This document shows, in pieces, positions 1-47,288 of a DNA stretch of 47,288 bases. Numbering within the stretch: position 1 is the first letter of the stretch; each line of letters begins with the position of its first letter. The DNA is taken from the IMG/VR virus record IMGVR_UViG_3300021351_000001, positions 1 through 47,288 of that record; one strand, written 5' to 3'. The translations under genes were made by a program, and so were the position numbers. The notes under the pieces are model-generated. The model was given only the letters and a program-made list of their open reading frames with translations. It was not told the origin of the DNA and searched no databases. The DNA comes from a virus.

Positions 1-123
1 CAGACAAACGTTACATAGTGGTCATGGTGCGGAATATGTATCAACCGGATCTAAACGCAGATGGAGCTCCTAGGGTAGCAGATATAGCCGATAGTGTTGA
101 GGAGTGCATGCGCAGGATTGATG
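1..123. repeat. Terminal direct repeat, left copy
   Basis: These 123 bases are identical to 47166-47288. An exact overlap at the two ends is what an assembler leaves when a circular or circularly permuted genome is opened at an arbitrary point. A reading frame continues smoothly across the junction (GTG at 47162 into position 1), which supports circular closure over a true short terminal repeat. Confidence 0.95.
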
Positions 124-383
124 GGGAAGAGTCCGGGGTATACGTCCTTAGTCACAATGAGGCTGGGTGTCCTGATTATTACATCATAGAGGATTACGGC
201 CTAGATATAGGAGATCGCTACTGCTATGAGGATAAGAGTCAGTATGATTGGACCGATTGCCAGTGCTCTGAGGGTCCGGAACATGCTTGCGGCGAGTGTC
301 ATGATTGTTACGATATGATGATTGCGCAGGATATTAAACTAATAAAAGCTAGCGCTATTGAATGGAGTCATCCTGCTGGATGA
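1..383 (+). CDS. Small acidic, cysteine-rich protein (body; start lies at 47162)
   Basis: This is the main part of a protein of about 128 residues whose GTG start is at 47162 on the other side of the circular junction; the codons before position 18 (Val-Thr-Asp-Lys-Arg-Tyr-Ile) join in frame. The product is acidic and has a cysteine cluster near its C terminus (CQCSEGPEHACGECHDC), which suggests metal binding. I do not recognise a family. It is preceded by a hairpin and a strong AGGAGG site and is followed by other small plus-strand genes. After its stop, the +1 frame to 442 stays open and ends in DMID, like the DMIN end of the gene at 712-960, so the true C terminus may lie there (see findings). 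Confidence 0.75.
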   Translation, partial: DKRYIVVMVRNMYQPDLNADGAPRVADIADSVEECMRRIDGEESGVYVLSHNEAGCPDYYIIEDYGLDIGDRYCYEDKSQYDWTDCQCSEGPEHACGECHDCYDMMIAQDIKLIKASAIEWSHPAG

Positions 384-460
384 GGATATCACGGATGAGG
401 AGCTGAGTGAGCTGATAGATATTTATGTCGATATGATCGACTAACAACAGGAGGTGGGTG

Positions 461-715
461 GTGAGTAACACAATGTGTAAAATATGCGGTAGTAGTGACG
501 GGCAATATTGCTCTACGAAACTACAAGTACTCTGCAAACATTGTTCGAGGGAAACACCGCGCAAAGTTGGGCGCGACAGCTTTGACGCGCGATATTGGGT
601 AGGTTGCAAAGATGTTCCCGAATCAACTAAGCGCGAGTTTTACATTGACTATCTGCGTAGCGGGGAAACGCTCACGAGCTATATCAGATCAACACAACAG
701 GAGGTGGAACAGTGA
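461..715 (+). CDS. Small zinc-ribbon-like protein
   Basis: An 84-residue protein with two CxxC pairs in its first half (CKIC and CKHC) and a further cysteine (QYC) between them, the usual look of a small zinc ribbon. The second of two tandem GTG codons (461) is chosen because it sits six bases after AGGAGG at 449-454; GTG 458 would be only three bases away. Its stop overlaps the GTG of the next gene (GTGA), so the two are probably translationally coupled. No specific function can be assigned. Confidence 0.75.
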   Translation: MSNTMCKICGSSDGQYCSTKLQVLCKHCSRETPRKVGRDSFDARYWVGCKDVPESTKREFYIDYLRSGETLTSYIRSTQQEVEQ

Positions 716-960
716 CATTACAACAGGCAATTGAGGCGTCAATGAGGGATTGGCTAGACAATGACGGAGATTGGACTCCGGCTAGCCCAGCGATAATCGT
801 GGATGACGAGGGCGACTATGATTATGGGTCCGTACTGCACTGCGAAAATGGCAATTATAGCATGGTTATTACACTGGACGGCGATTTCGGCTCTTGCACA
901 CCTGCAACGATGGATGACGTGGTTGATTGTGCACGTTGCCTCGCGGATATGATCAACTAA
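712..960 (+). CDS. Small acidic protein of unknown function
   Basis: An 82-residue acidic protein with a GTG start seven bases after AGGAGG (699-704) that overlaps the stop of the preceding gene. It ends CARCLADMIN. A similar string, LRCLADML, occurs in the protein at 1669-1929, so these two may share a short C-terminal element. The 3' end of the gene and the following leader resemble positions 429-451 at the DNA level. No family is recognised. Confidence 0.7.
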   Translation: MTLQQAIEASMRDWLDNDGDWTPASPAIIVDDEGDYDYGSVLHCENGNYSMVITLDGDFGSCTPATMDDVVDCARCLADMIN

Positions 961-982
961 CAACAGGGACGGGGATGACAGT

Positions 983-1204
983 ATGACTTGCACCACAATA
1001 GGCAACACGATGTACATTGACCTAATCGAGGACCGGAAAAAGCCTGACGAAGAAACGCGGGCGAGTATCTGCGAGTTTTGCGGAGGAAAGGCTCAATACA
1101 GCTCGCATATGGTCATGGGGCACACTGAGTGTACGTGGGAGGGTTGCGATAACGTCGCGTGTCCAGGGCGTCCAGGGCGGCAGAGATTATCGGACGTAAT
1201 GTAA
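983..1204 (+). CDS. Small cysteine-rich protein, possible zinc binder
   Basis: A 73-residue protein. It has CEFC followed about 20 residues later by a cluster of three cysteines (CTWEGC and then VAC), the pattern of a small zinc-binding domain. Its ribosome binding region (ACAGGGACGGGG) is a variant of the leaders used by its neighbours. The gene stands alone between two leader-separated genes on the plus strand. No function is recognised. Confidence 0.65.
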   Translation: MTCTTIGNTMYIDLIEDRKKPDEETRASICEFCGGKAQYSSHMVMGHTECTWEGCDNVACPGRPGRQRLSDVM

Positions 1205-1245
1205 CCAAGAGTAGTATCAATAGGAAAAAGAAAGGAACGGGGATA

Positions 1246-1572
1246 ATGAAAGAAACACTAACGATAAACGAAGTTGCACACAGACTATATGCAGACAAAA
1301 ATGCGGGGTGGAGTTGGGATGGAGCTAAAGCTTTAGCGGAATATATGGAACAATACGAGGAGGATCTTGGAGAAGAGCTGGAACTTGACGTGGTAGCTAT
1401 ACGTTGCGACTACTCAGAATATGATAGCGCGTTAGAAGCTGCGCAGGAATACCGTTTCGAGCCGGAAAGCGAGGAAGAGGAATATCTTGAAGAGGAAGCT
1501 CTTGAGTGGCTTGAAGCGAATACGACGGTCATAAGGGTAAAAGGTGGTGGTGTTATTATTCAGGCATGGTAA
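1246..1572 (+). CDS. Conserved acidic phage protein
   Basis: A 108-residue acidic protein. The pattern of an N-terminal helical part, the stretch LDVVAIRCDYSEYDSALEAA, a glutamate-rich segment and a C-terminal NTTVIRVKGGGVIIQ resembles a small protein family found widely in phages and plasmids; this is from memory and no function is known to me. ATG 1246 is chosen over upstream in-frame starts because it follows the AAAGGAACGGGG leader that also precedes the genes at 1669, 1955 and 4279. Its last codons overlap the start of a membrane microprotein. Confidence 0.8.
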   Translation: MKETLTINEVAHRLYADKNAGWSWDGAKALAEYMEQYEEDLGEELELDVVAIRCDYSEYDSALEAAQEYRFEPESEEEEYLEEEALEWLEANTTVIRVKGGGVIIQAW

Positions 1573-1649
1573 AGGTTATGGATCTCCTAATCATACTGAC
1601 AGTGATATTCTCCGCACTTGTGGCAATGGGAATCATGCTTAACAGGTAA
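1566..1649 (+). CDS. 27-residue single-span membrane microprotein
   Basis: A short frame starting at ATG 1566, inside the last codons of the preceding gene (stop 1570-1572). It encodes about 27 residues, nearly all hydrophobic after MVKVMD, enough for one membrane span, and ends LNR. A second in-frame ATG at 1578 has a weak AAAGG before it. Coupled translation by the overlap is likely. Support comes from the hydrophobic pattern and from filling an otherwise empty gap exactly up to the next leader. Confidence 0.5.
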   Translation: MVKVMDLLIILTVIFSALVAMGIMLNR

Positions 1650-1668
1650 AAAAGAAAGGACGGGGATA

Positions 1669-1929
1669 ATGATCAGTGATATATTATCGACTGCATGTAC
1701 AGATATACGTAATTGCCGCGAAACAATGCCAGAGTCAGAGCGCTACATTGAACGCGAACTTGATGTGCTGGATAACATCATGATAGCTGCAATGGAGTCA
1801 TTGGAAGCGCCTAACGAGTCCATCAGTCGGCCATTAAATGCGGATTATTTGCGCTGCCTTGCGGACATGTTGGACGGCGGCGGTGAAATTGGTGATTACG
1901 AAACCACAATGAAGGCGGTTACAGGTTGA
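1669..1929 (+). CDS. Small helical protein of unknown function
   Basis: An 86-residue, mostly helical and acidic protein. ATG 1669 directly follows the leader AAAGAAAGGACGGGGATA shared with three other genes of this cluster, which fixes the start. Its second half holds LRCLADMLDGG, similar to the C terminus of the protein at 712-960. No family recognised. Confidence 0.7.
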   Translation: MISDILSTACTDIRNCRETMPESERYIERELDVLDNIMIAAMESLEAPNESISRPLNADYLRCLADMLDGGGEIGDYETTMKAVTG

Positions 1930-1954
1930 TAGGAAAAAGAAAGGAACGGGGACA

Positions 1955-2149
1955 ATGACAAGACTGGACGAAGAGGCGCACAGTCACGAACAGGAAGCGG
2001 AGGAAGAATACATGTTAGCTAACCCCTGGGACTCACCTACCAGGGACAACTTCAGAAAGGATCTGGAAGAAGTAATGGGAAGGGCGGAGTTGGAGAGAAT
2101 CAACACTATGAACTTGGCTTATGCTTACCTACAAGGGTGGGAGGAGTAG
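1955..2149 (+). CDS. Small acidic protein of unknown function
   Basis: A 64-residue protein with a glutamate-rich N-terminal half (HSHEQEAEEEYM) and a predicted helix near the C terminus. The start follows the shared AAAGGAACGGGG leader. It ends two bases before the GTG of the next gene, and the GGGAGGAG that serves that gene lies inside its own last codons, so they are likely coupled. Confidence 0.65.
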   Translation: MTRLDEEAHSHEQEAEEEYMLANPWDSPTRDNFRKDLEEVMGRAELERINTMNLAYAYLQGWEE

Positions 2150-2151
2150 AC

Positions 2152-2409
2152 GTGTTTACGATTACAGACAAAAATGATGACAGGATACTAACCAGGTGGC
2201 TGAATCCAAATGAATCGGCATCGGTAAATATTGAGGGTAACACAGTGCAGAGTTCATTTGGGAACGTAACCAATGGGGAGTGGTTAGAGCTGACACGCAA
2301 GGAGAACGAACGTGCTGGCCGGGCAATGGTTATTTGCGAACACCCGGAGAATGGGTGTTTACGGGCGCTTATGTTGACTAGTCTATGGGAGAGTAAGCAA
2401 GAAAAGTAG
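2152..2409 (+). CDS. Small protein of unknown function
   Basis: An 85-residue protein. GTG 2152 is preferred to the earlier in-frame GTG at 2137 because GGGAGGAG lies just upstream at the right distance. The product mixes predicted strands and helices and has two cysteines in its C-terminal half; no motif is diagnostic. A possible promoter (TTGACA at 2410-2415) and the second copy of a 43-bp hairpin leader follow immediately. Confidence 0.65.
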   Translation: MFTITDKNDDRILTRWLNPNESASVNIEGNTVQSSFGNVTNGEWLELTRKENERAGRAMVICEHPENGCLRALMLTSLWESKQEK

Positions 2410-2433
2410 TTGACAATATGATACTCGAAACAT

Positions 2434-2476
2434 AACCCCGGGCCCGGCGGGCAAACCGGGCTATTAAGGAGGTGGG
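2434..2476 (+). repeat. Hairpin-plus-RBS leader, copy 1
   Basis: A 43-bp stretch matching 47117-47159 at 40 of 43 positions. It contains an inverted repeat GCCCGG/CCGGGC around an eight-base loop, then ATTAAGGAGGTGGG, the ribosome binding site of the following gene. Mismatches lie in the flank and loop, so the stem is kept. It is preceded by TTGACA at 2410-2415 with a weak CATAAC 15 bases on. Confidence 0.8.
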
Positions 2477-2479
2477 AGA

Positions 2480-3310
2480 ATGAAAGCATGGCATTTTTTA
2501 CGAGCAGACAAAAAACTAGGGTATGGTGATAACCGGAAAGTCGTCGTTGGAGAAACGTACGAGGCTGAGTTCCCCTGCAATGGCTATGATTGTCCTACAT
2601 TAGGCAACGCGGGAATGCATGGCAGCATAAAAATCATGGACGCCTTATCCAATGCGCCAGGTCCGATCATATGCAGAGTGGATATCACGGGCGATGTTGT
2701 TGAGGGTTGGGACAAGATTGTTGGTCGAAATCGCGAAGTGCTCGCAATGATAGATGGTACTGAAATATTACGGAAGTTTGCGCGTTTATGCGCATTGGAT
2801 GTTGCGCGCTTGTGGGAGGCCCCGGAGGTAGTAATTAAATACCTCCAAACGGGCGAAGAGGCATATAGGACAGCGGCATGGGGGGATGCAGCAGCATGGG
2901 CAGCAAGGGCGGCAGCAAGGGATGCAACATGGGGGGATGCAGCATGGGCAGCAAGGGCGGCAGCAAGGACAGCAGTATGGGCGGCAAGGGCGGCAGCATG
3001 GGATGCGGCATGGGGGGATGCAGCAGCATGGGCAGCAAGGGCGGCAGCATGGGATGCAGCATGGGATGCAACATGGGGGGATGCAGCAGCATGGGCAGTA
3101 AGGGCGGCAGCAAGGGATGCAGCATGGGATGCAGCAGCATGGGCAGCAAGGGAAGCAGCAAAGGAAGCAGCAAAGGAAGCAGCATGGGATGCAGCAGCAT
3201 GGGCAGCAAGGGAAGCAGCAAAGGAAGCAGCATGGGATGCAGCATGGGAAGCGCAAAACAAACGTTTGACGCAAATGGTCAAAGCCGTGCGTGTATTGGG
3301 AGGGGAGTGA
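2480..3310 (+). CDS. Phage protein with Ala/Trp tetrapeptide-repeat tail (DUF7666-like N terminus)
   Basis: A 276-residue protein in two parts. Residues 1-115 look globular and resemble, from memory, the DUF7666-type phage domain (begins MKAWHFLR, then GETYEA, later an REVLAMIDGTEILRKFARLCALDVARLW helix region given here only in part: EILRKFARLCALDVARLW). Residues 130-262 are a low-complexity tail built from four-residue units such as WDAA, WAAR, REAA and KEAA, with Trp or a charged residue at about every fourth position. This should form a long helix. The DNA has a 12-bp period and several in-frame insertions, and such tracts change length easily. Function is unknown; the gene is well expressed by its AGGAGG site. 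Confidence 0.8.
   Translation: MKAWHFLRADKKLGYGDNRKVVVGETYEAEFPCNGYDCPTLGNAGMHGSIKIMDALSNAPGPIICRVDITGDVVEGWDKIVGRNREVLAMIDGTEILRKFARLCALDVARLWEAPEVVIKYLQTGEEAYRTAAWGDAAAWAARAAARDATWGDAAWAARAAARTAVWAARAAAWDAAWGDAAAWAARAAAWDAAWDATWGDAAAWAVRAAARDAAWDAAAWAAREAAKEAAKEAAWDAAAWAAREAAKEAAWDAAWEAQNKRLTQMVKAVRVLGGE
2870..3255 (+). repeat. 12-bp-period coding minisatellite (Ala/Trp tail)
   Basis: The tract consists of variants of GCAGCATGGGAT and GCAGCAAGGGAA in mostly 12-bp register, around 30 units, with occasional GD or extra Ala insertions that keep the reading frame. Because of the repeat, other frames stay open by accident. Slippage or recombination between units would change the length of the helical tail without shifting the frame. 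Confidence 0.85.
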
Positions 3311-3311
3311 T

Positions 3312-3638
3312 ATGACAATCAAGGAAAACAGGCGACAAGTAACGGTAGAACTCAAGGAACAAGCACTAGCACACTACGCAAGAATGATCAAGTGGGCTAA
3401 GAGGCAGCGTGCTGACGATAAGCCAAGAAGTGGCACGATGCATCTGGAAATAGGCGAATCTTGGGGCGCTAAAGACTGTGCATATTGTGCCTCTTTCGAT
3501 CGGTGCCTCGCTTGTCCATTATACACCCATTTTGGCTGCTGTAACGGGCTATGGGAGGCAATGAAGGCTGCCACCACCTGGGGTGAATGGCTCAAATGTG
3601 CGCACAAAATAGTTGAATACATAAAACAACATGGATAA
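3312..3638 (+). CDS. Cysteine-rich protein, likely metal-binding
   Basis: A 108-residue protein. After a basic helical N terminus it has a dense cysteine block around residues 57-78 (CAYC, RCLAC, GCC), followed by a helix. ATG 3312 lies one base past the stop of the preceding gene and just after GGGAGGGG, which supports this start over an in-frame GTG at 3291 inside the upstream gene. The cysteine spacing suggests a zinc or iron-sulphur site; no family is recognised. Confidence 0.7.
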   Translation: MTIKENRRQVTVELKEQALAHYARMIKWAKRQRADDKPRSGTMHLEIGESWGAKDCAYCASFDRCLACPLYTHFGCCNGLWEAMKAATTWGEWLKCAHKIVEYIKQHG

Positions 3639-3648
3639 AGGAACAATC

Positions 3649-3822
3649 ATGATCATATGCGGACAAGACTTTATAACGGCAATGGCGCTCTTGATGACGT
3701 TGCATGAATATTTGATGGAAGCGCATCAGAGCGAAATAGATAACGGGCACAATCCAAAAGAGTGCTCATACTGCCAGGCACTGGAAGACGCGGAAACATT
3801 TATCCAAAAGTGGGAGGAATGA
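3649..3822 (+). CDS. Small helical protein with CxxC
   Basis: A 57-residue protein with a hydrophobic N-terminal half and a CSYC motif near residue 42. ATG 3649 is chosen over ATG 3631 because AAAGGA at 3637-3642 is six bases before it, and the earlier ATG would overlap the upstream gene without a site. It is followed after one base by the next gene, whose GGGAGGA site lies in its last codons. Confidence 0.6.
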   Translation: MIICGQDFITAMALLMTLHEYLMEAHQSEIDNGHNPKECSYCQALEDAETFIQKWEE

Positions 3823-3823
3823 T

Positions 3824-4246
3824 ATGAGCACAAAAACGCGGGACAAATTGGCCACAGAGGATTGGAACGATCCAAACGGAGCAATCAATTTAGTTGCCGT
3901 TGACAGTGAAGCTGCCCTATTGCATAAGCGACTAGGTACTGGTAGGTTGGGAGAAATGAATCCGGAATATGACATAACCGATAGGGCAAAAAAACAGGGT
4001 TTCTTTGTTAAGACCTTTTTGAGCCGGCGTTTATATCAACAGTTGCATTCCAGGGCCCCCGGAGAAACTGTCTGTCGTATAGACGGTATGCTGTACTCCC
4101 TCAGGCAGTATATAAACAAGGGCAAGTGGCAAATGAATAGAGGTAGATTTTGCTGCCTTAACAAAAGAGATGAAATAATTAGCGTGTGTGCTGAAATTGA
4201 TCATTCTACGTGGTCACAAGGCATGTTGATAGACATAGATGATTAG
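3824..4246 (+). CDS. Protein of unknown function, 140 aa
   Basis: A 140-residue protein starting at ATG 3824, a few bases after GGGAGGA. It has a charged N-terminal region, a middle part with FFVKTFLSRRLYQQLHSR and GETVCRIDGMLYSL that looks like a compact alpha/beta domain, and an acidic C terminus (IDIDD). I do not recognise a family. It is the second to last gene of the plus-strand early cluster before the terminator. Confidence 0.7.
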   Translation: MSTKTRDKLATEDWNDPNGAINLVAVDSEAALLHKRLGTGRLGEMNPEYDITDRAKKQGFFVKTFLSRRLYQQLHSRAPGETVCRIDGMLYSLRQYINKGKWQMNRGRFCCLNKRDEIISVCAEIDHSTWSQGMLIDIDD

Positions 4247-4278
4247 ATGATTAGACAAAAAGAAAGGACGGAAATAGA

Positions 4279-4443
4279 ATGGAAATTACGCGGACAATCA
4301 CACTGGAAGAGGAGCTATGGGAGAAAGCCAAGGCAGTAGGTCAGCACTTGCAGCCAAAAAGCAACCGGCAAAATGTGTTGCGAGCTGCAATAGAGATTGG
4401 ACTCACCAAGCTAGAAAAAGAATCAAACGCAAGTGATGCTTAG
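4279..4443 (+). CDS. Ribbon-helix-helix DNA-binding protein
   Basis: A 54-residue protein behind the leader AAAGAAAGGACGGAAATAGA. The layout is that of an Arc/CopG-type ribbon-helix-helix: a strand with alternating residues (EITRTITL), a first helix (EEELWEKAKAVGQHL), a short turn with N and R, and a second helix (NVLRAAIEIGLTKLEK). Such proteins bind operator DNA as dimers. It is the last plus-strand gene before the terminator and could regulate this cluster. The assignment rests on pattern only. Confidence 0.65.
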   Translation: MEITRTITLEEELWEKAKAVGQHLQPKSNRQNVLRAAIEIGLTKLEKESNASDA

Positions 4444-4456
4444 AGGCAATGGGAAG

Positions 4457-4490
4457 GCCTGAGAGTTTTACTGGCTCTCAGGCTTTTCTC
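4457..4490 (+). terminator. Rho-independent terminator
   Basis: A nine-base-pair stem, GCCTGAGAG pairing with CTCTCAGGC around a nine-base loop, is followed by TTTTCTCT. It lies 14 bases after the last plus-strand gene and before the 3' end of the convergent minus-strand gene. The T-rich tail exists only in the plus orientation. Confidence 0.85.
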
Positions 4491-4508
4491 TATGTGAACC
4501 TATATTAT

Positions 4509-5291
4509 TTATAACTTAAACATTTGTTCCGCAACTTGCAGGGCCATGGCGTTTCCGAACACTCTAAGTCGATCCATACTATGGGAAACCCTACCCACTT
4601 CCGGCCACTCCCTTTTTAACCAGTTTTCCTTGCGCTTGTCGAAAAATGGCACATCACACACCCAAGCTTTTGCGCTTAGCTCATGTATCCAGGCAGGCTC
4701 GCAAGGCCGTGCATATAAACCAGTTTCCGGTCCCGCTATGATCCAGTCAAGCTTTGTAGTCATCTTGAAATCTTTCCAAATGTCGATACCTTCCAAGAGC
4801 GGTTCAAGACTGACAAATCGCACTGCTGCCGGGATGTCTAGCAGCATTGGTACCCGCTCATCGAAGCGTTGCTGATTTTCTGCTGTGACCCCTAACCACA
4901 AATTAGGAAGTACAGGTGTACAACCAGTCAATCTCGCAGCTAATCTGTCTTCTTCCAGCACTATTCTCATAATATCAGGACGTTTCGTCAGAAACATAAA
5001 GATATGTTGAGGACAATAGCCTATTACTCGCATAATCTGCTCAAAATCCTCCTGATCAACAGCGTCATGAAACAAATCACCCATACTGCAAACAAATATT
5101 TTGCGTGGTTTTTTCCATTTCCGAGGAATGTTCAGCCTATCCTGATGAAAAGTGCCTGGCGTGAAGTCGTAATCAAACAAGTTCCGCTCGAACATACGTT
5201 TCGCATAGCAATTCTGACAGCCCTCACTGATCGGAGTACAGCCAGTAACAGGGCTCCACGTTTCGTCGCACCATTCTATTTTTGTTGACAT
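4509..5291 (-). CDS. Phage Gp37/Gp68 family protein (DUF5131, three-cysteine motif)
   Basis: A 260-residue protein that begins MSTKIEWCDETWSPVTGC and carries the Cys-x6-Cys-x2-Cys motif (C18, C25, C28), the mark of the phage Gp37/Gp68 (DUF5131) family, which has been likened to radical-SAM enzymes. Also typical are KIFVCSMGDLFH, MFLTKRP, NLWLGVTAE and VRFVSLEPLLEGI. Length is normal for the family. The biochemical role is not established; a modification or repair reaction is a guess. The start has GGAGGAG seven bases upstream. It is the last gene of the minus-strand early operon and overlaps the end of the preceding gene by 16 bases. Confidence 0.9.
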   Translation of the reverse strand: MSTKIEWCDETWSPVTGCTPISEGCQNCYAKRMFERNLFDYDFTPGTFHQDRLNIPRKWKKPRKIFVCSMGDLFHDAVDQEDFEQIMRVIGYCPQHIFMFLTKRPDIMRIVLEEDRLAARLTGCTPVLPNLWLGVTAENQQRFDERVPMLLDIPAAVRFVSLEPLLEGIDIWKDFKMTTKLDWIIAGPETGLYARPCEPAWIHELSAKAWVCDVPFFDKRKENWLKREWPEVGRVSHSMDRLRVFGNAMALQVAEQMFKL

Positions 5292-5614
5292 TTCTCCTCC
5301 TCTACGACTATTTCAAACCTCTCTCCGATGGCGCCCCGGTAATAAGCCTCCTTGTCGTAACGGTATTTCGTGTTCGGGCGTATGGTTGTGAACAAGTGGC
5401 CGTCATCGCTGATAAATAACAGCACCAAAAGTGGTCCGGAAGGCAATTTGTAGTTTTTGAAAATCAGGTAGCCTGCAGAATACAGAGTGTCGTAGTTTGT
5501 AAAGTCTGCCGACATTTCCCCCTTCTTCGTATTGAAAACTGCTAGCAGAGTGGCGTAATTGCTCTTTATGTTCCTCAACTTCTGGTAATCGTGACTAAAC
5601 TTGATCTTTTTCAT
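5276..5614 (-). CDS. Small phage protein of unknown function
   Basis: A 112-residue protein starting MKKIKFSHDYQKL. The pattern of an N-terminal strand with FSHDY, then LLAVFN, YDTLY.AGY and a later strand LLVLLFISDDGHLFTTIRP, followed by YRGAIGERFEIVVEEE, resembles a small family often seen beside Gp37/Gp68 proteins in phages, possibly of the ASCH/PUA-like fold; this is a weak impression. It overlaps the Gp37/Gp68 gene, so the two are probably coupled. Confidence 0.7.
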   Translation of the reverse strand: MKKIKFSHDYQKLRNIKSNYATLLAVFNTKKGEMSADFTNYDTLYSAGYLIFKNYKLPSGPLLVLLFISDDGHLFTTIRPNTKYRYDKEAYYRGAIGERFEIVVEEEKCQQK

Positions 5615-5632
5615 AGTCTTCTTTTGCTCTTT

Positions 5633-5878
5633 CTAATCCTGAACCTGCCGTATCGCATCCTCAAGCGGGTCGTACTCCTGAACTATCCCACACTCATAAT
5701 CTTGTGCTGGCAGCACCACAGTATTATGCTCCTCGTGGGTTAGCTCAGTATCGTTCGACAAAGCAAACACCCTAGTTCCCTCATCAGTTTCCCACACATC
5801 AACCGTGTTGTCTGCCAACCTATGCGCGTGCCCCGTTACTTCCCCATCAGCCAATACTGAACCTTTAACTTTTTTCAT
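5633..5878 (-). CDS. Small GHAH-motif protein
   Basis: An 81-residue protein. ATG 5878 with AAGGAG upstream is chosen over an earlier in-frame start inside the previous gene. It contains VLADGEVTGHAHRL and, about 30 residues on, LTHEEHNTVVLP, two histidine-rich stretches that could bind a metal in a small beta fold. In relatives I remember, the chain starts with a QGDV strand; here QGDV is instead found at the C terminus of the upstream 491-residue protein (see findings). Such proteins often neighbour DUF6745 proteins, as here. Function unknown. Confidence 0.75.
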   Translation of the reverse strand: MKKVKGSVLADGEVTGHAHRLADNTVDVWETDEGTRVFALSNDTELTHEEHNTVVLPAQDYECGIVQEYDPLEDAIRQVQD

Positions 5879-5904
5879 CTTCTTCTCCTTTTTGTTGTTG
5901 ATAT

Positions 5905-7380
5905 CTATGTTAACACTGCCGGACGTGGTTTGACAGCTTTTGCGTTGCGCGGCCAAATACATACATCGCCTTGTTGATGCCAGTCTGCGCCAGTATCGGA
6001 GACGGGAATCTTGCGTAGCTTTTCTGGCTTCCTGAAATCAATGGCATCTTGTACGGTCTGACATTCATTTCCGACACCTTCGATATGGATCGTATTGATG
6101 GATGGATTGACCATCTTCAAGTAGCGACCTTTAGTTTCCGGTGTCAGTTGCATCTCAATCAACTCGTACACAGCTATTTTCTGTTTATTTTTTGGGTCAC
6201 ACAGTCTGGCCAAAAATGAATGTTTTCGGAAATCATACTCCTCACTGTCTATCACCGTTGCTCCCAGCTCGTTGTATATACGCTCGATACCTATTTTACG
6301 GATGATCTCGCGTTTCACTTCCACGTTTTTCTCATCGATCCAACGGCTGACAGGGATCTTGCTGTGATGCAAACATGCAATATCCTTGGGTACTTTTACT
6401 CCATTCAGTCGATACAAGGCAAAACCGTCGCGAAATCTCAACGCCGGGCCACCATCACAATGTAGCTGTTTTTTAGCGTTACGCTTGATATGTTGTGGCC
6501 GCTCCCAAACAACTACGAGACCAGTGTAAGCATCTATACATCCACTCGTCATTACCAGTGTGTATAGATTCTCATATTTTTTTCGTAATTGTTCCTCAAG
6601 CTTAATTAACTGTTGACTGATATAATAATGATGATAACACATCCAATACGCCCAATATGGTACATATAATGGATGCTTTTTGCGCCGTTGACCGATCCCT
6701 CTGTAGATTTCTCCGTAGATCTCACTGTAGATCTCTCCGTAGATCTCACTGTCGATCTCATCGTAGATCTCACTGCGGATCTCATCGTCGATCTCATCGT
6801 CGATCTCTCCGTTGATCTCACTGTTGATTTTATCGCTGATCTCGCCGCTGATCTCACTGCGGATTTCTCCGTAGATCTCACTGTCGATCTCACTGTTGAT
6901 CTCATCGTAGATCCCTCTGTAGATCTCACTGTTGATCTCTCCGTAGATCTCTCCGTTGATCTCATCGCTGATCTCACTGTCGATCTCACTGTTGATCTCA
7001 TCGTAGATCCCTCTGTAGATCTCACTGTTGATCTCATCGTAGATCTCATCGCTGATCTCTCCGTTGATCTCACTGTCGATCTCATCGTCGATCTCACTGC
7101 GGATTTTATTGCTGATCTCGCCGTAGATCTCACTGTCGATCTTAACTTTTGACGATATTTTTTTAACGGCATTACACATGGCTATAGCACTATACGGACC
7201 ACTGGCAAATAACACTAATGGCTGTCGTCTACCTTGATTAGCGTATAGTTCACAACATGCTTTTCTAATCGTATTTTTTTCCTCGGCTGTGTACGGTCCG
7301 GTCCTCAGCCCTAACTCTATGCCGCTCTGAGCATATTCTGGTATTTTATCTCGTTGCTCTTTTGTCAGTTCTGTTATCAT
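5905..7380 (-). CDS. DUF6745-like protein with long Ile tetrapeptide repeat insertion
   Basis: A 491-residue protein. Residues 1-75 (KEQRDKIPEYAQSGIELGLRTGP, LYANQG, VLFASGPYSAIAMC, listed as fragments) and roughly 225-480 (GPALRFRDGFALYRLNGVKVP, RKIGIERIYNELGA, then TPETKGRYLKMVNP) match the ends of the DUF6745 family as I remember it. Between them lies a run of about 38 tetrapeptides with Ile at every fourth residue (units such as SEIY, GEIS, DEIN). In ordinary relatives I know of no such insert. The DNA of the insert is in perfect 12-bp register. The C terminus ends in WHQQGDVCIW, a motif normally at the start of the next protein. Function unknown. Confidence 0.8.
   Translation of the reverse strand: MITELTKEQRDKIPEYAQSGIELGLRTGPYTAEEKNTIRKACCELYANQGRRQPLVLFASGPYSAIAMCNAVKKISSKVKIDSEIYGEISNKIRSEIDDEIDSEINGEISDEIYDEINSEIYRGIYDEINSEIDSEISDEINGEIYGEINSEIYRGIYDEINSEIDSEIYGEIRSEISGEISDKINSEINGEIDDEIDDEIRSEIYDEIDSEIYGEIYSEIYGEIYRGIGQRRKKHPLYVPYWAYWMCYHHYYISQQLIKLEEQLRKKYENLYTLVMTSGCIDAYTGLVVVWERPQHIKRNAKKQLHCDGGPALRFRDGFALYRLNGVKVPKDIACLHHSKIPVSRWIDEKNVEVKREIIRKIGIERIYNELGATVIDSEEYDFRKHSFLARLCDPKNKQKIAVYELIEMQLTPETKGRYLKMVNPSINTIHIEGVGNECQTVQDAIDFRKPEKLRKIPVSDTGADWHQQGDVCIWPRNAKAVKPRPAVLT
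6694..7149. repeat. 12-bp tandem repeat, 38 units in perfect register
   Basis: On the plus strand a GAT begins at 6694 and recurs every 12 bases without a break up to 7138, 38 units in all, typical unit GATCTCACTGTA. Most units start GATC. On the coding (minus) strand each GAT is the ATC of an Ile. No indel disturbs the spacing, although the other positions vary, so the length of the unit is under selection or the array is young. Confidence 0.95.
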
Positions 7381-7414
7381 CAGGTTACTCCTTTCTTGCT
7401 TAAGTCCGCCATAA

Positions 7415-7765
7415 TCACAGTATCAGATCCTCATCCTCTAAATCGCCTAAGAGCCTCTGTACGGCGTCGGAGATAGTCGAGGTAGGTTCAGGTACGTCTT
7501 GACCCCTGGAAACGTCCTGAGCGGCAGTTTGAGTGGCGTCATGGCTATTTAGAGATCCTAGTTCGACTTTCGTTTGCAGCCAATTCCGGTGTCTGGCTGT
7601 GTTTAACCCCCAAATACGCTGTATCGTGGCCTCTCTTTCCTGAGACGCCCGATCTATGGCAATCACCTCGCTAACGCCATCTGCCATCAATCTTGCCTTG
7701 GTTTCCTGATAATCATCTTCAAGGTCTTGCTTAATGTATTCAGTCTGCATATGGCGCTCTGACAT
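7415..7765 (-). CDS. Replication-region protein of unknown function
   Basis: A 116-residue, mostly helical acidic protein. It has a helix-rich first half (SEVIAIDRASQEREATIQRI), a variable Ala/Gln/Thr linker and a short acidic C terminus (LGDLEDEDLIL). It overlaps the end of the helicase gene by 26 bases. The position next to the helicase would suit a helicase partner, and an acidic tail is seen in many partner proteins, but no motif proves this. A second in-frame ATG (MQTEYIKQ) is an alternative start. Confidence 0.65.
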   Translation of the reverse strand: MSERHMQTEYIKQDLEDDYQETKARLMADGVSEVIAIDRASQEREATIQRIWGLNTARHRNWLQTKVELGSLNSHDATQTAAQDVSRGQDVPEPTSTISDAVQRLLGDLEDEDLIL

Positions 7766-8570
7766 ACTTTTGGCATATAGCCTGTTCTATTTTCAGTGTA
7801 TCACCGTAGAAGTTACAGGCTATTGTCGTTCCTGACCCTCCTCCGGTCCCTTTGACGATTCTAACACGCATTTCTTTGTTTTGTTCTCCACATCGCCATG
7901 CTGACAATACAAGTTGCGCACTATTTTCTATACTACCGCTGTCTTTTGCGTCGTGCAGACCGAACCCTTCTTCTTCGTCGAAGTCCGGCTTGCGCTTAAC
8001 CTGACTGGAAACAATCAGCACGCTATCGGTGTTCCTGGCAACTCGTTTCAGTTCCTCGGCGTTTTGACTAACCCTCTCATATCTCGACTTGGAAGCATTC
8101 CCACCCATCAAACCAATGTAATCAACCATGATCACATCGAAGGTTCTGCCGCTTTGGGCAATCAAACGCTCGATATCCGTCGGCTTGACCCTGGCAGCAT
8201 CACAAGTGTAAATATGATCACATGGACCTGTCCTGACTATTTCACCGTTTGTGTATGCCTGCTCCACCGCCCATTGAGGCATATCGTTGCTTATGGCCAT
8301 GAAGCGTTCAAAACAAGCGGTGCCAGGCAATTCTAACTCAAACATGCAAAAAATTAAGCCATCTCTGCATGATACAGCAATATTCTGAAGGATTGCCGTT
8401 TTACCGTGACCAGTATCAGCCATGATAACTACCAGTTCGCCCGGTTTCACCCGACGTATTGCCCCCTTGAATGCAGGTAACCATTGCGACAAGTCAAGAG
8501 TTCGGCTTTGCTGAACAGCGACGAACCGCTTGTATTCATCCTCAAGCTCAAGCATGCTCTTTATGCTCAT
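7740..8570 (-). CDS. DnaB-like replicative helicase (RecA-fold domain)
   Basis: A 276-residue protein with the ATPase core of DnaB helicases and no separate N-terminal domain. Visible motifs: Walker A ADTGHGKTA at residues 51-59, FCMFELE near 74, Walker B VIMVDYIGLM with Asp150, sensor VLIVSSQVKR near 185-193, and HDAKDSGSIENSAQLVL around 206, which is the DnaB pattern of the segment before the arginine finger. It unwinds the phage DNA in a hexameric ring. It overlaps the initiator gene by four bases (ATGA), so initiator and helicase are probably made together. The short length suggests a phage-type helicase loaded by the initiator or by host factors. Confidence 0.9.
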   Translation of the reverse strand: MSIKSMLELEDEYKRFVAVQQSRTLDLSQWLPAFKGAIRRVKPGELVVIMADTGHGKTAILQNIAVSCRDGLIFCMFELELPGTACFERFMAISNDMPQWAVEQAYTNGEIVRTGPCDHIYTCDAARVKPTDIERLIAQSGRTFDVIMVDYIGLMGGNASKSRYERVSQNAEELKRVARNTDSVLIVSSQVKRKPDFDEEEGFGLHDAKDSGSIENSAQLVLSAWRCGEQNKEMRVRIVKGTGGGSGTTIACNFYGDTLKIEQAICQKYVRAPYAD

Positions 8571-9238
8571 GGTGCAATTGCTCCTTTCTTAGGCTTCTTG
8601 TCTGCCCACTGCTTGTAGCGGGCTGCGAAATTCTCAGGACTGACATACTGAGGATCAGCTTCCTTGAGATAGGCCTCGAACCACTTTGCCGTTCGCTCAG
8701 GACCATGCGCATCATGCACCGGCTTCATGGCTTTAGCAAGTCTACCAGCAGGAGGTTCGCCGATATGTTCTTTCCAAAGATCAAAGTACGGCGTAAGCCA
8801 CGTAATATTATTCTTTTCTTTTCTTTTCTTAATGCTTGAGGGTCGCTTGAGCGAAGCTTGAGCCTTGCTTCCAGCTTGCTTAAGCCCAGCTTGTAAAGTT
8901 CTGGCTTTACCGCCTTTACGACCGGCGTTTACTCTTTGGTTGTGAGTCAATTTTAACTCTTCTAACTGCTCTAAAATAAACTCAATATACCACCCTTTTT
9001 CAGGTGCTTGAAGCAAAGCCTGGCACCGCTTAAGCTCTGCTAAAGCATTGCTAAAGCTCTGCTTGTCGGCACCTATCAAAGCGCACAGATAGTCTTCGTC
9101 ACCCTGGATGTACCCGCCCTTAATCCAAAGCTTTGCCATTATGTCAATCAAGATACCTTTAGCGGCATGAGAACAGATCTGTATATCACCACCAAGCCAG
9201 TCGGTAGGGCTAAATTTGAAGTATGGAAGATTGTTCAT
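8567..9238 (-). CDS. Replication initiator-like protein (lambda O/DUF1376-type)
   Basis: A 223-residue protein. Residues 1-90 (begins MNNLPYFKFSPTDWLGGDIQ, then HAAKGILIDIMAKLW) look like the DUF1376-type winged-helix N terminus common in phage replication proteins. A basic linker at about 105-145 (GRKGGKAR, KKRKEK) leads to a C-terminal helical domain (WFEAYLKEADPQYVSPENFAARYKQW, given here in part: WFEAYLKEADP). The part of the gene coding for the linker contains two arrays of 11-bp direct repeats and an A+T-rich purine tract, the arrangement of the lambda origin inside gene O. Directly followed by the helicase. I infer that it binds the repeats and brings in the helicase. Confidence 0.8.
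   Translation of the reverse strand: MNNLPYFKFSPTDWLGGDIQICSHAAKGILIDIMAKLWIKGGYIQGDEDYLCALIGADKQSFSNALAELKRCQALLQAPEKGWYIEFILEQLEELKLTHNQRVNAGRKGGKARTLQAGLKQAGSKAQASLKRPSSIKKRKEKNNITWLTPYFDLWKEHIGEPPAGRLAKAMKPVHDAHGPERTAKWFEAYLKEADPQYVSPENFAARYKQWADKKPKKGAIAP
8803..8833. other. A+T-rich homopurine/homopyrimidine tract beside the iterons
   Basis: On the plus strand the sequence runs TAATATTATTC and then three TTTTC units to CTTAAT. It is the most A+T-rich stretch of the initiator gene and abuts the first 11-bp array. Origins of lambda type have an easily melted segment in this place. Confidence 0.55.
8834..8899. repeat. Iteron array A: six 11-bp units
   Basis: Plus-strand units begin at 8834, 8845, 8856, 8867, 8878 and 8889, exactly 11 bases apart: GCTTGAG three times, then GCTTCCA, GCTTAAG and GCTTGTA. 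The spacing of 11 is not a multiple of three, so the pattern cannot come from the protein sequence. One unit per helical turn is typical of initiator binding sites. Confidence 0.8.
9006..9071. repeat. Iteron array B: five units on an 11-bp grid
   Basis: Related words lie on an 11-bp grid: GCTTGAA at 9006, GCTTAAG at 9028, GCTAAAG at 9039 and 9050, GCTTGTC at 9061; the grid position 9017 is degenerate. The array is separated from array A by about 106 bp. Both are inside the initiator gene. Confidence 0.7.
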
Positions 9239-9509
9239 CTGTCAATTCCTTGATTACCTTTATTAGTCTTTTTATAGGTTCAGAAATATGCACACAGCGA
9301 GTTATTCTGTGTTTATTCATGTGATGCAGAGCGCAGAGCATAACAACATTAGACAGACGGTCATTCTCTGGTATATCGGGGTAGCTGTCGTGGTGCATCT
9401 GTAGCTTGTAAGTGCTGCTGCAACACTGGCACTGTCCGTTATCACGCTGCATTGCGGCAAACCTCAATCGTTGCCATGCGCCACTTAGTTTGTATTCTTG
9501 CCAAGTCAT
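9210..9509 (-). CDS. HNH endonuclease
   Basis: A 99-residue protein with the HNH fold: a cysteine group at residues 27-30 (CQCC), LQMHH at 37-40 with the first catalytic His, then NDRLSNVVMLCALHH around 49-63 with the Asn, a zinc-ligand Cys and the last His. N-terminal WQRLRFAAMQRDNG is typical of phage HNH proteins. Such enzymes nick or cut DNA and often act with terminase or as free homing nucleases; here the gene sits in the replication operon, overlapping the initiator gene by 29 bases. A strong RNA hairpin ends just before its start. Confidence 0.85.
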   Translation of the reverse strand: MTWQEYKLSGAWQRLRFAAMQRDNGQCQCCSSTYKLQMHHDSYPDIPENDRLSNVVMLCALHHMNKHRITRCVHISEPIKRLIKVIKELTDEQSSILQI

Positions 9510-9523
9510 AATGCCTCAAAAGC

Positions 9524-9595
9524 AAAGATCCGGCCACCGCAGCGACAGGGGAAGAGTAACTGAGACGCAAAACCCCAAACAGTGACCGGATCTTT
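9524..9595 (-). ncRNA. Strong stem-loop before the HNH gene
   Basis: Two 14-base arms (9524-9537 and 9582-9595) can pair over their whole length around 44 bases. In the minus-strand RNA the single non-Watson-Crick pair is a U-G wobble; in the plus strand it would be C-A, so the structure fits minus-strand transcription. Inside the loop GGGG and CCCC can form a second short stem. The 3' arm ends about 14 bases before the HNH start codon. It may be a regulatory leader, a processing site or a small RNA. The 72-base length recalls a tRNA, but no T-arm or anticodon arm can be drawn. Confidence 0.6.
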
Positions 9596-9654
9596 AATTC
9601 TGAGTGTTAACATATGCTTTACTCTTTTTCATTTTCGCTGTCCCGACTCTACCA

Positions 9655-9840
9655 CTACTCCTTGCCACTGTCAAGGGGTTTTTCTGCGTTGGCATTGTGC
9701 ACACATGTTCGACAAGGGCCCGTGTTGTCCATCTTCTTAAGTATGTGAATACAGTCGCCACACGGAAACCCATATTCTTCATGATCCAACAATTCAAAGT
9801 TGTCCACTTCACCGTCACGACAATAGTCTTGTAATCCCAT
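9655..9840 (-). CDS. Small cysteine-rich protein
   Basis: A 61-residue protein with CGDC and CRTC motifs 14 residues apart, likely a zinc-binding knuckle. ATG 9840 is chosen; a GTG directly before it is also possible. It overlaps the end of the upstream gene by 26 bases. The long overlapping minus-strand frame 9594-9818 has no such motif and is judged a shadow. No family recognised. Confidence 0.65.
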   Translation of the reverse strand: MGLQDYCRDGEVDNFELLDHEEYGFPCGDCIHILKKMDNTGPCRTCVHNANAEKPLDSGKE

Positions 9841-10027
9841 CACTCACCATTTTTCGTGCATTCATTGTGTCTTGAATTGCGAGCGCCATGAAGTCAGCCA
9901 AGGCTTCTTCAAACCGTTTCCAATCAAGCTGAGGACTTCCGAACGTCTGTGTGTATAAGCGCAAGAAGTCAGATGCAGCTTTTCTGCCTGCCATTTCTGC
10001 TATTGCGCTAATTCCTGTTTTATCCAT
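9815..10027 (-). CDS. Small helical protein of unknown function
   Basis: A 70-residue, wholly helical protein (AIAEMAGRKAASDFLRLY, WKRFEEALADFMALAIQD). ATG 10027 follows AGAGGTGGG, and its ATG overlaps the TGA of a 24-residue upstream frame, which suggests coupled translation. No motif is recognised. Confidence 0.65.
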   Translation of the reverse strand: MDKTGISAIAEMAGRKAASDFLRLYTQTFGSPQLDWKRFEEALADFMALAIQDTMNARKMVSDGITRLLS

Positions 10028-10101
10028 CACCCACCTCTTTCTTGTTGTTTACAGTTTTTTTGCCCCCGCTCAATCAACTTCAGTTCTTCTTCTCTAGTCA
10101 T
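10027..10101 (-). CDS. 24-residue basic microprotein
   Basis: A short frame from ATG 10101 to TGA 10027, preceded by AGGA six bases upstream and ending in TGATG, so that its stop overlaps the next start. The product starts MTREEELKLIERG and is charged. It may be a real small protein or simply a translated leader for the next gene. Support is the ribosome site and the exact stop/start overlap. Confidence 0.4.
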   Translation of the reverse strand: MTREEELKLIERGQKNCKQQERGG

Positions 10102-10131
10102 TGGTTTCCTGGTTATGTCCTTGTGTTAAGC

Positions 10132-10214
10132 GACCACCCGTCTTAGATAACACGATCAGCATAGGTCTCGTAATCCGGTAATCATTTTTTAATGCCGACG
10201 CAAGACGGGTGGTC
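10132..10214. repeat. 13-bp perfect inverted repeat with 57-bp loop
   Basis: GACCACCCGTCTT at 10132-10144 is matched by its reverse complement at 10202-10214. It lies in the 160-base gap between two minus-strand genes, so an RNA from that strand would fold into a long hairpin. The loop has no terminator-like T run and holds no convincing tRNA features. Candidate regulatory RNA, RNase III site or protein-binding site. Confidence 0.65.
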
Positions 10215-10260
10215 TAAGTTGTGGTGTTTACATTATTCTATGATGGACCTCCTTTCCTTG

Positions 10261-10899
10261 CTATTCCTTGATTTTCCAAACACAACCTGGATACTTGAAG
10301 TCATCCTTCTGAGCCCTGGCCGTAGCATCGAGAACCTTCTGGTTCGGCTGTACAAATGACATCGGTATTGTGCCGTCAATAGCTGCCTGCAAGAATGCCT
10401 TCATGTCCACAACTTCCGCGTAGTAAGTCTTCCGTGCGCCTTTGAACTTTGTTACCGGGGGGGTCTTCACTTTGACTTCGGGAAGTGGTGCTTCCAGGAT
10501 CGCGTCTGCCGCCTCTTTGAATCCAAGCCTTTCAGCTTCCTGGGCCTGAGCAAGCCTTTGCTCTTCCTGGGCCTTGCGAGCTGCTTCCCTGGCCTTGCGT
10601 GCTGCTTCCTGTTGGATACGTTGCTGCTCGCGGTCCCAAGCTGTGCAAGCCCGTTCGATCGAGTTGAATATTTCCTCGAACGGTGCACACATTGCATTTT
10701 CTAGTGCACACATTTTCTTGTGTTGCTGAAAGTGGAAGTCTTTCTTCGGCTTCAAGTGTTCTTTGATCTTCTTGACGTTATCTTTCGCCGTTAGAGCAAT
10801 AGACTCCTTCGCCTTTCTTGTTCTTACATCTGTTATCGTGATACTGTTGGATTGTTTTTGCAGTTCAATCGCCATTGTTTTGAAATCGTCTCTTGTCAT
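10261..10899 (-). CDS. Coiled-coil phage protein beside the recombination genes
   Basis: A 212-residue protein. The start MTRDDFKTMAIELQ at 10899 overlaps the previous stop (ATGA). Residues 20-75 are helical and basic; residues 85-135 form an Ala/Arg/Glu-rich coiled coil (ARKAREAARKAQEEQRLAQ); the C-terminal part has KFKGARKTYYAEVVDMKAFLQA and ends YPGCVWKIKE. Proteins of this shape commonly lie next to RecT-type recombinases in phages, and a role in DNA pairing or in recruiting partners is possible, but nothing here proves it. Confidence 0.75.
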   Translation of the reverse strand: MTRDDFKTMAIELQKQSNSITITDVRTRKAKESIALTAKDNVKKIKEHLKPKKDFHFQQHKKMCALENAMCAPFEEIFNSIERACTAWDREQQRIQQEAARKAREAARKAQEEQRLAQAQEAERLGFKEAADAILEAPLPEVKVKTPPVTKFKGARKTYYAEVVDMKAFLQAAIDGTIPMSFVQPNQKVLDATARAQKDDFKYPGCVWKIKE

Positions 10900-11069
10900 T
10901 CTTCCAGTGCCTTTCTTATTCTGAGTTTCAATACCTCGATCTCCATACAAGCGCAGTAAAGCGCCTCCCTATCGTTGCGAGCGTGCTGGCGCATCAGTTC
11001 GGCCTTTTGCCTCGCCATCCTTTGCAGATTCTCAGTATCCGCAAAATCACCTGTGCTGCTTGTTGCCAC
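10896..11069 (-). CDS. Small coiled-coil protein
   Basis: A frame of about 57 residues from GTG 11069 (AGAGG six bases before it) to TGA 10896, overlapping the previous gene by 23 bases and the next start by four (ATGA). The C-terminal part (EALYCACMEIEVLKLRIRKAL) is helical. An internal ATG at 11018 would give 40 residues. It exactly fills the gap between two genes of the operon, which is the main reason to accept it. Confidence 0.55.
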   Translation of the reverse strand: MATSSTGDFADTENLQRMARQKAELMRQHARNDREALYCACMEIEVLKLRIRKALEE

Positions 11070-11628
11070 TCCATTCCTCTCTTATATGCCAGCTTGCCAC
11101 TAACTGTTGGAAGTCCGTCAGATCGCTCATGTCGAAGTAAGGAGGATTCAAGGTGTACGTACCCTTGCGTGACAGTTGTAAAGTATACCGCAATGCGTGC
11201 GGGTATTCAGTAGCAATCAAGCCGTAATACCCAGCAAGCTGATATTTCCACCAAGGCTGAGGTTGCTCGGAAGTCTTAATGTCTACCAGTCGCATAGATG
11301 GGCCTCTCTTAAACAACCTGTCAAGTGTGCCAGCGTACCTGTAGGTCGGGCAGTAAGCAGTATGTTCCGACAGCACCACTTCCCAAGGATGGTTCTTCCT
11401 GAAGTCAACGTATGCGTTGACATAGGGCTCGTAATCCGGGGCAACGGTTTTCCAGTTGAGCTTGCCTTCGTCTAAGAACTGGCAAGCCATATGTACATGC
11501 TGACCGCGCACAGTAGATACTTCATCAAACCAGCGGTCATCAACCCCTAGAACCTCGGTTACGCCCGGTACCCGCACGCCATTGACATAGTACTCATGCT
11601 CATCGTTCAGTACGATATTGTAGTTCAT
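11047..11628 (-). CDS. RecB-like PD-(D/E)XK nuclease
   Basis: A 193-residue protein with the motif order of RecB/Cas4-type exonucleases: a His in RGQHVHMACQFLD (residues 41-53), Asp103 in AGTLDRLF, the core D116-I-K118 in LVDIKTSEQ, and the QxxxY motif in YQLAGYYGL near 129-136. Such enzymes resect DNA ends and here would supply the single strands for RecT. ATG 11628 is preferred (AGGA upstream); a TTG at 11670 in the same frame has no ribosome site. It lies directly after recT. Confidence 0.85.
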   Translation of the reverse strand: MNYNIVLNDEHEYYVNGVRVPGVTEVLGVDDRWFDEVSTVRGQHVHMACQFLDEGKLNWKTVAPDYEPYVNAYVDFRKNHPWEVVLSEHTAYCPTYRYAGTLDRLFKRGPSMRLVDIKTSEQPQPWWKYQLAGYYGLIATEYPHALRYTLQLSRKGTYTLNPPYFDMSDLTDFQQLVASWHIREEWSGNKQHR

Positions 11629-11737
11629 CGTGATAATCCTGAGTTGCCGGATTGCAGTTAGTTCTTTCAATGGGGTCTGAGTTTAAGCCCTGGCCGACCC
11701 TCTTACTCCAGGACTCCGGCAACTTCGTTATGGGAGT

Positions 11738-12739
11738 TTAACCGTCTCCGACTGTTGCTTTCATCAGGTGGACTAATTTCGCCTTCTCTTCGTCAGAGTA
11801 GTCCGATATGTCCCTGGCTTCGTCGATCTCTGCTGCTTTGAGTATCTTGGCCCACACAGGACCAGTGATCTTGGCATTGCCGTACAGCTTTTCAAACTCT
11901 GCGCCTACATCAGCTTGCTCCTGGGGTACAGGTTCAGGCTCGGCTATACGTTCAGGGGCTTTGGGTAAAGCATTAACCGGCTCGCCTGCAAGCACATCAA
12001 GATTTCCCTCAAATCCCGACAGGTCAGCTAAGGCAGGAGTCTGCTTGATTCCGGCAAGGAATTGATCATCCAACGCAATGGCTCTTTGTAGTTGTGTAGA
12101 TTTCGGAAGCAGCTTGAACAACTCTTTAAGGGCAGTCTTTTGCCACATCTTACCGGGCCATTGTTTCCATGCAGACTTCGAGCTACTCCAACTGTGTGAA
12201 GTATTTCTCCGTGCCTCCACCTGTTTTCTGTTCATGTATATAAAATAGCGAGTGCCATCCTTAAGCACGGCACCTGCGTATGAAAACATGAGCAGTTCTT
12301 CATCTTTGTCACGGTCAAGATTTGGATCTTTGACGTGCTTGAAAGAGGGCTGGAACCCTTCTTCTACCTCAAACAATTCGCCTTTCAAAACAACGGATGC
12401 GAATACGTGCGCGACTTCACCAGTATTCCGGCACAGCTTCAATAATCCCTGCCATTGTGGCTCGCAATCCACAGTACCACCACGAGGCACAAACGCCGCC
12501 TCATCAAGACCCGGCTCCAATCCCATCTCCGCACAGTTTATCACTGCCATTGCAAACGTGTTCGGATCTGCCTTTGTCAGTTCAGGGTTGCGCAGTGCTG
12601 CATTCAAAGCCATCCTACAAAAGCGTGCTCCATCCATATGCGAAGGAAGTACACTTTCAATGCTCTTGAAGTTTTTCGCCAGCACATACTTCAACCCATC
12701 TACTCTCTTCTGTAATGCTTGCGTTTCTTGTTTAGCCAT
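11738..12739 (-). CDS. recT: RecT-family single-strand annealing protein
   Basis: A 333-residue protein with the RecT pattern: an N-terminal helical segment, then FCRMALNAALRNPELTKADP, MAVINCAEMGLEPG, EAAFVPRGG and the typical EPQWQGLLKLCRNTGEV around residue 92-108, and KQVEARRNTSHSWSSS with WKQWPGKMWQKTALKELFKLLP (shown here in part: WPGKMWQKTALKELFKLLP). It anneals complementary single strands and works with the adjacent exonuclease. The C-terminal third is variable. GGGAGAG lies directly before the start. Confidence 0.95.
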   Translation of the reverse strand: MAKQETQALQKRVDGLKYVLAKNFKSIESVLPSHMDGARFCRMALNAALRNPELTKADPNTFAMAVINCAEMGLEPGLDEAAFVPRGGTVDCEPQWQGLLKLCRNTGEVAHVFASVVLKGELFEVEEGFQPSFKHVKDPNLDRDKDEELLMFSYAGAVLKDGTRYFIYMNRKQVEARRNTSHSWSSSKSAWKQWPGKMWQKTALKELFKLLPKSTQLQRAIALDDQFLAGIKQTPALADLSGFEGNLDVLAGEPVNALPKAPERIAEPEPVPQEQADVGAEFEKLYGNAKITGPVWAKILKAAEIDEARDISDYSDEEKAKLVHLMKATVGDG

Positions 12740-12757
12740 TTCTCTCCCAACCTTTCT

Positions 12758-13183
12758 TTATACCATCTCTTTTATTTGTACTGTTATGTGCGGATGATCA
12801 CACCATATCTTGTCGAACACCAACTTTGCCACTTGGGCGTCGTCATTCCAGAAACCCAACAGAGTCAACACGTCCTTGACCATCTTCACGATGTTGTCAC
12901 AATCCGGCCTAGTATCGCAGGGTTTGAAGCCATTAACTTTGTTCTTCTTTGGTTCTGACTTACGCCAGCTATAACCCCAAACAACGTGCAACTTCAACGC
13001 CCCTTCTAATGGCTCTTTCGGTGCGTAAGGACTGAACAATGTCGTCAGATTATCCTTAGCTACCTTACCTCTACTACCACCCTGCTTGCCGATAAAAAAC
13101 TTGCCATCCTTTCTTTTCATTGGCCGTAAAGATCCCTGGTGGGTAGCCTTTGGTGGATTGCAACTAATCGTGAAGTTGATCAA
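12758..13183 (-). CDS. rusA: RusA-family Holliday junction resolvase
   Basis: A protein of about 141 residues with the RusA signature near residues 85-120: DTRPDCDNIVKMVKDVL, then GFWNDDAQVAKL, containing the conserved acidic residues of the catalytic site. The N-terminal SCNPPKATHQGS part is also usual. It cuts four-way junctions from recombination or replication. The start is uncertain: a TTG at 13183 that overlaps the upstream stop (TTGA) with AGGAA before it is preferred, while an ATG at 13207 lies further inside the upstream gene. Confidence 0.88.
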   Translation of the reverse strand: MINFTISCNPPKATHQGSLRPMKRKDGKFFIGKQGGSRGKVAKDNLTTLFSPYAPKEPLEGALKLHVVWGYSWRKSEPKKNKVNGFKPCDTRPDCDNIVKMVKDVLTLLGFWNDDAQVAKLVFDKIWCDHPHITVQIKEMV

Positions 13184-13932
13184 AACAGTGATTCCTGTTC
13201 TGCACATTCAGAGCAAAGCACTTCTTCAGTGTGCTTCGGAAGCTTTGCACCGCACAGCGCACATTTCTCTGACAGATTGTCAATCATCCCCTGTTCTTCC
13301 TTGCTGATACCATTTAGTTCAGCCAGTTCCTCTTCACTCTCTCCAACATCAGCCGGCAAATTAGGCGTTGCCTCATCGTTTCCGCCATCAATATCCTCAT
13401 CCTCGCAAACGTCCGGCGTTCCGTCAGGATCATTTCCGCTATCTTCGGGTTCATTCTCGGCAGCAGTCTTTTGTCCATGTTGCTCCTCTGCCTGTTGTAC
13501 GACCGAAGCCATCTCCTCTTGTAGTTCGTCTTCGGTCATGTCACGTTCTTTCAGAACTTCGCCAGTATCCTTGCGTACCTCCTTGACCTTCTTCTCAATA
13601 TAGTCGAAATGGCGTTCGCATTCAATGCACTTGTCAACGCTTCTAGCCTTCAGCAACGCCCTGGCCTTGTCAATAATACCTTCCTGTTCGGCAATCGAAC
13701 CCTTGATAATCGAAGCCTGATCCTTTAGCCGTTTCTGTAGAGCGTCAAGCTCGTCCTTTGCATCCACAAATGCGTTGACCTGCTCGTCAACCTCTTCAGC
13801 GGTCAGAGGCACCGGCAGCGTCTTCTGAAACTTCTGAAACCTATTGTGGTTGTACTTGTAGTTATCACACAGTGCTCCACCGCACTCCTTACGCCCACAC
13901 CGTTTATGTCTTTCGCACGTCCTGTCTTTCAT
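13180..13932 (-). CDS. Coiled-coil protein with terminal zinc-binding motifs
   Basis: A 250-residue protein. The N terminus has a cysteine/histidine group (CERHKRCGRKECGGALC), residues 50-125 are a coiled coil with an internal KCIECERH, residues 150-215 are an acidic low-complexity linker, and the C terminus has CALCGAKLP and CSECAE, a treble-clef or zinc-ribbon pair. No catalytic motif is seen. The position between the repressor and RusA/RecT suggests a DNA-binding or bridging role in recombination; this is inference. GGGAGAA gives the ribosome site. Confidence 0.7.
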   Translation of the reverse strand: MKDRTCERHKRCGRKECGGALCDNYKYNHNRFQKFQKTLPVPLTAEEVDEQVNAFVDAKDELDALQKRLKDQASIIKGSIAEQEGIIDKARALLKARSVDKCIECERHFDYIEKKVKEVRKDTGEVLKERDMTEDELQEEMASVVQQAEEQHGQKTAAENEPEDSGNDPDGTPDVCEDEDIDGGNDEATPNLPADVGESEEELAELNGISKEEQGMIDNLSEKCALCGAKLPKHTEEVLCSECAEQESLF

Positions 13933-13943
13933 TTCTCCCTTTC

Positions 13944-14117
13944 TTAGTTACCCATTTGCATCACACAAACAAAGAGCAAAACCAGAATGATGATCAGCTC
14001 GAAGATAACCATACAGTTCGCAGAGAACAATTCAGTATCTCTTTTGCACAGGATCTTACGCAACCGCTTATTGTCATCCTTCAGCGCCTTGCTTAACGTC
14101 GCTTCCATTTCGTTCAT
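13944..14117 (-). CDS. 57-residue membrane protein
   Basis: A short frame, ATG 14117 to TAA 13944. Residues 1-30 are charged and helical, residues 36-54 are strongly hydrophobic (MVIFELIIILVLLFVCVM), giving one span near the C terminus with a cytoplasmic or tail-anchored N terminus. AAAGGAGATCA precedes the start, which overlaps the stop of the RHH gene (ATGA). A role such as superinfection exclusion is possible for a protein made from a lysogeny promoter, but not shown. Confidence 0.65.
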   Translation of the reverse strand: MNEMEATLSKALKDDNKRLRKILCKRDTELFSANCMVIFELIIILVLLFVCVMQMGN

Positions 14118-14275
14118 TGATCTCCTTTCCGGGAACAGAAGTCTTCTATTATCAATGCGACTTGAGCGGCCCGGCTTCTCCTATTGTCGTAGGCCTCTCT
14201 GTCCACCTTAATAATAGTGCTTTTCGGCAACCTCATTCCCACCGACACGAGTTGTTCTTTCTTTCGTTTCATCAT
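14114..14275 (-). CDS. Ribbon-helix-helix repressor candidate
   Basis: A 53-residue basic protein: an N-terminal strand QLVSVGMRLPKS, a first helix TIIKVDREAYDN, then RRSRAAQVALIIEDFC as second helix, an Arc/MetJ-like ribbon-helix-helix layout. It is the first gene of the early operon and lies beside a divergent promoter region containing repeated TTGGCAAA words, so it may be the phage's own regulator. With the -10 element at 14288-14283 the predicted transcription start falls on the A of the ATG, so the messenger would be leaderless; no ribosome site exists upstream. Confidence 0.65.
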   Translation of the reverse strand: MMKRKKEQLVSVGMRLPKSTIIKVDREAYDNRRSRAAQVALIIEDFCSRKGDQ

Positions 14276-14312
14276 GTTGAGAACCGTATCAAAGGTTTGG
14301 CAAACTGTCAAC
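14276..14312 (-). promoter_or_regulatory. Early minus-strand promoter with operator
   Basis: TTGACA (14312-14307) and TGATACGGT, an extended -10 with hexamer 14288-14283, are 17 bases apart. The near-palindromic GTTTGCCAAAC lies in the spacer, well placed for a repressor. It drives the operon that starts with the RHH gene. Confidence 0.7.
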
Positions 14313-14335
14313 AGAAAATTTTAAAAAGTTTTATC

Positions 14336-14363
14336 TTGCCAAATTTTGCCAATGTGGTATGGT
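14336..14363 (+). promoter_or_regulatory. Divergent plus-strand promoter with two operator words
   Basis: TTGCCA at 14336 and TATGGT at 14358 are separated by 16 bases. The segment holds two direct repeats TTGCCAA ten bases apart (14336 and 14346), the same word as in the opposite promoter. It would serve the 98-aa gene and the integrase. Confidence 0.55.
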
Positions 14364-14384
14364 GGTGAAAATAGGAGAATGATT

Positions 14385-14681
14385 ATGGGTATCCATATAC
14401 ATTTGAAGACTGAGGGAGGCGAATATCACCCCGATTGGGATTCGGTAAGGTATGCTGTTGATCGAGAATTCTCGCAGTGCATTGATTGGCATGATGTTGA
14501 TTGGAAAGATGATGATTACGCCGACTGGCGTCCCAAGGACATTGATCGTATGCGCGTCCGCATAGCTCAATTTGATGGTTGGAGCGTGGAACCCAAGGAT
14601 AGTATTTTCGCTATAAAGAGATTCTGGCATTTGTGCGACTTGCTTGAGGCTAACCCTGAGTATTATGTATGTATCAATTAA
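14385..14681 (+). CDS. Small acidic protein upstream of the integrase
   Basis: A 98-residue acidic protein (MGIHIHLKTEGGEYHPDW; WHDVDWKDDDYADWRP). The second ATG of a MIM group is chosen because AGGAG lies seven bases upstream of it. It shares a transcript with the integrase 12 bases downstream, the usual place for an excisionase or other recombination directionality factor, but the acidic composition and lack of a DNA-binding motif argue against that. Function unknown. Confidence 0.7.
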   Translation: MGIHIHLKTEGGEYHPDWDSVRYAVDREFSQCIDWHDVDWKDDDYADWRPKDIDRMRVRIAQFDGWSVEPKDSIFAIKRFWHLCDLLEANPEYYVCIN

Positions 14682-14693
14682 ATAAGGAGTACT

Positions 14694-15767
14694 ATGAAAC
14701 GAGGACATCTATATCAGCGAAACGGAACTTACAACCTACAGTACACAACACCGGACGGTAAGCGGGTCAACCATTGCCTGTGTACGGATGACGACGCGGT
14801 TGCTAACGATCTGCGTGATGAGATTATGGGTAGGATCGGCCACGTTCGGGATCAAGCCAAGTACCTGCAAAAAATGTATAACTATGGGATGGAATGCAAG
14901 GCTGAGTTGGATGGGATCACCGTTGAAATACCCATATGTCTTGTGGATGTATGGAAGTTGTTCATGGCGTCCAAAAAGAGGCCGCCGTCTTCTGATAACA
15001 TGATACTTGACTACCAAATGAAATGGGGCACGTTCCTGGAGAGGCACGGCTGGCACATCAAAATCACAGACGTATCGCCGGGTGTGGCTTCGCTGTATAT
15101 AGACTGGTTAGAAAATCGTTATACTTCCAACACCGTCAACAAGCATATATCCTGCCTGCGGATGATATGGAGAGCCTTGGATATTGAACCAAACCCCTGG
15201 GAGGGCCTCAGATCCACGAAGAAGGACAAGGCTGTCAAGTACCGGCGACTCACCGTTGATGAGTGTAGGTTGGCTTATGCTGAGGCTCCTAAAGACTTGA
15301 AGAATATAATCATGATCGCGTATTACACAGGTCAAAGAAGAAAAGATATTTTAGGAATGACGCCGCCTGTTGATAAAGTCATCCATGTCACTCAGGCAAA
15401 GACGGGTCAAAGTGTGGTCATACCGGCTATGAATGAGCTTCTGGATTATCTTATAGTCTATACGTCGTATAGCAAAGCAAGCCTTTGTTGTGAAAACTAC
15501 ACCTTCAAACCAGAGAGGTTGACCAAAGACATGCGTAGGCTCTTCAAGAATTGCGGAATTGAAGACAACGAGCACGGCAAGGCATCACTGCACAGCTTTC
15601 GTGCAACCTTCGCCTCTCTCATGGCCGAAGCCGGGGCTCCTGATCATGTCATACGGTCGGTGACCGGGCACAAGAAGGGCGACCAGCTTGAGACCTACGT
15701 ACAGGCCGATGTCGAAGTTGCTAGGGAATGGATGGAGAAGGCGTTGCCGCCGTTGGCTACTTGCTGA
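14694..15767 (+). CDS. int: Tyrosine-family integrase
   Basis: A 357-residue site-specific recombinase. Residues 1-60 form an arm-type N terminus (RGHLYQRNGTYNLQY), 80-180 a core-binding domain (SAM-like), and 185-345 the catalytic domain with Arg215 in YTGQRRKDIL, Lys236 in QAKTGQ, His300-x-x-Arg303 in HSFRATFASLM, His326 in VTGHKK and the nucleophile Tyr335 in ETYVQ. All catalytic residues are present, so it should insert and excise the phage at att sites. AAGGAG precedes the start. It converges with the late operon, ending eight bases before the next gene's stop. The attP site was not identified. Confidence 0.95.
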   Translation: MKRGHLYQRNGTYNLQYTTPDGKRVNHCLCTDDDAVANDLRDEIMGRIGHVRDQAKYLQKMYNYGMECKAELDGITVEIPICLVDVWKLFMASKKRPPSSDNMILDYQMKWGTFLERHGWHIKITDVSPGVASLYIDWLENRYTSNTVNKHISCLRMIWRALDIEPNPWEGLRSTKKDKAVKYRRLTVDECRLAYAEAPKDLKNIIMIAYYTGQRRKDILGMTPPVDKVIHVTQAKTGQSVVIPAMNELLDYLIVYTSYSKASLCCENYTFKPERLTKDMRRLFKNCGIEDNEHGKASLHSFRATFASLMAEAGAPDHVIRSVTGHKKGDQLETYVQADVEVAREWMEKALPPLATC

Positions 15768-15775
15768 ACAGTTGA

Positions 15776-18700
15776 TCATCTAACGCTTCTAGGAGTTTGT
15801 TTAAGGGATTCTTCTGCTTGTTTTCGACGAAGACTCCGAAGCTTGTCCTGGATAGATTTGCGCTGTCGTGGATCTGTAGTATTTTGAAGGGCTTTCGTTT
15901 GGATTGCAAACTGCGCCTTGCTTGACTGTTGCCACTTCAACATTTGCCCATCGGCGTTCGCAATACCTGCCGCCTTCATATCTTTCACAAAATCTCTACC
16001 TAATGCTGTACTGCGCCACGATGCTCCATGCTTCCTGAAGACATCATCAATAGCTTTCTGCCTCCAATAATAATACTTGCGCTCTGCTGAGTTTTTCTTG
16101 TCGTAGGTTTCACTCAATTCGCCAGAAGTAGGATCTGTTTCGTAAATACCTACAGCCCTTTTGAAGTCTAGGGGGCCATTCAGCAAATATTTGACGAAAG
16201 GATTACGTTCTGGATCTCCTCCTTTTTGGGTTCTAGTGTATTGAGCAATCGGCGTAAACATCTTTTCAACAAGATATCCTCTGACATAGGGGAAGATGTA
16301 CTTGATATCGTCATATGTGTAATCGTTCGTTACAATGGCTTGGTGCAGTGATTCAGGCATAACAGTTCGTTTCGTGAAGGGGTCACGGTTGCTAAGAAGA
16401 CCAGCGGCAAACTGAAGTATAGGCCCCATTGTTGACATAGTTTTGTCCGCTGGCACCTGTAAAACGTCTGTTCCCAACTTCTGCGCAAATTCTTTTGGTG
16501 TAATCCTCTTCTGAAGCAGCTCTGAAGTCAGCATGTTCAAGTTGTCCAAACCAAACCAGGACCAAGCCATATCTACCGGAGACGGTGGGGCTATTACAAC
16601 GTTACGGCCTTCCTCATCTTTTCCTAGGACGATATGAAAGCGTTTTCTCAGCCATTCAGGAAGCTGGTTTTCAATCTGTTGACGTTCATCGTCACCATGA
16701 TTCCAAGCAAACGCCGCTAAGTAAGGCGCAATCGCGGCTAGAATATACTGCATCTTGGCTTGCGCATCGCCTTTCGTGAGTGTTCTTACGTGATTCCGAA
16801 CATTGGCTTCATGAAAGCGTATGAACGGTGCAGCAAACCCTGTCAAAAGGCGTTGGTAGGTCTTTGGCACATCAACATAGTCCACAAGTGCTTCACGGGC
16901 AACTTTCGCCGCCGCTGATTCGCCGTCGAGTCCTTCTGTACTGATTCCAGCGACCTTTTGAACTGACTGACCTTTATTCACCCTATCAAGCTGGTGTGCC
17001 AAAATTGCCAGACGGGCGACAGCTTCCCTGAACTCATTAGCCTTGCGCCATGCGTTCTTGCCCTTGGTAATAGCAGAAAAAGTACCGATCTCTGCGGTAA
17101 AGCCTGAACCCGCAACGTCCTTGGCTTCTGCAACTCTAACAAGCTGGTCAACAAGCTTTTCATTGACACCTAGCGCTGTTACCTTGGTTTTAGGATCCAA
17201 TATTTTGGCTGCTGCTACTACGGCTTTGTCCATATAAAGGACGGCAGACGGATCAAACGCCAGCATGTTCCAGGTATCACCTATGAGGTTGCCAATCTGA
17301 TAGGGTAATCCAGCGACCGTTAGAGTCATAGCCTTCCATTGTCGCGTCATTCTAGATAAGCTATACATTACATCCCAAAGCGGATCAGAAGAATCTACGA
17401 GGTTCATCATCTTGTTTGCGACTTCTTCCGGCAATAAGAAAAGTGTTGGTTGTCCTCTGGCCCGAATTCTTGCGGTAGGCTGGCCGCCTTGCTTGCCGGT
17501 CATGTCCAACCATTCCCTGACAGAGGCATCTTGTGTCCATGCTTCGTTCAATATGTCCTCATTGACCCCGAGTGCAGAGAATGTATTCTGCTTGTAGACA
17601 ACAGGCTTATAGCGTTTTCCGTCTATTGTTTCTACAGGCTTCGGTCTTTTGCCTTTGTTGTTTTCTCTCCATTGCTTCAACTTGTCATACTTTCTTGCCT
17701 GAGAGAGCATGAAGTCTTCCATCCTGTTATCAATCTTGACCTTGCCTACATGTGACCAAAAACCTTGCTCGTCTGTACGTATGAGTCGCTTAGACCCAAC
17801 TGCTTTCTTAGTGTATCCCCGAAATGGCTGCTTGAACTTATGCTGTTGCGCAACCTTGAGTCCGCGCATGTATTCAGGCATAAACTCTATAATTTCATGG
17901 TGGGCATAGTTCTTTCTGGTTTCTTTAAGCTTACCACGGGCCACTAATTCTTGCCCGAGAGCTTCCATAAGATTTCCCATGTGTTTTGCGGCGTCCTTTA
18001 CATCCTGGGAAACTGTGTCTTCTAAGAATTCCAAATGCTCTCTGACTTGCTCTTCTGTCAGATCATTGGGAAGAATATGCCCGTCCTCTGCACGTTGAAC
18101 AAGATCTTTGGTGTAAAACAGATCCATAGCCGCATCAACGCCTTTCCGTCCCTCAGCTTTGGCAAGTGCACCAAAGATAGCGCCTCTGAATTGCTCAATT
18201 TCTTCAGATATTTTGCGCTTCATTGGTTGGAATTCTGTACGAAGATCATCTCGAAACTGTTGAAAGCTCTCTTTTAATTGCGGATCACGTGTGACGAATG
18301 ATCGAACAAACGGGTCAACAATGTCTTGTGTGGCACCTTTGATATCAATCGTAGAACGCGCCTGCATGGATCGACCGGCTTTAAGAGTCTGCTCTACTTG
18401 TCCTGGTTGGCGCCCCTTTTTGCGAGCTTGTCCTAAACGTAGAAAACCAGCTTGACCCCTCTCTTTTAGCTTCTTGACTGTTTCTGCTGTTGCTTCGGCC
18501 AATACATCATCAGCGGTTCGCACGGGCTTCTGTGGCTCTTCTTGGATCTGATCGGCTTCCTGTGCGACATCGACTTTTTCCGAAATTTCCTTTTCAGGCA
18601 CCGGCGCAACCTCGACAGGCTCTGGCTTAGGCTTGACTTCGACAGGCTTCGGGGCCTCAACCTCGTAGCCCTGCTCAAGAAGCTGGCCGCGCACATCCTC

Positions 18701-18832
18701 AAGCTGCTTGTCGAGTTGCTTGCGCAACCGCTTTGCCCTGGCCATAGGATCTTTGGCCTTCTTAAAGGCAGCGGCTTCCTTTGGTTTGATCGACTTGTTC
18801 AACCTCTTTAAGCAGTCAGCGAGACTTGCCAT
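15776..18832 (-). CDS. Large internal virion protein (polyvalent-protein type)
   Basis: A 1018-residue protein, the last gene of the late operon. Residues 1-125 are basic and then Pro/Glu/Val-rich (low complexity), 125-330 helical, and the rest long helical segments including MTLTVAGLPYQIGNLIGDTW, LLTGFAAPFIRFHEANVRNH and PYVRGYLVEKMF. The C-terminal part recalls the large polyvalent protein-associated (LPD) domains found in ejected phage proteins; this is an impression. In podoviruses such proteins sit inside the head and enter the cell with the DNA. GGAGG precedes the start, which overlaps the small gene upstream. Confidence 0.7.
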   Translation of the reverse strand: MASLADCLKRLNKSIKPKEAAAFKKAKDPMARAKRLRKQLDKQLEDVRGQLLEQGYEVEAPKPVEVKPKPEPVEVAPVPEKEISEKVDVAQEADQIQEEPQKPVRTADDVLAEATAETVKKLKERGQAGFLRLGQARKKGRQPGQVEQTLKAGRSMQARSTIDIKGATQDIVDPFVRSFVTRDPQLKESFQQFRDDLRTEFQPMKRKISEEIEQFRGAIFGALAKAEGRKGVDAAMDLFYTKDLVQRAEDGHILPNDLTEEQVREHLEFLEDTVSQDVKDAAKHMGNLMEALGQELVARGKLKETRKNYAHHEIIEFMPEYMRGLKVAQQHKFKQPFRGYTKKAVGSKRLIRTDEQGFWSHVGKVKIDNRMEDFMLSQARKYDKLKQWRENNKGKRPKPVETIDGKRYKPVVYKQNTFSALGVNEDILNEAWTQDASVREWLDMTGKQGGQPTARIRARGQPTLFLLPEEVANKMMNLVDSSDPLWDVMYSLSRMTRQWKAMTLTVAGLPYQIGNLIGDTWNMLAFDPSAVLYMDKAVVAAAKILDPKTKVTALGVNEKLVDQLVRVAEAKDVAGSGFTAEIGTFSAITKGKNAWRKANEFREAVARLAILAHQLDRVNKGQSVQKVAGISTEGLDGESAAAKVAREALVDYVDVPKTYQRLLTGFAAPFIRFHEANVRNHVRTLTKGDAQAKMQYILAAIAPYLAAFAWNHGDDERQQIENQLPEWLRKRFHIVLGKDEEGRNVVIAPPSPVDMAWSWFGLDNLNMLTSELLQKRITPKEFAQKLGTDVLQVPADKTMSTMGPILQFAAGLLSNRDPFTKRTVMPESLHQAIVTNDYTYDDIKYIFPYVRGYLVEKMFTPIAQYTRTQKGGDPERNPFVKYLLNGPLDFKRAVGIYETDPTSGELSETYDKKNSAERKYYYWRQKAIDDVFRKHGASWRSTALGRDFVKDMKAAGIANADGQMLKWQQSSKAQFAIQTKALQNTTDPRQRKSIQDKLRSLRRKQAEESLKQTPRSVR

Positions 18833-19043
18833 TGATAACCTCCATCATAAATGAAACAACTGTGCTGATGATGATATCATCTTCACGCCGTCTTTCAACA
18901 AAAGCATTCTGCCGGTCTTCCAGGAAGAAGCCGCCTCCACCCAGGCCCCCGACATTCGAGGGAGGGGTAGGGGCAGGGGCAGCAATCAGGCCCCAAGCAT
19001 TCCCCCAAGCTCTTCCCCAACTATTTCCCCATGCGCTAGCCAT
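18816..19043 (-). CDS. Small Gly/Trp-rich virion-region protein
   Basis: A 75-residue protein that begins MASAWGNSWGRAWGNAWG, a repeated A-W-G-x-x-W-G pattern that I have often seen in short phage genes of the structural region, then GGGGFFLEDRQNAFVERRRED, an acidic-basic helix. The start is the ATG that overlaps the stop of the fibre-like gene (TAATG), and it overlaps the 1018-residue gene by 17 bases. Role unknown; probably a minor virion protein. Confidence 0.75.
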   Translation of the reverse strand: MASAWGNSWGRAWGNAWGLIAAPAPTPPSNVGGLGGGGFFLEDRQNAFVERRREDDIIISTVVSFMMEVINGKSR

Positions 19044-22000
19044 TATGCAGGCCCCCAAGGATCGGCTTCCGTTCCGGCACCGTCCACTGTTAGATCGTTG
19101 ACTGATTTAATATTCGAGTCTACCTGTCCAGCTACAGAGAAAGTCAAGGAGTCTGTTTTGCTTTTGACGGCATTGAGGTCAGCCTGTTCCGAGTTGTAGA
19201 AGTAGATGGTATTACTGCCTGCTGCCACTGGTGTAGCACCATCAGTACGGTATATCTGACCCCCAAGGATGGACAGTGCGGCAGATTTAACATTATCAAT
19301 AGCGACATCAACCTTGCTGACATCAATCTCAAGATTGCCTTGAGAATACCAGTTGAATGCCCCGAACAACTCCCTTATGCCTGTCTCCGTTGTACAAAAA
19401 TAGTAGTACCATGCACCAAAGCGAGGAACGTATGTTCTATTATCTGCGTCTTCGACATCAACCTGGAGATCCGGTGCCTCATCCCAAAGAAACTCACCAC
19501 CATTCGCGTCATCCATCAAAGAACCATCCTGACCATAAGCATTATAAACAGGCATGTTCTCTTGTTCGTCGAGGAAGCTGGCCCCTGTTGCTGTAATAAC
19601 CTGGGTGGCTTCTATAAGCTGTTTGGCTGTTGCACCACTTTGGTATGCTGCCCTCAGTTGTAAGGTATCATTTAGCGCAAGATCAGCATCCTGGAAGTCG
19701 GCGGTGTACGAGTACCCGCTCCCTCCACTTACGGTACTGTAGTCAAGTACTACTGTTTTGGTCACGTTGTATAGCTCTACCTTTGTATCGTCAATCAGGT
19801 TAGGCGCTGTAACAGTGGCCTGCTCAGTGATCGTAATTGTGCCGCTAGTTTCCAAGGTTGTAGGAGCTGTGGCCCCAGGAGCTATGTTCAGGAAGATGTT
19901 ATTCCCTGAGCTGTTCTCAAAGACTGTTGCGCTGTTGAAGGTAAATGCTGAAAAATCAAACACGTCACTTGCGTTGGCTGTAGTGACCTCGATAGTGGCC
20001 GAAGCCCCTGCCGATCCTGAAGGCGCTGTACCTGCTGCCTCTATCTCCCAATCACCCGTACCGGTAAGCGACACTATGCCTGTCACCAAGTCAATGTCCG
20101 CAGTAGTGAGCTTGGAGCCAGAATCTATCTTGATATCTGCCGTTACCGAGCCGCCCGTGTTAACAGCAATATCACTGCCATTTGAAACCAGAGTTTGAGT
20201 TGTTGAAGTCAGGGTACCACCAGAAGCAACAGTCAAATCACAAGACTCTAAACTGATATCAACGCCGCCTACAGTTGAAATCATTATATCTTCGTCAAGC
20301 ACGGACAATACTGCGGCTTCCGCATTCAGATAATCAAATATCTCCTGGATAGTATGGCTTTCACTCAGGGATACCGTGCGAGCTGAAAAGTCTTCAGTGA
20401 TCCCGGTATAGGCAAGGGCTGTCGCCTCATTAACAACCACAAAGTTTTCAGCTACTTGAGCCGCCGATGCACTAAAACCTGAAGAGGTAATTGTTCCGGT
20501 AAATTCGTATGTCTTGTATCCGTATTTGCGGACGATGTTTTTGATATTCAGGTTAGCGGTGTAATTGTATGAATCTGTGTAACTTCCACCACTTTCTGCG
20601 CCCTCGCTAACCAAAGAACTATCAGACACTTTTTCCATTCTTACATTCGATCCAGTTTGTAAGCTGTCTATAGTAAGATCCCTGGGGAATGTAATCGTGA
20701 CTGTTGCACCCTCGGTATCATAAGTAGGCGTATTGGTGTTTCCCAATATTTGAAGAGCTACTGTACTTGAAGAAGCGCTAACGTAAATATCCTGCGTGCC
20801 GCTGTCATCAAACGAGGGGTTTGTGAGTTGATATGTTCCGGCTGTTTCTATCACCATCGCATAAGCTTTTGGAGAGAAGCTGTGCGAGGTTCCGCTGCCT
20901 GCTGTTGTAAGGTCAAGTGCTGACATCTGAGCTTTGGCATTTGCATAAGAGGCATACACCTGAAAATCATCACTATCCTGAATGTAAATAAAATAGTCAG
21001 TTCCATCGGTCAGTCCAGCTAAATCGCTACCACCTCCGTTGTCGTATGTGACCATCTGTACAGAGCCGCGAGGGTAGCCGTGATCTGTCACAGTGATAAT
21101 GTCGTTGGTATCATCGACATTAGATGTTCCGAGTCCTGTAAGATCTGCCTTTTCTGGATAACTGCTGAACGTTAAGCCTGAAGTGTTTACCACAGAATCA
21201 AGAATCAGGTGATAGCAATCACGAATATTCTTGTAGCTGGTGCTTGTTATTGTAGTACTACCTGCCGTGATTGCTCCGCAACTGTTAAAAGTACAACTCG
21301 TCAAATCCAGATCATCAACAACATCTATTTTCCCTGCGCCTTGTATGGTGTTATTTGCAAAATCAATATCTGCCGTAGGAGTCCCTGCAAATTTAAGATA
21401 CCACGGAGAAACACTTTGAAAAGACACGTTGTTGATTGTGACTACATCACTGGTCCCTGCATTGACTCTTAACCCAATAATATTAGGCAATATATTAAGC
21501 GGAGGATAGTTTGCTTGAACATCTGAATTTTGTCGGAACAAGACGGTCGTTGCGGTTATCACAGAAAACTCAGTAGCGTTTGAGCCACCATCCCCTATTA
21601 TTAGGGGAATGGAAACATTATAGACTGCACCGCCACCCTCCTCAGCAATGACTTTAATAGGTAAGTTTGTAGTATCTGAACCAGGGCTACCGTCTGTGTA
21701 GTCGTAAAAATCGCCAAATGTCCCGTCTGTTGATGCTCCATCACCACCTACCAAAACAATGCCTGTTGTGTATCCGCACCAAGACACTGCTAACCGTTGA
21801 CCACCTCCAAGGGTGTTAAATGTCAACCCAATGTCGTCAATAGTAGACAAGGTTGGTGCTGTCCCCGATTCGTCTACCGCATCTGACGTATTGGCAGGAC
21901 TAACAACCGTCGCTACGCCATACCCCATTGCGTCGATATGAGTTTGGTCGATGCCACCCATAACCCATCGCCGGAACGTACTAGCAGAGTCGTCACCAAT

Positions 22001-22327
22001 GTAAAAAGCAACCCCACGATTTGCTATTGTGTTAACGTCGTTAAGGCCACCAGCAAACACTTGACATGTGAAATTTGAGATGACCAACATGTCGCCTGCC
22101 GACAAATCTTTGTCGCCTGAAGTTGTCCAGCGAGAAGCATACTCTCCTGCCCCTGAACTATCTTCGGTTCGCCATCCGGAACTAGCTCTGTCAGTTGCTA
22201 TAAGGGTTTGTGTAGAACGAGTTCCTTGGCTCACGCTCATAGCGGTTAATAGATTAGAACTTGTAGCAGACCCCGCCGTTGTTCCATCGTGCAATGTTGT
22301 TAATCCTGATACGCTAACACTTGCCAT
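19043..22327 (-). CDS. Large beta-rich tail or adhesin-like protein
   Basis: A 1094-residue protein, almost all predicted beta strand and rich in Ser, Thr, Gly and Asp. Segments such as TVTDHGYPRGSVQMVTYDNG followed by LTDGTDYFIYIQDSDDFQVY are typical of repeat domains in phage tail and adhesin proteins, and the middle resembles a parallel beta-helix. No signal peptide, enzyme motif or collagen repeats. Likely on the virion surface as part of the receptor-binding apparatus, or a polysaccharide-binding spike. It is followed by the Gly/Trp protein (TAATG overlap) and preceded by two small genes with one-base overlaps. Confidence 0.65.
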   Translation of the reverse strand: MASVSVSGLTTLHDGTTAGSATSSNLLTAMSVSQGTRSTQTLIATDRASSGWRTEDSSGAGEYASRWTTSGDKDLSAGDMLVISNFTCQVFAGGLNDVNTIANRGVAFYIGDDSASTFRRWVMGGIDQTHIDAMGYGVATVVSPANTSDAVDESGTAPTLSTIDDIGLTFNTLGGGQRLAVSWCGYTTGIVLVGGDGASTDGTFGDFYDYTDGSPGSDTTNLPIKVIAEEGGGAVYNVSIPLIIGDGGSNATEFSVITATTVLFRQNSDVQANYPPLNILPNIIGLRVNAGTSDVVTINNVSFQSVSPWYLKFAGTPTADIDFANNTIQGAGKIDVVDDLDLTSCTFNSCGAITAGSTTITSTSYKNIRDCYHLILDSVVNTSGLTFSSYPEKADLTGLGTSNVDDTNDIITVTDHGYPRGSVQMVTYDNGGGSDLAGLTDGTDYFIYIQDSDDFQVYASYANAKAQMSALDLTTAGSGTSHSFSPKAYAMVIETAGTYQLTNPSFDDSGTQDIYVSASSSTVALQILGNTNTPTYDTEGATVTITFPRDLTIDSLQTGSNVRMEKVSDSSLVSEGAESGGSYTDSYNYTANLNIKNIVRKYGYKTYEFTGTITSSGFSASAAQVAENFVVVNEATALAYTGITEDFSARTVSLSESHTIQEIFDYLNAEAAVLSVLDEDIMISTVGGVDISLESCDLTVASGGTLTSTTQTLVSNGSDIAVNTGGSVTADIKIDSGSKLTTADIDLVTGIVSLTGTGDWEIEAAGTAPSGSAGASATIEVTTANASDVFDFSAFTFNSATVFENSSGNNIFLNIAPGATAPTTLETSGTITITEQATVTAPNLIDDTKVELYNVTKTVVLDYSTVSGGSGYSYTADFQDADLALNDTLQLRAAYQSGATAKQLIEATQVITATGASFLDEQENMPVYNAYGQDGSLMDDANGGEFLWDEAPDLQVDVEDADNRTYVPRFGAWYYYFCTTETGIRELFGAFNWYSQGNLEIDVSKVDVAIDNVKSAALSILGGQIYRTDGATPVAAGSNTIYFYNSEQADLNAVKSKTDSLTFSVAGQVDSNIKSVNDLTVDGAGTEADPWGPA

Positions 22328-22572
22328 TATTTCTCACCCTTGAACTTGTGAATTTCCGGATCATAAACCTTGCTATGCTTTTCCAGCATCCGTAAAAACT
22401 TTTCACTCGGCTTGTTGATCTTGTTGCTCATGTTGGGGTTCCTAAGAGCCGCTTTGTAGTTGGAAAAATCATCGCCTTCATCAAGCCGCCAAACAACAAG
22501 CTGATTGTAATCAACAACGTAATCTTCGCCGTCGTACTTATGGATCTCTACTTTTTTGTGGTTCTGTGCCAT
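22327..22572 (-). CDS. Small virion-region protein of unknown function
   Basis: An 81-residue charged protein. It has EIHKYDGEDYVVDYNQLVVW near its N terminus and a similar EIHKFKGEK at its C terminus, so the start and end of the chain echo each other. It touches both neighbours (shared bases at each end), which places it firmly in the late operon. No family recognised. Confidence 0.65.
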   Translation of the reverse strand: MAQNHKKVEIHKYDGEDYVVDYNQLVVWRLDEGDDFSNYKAALRNPNMSNKINKPSEKFLRMLEKHSKVYDPEIHKFKGEK

Positions 22573-22847
22573 TAAACCCCTTGTGGTTTGGCTACAATCT
22601 CCTGGATGTTACCACGGTTATCCCGCTTCACAGTGAAGATGTAGACAGGAAACTTCTGCTCGGGAATGTTCACAACGGCAGGGGCTACACTGACTGCGGG
22701 TGCCTCCACTTTTACTTCAGGAGGTCTCTGGTTCAATGAAGCCGACACCAGCAATCGGATTGACGCAGCAAGTTCCATCATGGCATCAGGCTTTCTCTTT
22801 GCCAGCCCCGAAGCTTTCAGCTCTTCCAGTACTAAGTTGGCTTCCAT
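22572..22847 (-). CDS. Small virion-region protein of unknown function
   Basis: A 91-residue protein with a helical N-terminal half (LVLEELKASGLAKRKPDAMM), a Val/Pro/Ala linker (EVKVEAPAVSVAPAVVNIP) and a C-terminal strand region (FPVYIFTVKRDNRGNIQEIV). This resembles small chaperone-like or connector proteins of phage late operons only in general shape. It is one base from the upstream gene and overlaps the next. Confidence 0.6.
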   Translation of the reverse strand: MEANLVLEELKASGLAKRKPDAMMELAASIRLLVSASLNQRPPEVKVEAPAVSVAPAVVNIPEQKFPVYIFTVKRDNRGNIQEIVAKPQGV

Positions 22848-22848
22848 A

Positions 22849-24867
22849 TCACTCCTTCAAACAAGCTATCAAAGCATCCATCGTGTTGCGTTGCCGGTTG
22901 ATTCCCTCGACATACTTCCCTGCCTTCGTATCAAAAGACTCTCCCTTAGACTTGACTTCAATATCGGCATCGTACCAGTCCTGATCCTTCATCTTTTTCA
23001 AGTCGGTCATGGGATCTCCGGTCTTGCTCGCTTCTGCCGGTTTCTCTAAAGGTACAAATCCCTTTTTGGTCTTGTTACCGAATTCTACGCTTTTGTAGGG
23101 CCCCGCACCTTCTAAAGTGTCAATGTCCTTGGTACGAACAATAGCTTCTCGACCCTGGGCGTCTGTTACGCGCACGTACGCGGCTTCTTTGGGCGCCTTG
23201 ACCTCTTGCCCTAAGTGAACCTGTTCCTCAAGCGTGTCGGCTTGTTTGGGGGCTTGCTTGACTTCCACAGCCTCAGCCGGGATGTCAGCCTCGGTGATGG
23301 GGGCCTCAATCTCGGCATCAATGGGCGACACCGGTTTTTTCTCAGAAATTTCTGCCGGCTTCTCATCGACAGCCACGGCATCCGCAGGAAAATCCTCTTC
23401 TGTAATGGCTGGCTCGGTGATTTCAGGCTGTTCCTGGGGGAGTGGTGGCGGTTTTGCTGCCTCTGGTTGCGCTGGTGCTTGCTCAGGCTGCGTTGCCTGG
23501 GCTGGCTCGGGTGTAGCAGTGGGTTCCTGGACCGGGGCTTCTACGGGGCTCTCAGGGGCTTCTTTGCCTTCGGCAAGTGCATTAATAGCCGTTGTTCCGC
23601 CGCCGGTGACAGCAGCAGGGATAAAGGTGTTCAAACCCTGCAAGCTGGCATCAAGCGCAGTCTTACCAAGTTCTGATAGAGTCAAGCCTTCTTTATCAAG
23701 TATTTCAATCACCGCTTGCGCGGGTTCTTCTGCTGTTTCAGTAAAACCTTCAACCAAAGCATTTGTCAGAATTTTGATCGCCTTAGCCTTACCGCCTTTA
23801 GGAAGCTTGTCCAAAATATTGTCGAAACCTATCTTTTCCAGCCCTGCGACTACTGCTCCAAAAGCTACAGATTTCAAGGCTGCATTTGGATCACCCTTGT
23901 CTGCAAGCTCGGCATACATAGGACCAGCTTCCATTACCGAACCAGCTAATGCCGCGCCAACAGGAGTCCCACCACCAGCGGCCAAAGCTGTAGCCATAGA
24001 TACAACGGTTTCCCCAATGGAGTCTTTCCAATAACCAGGGTCTTTAGCCACCTTCCAATCAACGCCTTTTTCCGTAATCAAGGTTTTGGTAGGTCGTATT
24101 TGTTCGAGAAGTTTTCTCCGTTCCTCGGCCTGCTCCAACAAAAATCGGCCAGAAGTTTCCAAGTTTGGTGCGACAAGTTGCCCCAAAGCGCCTTGAGGGG
24201 TTGGCTGCGCTTCAGCCGTCGCTCTTTCTTCTGGTGTAAGATCATCCCTGAAAGCAACATCCTGCTTTGTCCTATCGGCTAAAAACCTAAGCAAGCCGCC
24301 TGCTGCTGAAATTCCTGCTGTGCCGCCTTTGCCAATGAAAGCCAGTTCCTCAGCAAGCTTGCCTGTTGGGTCTTGTTCAGGAGTAACTGGGGTACGCTTC
24401 AAGGACTCAATGAAGTCACCACCAGGTATACCACCACCGGTAAAGGGTTTTTTGGCAAAGGTCGCTGGTGCCGCACCCATAATAGCGGCCAAGTTTCTGA
24501 TAGGAGTAGTCGGCTCTTGTTGCGTTACCGGTGTTGCCGGTGTGATAGGGGTTATGCGATCCCCAAGCGCCTGACCGATTTGTTTTATACCAGGGATCTC
24601 GGATGCTCGTTGTATCAAAGAAGGCCCAGGAGGCGGTGGTGGAGGAGGTTCAGGAAACGGTCTGGCTTCCAGTCCAATTCGACCCGTATAATCCAGGAAT
24701 GCTTGAAGCTTTGGTTGCGTAACTGGAAACACTCGATCCCCAACTTTGTACAATTCCACGGGTTCAGCTTGCCTGCCAAACTGGTGAACCTTGTTGAGAA
24801 AAGCTTCGTTCTTGTCTTCAGGAACTGGATAAAGCTTGTCAGCTACTTTATATATCTTGCCGGGCAT
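22849..24867 (-). CDS. Internal virion protein with N-terminal tandem motif
   Basis: A 672-residue protein. The N terminus has two copies of a 40-residue motif (IYKVADKLYPVPEDKNEAFL and LYKVGDRVFPVTQPKLQAFL), then a poly-proline stretch, a helical centre with small-residue segments (SMATALAAGGGTPVGAALAG) that could insert in membranes, a long Pro/Glu/Ala linker and a C-terminal YVRVTDAQGREAIVR domain. In podoviruses this mix suits an ejected protein that helps to bridge the envelope. No lytic motif was found. The late operon order (small Ala-rich, Gln-rich, then this) resembles the internal protein set of short-tailed phages. Confidence 0.6.
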   Translation of the reverse strand: MPGKIYKVADKLYPVPEDKNEAFLNKVHQFGRQAEPVELYKVGDRVFPVTQPKLQAFLDYTGRIGLEARPFPEPPPPPPPGPSLIQRASEIPGIKQIGQALGDRITPITPATPVTQQEPTTPIRNLAAIMGAAPATFAKKPFTGGGIPGGDFIESLKRTPVTPEQDPTGKLAEELAFIGKGGTAGISAAGGLLRFLADRTKQDVAFRDDLTPEERATAEAQPTPQGALGQLVAPNLETSGRFLLEQAEERRKLLEQIRPTKTLITEKGVDWKVAKDPGYWKDSIGETVVSMATALAAGGGTPVGAALAGSVMEAGPMYAELADKGDPNAALKSVAFGAVVAGLEKIGFDNILDKLPKGGKAKAIKILTNALVEGFTETAEEPAQAVIEILDKEGLTLSELGKTALDASLQGLNTFIPAAVTGGGTTAINALAEGKEAPESPVEAPVQEPTATPEPAQATQPEQAPAQPEAAKPPPLPQEQPEITEPAITEEDFPADAVAVDEKPAEISEKKPVSPIDAEIEAPITEADIPAEAVEVKQAPKQADTLEEQVHLGQEVKAPKEAAYVRVTDAQGREAIVRTKDIDTLEGAGPYKSVEFGNKTKKGFVPLEKPAEASKTGDPMTDLKKMKDQDWYDADIEVKSKGESFDTKAGKYVEGINRQRNTMDALIACLKE

Positions 24868-24882
24868 GTATTATATTCCAAA

Positions 24883-25326
24883 TTATATTCCAAGGATTAA
24901 CTTGAACGCCTCCTCTTCATCCATCGACAAGGAATTTGAGCTTCTCGGGGATGCTCCGCTCATGGGTCTGCCAGCTTGCAAAAGTTTAAGTTGTTCCGCA
25001 CGAATATCCGCTAAGCCTTGTGTGGCCGCTTGAGACGCCGCCGCCGTCTTTGCTTGCTGCTGCGCCGAATAACCCTGACCGGCAATAGCACCAAGCTGAG
25101 CCAGCACATTTGCTGCGCTTCCGCCTTGAGGAGGTGGAGTAATAGCCGAAGGACGTTGCGCACCCTGGCCGCCTACAATACTCATCAGATTGAAAAGAGC
25201 GTCTTGCTTTCTTTGCTCCTTTGCAGCCTTCTTTGCCTCCTTGCGAGCCCTGTCGCTTTCCATGAACCCAAGCCCTGTTCCTGCTGCTTGTAGTGCCAAT
25301 GCTGCCGGTAACATCCATGCTGCCAT
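24883..25326 (-). CDS. Small Ala/Gln-rich internal virion protein
   Basis: A 147-residue protein with a hydrophobic, Ala-rich N-terminal helix (MAAWMLPAALALQAAGTGLG), then a strongly basic helix (RARKEAKKAAKEQRKQ) and a Gln/Ala-rich tail. T7 gp14-like internal proteins have similar composition and position, but there is no clear sequence match. It has AGGAGG before its start, and lies between two larger proteins of like composition. Confidence 0.6.
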   Translation of the reverse strand: MAAWMLPAALALQAAGTGLGFMESDRARKEAKKAAKEQRKQDALFNLMSIVGGQGAQRPSAITPPPQGGSAANVLAQLGAIAGQGYSAQQQAKTAAASQAATQGLADIRAEQLKLLQAGRPMSGASPRSSNSLSMDEEEAFKLILGI

Positions 25327-25338
25327 AATAAACCTCCT

Positions 25339-26274
25339 TTATACGTTTAATCCTAAAGTCTGAGCATTTGATCTTGCCAGTTGATATGCCAAGTTTAATT
25401 GGTTGTTCGCAAGCTGTTGCTGCTGCTGCTGACCGGCCATCCCCAACAAGCCTGAACCGAGCTGAGTTGGAGACGATACCTGGCCTGCTGATTGTACCTG
25501 GGTTCCTGGCGAAGTGATAAACGGTAGAGCTGTTGCTTGAGCTGTTGCTGGCCTCCCGGCAATCGCAAGGAAAGGATCTATCTGCTGTTGAGACTCTTGA
25601 CCCAGAAAGCTCTGTGCCTCTGCTCTGCGTTGCAAGCCAAGCCTTCTTCCTTCAAGGGATCGGGCAACGGCTTCTCTGTTAGCGCTTCCCTGGCCGAAAC
25701 CAAGGCCTCTGGCTTGTTGACCGGATCTCACACCTTGTTCCACTCCTCTAAGCTGCTCGTCTGTGAGGCTTTCTCCTGCCTGGATCTCTGCAAGGATCTG
25801 GTCGGCTAGGGTCTTCCTGATAGCCGTTGCTTCAGGTGTTTCTGCGGCCTGCCTGATACCCTGTAGCTGGGGAGCCAGCCTGGATACATCTCCGAGCTGA
25901 GCCGAAATATCTGCACTTCTGAGCTGTTCTTGCAAGCTTTGGAATTGAGGTTGATACTCCCTGGCAAGCCCCAAATCCAGCGCAAGCTGCTGTGGTAATA
26001 CATCTCTCTGTATATCCAAGCCAAGTTGCGCCAGAAGGGGGGCATACTTTTGCTGTGCTTCATATTCTTGCTGTGCAAGTTTAGGCCCGTACTCTGCAAG
26101 TTGTTCGTAGATATTTGCTGCTTGGCCTCCCAATGATGGCAAGGGTATAGAGGAAGGGGCTTCATAGTTATCGTTTTCAGAAGACTGCTTATTGCTGCTT
26201 TTTTTTTCGGGCAGCAAAGCAGATAGAAGAGAAGGATACTTTTCAGAACTAATCAATGAGCTAAACCATGACAT
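25339..26274 (-). CDS. Gln-rich coiled-coil virion protein
   Basis: A 311-residue protein. After a Ser/Lys-rich N terminus it is nearly all helix, with many Gln and Leu residues (YEQLAEYGPKLAQQEYEAQQ; FQSLQEQLRSADIS) and a Gly/Ser/Gln C-terminal part (GMAGQQQQQQLANNQLN). It probably forms a helical bundle in the internal core or tail needle. No enzymatic motif. The operon position beside the lysis-like pair and the internal proteins supports a structural role. Confidence 0.6.
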   Translation of the reverse strand: MSWFSSLISSEKYPSLLSALLPEKKSSNKQSSENDNYEAPSSIPLPSLGGQAANIYEQLAEYGPKLAQQEYEAQQKYAPLLAQLGLDIQRDVLPQQLALDLGLAREYQPQFQSLQEQLRSADISAQLGDVSRLAPQLQGIRQAAETPEATAIRKTLADQILAEIQAGESLTDEQLRGVEQGVRSGQQARGLGFGQGSANREAVARSLEGRRLGLQRRAEAQSFLGQESQQQIDPFLAIAGRPATAQATALPFITSPGTQVQSAGQVSSPTQLGSGLLGMAGQQQQQQLANNQLNLAYQLARSNAQTLGLNV

Positions 26275-26276
26275 AA

Positions 26277-26843
26277 TTACCTCTCAAATTCCGGCCAATG
26301 TGCTGACCTATCTACTGTTTCAAAATTGGTACTTCCAAGCGTGTAATCAAGCGTATCATCTGGTACCCAGTAATAAGCTTGTCGAGGAAGAACCTCAAGT
26401 TTAACGAAAACCCTGTTGGATGTTTTTGAACAAATCACCCTCCTGCGAAATAGATCCAACTTTCGAAACAGTATTATGTCTGTGGCCAGCAATTTCCCAA
26501 GGATGCCGTCAAGAGCACATAGGAATAGCTCCGCTCTCGAATAGCGCCAGCCCAACATTTCATCCATATAGAACAATGCATGAGTTTTCATATGCTCAGA
26601 TAGCCCGCCAGTAAACCGCATCACACACCATTCAGTGTTAGAGGCCGCCATGTCCAGTTGGTATTGATCCCAATCCGATCTTACAACGCCTATGCCTAAA
26701 GCTTCCTGCACGGTATGCTCGTCATAAAACATTCCCTGGTGTGTCGCAATGGTTTTAGGTTCGTGTCTGTGCCTTGTAAGAACCTTAGTCATCTTATTGA
26801 GAACAGAGTGGCCTGACGTAAATAGCATGTCGCCAGTTTCCAT
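26277..26843 (-). CDS. Permuted NlpC/P60-like cysteine peptidase (lysin candidate)
   Basis: A 188-residue protein. METGDMLFTSGHSVLNKMTKVLT at the N terminus (quoted in part: GDMLFTSGHSVLNKMTK), then IATHQGMFYD with a His, and RRVICSKTSNRVF with a Cys around residue 137, give the order expected for the circularly permuted NlpC/P60 group, in which GD-strand and His come before the Cys. Such enzymes cut peptide or amide bonds in the cell wall or in lipids. The start overlaps the stop of the membrane protein upstream (TAATG), a typical holin-lysin arrangement. Catalytic assignment is from motif order, not from a search. Confidence 0.6.
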   Translation of the reverse strand: METGDMLFTSGHSVLNKMTKVLTRHRHEPKTIATHQGMFYDEHTVQEALGIGVVRSDWDQYQLDMAASNTEWCVMRFTGGLSEHMKTHALFYMDEMLGWRYSRAELFLCALDGILGKLLATDIILFRKLDLFRRRVICSKTSNRVFVKLEVLPRQAYYWVPDDTLDYTLGSTNFETVDRSAHWPEFER

Positions 26844-27247
26844 TAGAAAAACCCTCTCAGCTTGTCAGCACACAAGATTAAAGTAAGCAGAACAACTACA
26901 GAGGTCAGCAAAACTGTGATTACATCTGGACCCTTGTACCTTATGCCTGATTTGGTTATTTCAAACTCACCCCTAGCAGTCCGCTTTGCTAGCGGTGTTT
27001 CCGGTATGTTCTTTTTGTCTGTACCTGCTTGCTGCAAAAAGTTGACAATGAAACTAACCGCCTCATGTTCTCTGTCCACAACGTTTCTCATGGCCTCATT
27101 GGTCTTGTGTATATGTCTTTCAACTGTTTCCATGCTTCCGCGAATGTGCTCAATGTCTTGGTGGACTAGATTCAGTTCTCTGACATACGTTTCTCGCTGT
27201 GTGTCGATCTTTTCTTCAAGGTACCTATGTGAGGCGCATAACGTCAT
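26843..27247 (-). CDS. Coiled-coil membrane protein, holin candidate (XhlA-like layout)
   Basis: A 134-residue protein with a long N-terminal amphipathic helix or coiled coil (EKIDTQRETYVRELNLVHQD to about residue 75), a short loop, then one C-terminal membrane span (VITVLLTSVVVLLTLILCA) and a basic end (DKLRGFF). This layout is that of XhlA-type and other one-span holin-associated proteins. It lies directly before the peptidase. It could alternatively be a spanin-like or tail-anchored virion protein. Confidence 0.6.
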   Translation of the reverse strand: MTLCASHRYLEEKIDTQRETYVRELNLVHQDIEHIRGSMETVERHIHKTNEAMRNVVDREHEAVSFIVNFLQQAGTDKKNIPETPLAKRTARGEFEITKSGIRYKGPDVITVLLTSVVVLLTLILCADKLRGFF

Positions 27248-27251
27248 TGTG

Positions 27252-27785
27252 TTAGGGTAGTTCTTGAATCGTTACAGTGTTCGTGCTGTCAGTCTTAGAG
27301 ATCCCGTATATAGCGCCTTGAAAGGCCCCGTCTCTTTCACTGAACCCGTCACCTTCAACAAACAACGTGATTCCCGAGTTTGTGGCCGCTGTGTTGTTGA
27401 ATGCGAGAGAAACATTCGTGACTATACCAAGGTTCTGAATGTAATACTTACCCCGCTTCTTATTGACCATCTTCCAGGTTACAGTGTTATCGGTCACTGT
27501 GTTTGTGGTCGTCCAGGTAGGAGTGTTCGTATCAGTAGTTCCACCCACTATGGCCCAATAAAAACGGTATATATTGTTCGTATGTAACCGAATGTAATCA
27601 CCCTGAGAAAATGCTGTTGACGCTACCCATTCATTCGTGGTGTCCGGAGTGGTGGCCGGTAGAATCATTGCTGAACTACCAGGAACATCCACGGTGTACG
27701 GGTAGTAGTTGTCACCAGCGTTCAGCCTTAAAGCAATCAGCATTGCCACCATTACGACTACTGCACACACACTTAACTTCTTCAT
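27252..27785 (-). CDS. Secreted or surface protein with signal peptide
   Basis: A 177-residue protein. Residues 1-24 are a standard signal peptide: KK, a hydrophobic core (LSVCAVVVMVAMLIALRL) and an N-x-A end before GDNYYPY. The rest is beta-rich (Thr, Asn and Trp common) and holds a segment WVASTAFSQGDYIRLHTNNI, recalling carbohydrate-binding repeat folds seen in tail proteins. It lies in the tail/fibre part of the operon, so it is probably tail-associated, yet a signal peptide would send it out of the cytoplasm (see findings). Confidence 0.65.
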   Translation of the reverse strand: MKKLSVCAVVVMVAMLIALRLNAGDNYYPYTVDVPGSSAMILPATTPDTTNEWVASTAFSQGDYIRLHTNNIYRFYWAIVGGTTDTNTPTWTTTNTVTDNTVTWKMVNKKRGKYYIQNLGIVTNVSLAFNNTAATNSGITLFVEGDGFSERDGAFQGAIYGISKTDSTNTVTIQELP

Positions 27786-27793
27786 ACTATCTC

Positions 27794-28651
27794 CTATTCT
27801 TTTGCTGTTATGAAATTACCACTATCATCTACCAAAAACGAAGGTGTATTTGTTCCAGAAGGAGGGGGTATGTATTTATAAGGGTGAGTATCAGGTAAGT
27901 TACCTGTAAGCCCCCACTTGTGCGCACAGCGACCGACACACTTGTTAATTATAGTGATGTCCCCGGTTGCCAGTACAAGAGCTTCGCCTATCCAACCGTC
28001 AGGCCTCTGTGATTCGCCGCGATTGCTGAACAGCCTGAATTCTGATGGAGTACCTATTTTTCCGGTATAATTGTCTGTTGCGCTATTGATGCCATCTACC
28101 TGGACGTATATTGTACCAGCACCAGTAAAATCTGCCACTGCTACATAAATAGACGGACCAAAGGAGTTTGTGCCGTATTCAGGATCGCCAGAAGCCATTC
28201 CGGCATTATTGAATCTGGCCATAAATTGAGGTGAGGAGCCGGACTCAAGTTGATAATCATTATCGGCGTTGAATGAATGTATTGAGTCATTGTTTGAGTC
28301 AATAGCATCTATACCTGCCACCATGATCACTGTAATATCTCCCGATGAAGGCACGGGGAAGTTGTTTTCTTCAAAGTAATCGTCACCGTCCATATCAATT
28401 ACGTTTATGCCATTGTGCGACCGGACACCGCTTTGCGGATTGCCGTTACCAGTGAGATGGTTGCCGTTTCCGCTCATATCGGTTGCTATAACAGCAGTGC
28501 CACTAGGCGCAATGGAAGCATCGTACCAGCCAATAAGGACATCTGTACTTAATTCGGCAGGTGTAAAGGGCTGTATCACAGTAACCATGTCTTGAGCCAT
28601 GCCGGACCATGCCAACAGTGCCGTCAGTATCATAATAATATGTTTCAACAT
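27794..28651 (-). CDS. LamG-like protein with signal peptide
   Basis: A 285-residue protein. Residues 1-19 form a signal peptide (MLKHIIMILTALLAWSGMA before QDMV). The mature part, with LIGWYDASIAPSG, TDMSGNGNHLTGNGNPQSG, INVIDMDGDDYFE and later EFRLFSNRGE and DGWIGEALVL, has the pattern of LamG/concanavalin-like jelly-roll domains that bind glycans. It lies between two other signal-peptide proteins of the fibre cluster. Host or capsule binding is likely. Confidence 0.7.
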   Translation of the reverse strand: MLKHIIMILTALLAWSGMAQDMVTVIQPFTPAELSTDVLIGWYDASIAPSGTAVIATDMSGNGNHLTGNGNPQSGVRSHNGINVIDMDGDDYFEENNFPVPSSGDITVIMVAGIDAIDSNNDSIHSFNADNDYQLESGSSPQFMARFNNAGMASGDPEYGTNSFGPSIYVAVADFTGAGTIYVQVDGINSATDNYTGKIGTPSEFRLFSNRGESQRPDGWIGEALVLATGDITIINKCVGRCAHKWGLTGNLPDTHPYKYIPPPSGTNTPSFLVDDSGNFITAKE

Positions 28652-28663
28652 AACTCAGAGTCC

Positions 28664-31141
28664 CTATGGTGGTGTTGTATTTGATTTACCATTGTAATAT
28701 GCCGAATCTTCACGTCCAACAAACCGATACAAATCCCATCCATCAGCACCCGTTCCTGTGAGATAAGATTCACCTACTGAACCAAAAGTCCACCCAACGC
28801 TGTCCCAAGCACAAGTATGACCCCCGACACCATCTTGAGCTATAAACAATGTATATGAAGCGCATGCCACATTGCTCGGTGTATTGATGTAGGCGTCATT
28901 CGTAAGCGTTATATACACATACTCGCCGTTATTGAAATCAATGTAGATGTTGGTGGGTCCACTATACGCATTGGTGTACCATGTGCTTGTTATGGTGCTC
29001 ACATTGTTGATTGCATTGTTTTGCATATCCAAAGAGGCACATCTGACAGGCTCATCAAACGTAACCCCAACAGGTACATTGGTTGCGGCAATCTGATTCG
29101 TGCCGTCGCAATACATAAGGCCATAATTCAACACGAATTGATTCGTATTGCCCATGCCTATGATGTCGTTACCCTGCATGTTCAAATCTTCAGAAATTGC
29201 GATGCTCTGTCCGTTTGTGATAGCGTCTATTTCGTTAACATAGGAAATTCCAGCCGACATTGTTAACCAAGGTGATCCAAACGCTAGGTCGTAAGTATAG
29301 GCAGCCGTAGGTGTCAATCCACCTTCCCACTCTGTGGCAGTGAAAGGGTTCAGAATTTTTAGTATCCCTCCCACAGCGTTGATGATTTGCACGTTTTGTG
29401 TATTGACATAAGCGTTCCGCCAATACAGAGAAGCTGCTCCTATATCGTTTGCATCGTCGGTCCCTGGTAGCACATCGGCCAAGTTCGTAATGGAATTATT
29501 CTGCGCATCCATATTGGCGCCAAAACTACTGGCTCCTGTGACCTCTAACGTCCCGTCTACGTCTAGTGTTGCCGAGGGGCTATTGGTGCCTATGCCCACA
29601 TTCCCATTAGTCAAGATCGTTAACAACATATCAGACGTTAAACTAGGCACAACCCCACCTCTATACGCAAATGACAGTGCTTGGTTTGCAGAATAGTCCA
29701 AGCCAATTGCCCATATATTTGTCGATGCAGAATTTTCAAATTCGATCCGCGTATCAGCATTCGCTAGGCTTGTCCTAATTCCTGTTCCGACAATATGCAC
29801 GTCACGGGCCGGTGTATTTATTTTGATACCAACATTGCCACTATCGTCTATAACTATGCCCTCTGAATCACCATCGCCACTGAGCCAGTTGTTGCCGGTA
29901 TCCAGCGACCCCGCAATAGCTAGATTAGTCGCTGTGCCATTAGCACTAAGAAGACGTAAACAATCATTGGTATCAACATAGTTTTTAGTGGTTGCGTCTT
30001 GTGCGGCTACAGGGCCGAGCAAGTTGGTAATGGAATTATTTTCCATATCCATATTGGCGCCAAAACTACTGGCTCCTGTGACATCTAAAGTTGTGCCTAT
30101 TGATGCGTTTGCGCTGATCAATGCTTCACCAAGAACGTGTAGCCGAGCCGTAGGGGCCTCGGTACCTATGCCAACGTACGGTAGGTCATTAGTAATCGAC
30201 AGAATACTAATCCCGGATCGTAGACTGGTAACGTTATCTGGTACCTGCAAATCTATTCGCGTTGATGTTCGTCCCAATGCCTCGTCCCAATCCGACTGCG
30301 ACAACACCTGAAGCCTCCATGCGTCGAAACTGCCAACTCGCCCTCTTAAATAGTCTATAGTGTCGCCATAAGAAAGAGGCCCGTCCTCATGGTAAAATTC
30401 AATATTGCTAGTATAATCGTCACTGTTTCCTAAAGTCAAATCTCCTGATATCGTGGTTCCTCCATTCACCACATCAACACTGGCCGTGCTTACGTAGATA
30501 TTTCGATATGCCAAACTTGAATCGCCTAAATCGCGTGTATCATCAGCATCAGGATCTATGTCGCTAGCGACTGTCCCGGAAATAGTAACATTGGATAGCG
30601 TTGCCAAGCCACCGATAGACACGTTATTCGCGAAAGATCCATTCGTTCCGTCAATGTTCGTGAAGTAGTTGATATCACTTCCGTTCATATTGATATCGTT
30701 GCTAACAGATATCCCGTCGGCTACATACAGGTTTGTAAAGTTTCCGTTGTCGCCATGAAGGATGTCGTTGCCCTGAAGGTCTATGTTTCCATTCATGGTC
30801 AATGAATTGATTTCAAGAGTCAAATCTATGTAACCCGAATCTATACGCTCACCGTTCCATGTCATATTGGAAATTGCACTTGAGGCCCCCACACCATTTA
30901 ACCAGTCTATTTGGCCTAGCCCGTTAGTCCACAAGTACAAAGCTTCAGCAAGCGGCGTACCGGCATCACTGTACATGGCATCAAGCCGGGTCAGCATTAA
31001 TAGCAGATTCGTGTTGATCAATCTATTGTCAAGTGGGTCTGCGTCCTCATAAAGAATAATCGCTGTGCCGTCAGAGTTCGTTGTCCAAGCAGAAGCAATG
31101 CTCGCGAAGCACATCAAAAGCAATAGTATCAGTTTCTTCAT
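28664..31141 (-). CDS. Tail-fibre-like protein with signal peptide
   Basis: An 825-residue protein with a signal peptide (MKKLILLLLMCFASIASA before WTTN). The body repeats fibre-type modules: LDVTGASSFGANMDMENNSI and LEVTGASSFGANMDAQNNSI about 180 residues apart, GNVGIGTNSPSATL, VGIGTEAPTARLHV, and ATTKNYVDTND. Modules of this kind are found in trimeric phage tail fibres, where they are followed by chaperone or knob parts. A signal peptide is unusual in a fibre. Most likely the main receptor-binding fibre, or else a secreted adhesin made in infected cells. Confidence 0.7.
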   Translation of the reverse strand: MKKLILLLLMCFASIASAWTTNSDGTAIILYEDADPLDNRLINTNLLLMLTRLDAMYSDAGTPLAEALYLWTNGLGQIDWLNGVGASSAISNMTWNGERIDSGYIDLTLEINSLTMNGNIDLQGNDILHGDNGNFTNLYVADGISVSNDINMNGSDINYFTNIDGTNGSFANNVSIGGLATLSNVTISGTVASDIDPDADDTRDLGDSSLAYRNIYVSTASVDVVNGGTTISGDLTLGNSDDYTSNIEFYHEDGPLSYGDTIDYLRGRVGSFDAWRLQVLSQSDWDEALGRTSTRIDLQVPDNVTSLRSGISILSITNDLPYVGIGTEAPTARLHVLGEALISANASIGTTLDVTGASSFGANMDMENNSITNLLGPVAAQDATTKNYVDTNDCLRLLSANGTATNLAIAGSLDTGNNWLSGDGDSEGIVIDDSGNVGIKINTPARDVHIVGTGIRTSLANADTRIEFENSASTNIWAIGLDYSANQALSFAYRGGVVPSLTSDMLLTILTNGNVGIGTNSPSATLDVDGTLEVTGASSFGANMDAQNNSITNLADVLPGTDDANDIGAASLYWRNAYVNTQNVQIINAVGGILKILNPFTATEWEGGLTPTAAYTYDLAFGSPWLTMSAGISYVNEIDAITNGQSIAISEDLNMQGNDIIGMGNTNQFVLNYGLMYCDGTNQIAATNVPVGVTFDEPVRCASLDMQNNAINNVSTITSTWYTNAYSGPTNIYIDFNNGEYVYITLTNDAYINTPSNVACASYTLFIAQDGVGGHTCAWDSVGWTFGSVGESYLTGTGADGWDLYRFVGREDSAYYNGKSNTTPP
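29481..29550. repeat. 70-bp direct repeat in the fibre gene, copy 1
   Basis: Matches 30021-30090 at 63 of 70 positions, exactly 540 bases (180 codons) apart and in the same frame. It encodes the VTGASSFGANMD module. DNA identity is higher than the surrounding sequence, so it may be a recent or recombining duplication. Confidence 0.85.
30021..30090. repeat. 70-bp direct repeat in the fibre gene, copy 2
   Basis: Second copy of the module repeat described at 29481-29550. Recombination between copies would remove or add exactly 180 codons and keep the frame. Confidence 0.85.
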
Positions 31142-31148
31142 ATCATCC

Positions 31149-31718
31149 TCATGTGGTTATGTCTGCCGTGCCGGTGTAAATACGCCCCAGAATCTCTGCC
31201 ATACAATAAACCGTCTTGGCTCCGCTTGTCGCTATATCCATTACTACGGTACCGCTAGCGTCCGAAATGACCTCATAATCAGCGTCGGCCTCAAGCTCTC
31301 GCATAAGTTCCCCGGTTGACACTGAATAATCAGTTTGCGGGTCCGGCTCTGAATACTCAGCATCAGCAATCCATGTACGAATGAGAAAGCGTTCAGCCAG
31401 ATTATTCCCGGCGGCATCTTTCACCTGGATAGTGCATGTTCCGGCGTTCCCTGTGGCATCGACAACGCTAACGGTGAGGTATGGAATAAGATCCTGAAGG
31501 GCAGCGGCGAGCTTTGCCAAGGTAACATTTGCATCAAGAATCTTGGCTGTGGTGACGGCATCATCTTTGATGTCTTCGGTGTCTAACAAATCAGTAGTTT
31601 CTACTGTAACCAAAGGCTCGCCCAGGTTGTGAAGCCGTTCCTTAGATATTCGTATCAACTCGCGACTGTCTTCTGTGAATGTCTGGTTTCTGGTTACTGT
31701 GCAGTTAAGTATGCTCAT
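31149..31718 (-). CDS. Tail-region protein, probable fibre attachment or base
   Basis: A 189-residue protein. The N-terminal part is helical and then has the ladder IKDDAVTTAKILDANVTLAKLA, similar to the repeats in the next gene upstream; the C-terminal half is beta-rich (LTVSVVDATGNAGTCTIQV; GTVVMDIATSGAKTVYCMAE), like an immunoglobulin-like or phage tail domain. It lies between the collar-type protein and the fibre, where a linking protein is expected. Confidence 0.6.
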   Translation of the reverse strand: MSILNCTVTRNQTFTEDSRELIRISKERLHNLGEPLVTVETTDLLDTEDIKDDAVTTAKILDANVTLAKLAAALQDLIPYLTVSVVDATGNAGTCTIQVKDAAGNNLAERFLIRTWIADAEYSEPDPQTDYSVSTGELMRELEADADYEVISDASGTVVMDIATSGAKTVYCMAEILGRIYTGTADITT

Positions 31719-31725
31719 TGCTCAC

Positions 31726-32523
31726 CTATGTCTTGATTATAAACATCACGTATGCGTTTTTAGGTCTTGTCTCGTTACCGCCGGTGCTGTTCGTGCTTCT
31801 TGTGCCAGTGGTGTTTTCTGTTTGCAGTGGGTTTGATCCGGAGCTTGTAGACCCTACATTATAGGTATGTGAGTGGCTTTTGAAGGCATCTTCCTGCACC
31901 GAACCTATATTGTCTCCTGTGTTACCGCCTGTATTCATGGCAGTACGGCTTGCAGCATCGGGATCATTTCCTGCTGTATTATCCCATCCTCGAAGAAAGC
32001 GTCCACGGAAATCAGGAACATTAAAGGTAGTGCTACCGTTGCCTTCACCGAATGTGTCACCTATTACGGCGTAGAGGTCAGCATAAGTCGTTCTGTTCAG
32101 TTCAGAGCCATCACACTCGACCCACCCCGAAGGCGCTGAGTTGGTGCTCCATATCTTGATTTCTCCGGTCAGTGTTGCAGCACCCGCCGCCAGCTTGGCA
32201 GCGGTAATAGACGAATCAGGGATCTTGTTTACCGTTACAGCTCCGTCGGCAATCTTGGCCTCAGTGACATTGGCATCTTTGATCTTAGCTGTTTCTACGG
32301 CATTGGTGCCCAACTTGGCAGCAGTGATAGCAGCATCAGGCACATACGCATTGCCGTTGCCGTCGGCAGCGATCGTCGTTCCATCAAACAAGCTTGAGGC
32401 GTCACCATCAAAAGCGTTGGATGTGAATCTAGCCAGCGTAACAAGATCTTCCAAGTTGGCTCCTGTTTTGATCCCACTAGCCCCGTCAAATGTGTATCCC
32501 TTTACTAAATTGTCACCAGCCAT
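31726..32523 (-). CDS. Tail collar/fibre protein (Phage_Collar domain)
   Basis: A 265-residue protein. Residues 50-120 show an AxLGTNAVETAKIKDANVTE ladder of short repeats. The C-terminal half has the collar-domain pattern: IWSTNSAPSGWVECDGSELN, TYADLYAVIGDTFGEG, TTFNVPDFRGRFLRGWD, then GNTGDNIGSVQEDAFKSHSH and RPKNAYVMFIIK. This domain forms a beta-rich tip in tail fibres and collars, often binding metal by the HxH. Directly follows the tail protein of 684 residues. Probably a receptor-binding protein. Confidence 0.85.
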   Translation of the reverse strand: MAGDNLVKGYTFDGASGIKTGANLEDLVTLARFTSNAFDGDASSLFDGTTIAADGNGNAYVPDAAITAAKLGTNAVETAKIKDANVTEAKIADGAVTVNKIPDSSITAAKLAAGAATLTGEIKIWSTNSAPSGWVECDGSELNRTTYADLYAVIGDTFGEGNGSTTFNVPDFRGRFLRGWDNTAGNDPDAASRTAMNTGGNTGDNIGSVQEDAFKSHSHTYNVGSTSSGSNPLQTENTTGTRSTNSTGGNETRPKNAYVMFIIKT

Positions 32524-32526
32524 GAG

Positions 32527-34581
32527 TTACCTCCCTCGTTTTGCAAAATGGCTTTGCTGTGCCGTCAGTATGATTGACTTGATTTTTAATGAACCCCTTG
32601 TGTTGCTAACCAGCACAGAGATACCTGTTTGGTTGGTCATCCTAGGAATGAATCGCAAGGTATGCGTTTCCCAAACATTCAGATAAATACCATCAGCCCT
32701 GGCAAACAACGTGGACTCAAGAAGGCCGGGAGCTGTGATTCCGTGAATAAGGGCATCATTGACCGTGAAATAGGTATATCCATCTTGAACTGTCAACTGT
32801 CTGTCAGAAAGGAACAATGTGTAATCCTGCCTGTGGGGTTCCTGCCAATCGTCATCTATATTCGACCTATCCCAATCGGGGAGATTGTTGACATCGTACA
32901 CTCGTTGATCATACGTGATATCTGTAAATACAACGGTCTCAGTGTTGTAATCTTCAGACTCATAGGAAACTGATATTTTGGGATCTTTGTGTTCAAACAA
33001 CAATTGACAGCGGCCCCATCTCTTAGGGCTCGCCTCATCACCATGTTTGAGAAAGCGGGTCCGCATCTCGCTTTCGACAGGGAATATCTCATCTGTCGCA
33101 TATGCAGTGTATTCTGTGAAGTAATCTGTATCTGTAACATCTTGGTTCAAACTTTCCTTCACAGCAATGAAGGCGCGTTTAACTCCGGCGATCTCCTTGT
33201 ATACACGTTGCCCTTCCTCGTACAGTGTTGTCGCACTGTAGAGCGGGATGTCATCCCAAATGTCCTCACTGTCCCAGGGATCATTAGTCATCATTTTACG
33301 AGTGCCACCATCGGTACCAAGGAAGTAAAGCTTTTCAGCTTCTACAAAGAATCGTACAGGCTTCAGTAAGTCGCTTTGCCAAACACCAACCCATGCACCG
33401 CTTCCACCATTGGCCACATAATCATAGACAAGCACAGCATCATTGACTGTTGAACTGTCCAGGGGCACAGCGAACATCAGATAATTATCGTAGAACACGC
33501 CGCAAGCATTGTGAGCATAGTTCCAGTTGATACGGTTAATCAAAGGTTGAATCTTGGCTGATAGCGTTGTTTCTCTCCCGAGGATACTTCCTTCAGCGGT
33601 TCTGCGCACAGAAGTTATCCCTTTATATGACAAGAAGCTGATTTCTTGTCCGTGAACAGCAAAAGCGTTTGGGCCTACCATTCCTTCAGATTCACTAATA
33701 CTATCCTTAGACACATACTGTGAAAGCACTTCCCCTCCTGCGACATCGACATAAGAGTTGAGTCCACGCAGTGCTGAAACAGATCGCTTCTTAAAGACGA
33801 TGACATAATCATCCTGCCATTGCACAACGGCAGTAATTTCGTCTCCATCTCCCTTTCTGATCGAAAAAAGTTGGTCTGTCCAGTCGTAGGTGTCAATATC
33901 AAGTACGTCTGAAACGTATATATCATCATCCCCCTTTACCACAAGCAATCGCCCAAATACATAAACACCCTTGTCACCGGTAGGTATCTGGCCTGTTTGG
34001 CCGGGATTCGTGAAGCTCACAAAACCCGCATCCTGGTCTGCACCGTCCCAATACAGAGGGTTGTTCCCATCGCTGCGCAGCATCACCAGCTTGTTGTGTG
34101 CCTGCACAAACTGAATAGTCTCGGAAGTTCCTATGGCTTCGGCGGTAGATATGCTGCTTGTATATCCTTTCGTATGGACATACACAGAACCATCAGACAC
34201 AAGAATTTGCCTGTATGCTGCATCGTCAGTAAACCTAAAGAAACTTGTACCCTGAATATCGCCGTAAACAGACCCAACCCATTGCCACGGAAACCAGAAA
34301 CCTGTGTGCGTCGCGTCATTGTAACGAGCATTATCCTGGTTGAAGTAGAACGTCTCGTTGAATCCTTCTGTGAGCACTCTATAAGCCCTATGGAAGCCGG
34401 GCCTGGTCTCAGCATCGCCCGAACGTATAACGATGTTCTTGCCCCACCTATACTCGTTGGCGGCCAAGTCACCAAGCAAGTTCATGCCGCCCGAAAAGTC
34501 GGTTTGTCCGTCAACCATTTGCGATTTGCGATCTGCTCTCATTAAAACGTCTTTTTCGTCGTCGTCCCTGTGTTTTGCCAT
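32527..34581 (-). CDS. Tail tube/nozzle-like structural protein
   Basis: A 684-residue, beta-rich protein with MVDGQTDFSGGMNLLGDLAA and RSGDAETRPGFHRAY at the N terminus, features I associate with short-tail nozzle or stabilisation proteins that follow the head-tail adaptor (P22 gp10-type position), and with QFVQAHNKLVMLRSDGNNPL and WDGADQ, a propeller-like blade pattern. The start lies 40 bases inside the end of the preceding gene. Assignment rests mainly on gene order (adaptor before, fibres after) and on these blades. Confidence 0.65.
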   Translation of the reverse strand: MAKHRDDDEKDVLMRADRKSQMVDGQTDFSGGMNLLGDLAANEYRWGKNIVIRSGDAETRPGFHRAYRVLTEGFNETFYFNQDNARYNDATHTGFWFPWQWVGSVYGDIQGTSFFRFTDDAAYRQILVSDGSVYVHTKGYTSSISTAEAIGTSETIQFVQAHNKLVMLRSDGNNPLYWDGADQDAGFVSFTNPGQTGQIPTGDKGVYVFGRLLVVKGDDDIYVSDVLDIDTYDWTDQLFSIRKGDGDEITAVVQWQDDYVIVFKKRSVSALRGLNSYVDVAGGEVLSQYVSKDSISESEGMVGPNAFAVHGQEISFLSYKGITSVRRTAEGSILGRETTLSAKIQPLINRINWNYAHNACGVFYDNYLMFAVPLDSSTVNDAVLVYDYVANGGSGAWVGVWQSDLLKPVRFFVEAEKLYFLGTDGGTRKMMTNDPWDSEDIWDDIPLYSATTLYEEGQRVYKEIAGVKRAFIAVKESLNQDVTDTDYFTEYTAYATDEIFPVESEMRTRFLKHGDEASPKRWGRCQLLFEHKDPKISVSYESEDYNTETVVFTDITYDQRVYDVNNLPDWDRSNIDDDWQEPHRQDYTLFLSDRQLTVQDGYTYFTVNDALIHGITAPGLLESTLFARADGIYLNVWETHTLRFIPRMTNQTGISVLVSNTRGSLKIKSIILTAQQSHFAKRGR

Positions 34582-35300
34582 GCACCTACTTCACCGAAGT
34601 CACCAATAGGCATAATCACATTTTCTCTTCCCTCTTGAGTTATCGTCTTTGACTTTGCATTGCCAAGCAACTGAGCCCAATCGCCTCTTCGGGCTTGACC
34701 ATCCCAAGACCGAAGCTCGTCAGCCATATAAGCCTGTATAACCGGCAGAGCATCAGGAATGGTCCACTCAAGCACTCGGTAGTCAGTAGGTGTCGCGGTA
34801 GGATCAGAAGAACTGTACGAGCTTTCTACCGTTGCCTCTACAAAGTTCTTCGTTGCCAAGATCCTGTAGCTTTGAACATCGTCATTCGGATTGACTTTGA
34901 TTCTGGTCAGTCCAGCCGCCGTATCGGCCAGCTTGTGATATCTCCCACTTGTGATTCCTGTCTGATCGCCCCTGAGCATAGCTGATATCTCGTTTTCAGC
35001 CCACACAAAGGAGTCGTTATCAAGAGACGAACTATTCACTACGACTACGGCCAGCACCATATCCACAGAAGAAGTAAAGGTGATAATGCCGGTACTGGTA
35101 TCATAACTTGAAACATAAGTTGAATCAGAAGAAAGGAACTGATCAATCTTTTTGTTTGCCCACAACTCTTCATCAAAGATGACGCGGCCAACTTTGTTGT
35201 AACGAGAAATGGCTTCAAGCAATATCTCATTTTGGATGGGGTCGCGGGGCAGACCCAACCCGTCTGACACTGCACCTTGTATGAGTTCCAATACCGTCAT
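34542..35300 (-). CDS. Head-tail adaptor-like protein
   Basis: A 252-residue protein. MTVLELIQGAVSDGLGLPRD, then RYNKVGRVIFDEELWANKKI, is an all-helical N terminus like that of podovirus head-tail adaptors (P22 gp4-like position); the centre is beta-rich with YHKLADTAAGLTRIKVNPND; the C-terminal helix is VIQAYMADELRSWDGQARRG. It lies one step after the capsid genes and overlaps the tail protein. I infer it plugs the portal and joins the tail. Confidence 0.65.
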   Translation of the reverse strand: MTVLELIQGAVSDGLGLPRDPIQNEILLEAISRYNKVGRVIFDEELWANKKIDQFLSSDSTYVSSYDTSTGIITFTSSVDMVLAVVVVNSSSLDNDSFVWAENEISAMLRGDQTGITSGRYHKLADTAAGLTRIKVNPNDDVQSYRILATKNFVEATVESSYSSSDPTATPTDYRVLEWTIPDALPVIQAYMADELRSWDGQARRGDWAQLLGNAKSKTITQEGRENVIMPIGDFGEVGAWQNTGTTTKKTF

Positions 35301-35316
35301 ATATCACCTTTTTGGC

Positions 35317-35345
35317 CCCCCAGGGAGGGACTAGCTCCCTGAAGG
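35317..35345 (-). promoter_or_regulatory. Hairpin between head genes
   Basis: CAGGGAG (35321-35327) pairs with CTCCCTG (35335-35341) and further GGGC/GCCC pairs extend the stem past a two-base bulge on each side. No T tract follows in either direction. It may stabilise the upstream message or partly terminate it. Confidence 0.5.
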
Positions 35346-35367
35346 GCACCTGGGTTGGGGAGCACAA

Positions 35368-35988
35368 CTACGGTTGAATTGTATACGTTCCGCTCAGCAC
35401 ACTGTTGCCGGCAGTGACCGGAATATTGAGGTTCACAGGCATGTCCCGTTTACCGGTGAATATATTCCTCAAAGCCATCTGAACGGTACTCGACGCCTTC
35501 AGGGGCACAGTTACATTATCCGTCGCGTCCACCACATACACCGGATCGTCCGCAGCCGCAGTAAGGGCTGTTTCCAAGGTATATGACGTGAAGTTCGTAG
35601 TGCTGTTGTAAGACACAATAGTCTTGATCTGACTGAGCTGATATCCTGAAGTCGCATTGCGTACCAAGATATAATCAGTTGCAGCAGTGGGGGTGAATCC
35701 ACTCCAACTATTGCTGCCTTGAGTATAGACGTTGATGTTCGTAGTAGCCGAAACAGCGGCCTCCGCAGAACTAATATCGCGTGCACGATAGATAGTCATA
35801 TTGGCATTTGTAGCCACGTCAACCATCATTGACTCGTTTAGAATATAGCCTCTCTCACCGGGTATTGTGACGCTGGCAGCAGCCGCCGGGGATCCCGTAG
35901 TAGAGAAGGTTTTCATCTGAGGAGCAGCAATGACGCAAATAACGATTGCGGCAAGAACAACCACAGAAGCGATGATTTTCTTATTCAT
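35368..35988 (-). CDS. Structural-region protein with N-terminal signal or anchor
   Basis: A 206-residue protein between the capsid and the head-tail adaptor. Residues 1-22 (MNKKIIASVVVLAAIVICVI and an A-A end) form a signal peptide or anchor; the remainder is beta-rich and Thr/Ala-rich with VTIPGERGYILNESMM and TVQMALRNIFTGKRDMPVNL. In many phages a capsid decoration protein lies in this place, which suits the beta-rich fold, but the hydrophobic N terminus is not expected for a head protein. Flanked on both sides by GC-rich hairpins, which hints at separate message control. Confidence 0.65.
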   Translation of the reverse strand: MNKKIIASVVVLAAIVICVIAAPQMKTFSTTGSPAAAASVTIPGERGYILNESMMVDVATNANMTIYRARDISSAEAAVSATTNINVYTQGSNSWSGFTPTAATDYILVRNATSGYQLSQIKTIVSYNSTTNFTSYTLETALTAAADDPVYVVDATDNVTVPLKASSTVQMALRNIFTGKRDMPVNLNIPVTAGNSVLSGTYTIQP

Positions 35989-36020
35989 ATTGTCTCTCTT
36001 TCTTTGTTCTTTGAGGTTTA

Positions 36021-36041
36021 GGGAGGGGAAATACCCCTCCC
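36021..36041 (-). promoter_or_regulatory. GC-rich hairpin after the capsid gene
   Basis: A perfect eight-base-pair stem, GGGAGGGG with CCCCTCCC around a five-base loop, lies 14 bases after the capsid stop. There is no T run after it on the minus strand. Likely protects the 3' end of the abundant capsid message or attenuates transcription. Confidence 0.6.
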
Positions 36042-36054
36042 GCTACCAGTTAAC

Positions 36055-37197
36055 TTACACCATGTTTCCGAAGTTATTTAGCTGCTTCGTCGGATCAGCC
36101 GGATCGTAGTTATTCGGCAGATACTCAGTGACAGGAGCCTTGATAACAAGAGCCCAATCAGGGTTAACCATAGCAATCTGATATGGCTGTAGATAACCGA
36201 CACTCATCGAGTAACCGGTCTTTGTGATGTCCTGGGTTTTGGTCCTGGGTTTTGAGAACAGACCCTTACCATTCATAGGCATCCAAGTGAATGACTTTGC
36301 ACCAAAGCACAGGCAACTATGGATCTTACCATAATTAGCGCGCTTGTTCTCACCGCCGAAGTCCTCCGTAAACGGAGAATCATCTATCACGAAAACAAAC
36401 CCTGCGTACTTGTAAGTTGTGTAGTTCTCAAGGCCCTTAATAGCAGTCTGCATTCCACCTGCGATTGCGGATGTTATGAGTCCATTGTCAGTATCCCGCA
36501 TAAGATCATTCCATGCGGAAATAGAGAGAACACAAACATAGCTACCGTTGATCTTACGAGCGCCAGCAAGTTCCAATTTAACATAAGCTGAACGGATATC
36601 ACTCCACTTCAACGTGTCAGTCTCATCAAGGTCTGCAAATGAAGCTTTACCATTTGCGTAGTAGTGAGGAGCTGCATAGAATGTGAAGCTTGTACTGTAC
36701 AGCGTAACCGTTGCCTCTGCTGACTGATCGAACGCAGTAGTAGCCACAGTTGACGTTGAACTCCATACACCTGGAGTCATCCTGCCAACAAGCATCGCGT
36801 TTTGAACAAGTTCATGCTTACGTCTTTTGAGGGCCAGCGGCATATCCTCATCAATCCACTCCTTGATCCTTAGCCAGGAAGTCATTGTCAGAGTCGTAGG
36901 AACATCAATATATTCCTGCAAGAACTCGACCGGAACGGTGATTTGATCTACACCAAGCTGAGCGCCTGAACTAGGATCAGATCCAGCACCGCCTGGGGTG
37001 GCCATAGTTTGAGGTCTGCGCAGCCTTTGCTTGCGCGTGAATTTGCTGTATTGTCCCGATTCCATCGGGATACCGTCTACTCTGCCATACGTCTCATTGA
37101 GTAGAGCGGTTTCGTAATCCCGCCTTTCCAGCAGCTTCTTGTTGAGATATTCCTCAACCAATGCTGCGGAACTAATACCAGTAATTGTATTAGCCAT
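36055..37197 (-). CDS. Major capsid protein (N4-gp56-like, HK97 fold)
   Basis: A 380-residue protein following the scaffold. The N terminus (EEYLNKKLLERRDYETALLN) and segments IPMESGQYSKFTRKQRLRRP, ITVPVEFLQEYIDVPTTLTM, KRRKHELVQNAMLVGR and a C-terminal KAPVTEYLPNNYDPADPTKQ fit the N4-gp56 type of HK97-fold capsid protein as I know it. Length is right for the group. It should be the most abundant virion protein, forming the shell from hexamers and pentamers. Spacing to the scaffold is 15 bases and a hairpin follows the stop. Confidence 0.85.
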   Translation of the reverse strand: MANTITGISSAALVEEYLNKKLLERRDYETALLNETYGRVDGIPMESGQYSKFTRKQRLRRPQTMATPGGAGSDPSSGAQLGVDQITVPVEFLQEYIDVPTTLTMTSWLRIKEWIDEDMPLALKRRKHELVQNAMLVGRMTPGVWSSTSTVATTAFDQSAEATVTLYSTSFTFYAAPHYYANGKASFADLDETDTLKWSDIRSAYVKLELAGARKINGSYVCVLSISAWNDLMRDTDNGLITSAIAGGMQTAIKGLENYTTYKYAGFVFVIDDSPFTEDFGGENKRANYGKIHSCLCFGAKSFTWMPMNGKGLFSKPRTKTQDITKTGYSMSVGYLQPYQIAMVNPDWALVIKAPVTEYLPNNYDPADPTKQLNNFGNMV

Positions 37198-37212
37198 AAC
37201 CGAACGCCTCCA

Positions 37213-38349
37213 TTACACGAGAGCGCCATCCCTGATCAACTGAGTGATTTGATCGTTAATATCAGCGGCGCTTCGCTCGTTTGTTGTTGATTTAATTGGA
37301 GCAGAGGCCGGTAGAACTGAATTCTGTTGAGCAATCTTTTGCTCAATCTGTCTTTTCTGTTCCTGCAACTGCGCCAGTTGACTTTCAGACGAAGGAACTT
37401 GAGAGGCCGCGAACGCTTCCTTGATTATTCTCGCATGGGTATGAGGGTTCGACATCAAATAATTGACATAGCTTTGATCGTAGACGCCTTGTTCTAGGAT
37501 CTGACCAGTGTCAGGATTTAACTTGCCCAAATACTTAGCATCCCACTGAAGCGAGAACTTAGACAAAGCAGAATTCTCATTCATAAATTCCGGCATTTCT
37601 TCTTTCACTCGATTGATTTGCTCTTGATATGCCGACTGTAAGGATGCTTTTTCTTCTTGCTGTTTACGCTCTTGCGTCTCAGCGTCCATGCGTTTCTGGT
37701 ACTCATTAGCATGCACAATTTGCATGGCATTACTGATTTCAGCAGCAATATTTGCACTTGCTTCTGGGCCGTAAATGCCTTGCTGCGCATTCGCGAGTAC
37801 CTTAGTAAGATCCTGGGAGTTAAAAGCTGTTCGGAGAGCTTCACGCGCATTTTTGATCGCCATAGCGTTATCAAGCTCGGTGTCAAACCCGCCTTCTTTG
37901 GCTTTTTCAAGTGCTGACACCACTTGCTCAACGGTCATAGTTGGACCAGAAGGCTCTGTTGGAGCGTTCCTGGCTTCCTCTATTTCCTTGATACGACGCT
38001 CAACTGCTTCTCGTGCTTCTCTCTCTTCTTTCAGCTTCAACCGCATTTCCTTGAAAGCATGTTGGTCAGGGGTCTCGACTACTTTCTCAGGTTCATTCTG
38101 AGTTTGAGTTTGATCCTCGACAACTTTGGTTTCTTTGGTTGCGGTCTCCTCGATCTTCTCTCCTTGAGGTGTTTCCTTGGCGTCCTGGTCGCCGGTTGTC
38201 GCAGGAGATTCAGGGGCTTCAGTCCCGGCGGCAACTTCTTGCATCAAATCCATTTCGCTATTTCTGATAGTGTCCTGGAGTATGGCGTCAATGTCTGCTG
38301 CCGTTCTTTCGTCCAATACCTCTGTCTGTGTCTGTGCCTCTTCTGTCAT
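37213..38349 (-). CDS. Scaffolding protein
   Basis: A 378-residue acidic protein just before the capsid gene, the standard scaffold place. Residues 1-95 are Glu/Thr/Gln-rich and unordered; residues 95-140 form a strong coiled coil (KEMRLKLKEEREAREAVERR); the centre is helical with many Ala and Gln, and the C terminus is a helix and short basic end, as used for capsid contact. ATG 38349 with AGGAAA upstream is taken in place of an earlier frame start without a site. Confidence 0.8.
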   Translation of the reverse strand: MTEEAQTQTEVLDERTAADIDAILQDTIRNSEMDLMQEVAAGTEAPESPATTGDQDAKETPQGEKIEETATKETKVVEDQTQTQNEPEKVVETPDQHAFKEMRLKLKEEREAREAVERRIKEIEEARNAPTEPSGPTMTVEQVVSALEKAKEGGFDTELDNAMAIKNAREALRTAFNSQDLTKVLANAQQGIYGPEASANIAAEISNAMQIVHANEYQKRMDAETQERKQQEEKASLQSAYQEQINRVKEEMPEFMNENSALSKFSLQWDAKYLGKLNPDTGQILEQGVYDQSYVNYLMSNPHTHARIIKEAFAASQVPSSESQLAQLQEQKRQIEQKIAQQNSVLPASAPIKSTTNERSAADINDQITQLIRDGALV

Positions 38350-38443
38350 TTCGTCTGTTTCCTTTCTGGATAGGGTCCAGAACCCGTCACGCATTCAAAG
38401 GCATGCGGTGCCTGCCAAGCACTTGTGGCGTGCTGTGCCATTC

Positions 38444-38743
38444 CTACCATTCGTTACCATCTGGTATGGTGGTAGATTGTTTTCCTGCTGCCGGAACATC
38501 AGGACCGGGTATTCCATTCAGGTCCGATTTACAGTTCTGGTAGCCGATCATAAGGTCTTTGGTGTTGCGGTCGGATCTAACGCAACCAAGAATGCGTGAT
38601 ACAAGCTGGTAGTCAAGATGCACCATGAGTTTATTCCATAACTCAGTGTCGCGCCACTCCTTCAAGACTTGGCGTTCGGTCTGATTAAACTCAACTTCCC
38701 TAAACTCAGGAAGACTTGCTTTCTTTTTTCGCTTGAACAGCAT
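38444..38743 (-). CDS. Small head-region protein
   Basis: A 99-residue protein beginning MLFKRKKKASLPEFREVEFN, basic at first, then helical (LKEWRDTELWNKLMVHLDYQ) with a flexible Gly/Pro/Thr C terminus. It overlaps the end of the portal gene by 38 bases and is followed by 94 non-coding bases before the scaffold. The role is unknown; small genes between portal and scaffold are often assembly factors. Confidence 0.6.
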   Translation of the reverse strand: MLFKRKKKASLPEFREVEFNQTERQVLKEWRDTELWNKLMVHLDYQLVSRILGCVRSDRNTKDLMIGYQNCKSDLNGIPGPDVPAAGKQSTTIPDGNEW

Positions 38744-40667
38744 TTTTCTCCTTCATCTCTTCAATCTTGTCAGCATTTTCGACCGCGAGCTTTTGAACTT
38801 GCTCAAGTTCTGTGTCTTGCTGATCATTGGAAACAGCGATCTGTTTGAGGCTATCGGTGAGATTCTGTAGTACCTGATAAATAGGCGGTTGCCCCTGGGG
38901 GCCTGCCTGGTTAGGATCTATCTTCATCAGGTTTGCAAGGTCAGGGTTGGCATAGGTCAAAGCATACTGCACTCCGGCAGCAATATCTTGAGGTGCCACG
39001 TTCAAGTATTGAGCCGCCCAGTCTATCGCTGCTTGATTCTGCATGAATTGAAGTTCAGGATTAGATGTCTTCTGGCTGGTAGCCGGAATAATCAGCCATT
39101 GAACGTCGTAGATTTCTATAGGAGCGGTACCTTCTAGTTCTCTGCCGTTGATTATTGGTAAAGGAATTCGTCTACTCTTGAGATCATTCCAAAGCATCAT
39201 ATACAGCTCTTTGTCGGGATCGTTGAACCTTTCGACAGAAGCGGACGAAATATTGCCTTGCTTGGCATCCTCGCTGCGTTGTTGAGTAGCTGTTTTTTCC
39301 AGCTTACGGGATTGAGTTACTTCTGCGTCGTACAGAGATGATCCTGCTCCGGCCCTGGCCGCCACTGTGCGTCGGCGAGCGTCAACTTCAAAATCAAACG
39401 AGTTTGGAGGCTGCGGAAGCGTTGCCGGGGTTATATTTGCCGGAAGCACTGTACCTGGCTTAATCTTGATATTTTGAGGATTGGTCCCTTCGCCATTATC
39501 CTGAAACAACATATTGCTTGCAAAATCGGCCCAAATAAGCTTTTTCCGGGTCATCGTCGTGGCAATAAGCTGATCATCCATGCAGGTTTCGCCTAGCCCT
39601 CTGGTATCGTACCAGTGAGGCGATCTATTCTCATAACGATGCTGAATTAGGGGCCACGGTTTATCTTTTCCAATTTGAAGCAATTTTCTTGTTACCGGCT
39701 CTCTGCCTTCTGCATCAGCAATAGCCAACTCTGCCATGAGTACATCATCTTGAAGCTCTTCATAGACATCATCTTCCTTCCAGACAATCATCTGCATCAT
39801 CTTTTCAGGAACATCTGGACATACATAAGAAATTATTTTCTGATTCTTTTCGAGCTTCAAACCAAACTCATCTTGGTGTTTGAGATCCCATTCGCTTGCA
39901 AGATGACATATTTCCCAAATGACTATCGAATTATGACTGTAATCACTTACATTCAGCCCAATTAACTCTTCCCGCCTTTTCAGAGCGTTTCCTTCGTTCC
40001 ATGCAGACTCGGCAGGGTTATCAGCGTTCGGGGCAAGCCTGTCCAGAACCTTGTCGACGTTGATCCAACCTTCTTCTTTCTTATCTTCAAGCTGCTTTCT
40101 GCTGAACCTGCTGACAAAACAAACTCGTTCTGAATGTATGGATACAGGGACTTTAGCGTCTACTGGAACAATAACATCCTGGGGGTCTATTGTTTCGAAA
40201 CTTGGGATTTCAGTCCCAAACATGTCATTGTAAATGGGTTTAACCTTGTCAACGGCGAATCCACGACAGTTCTTGGTATCAGACGCCTGCTCACGCTTAC
40301 GCCGATAATCTATGAAGTGTCGCAGGTATGTATCGAAAGCCCTTTGGGTCTTCATTGTCAGATCGTTAGGGATACCCTCTTGAAGAGGTATGAAATAGCA
40401 CAATAGGGGCGCATTGACCATCATGCTGATTTCCTGATCAACCTTGTCTCGAACAACGTCGTCAATCAGGGGCTCAACAGGATTAGGGGCATCTGGATAG
40501 GGTTTGTTCTTGTTGTTGCGCTCACCAAGCCTGCGCTTTTTGATCTCATCGTCTTTGTAGGCCCAATCCTTACGCGCTTCAAGATCGTTCTCAACGTCTT
40601 CGATGTACGGTGCCATCGTTCTATTCGGATCGTCAGATGCCATAATAAAAAAAGGGATACCAGCCAT
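38706..40667 (-). CDS. Portal protein
   Basis: A protein of up to 653 residues, in the portal position between terminase and scaffold. It has an N-terminal acidic region (EDVENDLEARKDWAYKDDE), PLIDDVVRDKVDQEISMMVN, and IDPQDVIVPVDAKVPVSIHS, VCFVSRFSRKQLEDKKEEGW and a long helical C terminus with coiled coil, the usual portal order (wing, stem and crown). The ring docks to the terminase and is the channel for DNA. ATG 40667 or 40643 (MASDDPNRT) may start it; neither has a good ribosome site. Confidence 0.85.
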   Translation of the reverse strand: MAGIPFFIMASDDPNRTMAPYIEDVENDLEARKDWAYKDDEIKKRRLGERNNKNKPYPDAPNPVEPLIDDVVRDKVDQEISMMVNAPLLCYFIPLQEGIPNDLTMKTQRAFDTYLRHFIDYRRKREQASDTKNCRGFAVDKVKPIYNDMFGTEIPSFETIDPQDVIVPVDAKVPVSIHSERVCFVSRFSRKQLEDKKEEGWINVDKVLDRLAPNADNPAESAWNEGNALKRREELIGLNVSDYSHNSIVIWEICHLASEWDLKHQDEFGLKLEKNQKIISYVCPDVPEKMMQMIVWKEDDVYEELQDDVLMAELAIADAEGREPVTRKLLQIGKDKPWPLIQHRYENRSPHWYDTRGLGETCMDDQLIATTMTRKKLIWADFASNMLFQDNGEGTNPQNIKIKPGTVLPANITPATLPQPPNSFDFEVDARRRTVAARAGAGSSLYDAEVTQSRKLEKTATQQRSEDAKQGNISSASVERFNDPDKELYMMLWNDLKSRRIPLPIINGRELEGTAPIEIYDVQWLIIPATSQKTSNPELQFMQNQAAIDWAAQYLNVAPQDIAAGVQYALTYANPDLANLMKIDPNQAGPQGQPPIYQVLQNLTDSLKQIAVSNDQQDTELEQVQKLAVENADKIEEMKEKNAVQAKKESKSS

Positions 40668-40708
40668 AAAGCCGATATCCCTACCTTGATAGTGCTTGGG
40701 ATTCCTAC

Positions 40709-40834
40709 TTAAAATTCAAATTGTACACTGTCGGTTGATTCTACGCGAAACTTTGAGTTTTTCTTAACCACACGAAGTTCGCCGTACTGCTTTTCCATCA
40801 GTTTATCGACGTGTTCATATAGTTTCTCAATCAT
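40709..40834 (-). CDS. Small coiled protein between terminase and portal
   Basis: A frame of 41 residues from ATG 40834 (MIEKLYEHVDKLMEKQYGEL) with GAAGGG some ten bases upstream. It could be extended upstream to ATG 40882, but that codon overlaps the -10 element of a promoter in the same strand. A short helix and a basic C terminus; function unknown. Confidence is limited because of its length and doubtful start. Confidence 0.5.
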   Translation of the reverse strand: MIEKLYEHVDKLMEKQYGELRVVKKNSKFRVESTDSVQFEF

Positions 40835-40877
40835 TTCTGCGTGCCCTTCCCTTTCTTTTCGTTCCTTTATAATTCGG

Positions 40878-40907
40878 TTCATAACAGAATAGCACAAATG
40901 TTGTCAA
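40878..40907 (-). promoter_or_regulatory. Promoter for the head and tail operon
   Basis: TTGACA (40907-40902) and an extended -10 TGTTATGAA (hexamer 40883-40878) are 18 bases apart on the minus strand. It lies in the gap after the large terminase and would start a transcript with the portal, scaffold and capsid genes. Confidence 0.6.
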
Positions 40908-40921
40908 GGCCTATTTTCATA

Positions 40922-42502
40922 TCACGTACACCAGCCCCACCGATCATTATTTCCAACCCCCTCTCTCATAACTCTTTGCACATCTTTGAAATACTCTTTT
41001 GGCGATCCGGTAGCAAGTAATTGCTCTTCATAATTGGAATAAACCTTGGTTTCCTGCATCTGATAGCACAAATGTACTAGAGTATCCAAGCGGTCTGGCG
41101 AGCCTTCTTTCCGCTTTTTAGCTTCCTGCTTGGGTTCTATTCGGATCCGGTTATTGTCATCGTTCCGCATGACGTATCGTCGTTGTTGCATCTGCTTAAT
41201 AAGAATATCATCTCTCGGCAGAATCAACTGACCTTCGTGGAGCATCTTCTTGAGATGCCAGTGCATTTCAGCGTAGCGGTCAACGAAGTCCTTTTTCTGC
41301 AAACCTGGGGTATTCGGGTTGATTCTTTTGATCGGCCAAGACGCATCTATCATTTCTGAAATGATGCCTGCCCCCAAGCCCCCGTTATCTCCTTCGATCC
41401 ACTCCGGCCTAAGCTGCCAACGCTTGAAAAGCTCTATATACTTTGCTGCTTCTACTGTCGGAGCCACGTTGCCGCTTCTGTGCCAAGCAACAAACGGGTG
41501 AACCTGGTTGCCAACCCGGACGCCAAACACTAGCTCATCGCCGCCACCGGAAAAGTCACAGAACGCCTTTCTTTCGCCTCCAAGCTGTGGCAAGGTACCA
41601 GACATAGCTTCCACAGCTTTCTGCATGTCTACTTCATCGAAGACCATCATGGTCCCGGATCTGAAGAACTTGGCCTTCAGAAAAGAGTAAATGAACGGGT
41701 GATCTGGTCCGAATTTCCTGAGATATGCTTCTCTTTTCCTTTTCTTTTCCCCGGTAGTCAAGTGCGGGCACATCTCCCAATCAATCACAAATGGAATAGT
41801 TTCTCCCTGCCACTTCCATTTAGTGGTCCAAATCCCCTCGGTATTCATGCAGGCATCATAGAAAGAGCCTGAATCTTCCCCGGTTGTCGAAATGTAAAGC
41901 CTCACTGTGGGGTCACAACGGACAACAGCTTCGTATATCTCTTCAGATACAGACTTTCCCTCATCCACGATGATCAACAGCGGACAGAAAATGTTCCGGC
42001 CCTTGTCATCAGTCTTATTTCGCTCGTGATACCCTTCGAACCGCTCACCTTCCTTTGTAACCCTGATAAGTATGGTGCTACCCTCTAGCCCATTGACAGA
42101 AGGCAGTGTGATCTTGTCGTTCGTTATTTTCCAATTCGGGTGAAACTTTCTCGACATATCCCTGATAGCCGGCCACAACTGCTCCTTGATCTGATCTTCC
42201 GACTTCGACGTAATCACCACCTGGGAACTCGGAAACGCAGCGGCAAAACTCAATGCCAGGATCGGGACAGTGAAGGAAGACTTCCCGCTTTCATTACACG
42301 TAGCAACGGCCACATTGGCCCCTGGACGCCAGCACGCATCCCAAACCGCTTGTTGCCACGGATAAGGCTTCATCACATGGTAATGCTTAGCCTGAACTAC
42401 CGGTGACTTGGCTTTCGAGAAAACACAGTTGGTCCCCTCAACTACCCTATCGCCGTACTGCTCGAACCCTGTAAGTCCCTCGGATGGTGGTATCCCTTCC
42501 AT
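40922..42502 (-). CDS. terL: Terminase large subunit
   Basis: A 526-residue motor. The N-terminal ATPase has Walker A ATCNESGKSS at residues 67-76, in which the usual Gly is Glu71, Walker B PLLIIVDEG with Asp180-Glu181, and the coupling motif RLYISTTGE near 201. The C-terminal RNase H-like nuclease has FCDFSGGGDE with Asp316 and WIEGDNGG with Asp372. It packs DNA into the prohead and cuts it. It is separated from the portal by a promoter and small gene, and overlaps the gene upstream by 61 bases. Headful packing fits the circular permutation. Confidence 0.93.
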   Translation of the reverse strand: MEGIPPSEGLTGFEQYGDRVVEGTNCVFSKAKSPVVQAKHYHVMKPYPWQQAVWDACWRPGANVAVATCNESGKSSFTVPILALSFAAAFPSSQVVITSKSEDQIKEQLWPAIRDMSRKFHPNWKITNDKITLPSVNGLEGSTILIRVTKEGERFEGYHERNKTDDKGRNIFCPLLIIVDEGKSVSEEIYEAVVRCDPTVRLYISTTGEDSGSFYDACMNTEGIWTTKWKWQGETIPFVIDWEMCPHLTTGEKKRKREAYLRKFGPDHPFIYSFLKAKFFRSGTMMVFDEVDMQKAVEAMSGTLPQLGGERKAFCDFSGGGDELVFGVRVGNQVHPFVAWHRSGNVAPTVEAAKYIELFKRWQLRPEWIEGDNGGLGAGIISEMIDASWPIKRINPNTPGLQKKDFVDRYAEMHWHLKKMLHEGQLILPRDDILIKQMQQRRYVMRNDDNNRIRIEPKQEAKKRKEGSPDRLDTLVHLCYQMQETKVYSNYEEQLLATGSPKEYFKDVQRVMREGVGNNDRWGWCT

Positions 42503-42729
42503 TTATTTGTCATCTCCGCTATTCGTTTGTACAGATCCATATGACTCTTCAATACCGGTAGCAGCAAGCTCTTCCCCAACGCTTCCTGCATCCCATCTGC
42601 CAAATCATGCACCTGGCCCAATATCAACCAAGCCTCGTGGCACATGCCGGCCATTTCCTCACAATCGCTCTGAAGGTCAGACCTCGTTTTGTACCCTTTA
42701 CCCCTGTCGTAGCCGTTACCGTTGCTCAC
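42442..42729 (-). CDS. Small protein upstream of the large terminase
   Basis: A 95-residue protein. GTG 42729 overlaps the stop of the preceding gene (GTGA) and has AAGGGGG at the right distance; the longer frame to 42969 would cover that gene in another frame and is rejected. The product has SDCEEMAGMCHEAWLILGQV and ends in a Ser/Thr-rich tail; helical. It overlaps terL by 61 bases. Function unknown; could be a packaging accessory. Confidence 0.65.
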   Translation of the reverse strand: MSNGNGYDRGKGYKTRSDLQSDCEEMAGMCHEAWLILGQVHDLADGMQEALGKSLLLPVLKSHMDLYKRIAEMTNKWKGYHHPRDLQGSSSTAIG

Positions 42730-42911
42730 TTCCAAGCCCCCCTTACCGCTTCTATACACATATTGATCGCCCCCGAATAACCCTTGTCCGAATGATGCTT
42801 CTTGCATCTCGGATTCGCTGGAATAAACGACTTCACCAAGAAACGAAAGTTCTCTGGCGACAGCGTTATACTGATTTTCGGACTCTCCCGTCTCTTGGCG
42901 TCGTCGCTCAT
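42726..42911 (-). CDS. Small RHH-like protein
   Basis: A 61-residue basic protein: a strand ISITLSPENFRFLVKS, a Lys-rich loop and a helix GYSGAINMCIEAVRGAW. The alternating strand followed by helix, turn and helix resembles a ribbon-helix-helix. AAGGA lies eight bases before the start. It could regulate the late region. Support is moderate. Confidence 0.6.
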   Translation of the reverse strand: MSDDAKRRESPKISITLSPENFRFLVKSFIPANPRCKKHHSDKGYSGAINMCIEAVRGAWK

Positions 42912-42940
42912 GACTACAATCCTTCCTTGACCTCATGCCG

Positions 42941-43303
42941 TTATTTGGTGTGCGTTCCTTCAACTCCACGGTTGATCCGGTCCTGAGTGCGCTTATTCAG
43001 CCACAACAGTGCTTCTTCCAGCTTGGTAATAGCAAGCGCATTCTCTCTACAACTATATTCACCAGCCTGGAAATGCTGTAGCCGGTCAATGACTATTGCT
43101 ATCAGGTCTTCATGATGACAACCATTAACACCTTTTTCCTTGATCGGACCATTTTGGAACCGAACCTCTAAGCAAATAGTGTGATCCTGATCATCTTCAG
43201 GTACAGTAACAACCTGATATATATGACATGCCCCTCCGTCACCAGGCTCATCCAAACACTCAACCTCAGTATACTTCCGACTTCCGATCTCGACCTTTCT
43301 CAT
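42941..43303 (-). CDS. Tad1-like anti-defence protein (Acb2/Tad1 type)
   Basis: A 120-residue protein. The N-terminal half is beta-rich (HIYQVVTVPE, CLEVRFQNGPIKEKGVNG); the C-terminal half is two helices, EDLIAIVIDRLQHFQ and CRENALAITKLEEALLWLNKR, ending TQDRINRGVEGTHTK. The GPIKEKGVNG, RENALAITKLEEAL and RGVEGTH blocks match the family I remember as phage Acb2/Tad1-domain proteins, which bind signal nucleotides of Thoeris (glycocyclic ADP-ribose) and in some cases CBASS. Basic and polar residues R86, N88, R105 and R109 would line the pocket. Its position among small accessory genes between the terminase subunits fits an anti-defence role. Confidence 0.7.
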   Translation of the reverse strand: MRKVEIGSRKYTEVECLDEPGDGGACHIYQVVTVPEDDQDHTICLEVRFQNGPIKEKGVNGCHHEDLIAIVIDRLQHFQAGEYSCRENALAITKLEEALLWLNKRTQDRINRGVEGTHTK

Positions 43304-43324
43304 GCTTTCCCTTTCGTTTTCTTT

Positions 43325-43591
43325 CTACCTTCCGTTGAACTCTTCCGTCTTCATCCTTCGCCAGTTATGCAACGCGCCTCTCACATCACGCAACGAAAAT
43401 TTTATCCTCGTTTTGTTCTCCTGGCTCATGGTCTCCTCTTCTAAACGTCCCAAACCCACCTTCTCTGCCTCCTCCAACAGTTTCTCGTACTTATCCTTCT
43501 TCGGTGCCCCCTCCCGAAGAGATTCCGTTGTCGGCAGCGGACCCTTCGGCTTCACCACATTCGTCACCATCTCATTGATACTCGTTCCCAT
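43325..43591 (-). CDS. Small helical charged protein
   Basis: An 88-residue basic/acidic mixed protein, mostly helical (KKDKYEKLLEEAEKVGLGRL; RDVRGALHNWRRMKTEE). It overlaps the end of the Tat-like gene upstream by 20 bases. No family recognised. Confidence 0.6.
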   Translation of the reverse strand: MGTSINEMVTNVVKPKGPLPTTESLREGAPKKDKYEKLLEEAEKVGLGRLEEETMSQENKTRIKFSLRDVRGALHNWRRMKTEEFNGR

Positions 43592-43853
43592 CAGTCCTCC
43601 TCTCTGTTGTTATCGTATCCGAAAATGTGTTAGAAGAAGCAGGAATTTCAATCCACTCATCAGTATCACTTCGGTATATCCAGCTTGGACCGACATGTAT
43701 TACATTTTCATTAAGCCTTGCGTATGCCTTACGAACATCATCCCAGGTAATACGATCTGCTTCACACGCGATAGACGGAAAAGAATCCTTCGGCTTCAAC
43801 CAACCCAGGAACGGCAGCCCCGACAACATCGTCATGAATGATCTACGATTCAT
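43572..43853 (-). CDS. Small protein with twin-arginine-like N terminus, paralogue 1
   Basis: A 93-residue protein beginning MNRRSFMTMLSGLPFLGWLK. Asn-Arg-Arg-Ser-Phe-Met resembles the Tat consensus (S/T-R-R-x-F-L), followed by a hydrophobic stretch, but no clear AxA cleavage site is seen. The rest (EADRITWDDVRKAYARLNEN) is helical and charged. The next gene upstream encodes a similar N terminus, so the two are paralogues at least in this part. Confidence 0.65.
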   Translation of the reverse strand: MNRRSFMTMLSGLPFLGWLKPKDSFPSIACEADRITWDDVRKAYARLNENVIHVGPSWIYRSDTDEWIEIPASSNTFSDTITTERRTDGNEYQ

Positions 43854-43856
43854 GCC

Positions 43857-44126
43857 TTACTCCTCTTCGCTCGGACATCCGTTCTTCGATATACTATGTG
43901 AATAATAGCTCTGTTTAACGTAAATTGGCGTACCTACCGGCAAAACAGGCAACGAAAGACAACCATTGTCATCAACTCGATAGCTTCCTTCAAAATTCTT
44001 CGTTTGAACATGAGCCCAAGCACCAGGAATGAATCCTGGAACGGTCTTGTAAACAACTTTCGGCTTCAGGAACCGTAGAAACGGAACCCCACCCAACATC
44101 TGCATGAAACTTCTTCTATTCATCAC
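43857..44126 (-). CDS. Small protein with twin-arginine-like N terminus, paralogue 2
   Basis: An 89-residue protein beginning MMNRRSFMQMLGGVPFLRFL. It shares NRRSFM-x-ML-x-G-x-PFL and LKPK with the neighbour at 43572-43853 but differs afterwards (FIPGAWAHVQTKNFEGSYRV; beta-rich, Cys near the end). The start overlaps the end of the next gene upstream. A Tat-type export signal or a membrane hairpin is possible. Confidence 0.65.
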   Translation of the reverse strand: MMNRRSFMQMLGGVPFLRFLKPKVVYKTVPGFIPGAWAHVQTKNFEGSYRVDDNGCLSLPVLPVGTPIYVKQSYYSHSISKNGCPSEEE

Positions 44127-44380
44127 AACCCTTCCTTATACTTCCTGTTCATCATCTCAGCCTTTCGCTTGGCTCGCTTCCGAGACCAGTATGCCCACAT
44201 AGTCCATAATTTCTTCCTGATATACCACCGAGGATACACATGGCTATACTCACACTCCCCAGGTAACGACATCTTGTCACTCCCAACAAGCACAGACCTT
44301 ACATCATACATCAAATCAGAACCAAACGACACCAACCATATCGTTTGCCCCTGCCTCAACTCCTCAACTTTCGGTCTCAC
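44123..44380 (-). CDS. Small basic protein of unknown function
   Basis: An 85-residue protein from GTG 44380, with GGAGGAG at the proper distance (an upstream TTG would extend it by six residues). The centre has QTIWLVSFGSDLMYDVRSVL, then a basic, aromatic C-terminal half (YPRWYIRKKLWTMWAYWSRK). Possibly an RNA- or DNA-binding small protein; no family recognised. Confidence 0.6.
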   Translation of the reverse strand: MRPKVEELRQGQTIWLVSFGSDLMYDVRSVLVGSDKMSLPGECEYSHVYPRWYIRKKLWTMWAYWSRKRAKRKAEMMNRKYKEGL

Positions 44381-44420
44381 TCCCAATCTCTCCTCCAATC
44401 ACTCGTCGCGCTTTCCGTCT

Positions 44421-44588
44421 TCATGTATACCACTTCTGCGTGCCCTCAAACACCTCCACACCCTTACCATAACCCAATGACCTAAGCAACTCGCACATCA
44501 ATTCATCCATACGCATGTGATCCGTATCCACCCAATCAGCGTCAGAACGCTTCCTCATCTCTTCCTCAAACTCGTCAGGCGTCATCAT
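44421..44588 (-). CDS. Small protein after the small terminase
   Basis: A 55-residue frame, ATG 44588 (overlapping the stop of the small terminase, ATGA) to TGA 44421. It reads MMTPDEFEEEMRKRSDADWV at the start, then MDELMCELLRSLGYGKG and VFEGTQKWY, a plausible compact acidic protein. It fills what would otherwise be a 186-base gap. Confidence 0.6.
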   Translation of the reverse strand: MMTPDEFEEEMRKRSDADWVDTDHMRMDELMCELLRSLGYGKGVEVFEGTQKWYT

Positions 44589-45535
44589 ATCAAATCCCCC
44601 ACACTCGGTATCTCCCTTATCTCTCCTTTATCACTCCCCTCCTCTTCTTCATAACACACTCCATTAGAACAGTGTGCGACATCTCCTGGGGAAGTAGAGC
44701 GAGGGTGGACGGATCTAGTATCTGCTGAATCGCGTCGGGGGGGTCCGGGTACCCCTGCCACCTGGCCACCACCATCACCGGATAGGCTATCCGATGCAAT
44801 CTGACCCTCATTATCCTCACAACCACCTGCTACTGAGTGCTTAACAATACTCTCCATGGTTGCAGCGTTGTCGGTAGGTTGCTCAGATGTATGCAATGTC
44901 CCTGCCTTGGCGCTCTCCGTCTGCGTACAGATAAGCACCCCATGTACACCCAGTGTACATTTGACTGCCTTGGCCACCGTCTTGAGCCCATCATGCTCTT
45001 GCGCAATGACTTGTGCAGGTGATCTACCGTCTAACTCAGCCTCAAGAAGCCATTTAGTGACCTCAACCGGGTCCAACTTGCGCCGATCCAGCTCAGCTTG
45101 CTCTAGGTCGCCCTTAAGCTTGATCAGCTCAGAGAGTGCTTGCCTAACCGCTTCAGGGCGAGCGTTTTGTGTATAAAACGACTCGATCATGTCCTTTAGA
45201 ACCTGCTCGCGCCCGGCCATTGTGTCGAGGTCGGGAACCATGCCATTGTGCATGGAATGTACATTGGATGTACACTCAGTGTACTTTTTGCGTAGGTGCT
45301 CAACTCTGGACATAAACTCAGGCTCGTTGCGGAGCCTGGACGCTCCTCCGTACGCAGCATCCTTGGTAATTGCCCCGTTGGCAGTCTGAGACCATGCCAC
45401 TGACAGTTTGGTGCCGTCAGCATGCAATTGAGCGGTGCGCTCTCTGCGCTTGTCTGGGAGAGGCTGGGAGGGATCATGAGTGTGGGGGCCCTTAGTCTGA
45501 TCTATAGTATCTATCCCTGACATACATACATCCAT
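44585..45535 (-). CDS. terS: Terminase small subunit candidate
   Basis: A 316-residue protein. Residues 40-95 contain LSVAWSQTANGAITKDAAY, RLRNEPEFMSRVEHLRKKY, like the DNA-binding helix-turn-helix followed by the repeat-end helix of small terminases; residues 105-160 form a coiled region (LSELIKLKGDLEQAELDRRK) for ring assembly; the C-terminal third is unordered, Ser/Gly-rich and ends in acidic blocks. Position before the terL cluster fits. It would bind the packaging start. Two palindromic 17-bp motifs lie inside the gene (see separate entries). Identification is by pattern, not alignment; it is longer than usual. Confidence 0.65.
   Translation of the reverse strand: MDVCMSGIDTIDQTKGPHTHDPSQPLPDKRRERTAQLHADGTKLSVAWSQTANGAITKDAAYGGASRLRNEPEFMSRVEHLRKKYTECTSNVHSMHNGMVPDLDTMAGREQVLKDMIESFYTQNARPEAVRQALSELIKLKGDLEQAELDRRKLDPVEVTKWLLEAELDGRSPAQVIAQEHDGLKTVAKAVKCTLGVHGVLICTQTESAKAGTLHTSEQPTDNAATMESIVKHSVAGGCEDNEGQIASDSLSGDGGGQVAGVPGPPRRDSADTRSVHPRSTSPGDVAHCSNGVCYEEEEGSDKGEIREIPSVGDLI
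44942..44958. repeat. Palindromic 17-bp motif in the terminase gene, copy 1
   Basis: The plus strand reads ATGTACACCCAGTGTAC, with six-base arms GTACAC and GTGTAC around a three-base centre. It recurs at 45268 with one base changed. The coding frame differs between copies, so the match is at the DNA level. Candidate pac or TerS site. Confidence 0.6.
45268..45284. repeat. Palindromic 17-bp motif in the terminase gene, copy 2
   Basis: ATGTACACTCAGTGTAC on the plus strand, one base different from the copy at 44942. An extra TGTACA lies ten bases before it, so the site forms a small cluster. Confidence 0.6.
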
Positions 45536-45546
45536 ACTTACGCCTC

Positions 45547-45969
45547 TTACTCCGTGGCTTTGGGGTTGGGGTTGGGGGTTGATTGTGTGGGTGGATGATC
45601 TCTGAGGTATGCTCCTTGATGGTGGTAGTCCTGGAGGTTGTCATCGGGGTCATAACGGGCGAGTACGAGCTGGTTACGTCGCATAGCTTGCTCGAGGATA
45701 GCCATGATAGTGTAGGTGCGGGCCCGGACACGGTGTCGGGCTGAGGGTCGGGGGGTGCAGAGTATGGTGGTGCCGTTGGGGGTGAGGATGAGATATTTTG
45801 GGATGCCGGACTTGGTTAGGTAGTAGCCGCGACTCTGGCAGTAGCGTATAAGGGAGAGCTCTGCGGGCTTGCTTGAGCGGGGCTTGATCCATGAGACCCA
45901 TTTATTGGCGAGCCTAGCCGGGCTGAGCGTGCGGATCAGTGCCTTAATAGTACTACTGTCTTGGTCCAT
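45547..45969 (-). CDS. Basic protein of unknown function, first of the late operon
   Basis: A 140-residue basic protein. LSLIRYCQSRGYYLTKSGIP and YLILTPNGTTILCTPR give a compact alpha/beta part; a helix follows (ARTYTIMAILEQAMRRNQLV) and the C terminus is Pro/Thr/Asn-rich. It precedes the small terminase with 11 bases between and follows the long divergent regulatory region, so it is the promoter-proximal late gene on this strand. Function unknown; an activator role is only a guess. The ribosome site GAGG is close to the ATG. Confidence 0.6.
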   Translation of the reverse strand: MDQDSSTIKALIRTLSPARLANKWVSWIKPRSSKPAELSLIRYCQSRGYYLTKSGIPKYLILTPNGTTILCTPRPSARHRVRARTYTIMAILEQAMRRNQLVLARYDPDDNLQDYHHQGAYLRDHPPTQSTPNPNPKATE

Positions 45970-46324
45970 ACCTCGTGACTCTTACTCTATGACCGTGGAG
46001 TTGTCAACAGTATTTTTCGCAATTGTGATAGGTGGCAGATGCTCAATTTGGGTAGTTTGTGTGGTATAGTGTTTGTTGATAGTTGTTTATGACTATTCTC
46101 AGTTTTGCGTATGGTTTTCGCACGGTTGCAATATTGTGATCGTGCAAAACGGTCAAACTGGTCAAATTTATCAAATATTTGCTCAGTTTTTGGCGATATT
46201 GAGGGATAATGTGGTTATTATACGATATTTATATGATTATTGTGTAGTTGGCACATCTGCTGCTTATTATTAATGGCATGAGATACGAGATACGAGATAA
46301 CAGAGTAACAACAGGAGGATGCAG
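45970..46324. promoter_or_regulatory. Divergent regulatory region without genes
   Basis: These 355 A+T-rich bases separate the plus-strand small-gene cluster from the minus-strand late operon. On the minus strand TTGACA lies at 46007-46002 with only a weak -10. On the plus strand an extended -10 TGGTATAGT ends near 46063. It contains an imperfect dyad (TTTTCGCACG at 46115-46124 and CGTGCAAAA at 46141-46149), two GGTCAAA direct repeats (46151 and 46161) and three near-copies of GAGATAC just before the first RBS. No gene was found. Confidence 0.6.
46309..46318 (+). promoter_or_regulatory. Shared leader CAACAGGAGG
   Basis: One of at least five near-identical ribosome-binding leaders (also at 445, 695, 46601 and 46811). 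The strong AGGAGG is preceded each time by (A)ACAAC. They recur before genes that otherwise show no resemblance. Confidence 0.75.
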
Positions 46325-46576
46325 ATGCAACGCAAATACAAACTTTTTCACGCGATGGACGATCACAATTGTTGTAACACGCTGCTGATTGATGTAGATG
46401 AGTGGGATGCCAAAAAAGAGGCACTGATCTTAACGCACCCAACGCACAGCGAGCTACTTAATATGTTGATTAAATATTTCGCCCCGCCCGCATGGACTGA
46501 GGTTACGTACTGCGAAACAATTACTATCTCGGGTCAATATGTTGGCACAATGGGCGGTGTATATAAGCAGAGCTAA
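46325..46576 (+). CDS. Small protein of unknown function
   Basis: An 83-residue protein. ATG 46325 lies six bases from AGGAGG; the ATG at 46319 touches the site and is not usable. The chain contains LLIDVDEWDAKKEALILTHP and EVTYCETITISGQYVG, an alpha/beta pattern, with paired Cys at CCN. First gene of the plus-strand small cluster after the regulatory region. No family recognised. Confidence 0.7.
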   Translation: MQRKYKLFHAMDDHNCCNTLLIDVDEWDAKKEALILTHPTHSELLNMLIKYFAPPAWTEVTYCETITISGQYVGTMGGVYKQS

Positions 46577-46613
46577 ACCGGAGTATGCGTAGCCAACAAT
46601 AACAGGAGGTAGT

Positions 46614-46793
46614 ATGGAAACGGTACGAGCATATGACCACGCAGAGCAAGCGGAAATAGTGGAGGTTGCAGACTGGTATGAGGCGTTTGCTCAGATGGGT
46701 AACAATACGCCAGGGTACTACATCCAGATACACAGTGGCGACCGGCTATGGGTATATCCTGACGGTAGTTATCGTGTGTGTGGTCGCAGTTGA
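46614..46793 (+). CDS. Small protein of unknown function
   Basis: A 59-residue protein from ATG 46614, with the leader AACAGGAGGTAGT just before, to TGA 46791. The chain (METVRAYDHAEQAEIVEVAD, then GYYIQIHSGDRLWVYPDGSY) looks like an ordinary folded small domain with helix then strands. No family recognised. Confidence 0.65.
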   Translation: METVRAYDHAEQAEIVEVADWYEAFAQMGNNTPGYYIQIHSGDRLWVYPDGSYRVCGRS

Positions 46794-46827
46794 TAAATAT
46801 ACGACGTATAACAACAGGAGGTAGACA

Positions 46828-47106
46828 GTGACAACAGTACTGACACGAGTACAGGCAATCGAGGTAGCAGGGGTAGAGGCAGTTGAGGCAGTTGAGGCAA
46901 TCAACTGCGAGCCGACTAATAGGGTCGGAGTACAGGTCGGGGATACTGCGATGGAGTGGGCGGCCTCAGTGGATATAGAGCACGAGGACTACGACACGTT
47001 GACGGCTATATACATGATAGATGAGGAGCAGCAGCGGGCGTTGGCAGATGCCGATGGTGATGGATCCGCTATTACGTGGGAGATTGATCATTACGTGGTT
47101 GATTAA
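46828..47106 (+). CDS. Small acidic protein with VEA repeat
   Basis: A 92-residue acidic protein. GTG 46828 lies seven bases after AGGAGGT. Near its N terminus it has VAGVEAVEAVEAI, a three-residue repeat, then a beta-rich part (AMEWAASVDIEHEDYDTLTA) and an acidic C terminus (ADADGDGSAITWEIDHYVVD). No family recognised. The hairpin leader at 47117 follows its stop. Confidence 0.65.
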   Translation: MTTVLTRVQAIEVAGVEAVEAVEAINCEPTNRVGVQVGDTAMEWAASVDIEHEDYDTLTAIYMIDEEQQRALADADGDGSAITWEIDHYVVD

Positions 47107-47116
47107 TAATCGTTTC

Positions 47117-47159
47117 AACCCCAAGCCCGGGGGGCAAACCGGGCTATTAAGGAGGTGGG
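47117..47159 (+). repeat. Hairpin-plus-RBS leader, copy 2
   Basis: Copy of the 43-bp element at 2434-2476, three mismatches. Here the stem is AGCCCGG with CCGGGCT. It precedes the GTG start at 47162. Confidence 0.8.
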
Positions 47160-47161
47160 TG

Positions 47162-47288
47162 GTGACAGACAAACGTTACATAGTGGTCATGGTGCGGAAT
47201 ATGTATCAACCGGATCTAAACGCAGATGGAGCTCCTAGGGTAGCAGATATAGCCGATAGTGTTGAGGAGTGCATGCGCAGGATTGATG
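47162..47288 (+). CDS. Small cysteine-rich protein, start of gene (continues at 1)
   Basis: GTG 47162 with GGAGG at 47151-47155 begins the chain VTDKRYIVVMVRNMYQP, which runs on in frame at position 1 of the window and ends at 383. The first 42 codons lie here. See the entry at 1-383 for the rest. Confidence 0.75.
   Translation, partial: MTDKRYIVVMVRNMYQPDLNADGAPRVADIADSVEECMRRID
47166..47288. repeat. Terminal direct repeat, right copy
   Basis: Identical to 1-123. The unique genome length is therefore 47,165 bases if the molecule is circular. Confidence 0.95.

Follow-up and report, generated by a model that had tools for sequence, protein, structure and literature searches.

A probable replication origin made up of two 11-bp iteron arrays and an A+T-rich 5-bp repeat inside a phage's own initiator gene

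We found that the predicted replication initiator gene in the window, by which we mean the whole 47,288-base viral record analysed here, very probably contains the phage's own origin of replication, embedded in the coding sequence, at which the initiator would bind, the DNA would melt and the replicative helicase would be loaded. On the minus strand, a CTYAAGC word is repeated at 11-bp intervals within this gene, forming two arrays designated A and B in the order of transcription (Table 1). The arrays start at nucleotides 172 and 344 of the gene, respectively, and the gap between them is 106 bp, the same distance as that given in a preliminary description of this DNA. All of the GCTTRAG-related words listed in that description are present, some as degenerate units (at 8867, 8889 and 9061, and in part at 9006), and array A is irregular, with one unit absent. 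Array B leads straight into CATTAAGAAAAGAAAAGAAAAG / CATTAAGAAAAGAAAAGAAAAGAAT, a 5-bp purine repeat with four perfect copies, (AAGAA)x4, at 8811-8830 (TRF, period 5), contained within a tract that starts at nucleotide 406 of the gene. With 87% A+T, the segment 8803-8833 is the highest of any 31 nt across the record, and it is likely to be the DNA unwinding element. An A+T-rich purine tract had been reported as abutting the first array; the adjacency stands, with array B as the neighbour, but the purines are those of the coding (minus) strand, the plus strand being pyrimidine.

Table 1. Positions of the predicted initiator gene, the repeats within it and the neighbouring helicase gene in the window
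Feature	Coordinates	Strand	Remarks
Initiator gene, 223 aa	8567-9238	-	N-terminal winged-helix domain, linker, C-terminal domain; from Pfam/PHROG matches, AF2 model and fold search
Winged-helix domain coding region, residues 24-91	8966-9169	-	AF2 pLDDT ~75-93; PDB fold matches with weak E-values
Iteron array A, 11-bp units, 5 of 6 recognisable	9002-9067	-	Inside winged-helix coding region
Array A unit GACAAGCAGAG	9067-9057	-	
Array A unit CTTTAGCAATG	9056-9046	-	
Array A unit CTTTAGCAGAG	9045-9035	-	
Array A unit CTTAAGCGGTG	9034-9024	-	One unit missing after it
Array A unit TTCAAGCACCT	9012-9002	-	Follows missing unit
Iteron array B, six 11-bp units CTYAAGCNNNN	8830-8895	-	In linker, directly after NAGRKGGK
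Array B unit TACAAGCTGGG	8895-8885	-	
Array B unit CTTAAGCAAGC	8884-8874	-	
Array B unit TGGAAGCAAGG	8873-8863	-	
Array B unit CTCAAGCTTCG	8862-8852	-	
Array B unit CTCAAGCGACC	8851-8841	-	
Array B unit CTCAAGCATTA	8840-8830	-	
Array B/tract junction CAAGCATTAAGAAAAGAAAAG	8818-8838	-	Near-identical in phages L215 and L226, whose initiators are ~34-39% identical
A+T-rich purine tract, CATTAAG then AAGAA x4	8803-8833	-	Likely DNA unwinding element; TRF period 5 x4
DnaB-type replicative helicase gene	7740-8570	-	PF03796, E 1e-22; phrog_19; 4-nt overlap with initiator stop

By sequence comparison, the initiator is DUF1376-like and is not filed as a member of PF07120, its match to that Pfam entry (E 7e-4, 20.3 bits) falling below the curated cut-off of 30.1. 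It is also matched by phrog_9327 (primosomal protein; E 7e-9). No O-like family was found for it in the PHROG search, and it is not assigned to the lambda O family; among the iteron-bearing relatives, one (L039) has a C-terminal part that matches phrog_345, which is O-like. In the AlphaFold model, residues 24-91 form a confident helical/winged domain; there is also a long helix, and the K/Q/A/S-rich linker is of low confidence, residues 130-145, for which the tract and the last part of array B code, being poorly predicted. A PDB sequence search gave no significant match. The top PDB fold matches of the model were winged-helix DNA-binding proteins with weak E-values, TubR being present among these weak matches, and a comparison with RepA_N (4pt7_B) gave a weak, non-significant E of 0.06 (TM 0.24/0.37). 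Matches in the viral fold library (BFVD) were DUF1376 proteins, of which there were many, together with Lin1244-like and replisome-organiser proteins.

The 11-bp spacing had been proposed not to be imposed by the protein, and codon-preserving shuffles of the gene bore this out. Specifically, the maximum-window z of 3.7 at lag 11 was equalled in 2 of 1000 shuffles, and the count of six CTYAAGC-like words with another such word +11 or +22 bp along (shuffle mean, 1.06) was reached in none of 20,000; when codons were resampled from the phage's codon usage, the same word-partner count had P = 5e-5. These P values are partly post hoc because the word was derived from the same gene, and the relatives therefore provide the stronger, independent evidence. 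The variable base Y in the coding arrays is always C in the frame where T would give a TAA stop, and C or T in the other frames, as expected if the DNA word had been kept and the code fitted around it. No 11-bp signal was detected in the adjoining helicase gene or in most other window genes tested; two others reached z 2.0-2.4. For the initiator gene of the window, arrays A and B had 6 6-mers in common, compared with 7.1 under codon shuffling, which is not significant (P 0.69). Changes in the GC skew of the record track gene direction, and the origin was not located by skew.

Single-sequence searches with the initiator or the helicase revealed no close relatives in viral contigs. With a profile made from the window protein and two phage homologues, 335 relatives were detected in IMG/VR, and 80 of these loci were retrieved. 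Flavobacterium phage vB_FspS_morran9-1 and Leeuwenhoekiella phage vB_LaeS_Arctus_1 are relatives that have been cultured. Codon-corrected spectra (periods 4-40) of 65 nonredundant genes contained only two strong series, 11 (22, 33) and 5 (10, 15) bp, and no such periods were present in 121 other ORFs from the same contigs used as controls (lag 11, p 9e-15; lag 5, p 9e-21). In position-averaged (metagene) profiles of 33 nonredundant relatives, with genes less than 80% alike, 11-bp peaks appeared in the places of array A (gene nt 161-185, z 7) and array B (nt 317-360, z 7.8), with a 5-bp excess after both at nt 353-420. These peaks and the tract match the positions in the window, and the two-array layout is therefore a property of the group. 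The preliminary description had named loss of the words with retention of the protein as a finding that would count against it; we observed the opposite, in that the initiators of these relatives are 20-39% identical, yet periodic words still occupy the same two positions within the gene. The words themselves vary among phages (GCGAACGCAAT, AAGCAATGCTC, TAGCGACCGC and others), whereas their place and spacing are constant, and an A+T-rich tract lies downstream of the array in most relatives. Among the relatives, the two arrays of a given gene have 13.6 6-mers in common, compared with 8.2 under codon shuffling (p 5e-7). The arrays keep a conserved spacing of ~175 bp. A joint nucleoprotein complex would be compatible with this, and a loop may form between arrays A and B, although the spacing is no proof of looping. 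That so many phages of distant relationship have the layout shows selection on the DNA itself, beyond what the protein code requires.

In nine related viral contigs (L002, L018, L021, L025, L212, L223, L226, L230 and L237), we found a second module at a distance of ~5-7 kb from the initiator gene, measured in some cases around a circle, with the same 11-bp words, GCATTAAGA junction and 5-bp repeats as in the contig's own initiator gene. Eight of these second modules are not crossed by any open frame of at least 35 codons, and the ninth is crossed by a frame of 41 codons. Since such copies have no reading frame across them, selection falls on the DNA, which the repeats serve; the nine contigs are interrelated and thus represent few independent events. 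By analogy with SPP1, the second module may be a second origin or a fork barrier. In L020/L002, it is near the large terminase gene. The interpretation of the repeats as a likely origin, already put forward in the preliminary description, is thus supported by the shuffles, by the layout in relatives and by the frame-free second copies in eight phages. No second iteron-plus-tract module was found in the window record. A lone word pair at 45871-45888 on the minus strand (ATCAAGCCCCGCTCAAGC), one mismatch from the iteron pair and located inside ORF 45547-45969, was set aside as a further module, being without a purine tract beside it.

The same layout was present in 52 nonredundant genes of the phrog_2562 initiator family (mean z ~3.0 for both lag 11 and lag 5), with words such as GTTCAACGACC and GCCACCCGATC followed by AAAGG/AAAGT repeats. 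For 23 DUF1376 genes from ~300 Pseudomonadota genomes, chosen without regard to repeats, the top mean z was at lag 11 (2.2), followed by lags 22 and 33, and the 5-bp tract was not seen in these genes. A mixed DUF1376 protein alignment was too diverse for scanning. A triple CTYAAGC pattern had 111 matches in bacterial genome contigs, mostly in plain tandem repeats or unrelated ORFs, so that in bacterial genomes the word is by itself no diagnostic mark; among its 47 matches in viral contigs, about half were in initiator-like genes. Arrays of CTYAAGC with 11-bp spacing were also observed outside long ORFs in other viral contigs (L013:7200-7251, L024 and L031), the one in L013 sitting just past the end of a DUF1376-like ORF.

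Judged by analogy, the best reading is that this origin functions in the manner of lambda ori/O, its closest counterpart being SPP1 oriL(+oriR)/G38P, and we infer that initiator binding, melting, helicase loading and the start of replication would occur at the site. In this scheme, several copies of the winged-helix initiator would bind the 11-bp units of arrays A and B, which, being about one DNA turn apart, would lie on one face, and a nucleoprotein complex would form. Strain from the complex would open the A+T-rich 5-bp purine repeat beside array B. The opened strand would probably be read single-stranded by the initiator or a loader in steps of 5 nt, a proposal suggested by the periodicity of the tract, and the DnaB-type helicase from the next gene would be loaded onto it.

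In SPP1, the origin is within the coding sequence of the initiator (G38P), G38P binds a second site 12 kb away, and the initiator, loader and helicase genes are together (PMC3485210). The window resembles SPP1 oriL/oriR in that its putative origin is inside the initiator gene, and nine relatives of its phage have the second module; it differs in its 11-bp words and 5-bp purine repeat and in that no second module was found in it, and the likeness drawn here is one of organisation. In lambdoid phages, ori is located in gene O (PMC7466680): the iterons occupy the middle of the gene, an A+T-rich region follows them, and the helicase is recruited next. The parallel with lambda O drawn in the preliminary description holds, the order of iterons and then A+T-rich tract inside the initiator gene being the same, but the lambda iterons, four in number, are longer and form one array, whereas the window has 11-bp units, two separated arrays and a 5-bp periodic tract.

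RepA_N origins are also located inside rep genes. The initiators of RepA_N plasmids and PLE (PMC7145576) share with the window a winged-helix N-terminal domain and iterons, in addition to the weak fold match to 4pt7, but differ in word length and arrangement, and the PLE origin is non-coding. For Francisella phage KIRK, a putative origin with iterons and an A+T-rich region has been predicted in ORF43, a replication gene having a short peptide repeat (PMC7924643). That case is likewise a predicted origin inside a phage replication gene; unlike the present one, it concerns one phage and prediction only, the protein is named Phg_2220_C/TubR-like, and no 11-bp/5-bp rule is described in the available part of that paper. 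In the literature searched, which did not extend to subscription journals and was in part represented by excerpts, we found no paper dealing with DUF1376 and iterons together and did not meet the 11-bp plus 5-bp rule. Intragenic iteron origins are therefore already known, but the widespread 11-bp plus 5-bp module appears to be undescribed in that literature.

The arrays could instead be operators by which the initiator autoregulates its gene or the replication operon, with no origin at the site. Such autorepression by a winged-helix protein is conceivable, the sites are within the operon, and some plasmid initiators are known to both autoregulate and initiate replication. We nevertheless regard this explanation as improbable, since the sites are inside the coding region, 170-430 nt past the start codon and not at a promoter, since the A+T-rich 5-bp repeat comes after array B in most relatives, and since the second copies that related phages carry are several kb away from the initiator gene. 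There is a very slim chance that the repeats are a partition centromere or a packaging site bound by a TubR/ParR-like winged-helix protein, as might be suggested by TubR among the weak fold matches and by the terminase gene near second modules in some contigs; the initiator families, the helicase neighbour and the anatomy of the melted tract, which is that of an origin, argue against it, and no tubZ, parA or parM-like gene was detected among the proteins searched. The low confidence and K/Q/A/S-rich composition of the linker would also fit repeats that are a by-product of the protein, that is, a low-complexity, basic or disordered linker made by slippage and having no role as DNA. However, neither 11 nor 5 is a multiple of 3, both periods are stronger than in codon-preserving shuffles, array A falls where the folded winged-helix domain is encoded, some copies have no reading frame across them, and the same spacing with different words is not expected from slippage; this explanation is therefore scarcely credible.

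An origin inside the initiator gene is the reading that we prefer. Whether it belongs to a large, undescribed class of phage origins is about an even call; in such a class, winged-helix initiators (DUF1376-like, phrog_9327 and phrog_2562) would carry two 11-bp arrays and a 5-bp purine tract read as a single strand, a counterpart of the DnaA-trio, the specificity of the words would change together with the initiator, and a second copy would act as an origin or fork barrier in some. The resulting sequence rule, 11-bp words and then a 5-bp purine repeat in a winged-helix initiator gene beside a helicase/primase gene, could locate the origins of very many uncultured phages from sequence alone. In addition, the odd repetitive linkers of these initiators would be explained by constraint on the DNA and not on the protein. 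The 5-nt tract points to a step, accessible to testing, in which single-stranded DNA is recognised as phage origins open, and where second copies are present they suggest that the contig follows a two-origin scheme resembling that of SPP1.

Several other repeats were observed in the record. Upstream of the initiator gene are two inverted repeats, at 9515-9604 (23 nt, 83%, 44-nt loop) and 10132-10214 (13 nt, perfect, 57-nt loop), neither having an Rfam match; the region 8500-10300 as a whole had none. On the minus strand, a 491-aa ORF at 5905-7380 contains ~37 copies of a 12-bp repeat at 6703-7142, which encode SEIDGEIYDEI-like units and are open in several frames. On the plus strand, the ORF at 2480-3310 has alanine/tryptophan-rich repeats at 2876-3256 (AAWAARAAARDAAWGD).

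Follow-up and report, generated by a model that had tools for sequence, protein, structure and literature searches.

The DNA analysed, referred to here as the window, spans the full 47,288 bases of one IMG/VR virus record. Because an exact 123-bp repeat occurs at both ends, the genome is probably complete and circularly permuted, and genes for an integrase (PF00589), RecT and a DnaB-type helicase make it probable that the phage is temperate. Its late cassette lies on the minus strand and starts with the terminase large subunit (positions 40,922–42,502), whose nearest named relatives are Akkermansia phages, at 26–28% identity. There follow a probable portal protein (38,706–40,667), conserved in 17 loci; a probable scaffold protein (37,213–38,394), placed, as in P22, between the genes for portal and capsid; the major capsid protein (36,055–37,197); a 206-aa protein encoded directly 3' of the capsid gene (35,368–35,988); a 252-aa protein in the position of the gp4 adaptor (34,542–35,300); a tail hub resembling P22 gp10 (32,527–34,581); a 265-aa protein in the position of the P22 needle (31,726–32,523); a conserved 189-aa structural-cassette protein, p189 (31,149–31,718); proteins of 825 aa (28,664–31,141), 285 aa (27,794–28,651) and 177 aa (27,252–27,785); and more late genes. 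By tblastn, the hub matches proteins annotated as 'phage stabilization protein' and as head closure Hc3 (E down to 5e-11). The window matches the P22 record in running from terminase through portal, scaffold, coat, adaptor and hub to needle; the portal, scaffold and adaptor are identified from position only. The window is probably a P22-like temperate podovirus. From the hub to just past the 177-aa gene no intergenic distance exceeds 12 bp, and the 825-, 285- and 177-aa genes are tightly packed, with gaps of 3–12 bp.

A first-pass annotation had proposed that the 825-, 285- and 177-aa proteins carry secretion signal peptides, and suggested signal peptide prediction as a check. The three open reading frames are real, and a purine-rich or Shine-Dalgarno-like stretch lies 5' of each first ATG, weakest at the 285-aa gene. 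We used a home-made rule-based caller and weight matrix that look for a K/R n-region, an uncharged h-core and an A-x-A-type cleavage site. The rules recovered 27 of 28 known signal peptides; they called 4 of 45 E. coli coding sequences (two genuine, the membrane protein NhaA, and CarB, which is false). In 19 phage loci used as controls, 4 of 478 genes were called. The window gave calls for 4 of its 65 genes and for 2 of the 130 other ORFs. With a slash marking the predicted cleavage site, the fibre-region N termini read MKKLILLLLMCFASIASA/WTTNS (825 aa), MLKHIIMILTALLAWSGMA/QDMVT (285 aa) and MKKLSVCAVVVMVAMLIALRLNA/GDN (177 aa). All three have a charged n-region, an uncharged h-core and an A-x-A-type site, the 177-aa protein marginally. 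When residues 2–30 were shuffled, the observed score was reached in 0% of shuffles for both the 825- and the 285-aa protein and in 2% for the 177-aa protein. The proposal thus held for all three, with a weaker signal in the 177-aa protein, which has an Arg in the c-region near the site and a cleavage site (LNA/GDN) backed mainly by homologues. A fourth signal-bearing protein, absent from the first-pass annotation, is the 206-aa post-capsid protein (MNKKIIASVVVLAAIVICVIA/APQMK). Judged from these predictions, cleavable Sec export of these proteins is well supported.

The 825-aa protein is fibre-like, and the fibre modules ascribed to it earlier are borne out by repeats that match cyanophage tail fibres. 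A short module after its signal, TNxxGTxIILYxDxDxANLLLVNTN, is common to fibres at two loci of the clade (L009 and L010); the viral contigs held no relatives of the protein. Pfam and PHROG searches with the 285-aa protein gave no match. Its relatives are parts of large Verrucomicrobiota ORFs, and a signal-bearing counterpart at locus L014 matches Laminin_G_3 (E=2e-24), which makes the LamG-like pattern (jelly-roll lectin type) proposed for it plausible. The L014 LamG protein and a 465-aa protein of L020 match PHROG virion structural proteins. Homologues and profile and fold comparisons indicate that the 177-aa protein consists of a small, decoration-like outer beta frame with an inserted module of glycan-binding type at residues 49–109. 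The module matches the receptor-binding domain of the Pam1 cyanophage tailspike (family profile E 6e-8; structure Z 8.3 over 56 residues, 34% identity); apart from it, searches with the predicted fold returned common beta-sandwich or jelly-roll arrangements. Four of the eight proteins in its family match PHROG head decoration (phrog_20658; best E 4e-6); the match of the window protein is confined to the inserted module. Direct comparison of the 177-aa protein with a 101-aa protein of L042 found no similarity.

Profiles of the capsid and hub retrieved from viral contigs about 16 distinct loci that are closely or moderately closely related, and from a genome collection one locus, on a 28-kb contig of a Spartobacteria metagenome-assembled genome (MAG), where a binning error is possible. 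Among 387 Verrucomicrobiota genomes, a few more distant capsid relatives occurred in three other genomes, and the best-covered named relatives of the terminase are Akkermansia phages. The Spartobacteria locus, the capsid relatives and the terminase relatives together suggest that the hosts of the clade are probably Verrucomicrobiota. The signals do not follow host phylum as a rule: the Akkermansia phages Chambord and Chantilly lack them on structural genes, as does Verrucomicrobia phage P8625 (PMC4642752), so there is no host-wide need for the feature. Nor are they a general property of P22-like phages, as five distant relatives have none in this region, though the fibre regions of L033 and L038 each include one fn3-like gene with a signal.

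Across the clade, the predicted signals are confined to accessory, exterior proteins and spare the core shell and tail. The rules called none in the terminase (0/12), portal (0/17), scaffold (0/15), capsid (0/16), adaptor (0/16), hub (0/14) or p189 (0/11, leaving out the needle-position protein of the window, which was misassigned among the 12 listed). Signals were found in 13 of 17 post-capsid proteins, 6 of 14 needle-position proteins, 7 of 8 members of the 177 family (six by rule and L014 by eye; L019 is signal-less) and all five fibres encoded between terminase and portal (L002, L003, L015, L016 and L019), a gene absent from the window. Downstream of p189, too, almost every fibre-like gene has a signal. 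The core and accessory sets compare as 0/101 and 26/38 (p about 1e-19, a value that is only indicative because the loci share kinship and the counts are not independent). Conservation of the signals in relatives, which the first-pass annotation had asked about, is seen as a clade-wide pattern, and the phenomenon reaches beyond tail fibres and beyond the window. The same annotation held that homologues starting after the hydrophobic part would refute its proposal. Some relatives do have such homologues; nonetheless, because 13 of 17 post-capsid proteins keep the signal with a conserved cleavage motif, it appears switchable, not false.

The post-capsid family illustrates this most fully. Its count comes from an alignment (A9); an automatic tally gave 12/14, as the gene caller overlooked L010 (GTG start), L017 and L019. 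At about 35% identity most members retain an A-x-A/G-type motif, in which position −3 is small, −1 is Ala and +1 is usually Gly, while the remainder of the peptide varies. Two further post-capsid genes (L063 and L064) scored highly, but a real hydrophobic core is absent and they were dropped by eye. On the capsid-protein tree, the signal extends from the Spartobacteria-MAG locus via L045/L046 to the clade of the window, and is absent in the L015/L016/L017/L019 clade and in outgroups. This distribution needs at least two changes overall, with one loss or two gains between the Spartobacteria-MAG locus and the window. The 206-aa protein is predicted to be a beta-sandwich (pLDDT 91), and fold searches returned common beta-sandwich or jelly-roll arrangements and no decisive match. 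It had zero matches among 50,697 phage records, and the family is seen only beside phage capsid genes, always adjoining the capsid gene; one of its 17 members matches PHROG head decoration, weakly (E 0.008).

Signal-less orthologues in the post-capsid, needle-position and 177-aa families are syntenic and begin at the mature N terminus, so that cleavage would give the same protein, which in turn makes a shared binding partner likely. Among post-capsid proteins, for example, L003 reads AIA/GMEVLSKD with its signal and L015 starts MNVIDRGM without one. The signal-less orthologues have their own ribosome-binding sites. We rejected internal re-initiation as a source of a cytoplasmic post-capsid form: several members have a Met beside the cleavage site, yet a properly spaced Shine-Dalgarno sequence is absent, and close to the cleavage site of the signal-bearing genes we found no internal start that a good ribosome-binding site precedes. 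A need for disulfides was likewise discarded as the reason for export, as mature signal-bearing post-capsid proteins have cysteines as few as, or fewer than, the signal-less ones.

The needle-position protein, assigned by domain match (Collar), alignment and position, is signal-less in the window. Members of its family follow the hub and share a constant N terminus and a variable C-terminal tip. P22 needles likewise have a constant N terminus and a variable tip (PMC3741392), and by analogy the conserved N-terminal 45 residues would be the part that holds the protein to the virion. Signals were called by rule in L002, L005, an L007 fragment, L013 and L014 and by eye in L010, and in all six the signal directly precedes a conserved ADNF-type start. 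The pair L002 (SLFA/ADNFLRGFQFDG) and L003 (MADNFVRGYTFDG) shows the signal-less start coinciding with the mature N terminus (SLFA/ADNFLRGF versus MADNFVRGY). Wherever a needle-position gene has a signal and the next gene is readable (L002, L005, L010, L013 and L014), a small signal-bearing gene lies directly behind it (5/5, against 0/8 for signal-less ones; p 0.0008). These small proteins share only loose similarity, and one possible reading is that they are exported assembly partners.

The interpretation we favour, at about even odds, is that this clade exports its exterior accessory virion proteins by means of cleavable Sec signals, keeps its core proteins in the cytoplasm and joins the two sets at lysis. 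The capsid-adjacent protein, fibres, lectin-like proteins and some needle-position proteins would be made with signal peptides, translocated, trimmed by signal peptidase and folded in the periplasm or outside, while terminase, scaffold, portal, capsid, adaptor and hub would remain cytoplasmic and yield DNA-filled heads. Lysis would then mix the compartments, and the exported proteins would attach to preformed sites on the heads; we infer this time and place of attachment. That a lineage of tailed dsDNA phages as such divides particle building in this way, between cytoplasmic DNA-filled heads and Sec-matured exterior proteins with final assembly at or after lysis, we hold more tentatively, at a little short of even. 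In vitro, tailspike-less P22 particles accept added tailspikes. Dec of phage L binds mature P22 capsids from outside, also in vitro (PMC7602432). These two cases make a two-compartment architecture workable. The weak point of the mechanism is an exported needle: the P22 needle is a DNA plug (PMC3741392), so export would leave heads unplugged until lysis. In the window itself, the needle-position protein has no signal.

The first-pass annotation had offered two explanations for the fibre-region signals, namely surface proteins that an infected cell or a lysogen makes, or tail parts that join the particle outside the cytoplasm. Under the first, which we regard as unlikely although the strongest of the competing accounts, the signal-bearing proteins would be secreted or surface proteins (adhesins, superinfection exclusion factors or lectins) riding in the late operon. 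The combination of signal peptides with glycan-binding-type modules, the resemblance of the 285-aa protein to parts of large ORFs in Verrucomicrobiota genomes and the temperate character of the phage, given its integrase, would all suit such a role. However, the genes are packed inside the head–tail operon at the short spacings given above, the post-capsid gene constantly adjoins the capsid gene, and members have PHROG matches to decoration and to virion structural families. A cell-surface job is also hard to reconcile with syntenic signal-less orthologues that begin at the mature N terminus. This evidence, indirect as it is, points to the exported proteins being virion proteins; it speaks for virion parts routed through export, though not for the restriction to tail parts, as the capsid-adjacent protein is among them.

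An improbable alternative is that the hydrophobic N termini stay uncleaved and serve as membrane anchors, either of inner-membrane accessory proteins or assembly intermediates, or for membrane insertion at entry. Their hydrophobic cores are indeed strong, but the h-regions are short, positions −3 (small) and −1 (Ala) are conserved, and the segment is wholly missing from the signal-less orthologues. Marginally less credible again is that the signals are recombination baggage from host secreted-protein genes, tolerated or weakly used while enough protein stays in the cytoplasm for assembly, an idea in keeping with the LamG-like domain common to host proteins and with the variable signals of needle-position orthologues but at odds with the retention of signal and site in most post-capsid proteins across deep divergence, with a 206-aa family found only next to phage capsid genes and unmatched in the phage records searched, and with the rarity of signal loss, which should be easy.

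Assembly of tailed phages is treated as a cytoplasmic process. If export of exterior proteins is correct, tailed phages would have a two-compartment assembly line, folds that possibly need periplasmic conditions would become usable on virions, and predicted secreted 'host' proteins in metagenomes would be candidate virion parts. In the open-access papers searched, we found no description of signal peptides on tailed-phage structural proteins as a property of a clade, and clade-wide signals on outer proteins are provisionally new.

The closest known system is P22 and its podovirus relatives, with needle gp26, hub gp10, adaptor gp4 and tailspike gp9. The order terminase, portal, scaffold, coat, small gene, adaptor, hub, needle, ejection is the same here, and the clade shares with P22 a hub similar to 'phage stabilization protein' and a needle-position protein whose N terminus is constant and whose tip varies (PMC3741392). 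By the same rules, however, P22 genes have zero signal peptides, whereas in the present clade they occur on up to four or more accessory proteins. From position or PHROG match, the 206- and 177-aa proteins would seem to decorate the capsid or neck; capsid decoration is the role of phage L Dec, T4 Hoc and Soc and lambda gpD. No sequence match to these four was found, and the export signal sets the present proteins apart. Signal-arrest-release endolysins and receptor-blocking lipoproteins such as T5 Llp are exported phage proteins. An endolysin with a Sec signal has also been described (PMC8951688). In these cases, as here, late proteins would use the host Sec pathway, but the target of endolysins and Llp is the envelope or receptor, and they form no part of the virion. 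Filamentous phages, finally, make coat proteins with a signal peptide and leave the cell without lysis, their assembly and extrusion taking place at the membrane. Their virion proteins cross or enter a membrane before assembly, as we propose for the exterior proteins here, but in this clade the virion is that of a tailed dsDNA phage with a capsid set of the cytoplasmic type.

Five viral loci of the same clade as the window (L002, L005, L010, L013 and L014) carry a small gene with a predicted Sec-type signal peptide immediately 3′ of the needle-position gene, which follows the gp10-like hub gene. Such small signal-bearing genes were found only behind needle-position genes that themselves encode a signal, and the small proteins are ~140 amino acids long, often with a lysine-rich C terminus. 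L014 also encodes, 3′ of its fibre genes, a 117-amino-acid protein with a lipoprotein-type signal (LCGC; 8696–9049), perhaps a spanin.

Within the window, a fourth signal-peptide protein (35368–35988, −) adjoins the 3′ side of the major capsid gene, and its signal is kept along with the protein across the clade. Two distant P22-like loci, L033 (6528–6968) and L038 (6581–6997), each have one signal-bearing fn3-like gene in the fibre region, adjoined by a LamG-like gene; these fn3-like proteins are possibly an independent case.

Two other window genes contain tandem repeats. In the gene for a 491-amino-acid DUF6745 protein (5905–7380, −), 12-bp repeats form a 440-bp array that encodes (SEIYDEIN)-like units, and a degenerate tandem array encodes the Trp/Ala-rich repeats (WDAAWAARAAAR) that make up most of a 276-amino-acid protein (2480–3310, +). 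Positions 1–123 and 47166–47288 form an exact 123-bp terminal repeat, indicating that the window is probably a complete, circularly permuted genome.

A relative of the window's 285-amino-acid LamG-like protein (27794–28651, −), with 26% identity, is encoded by Pseudanabaena phage Pam2 (GenBank ON014754.1, 57604–58311); the neurotoxin annotation that it carries there almost certainly mislabels a lectin-type fold.
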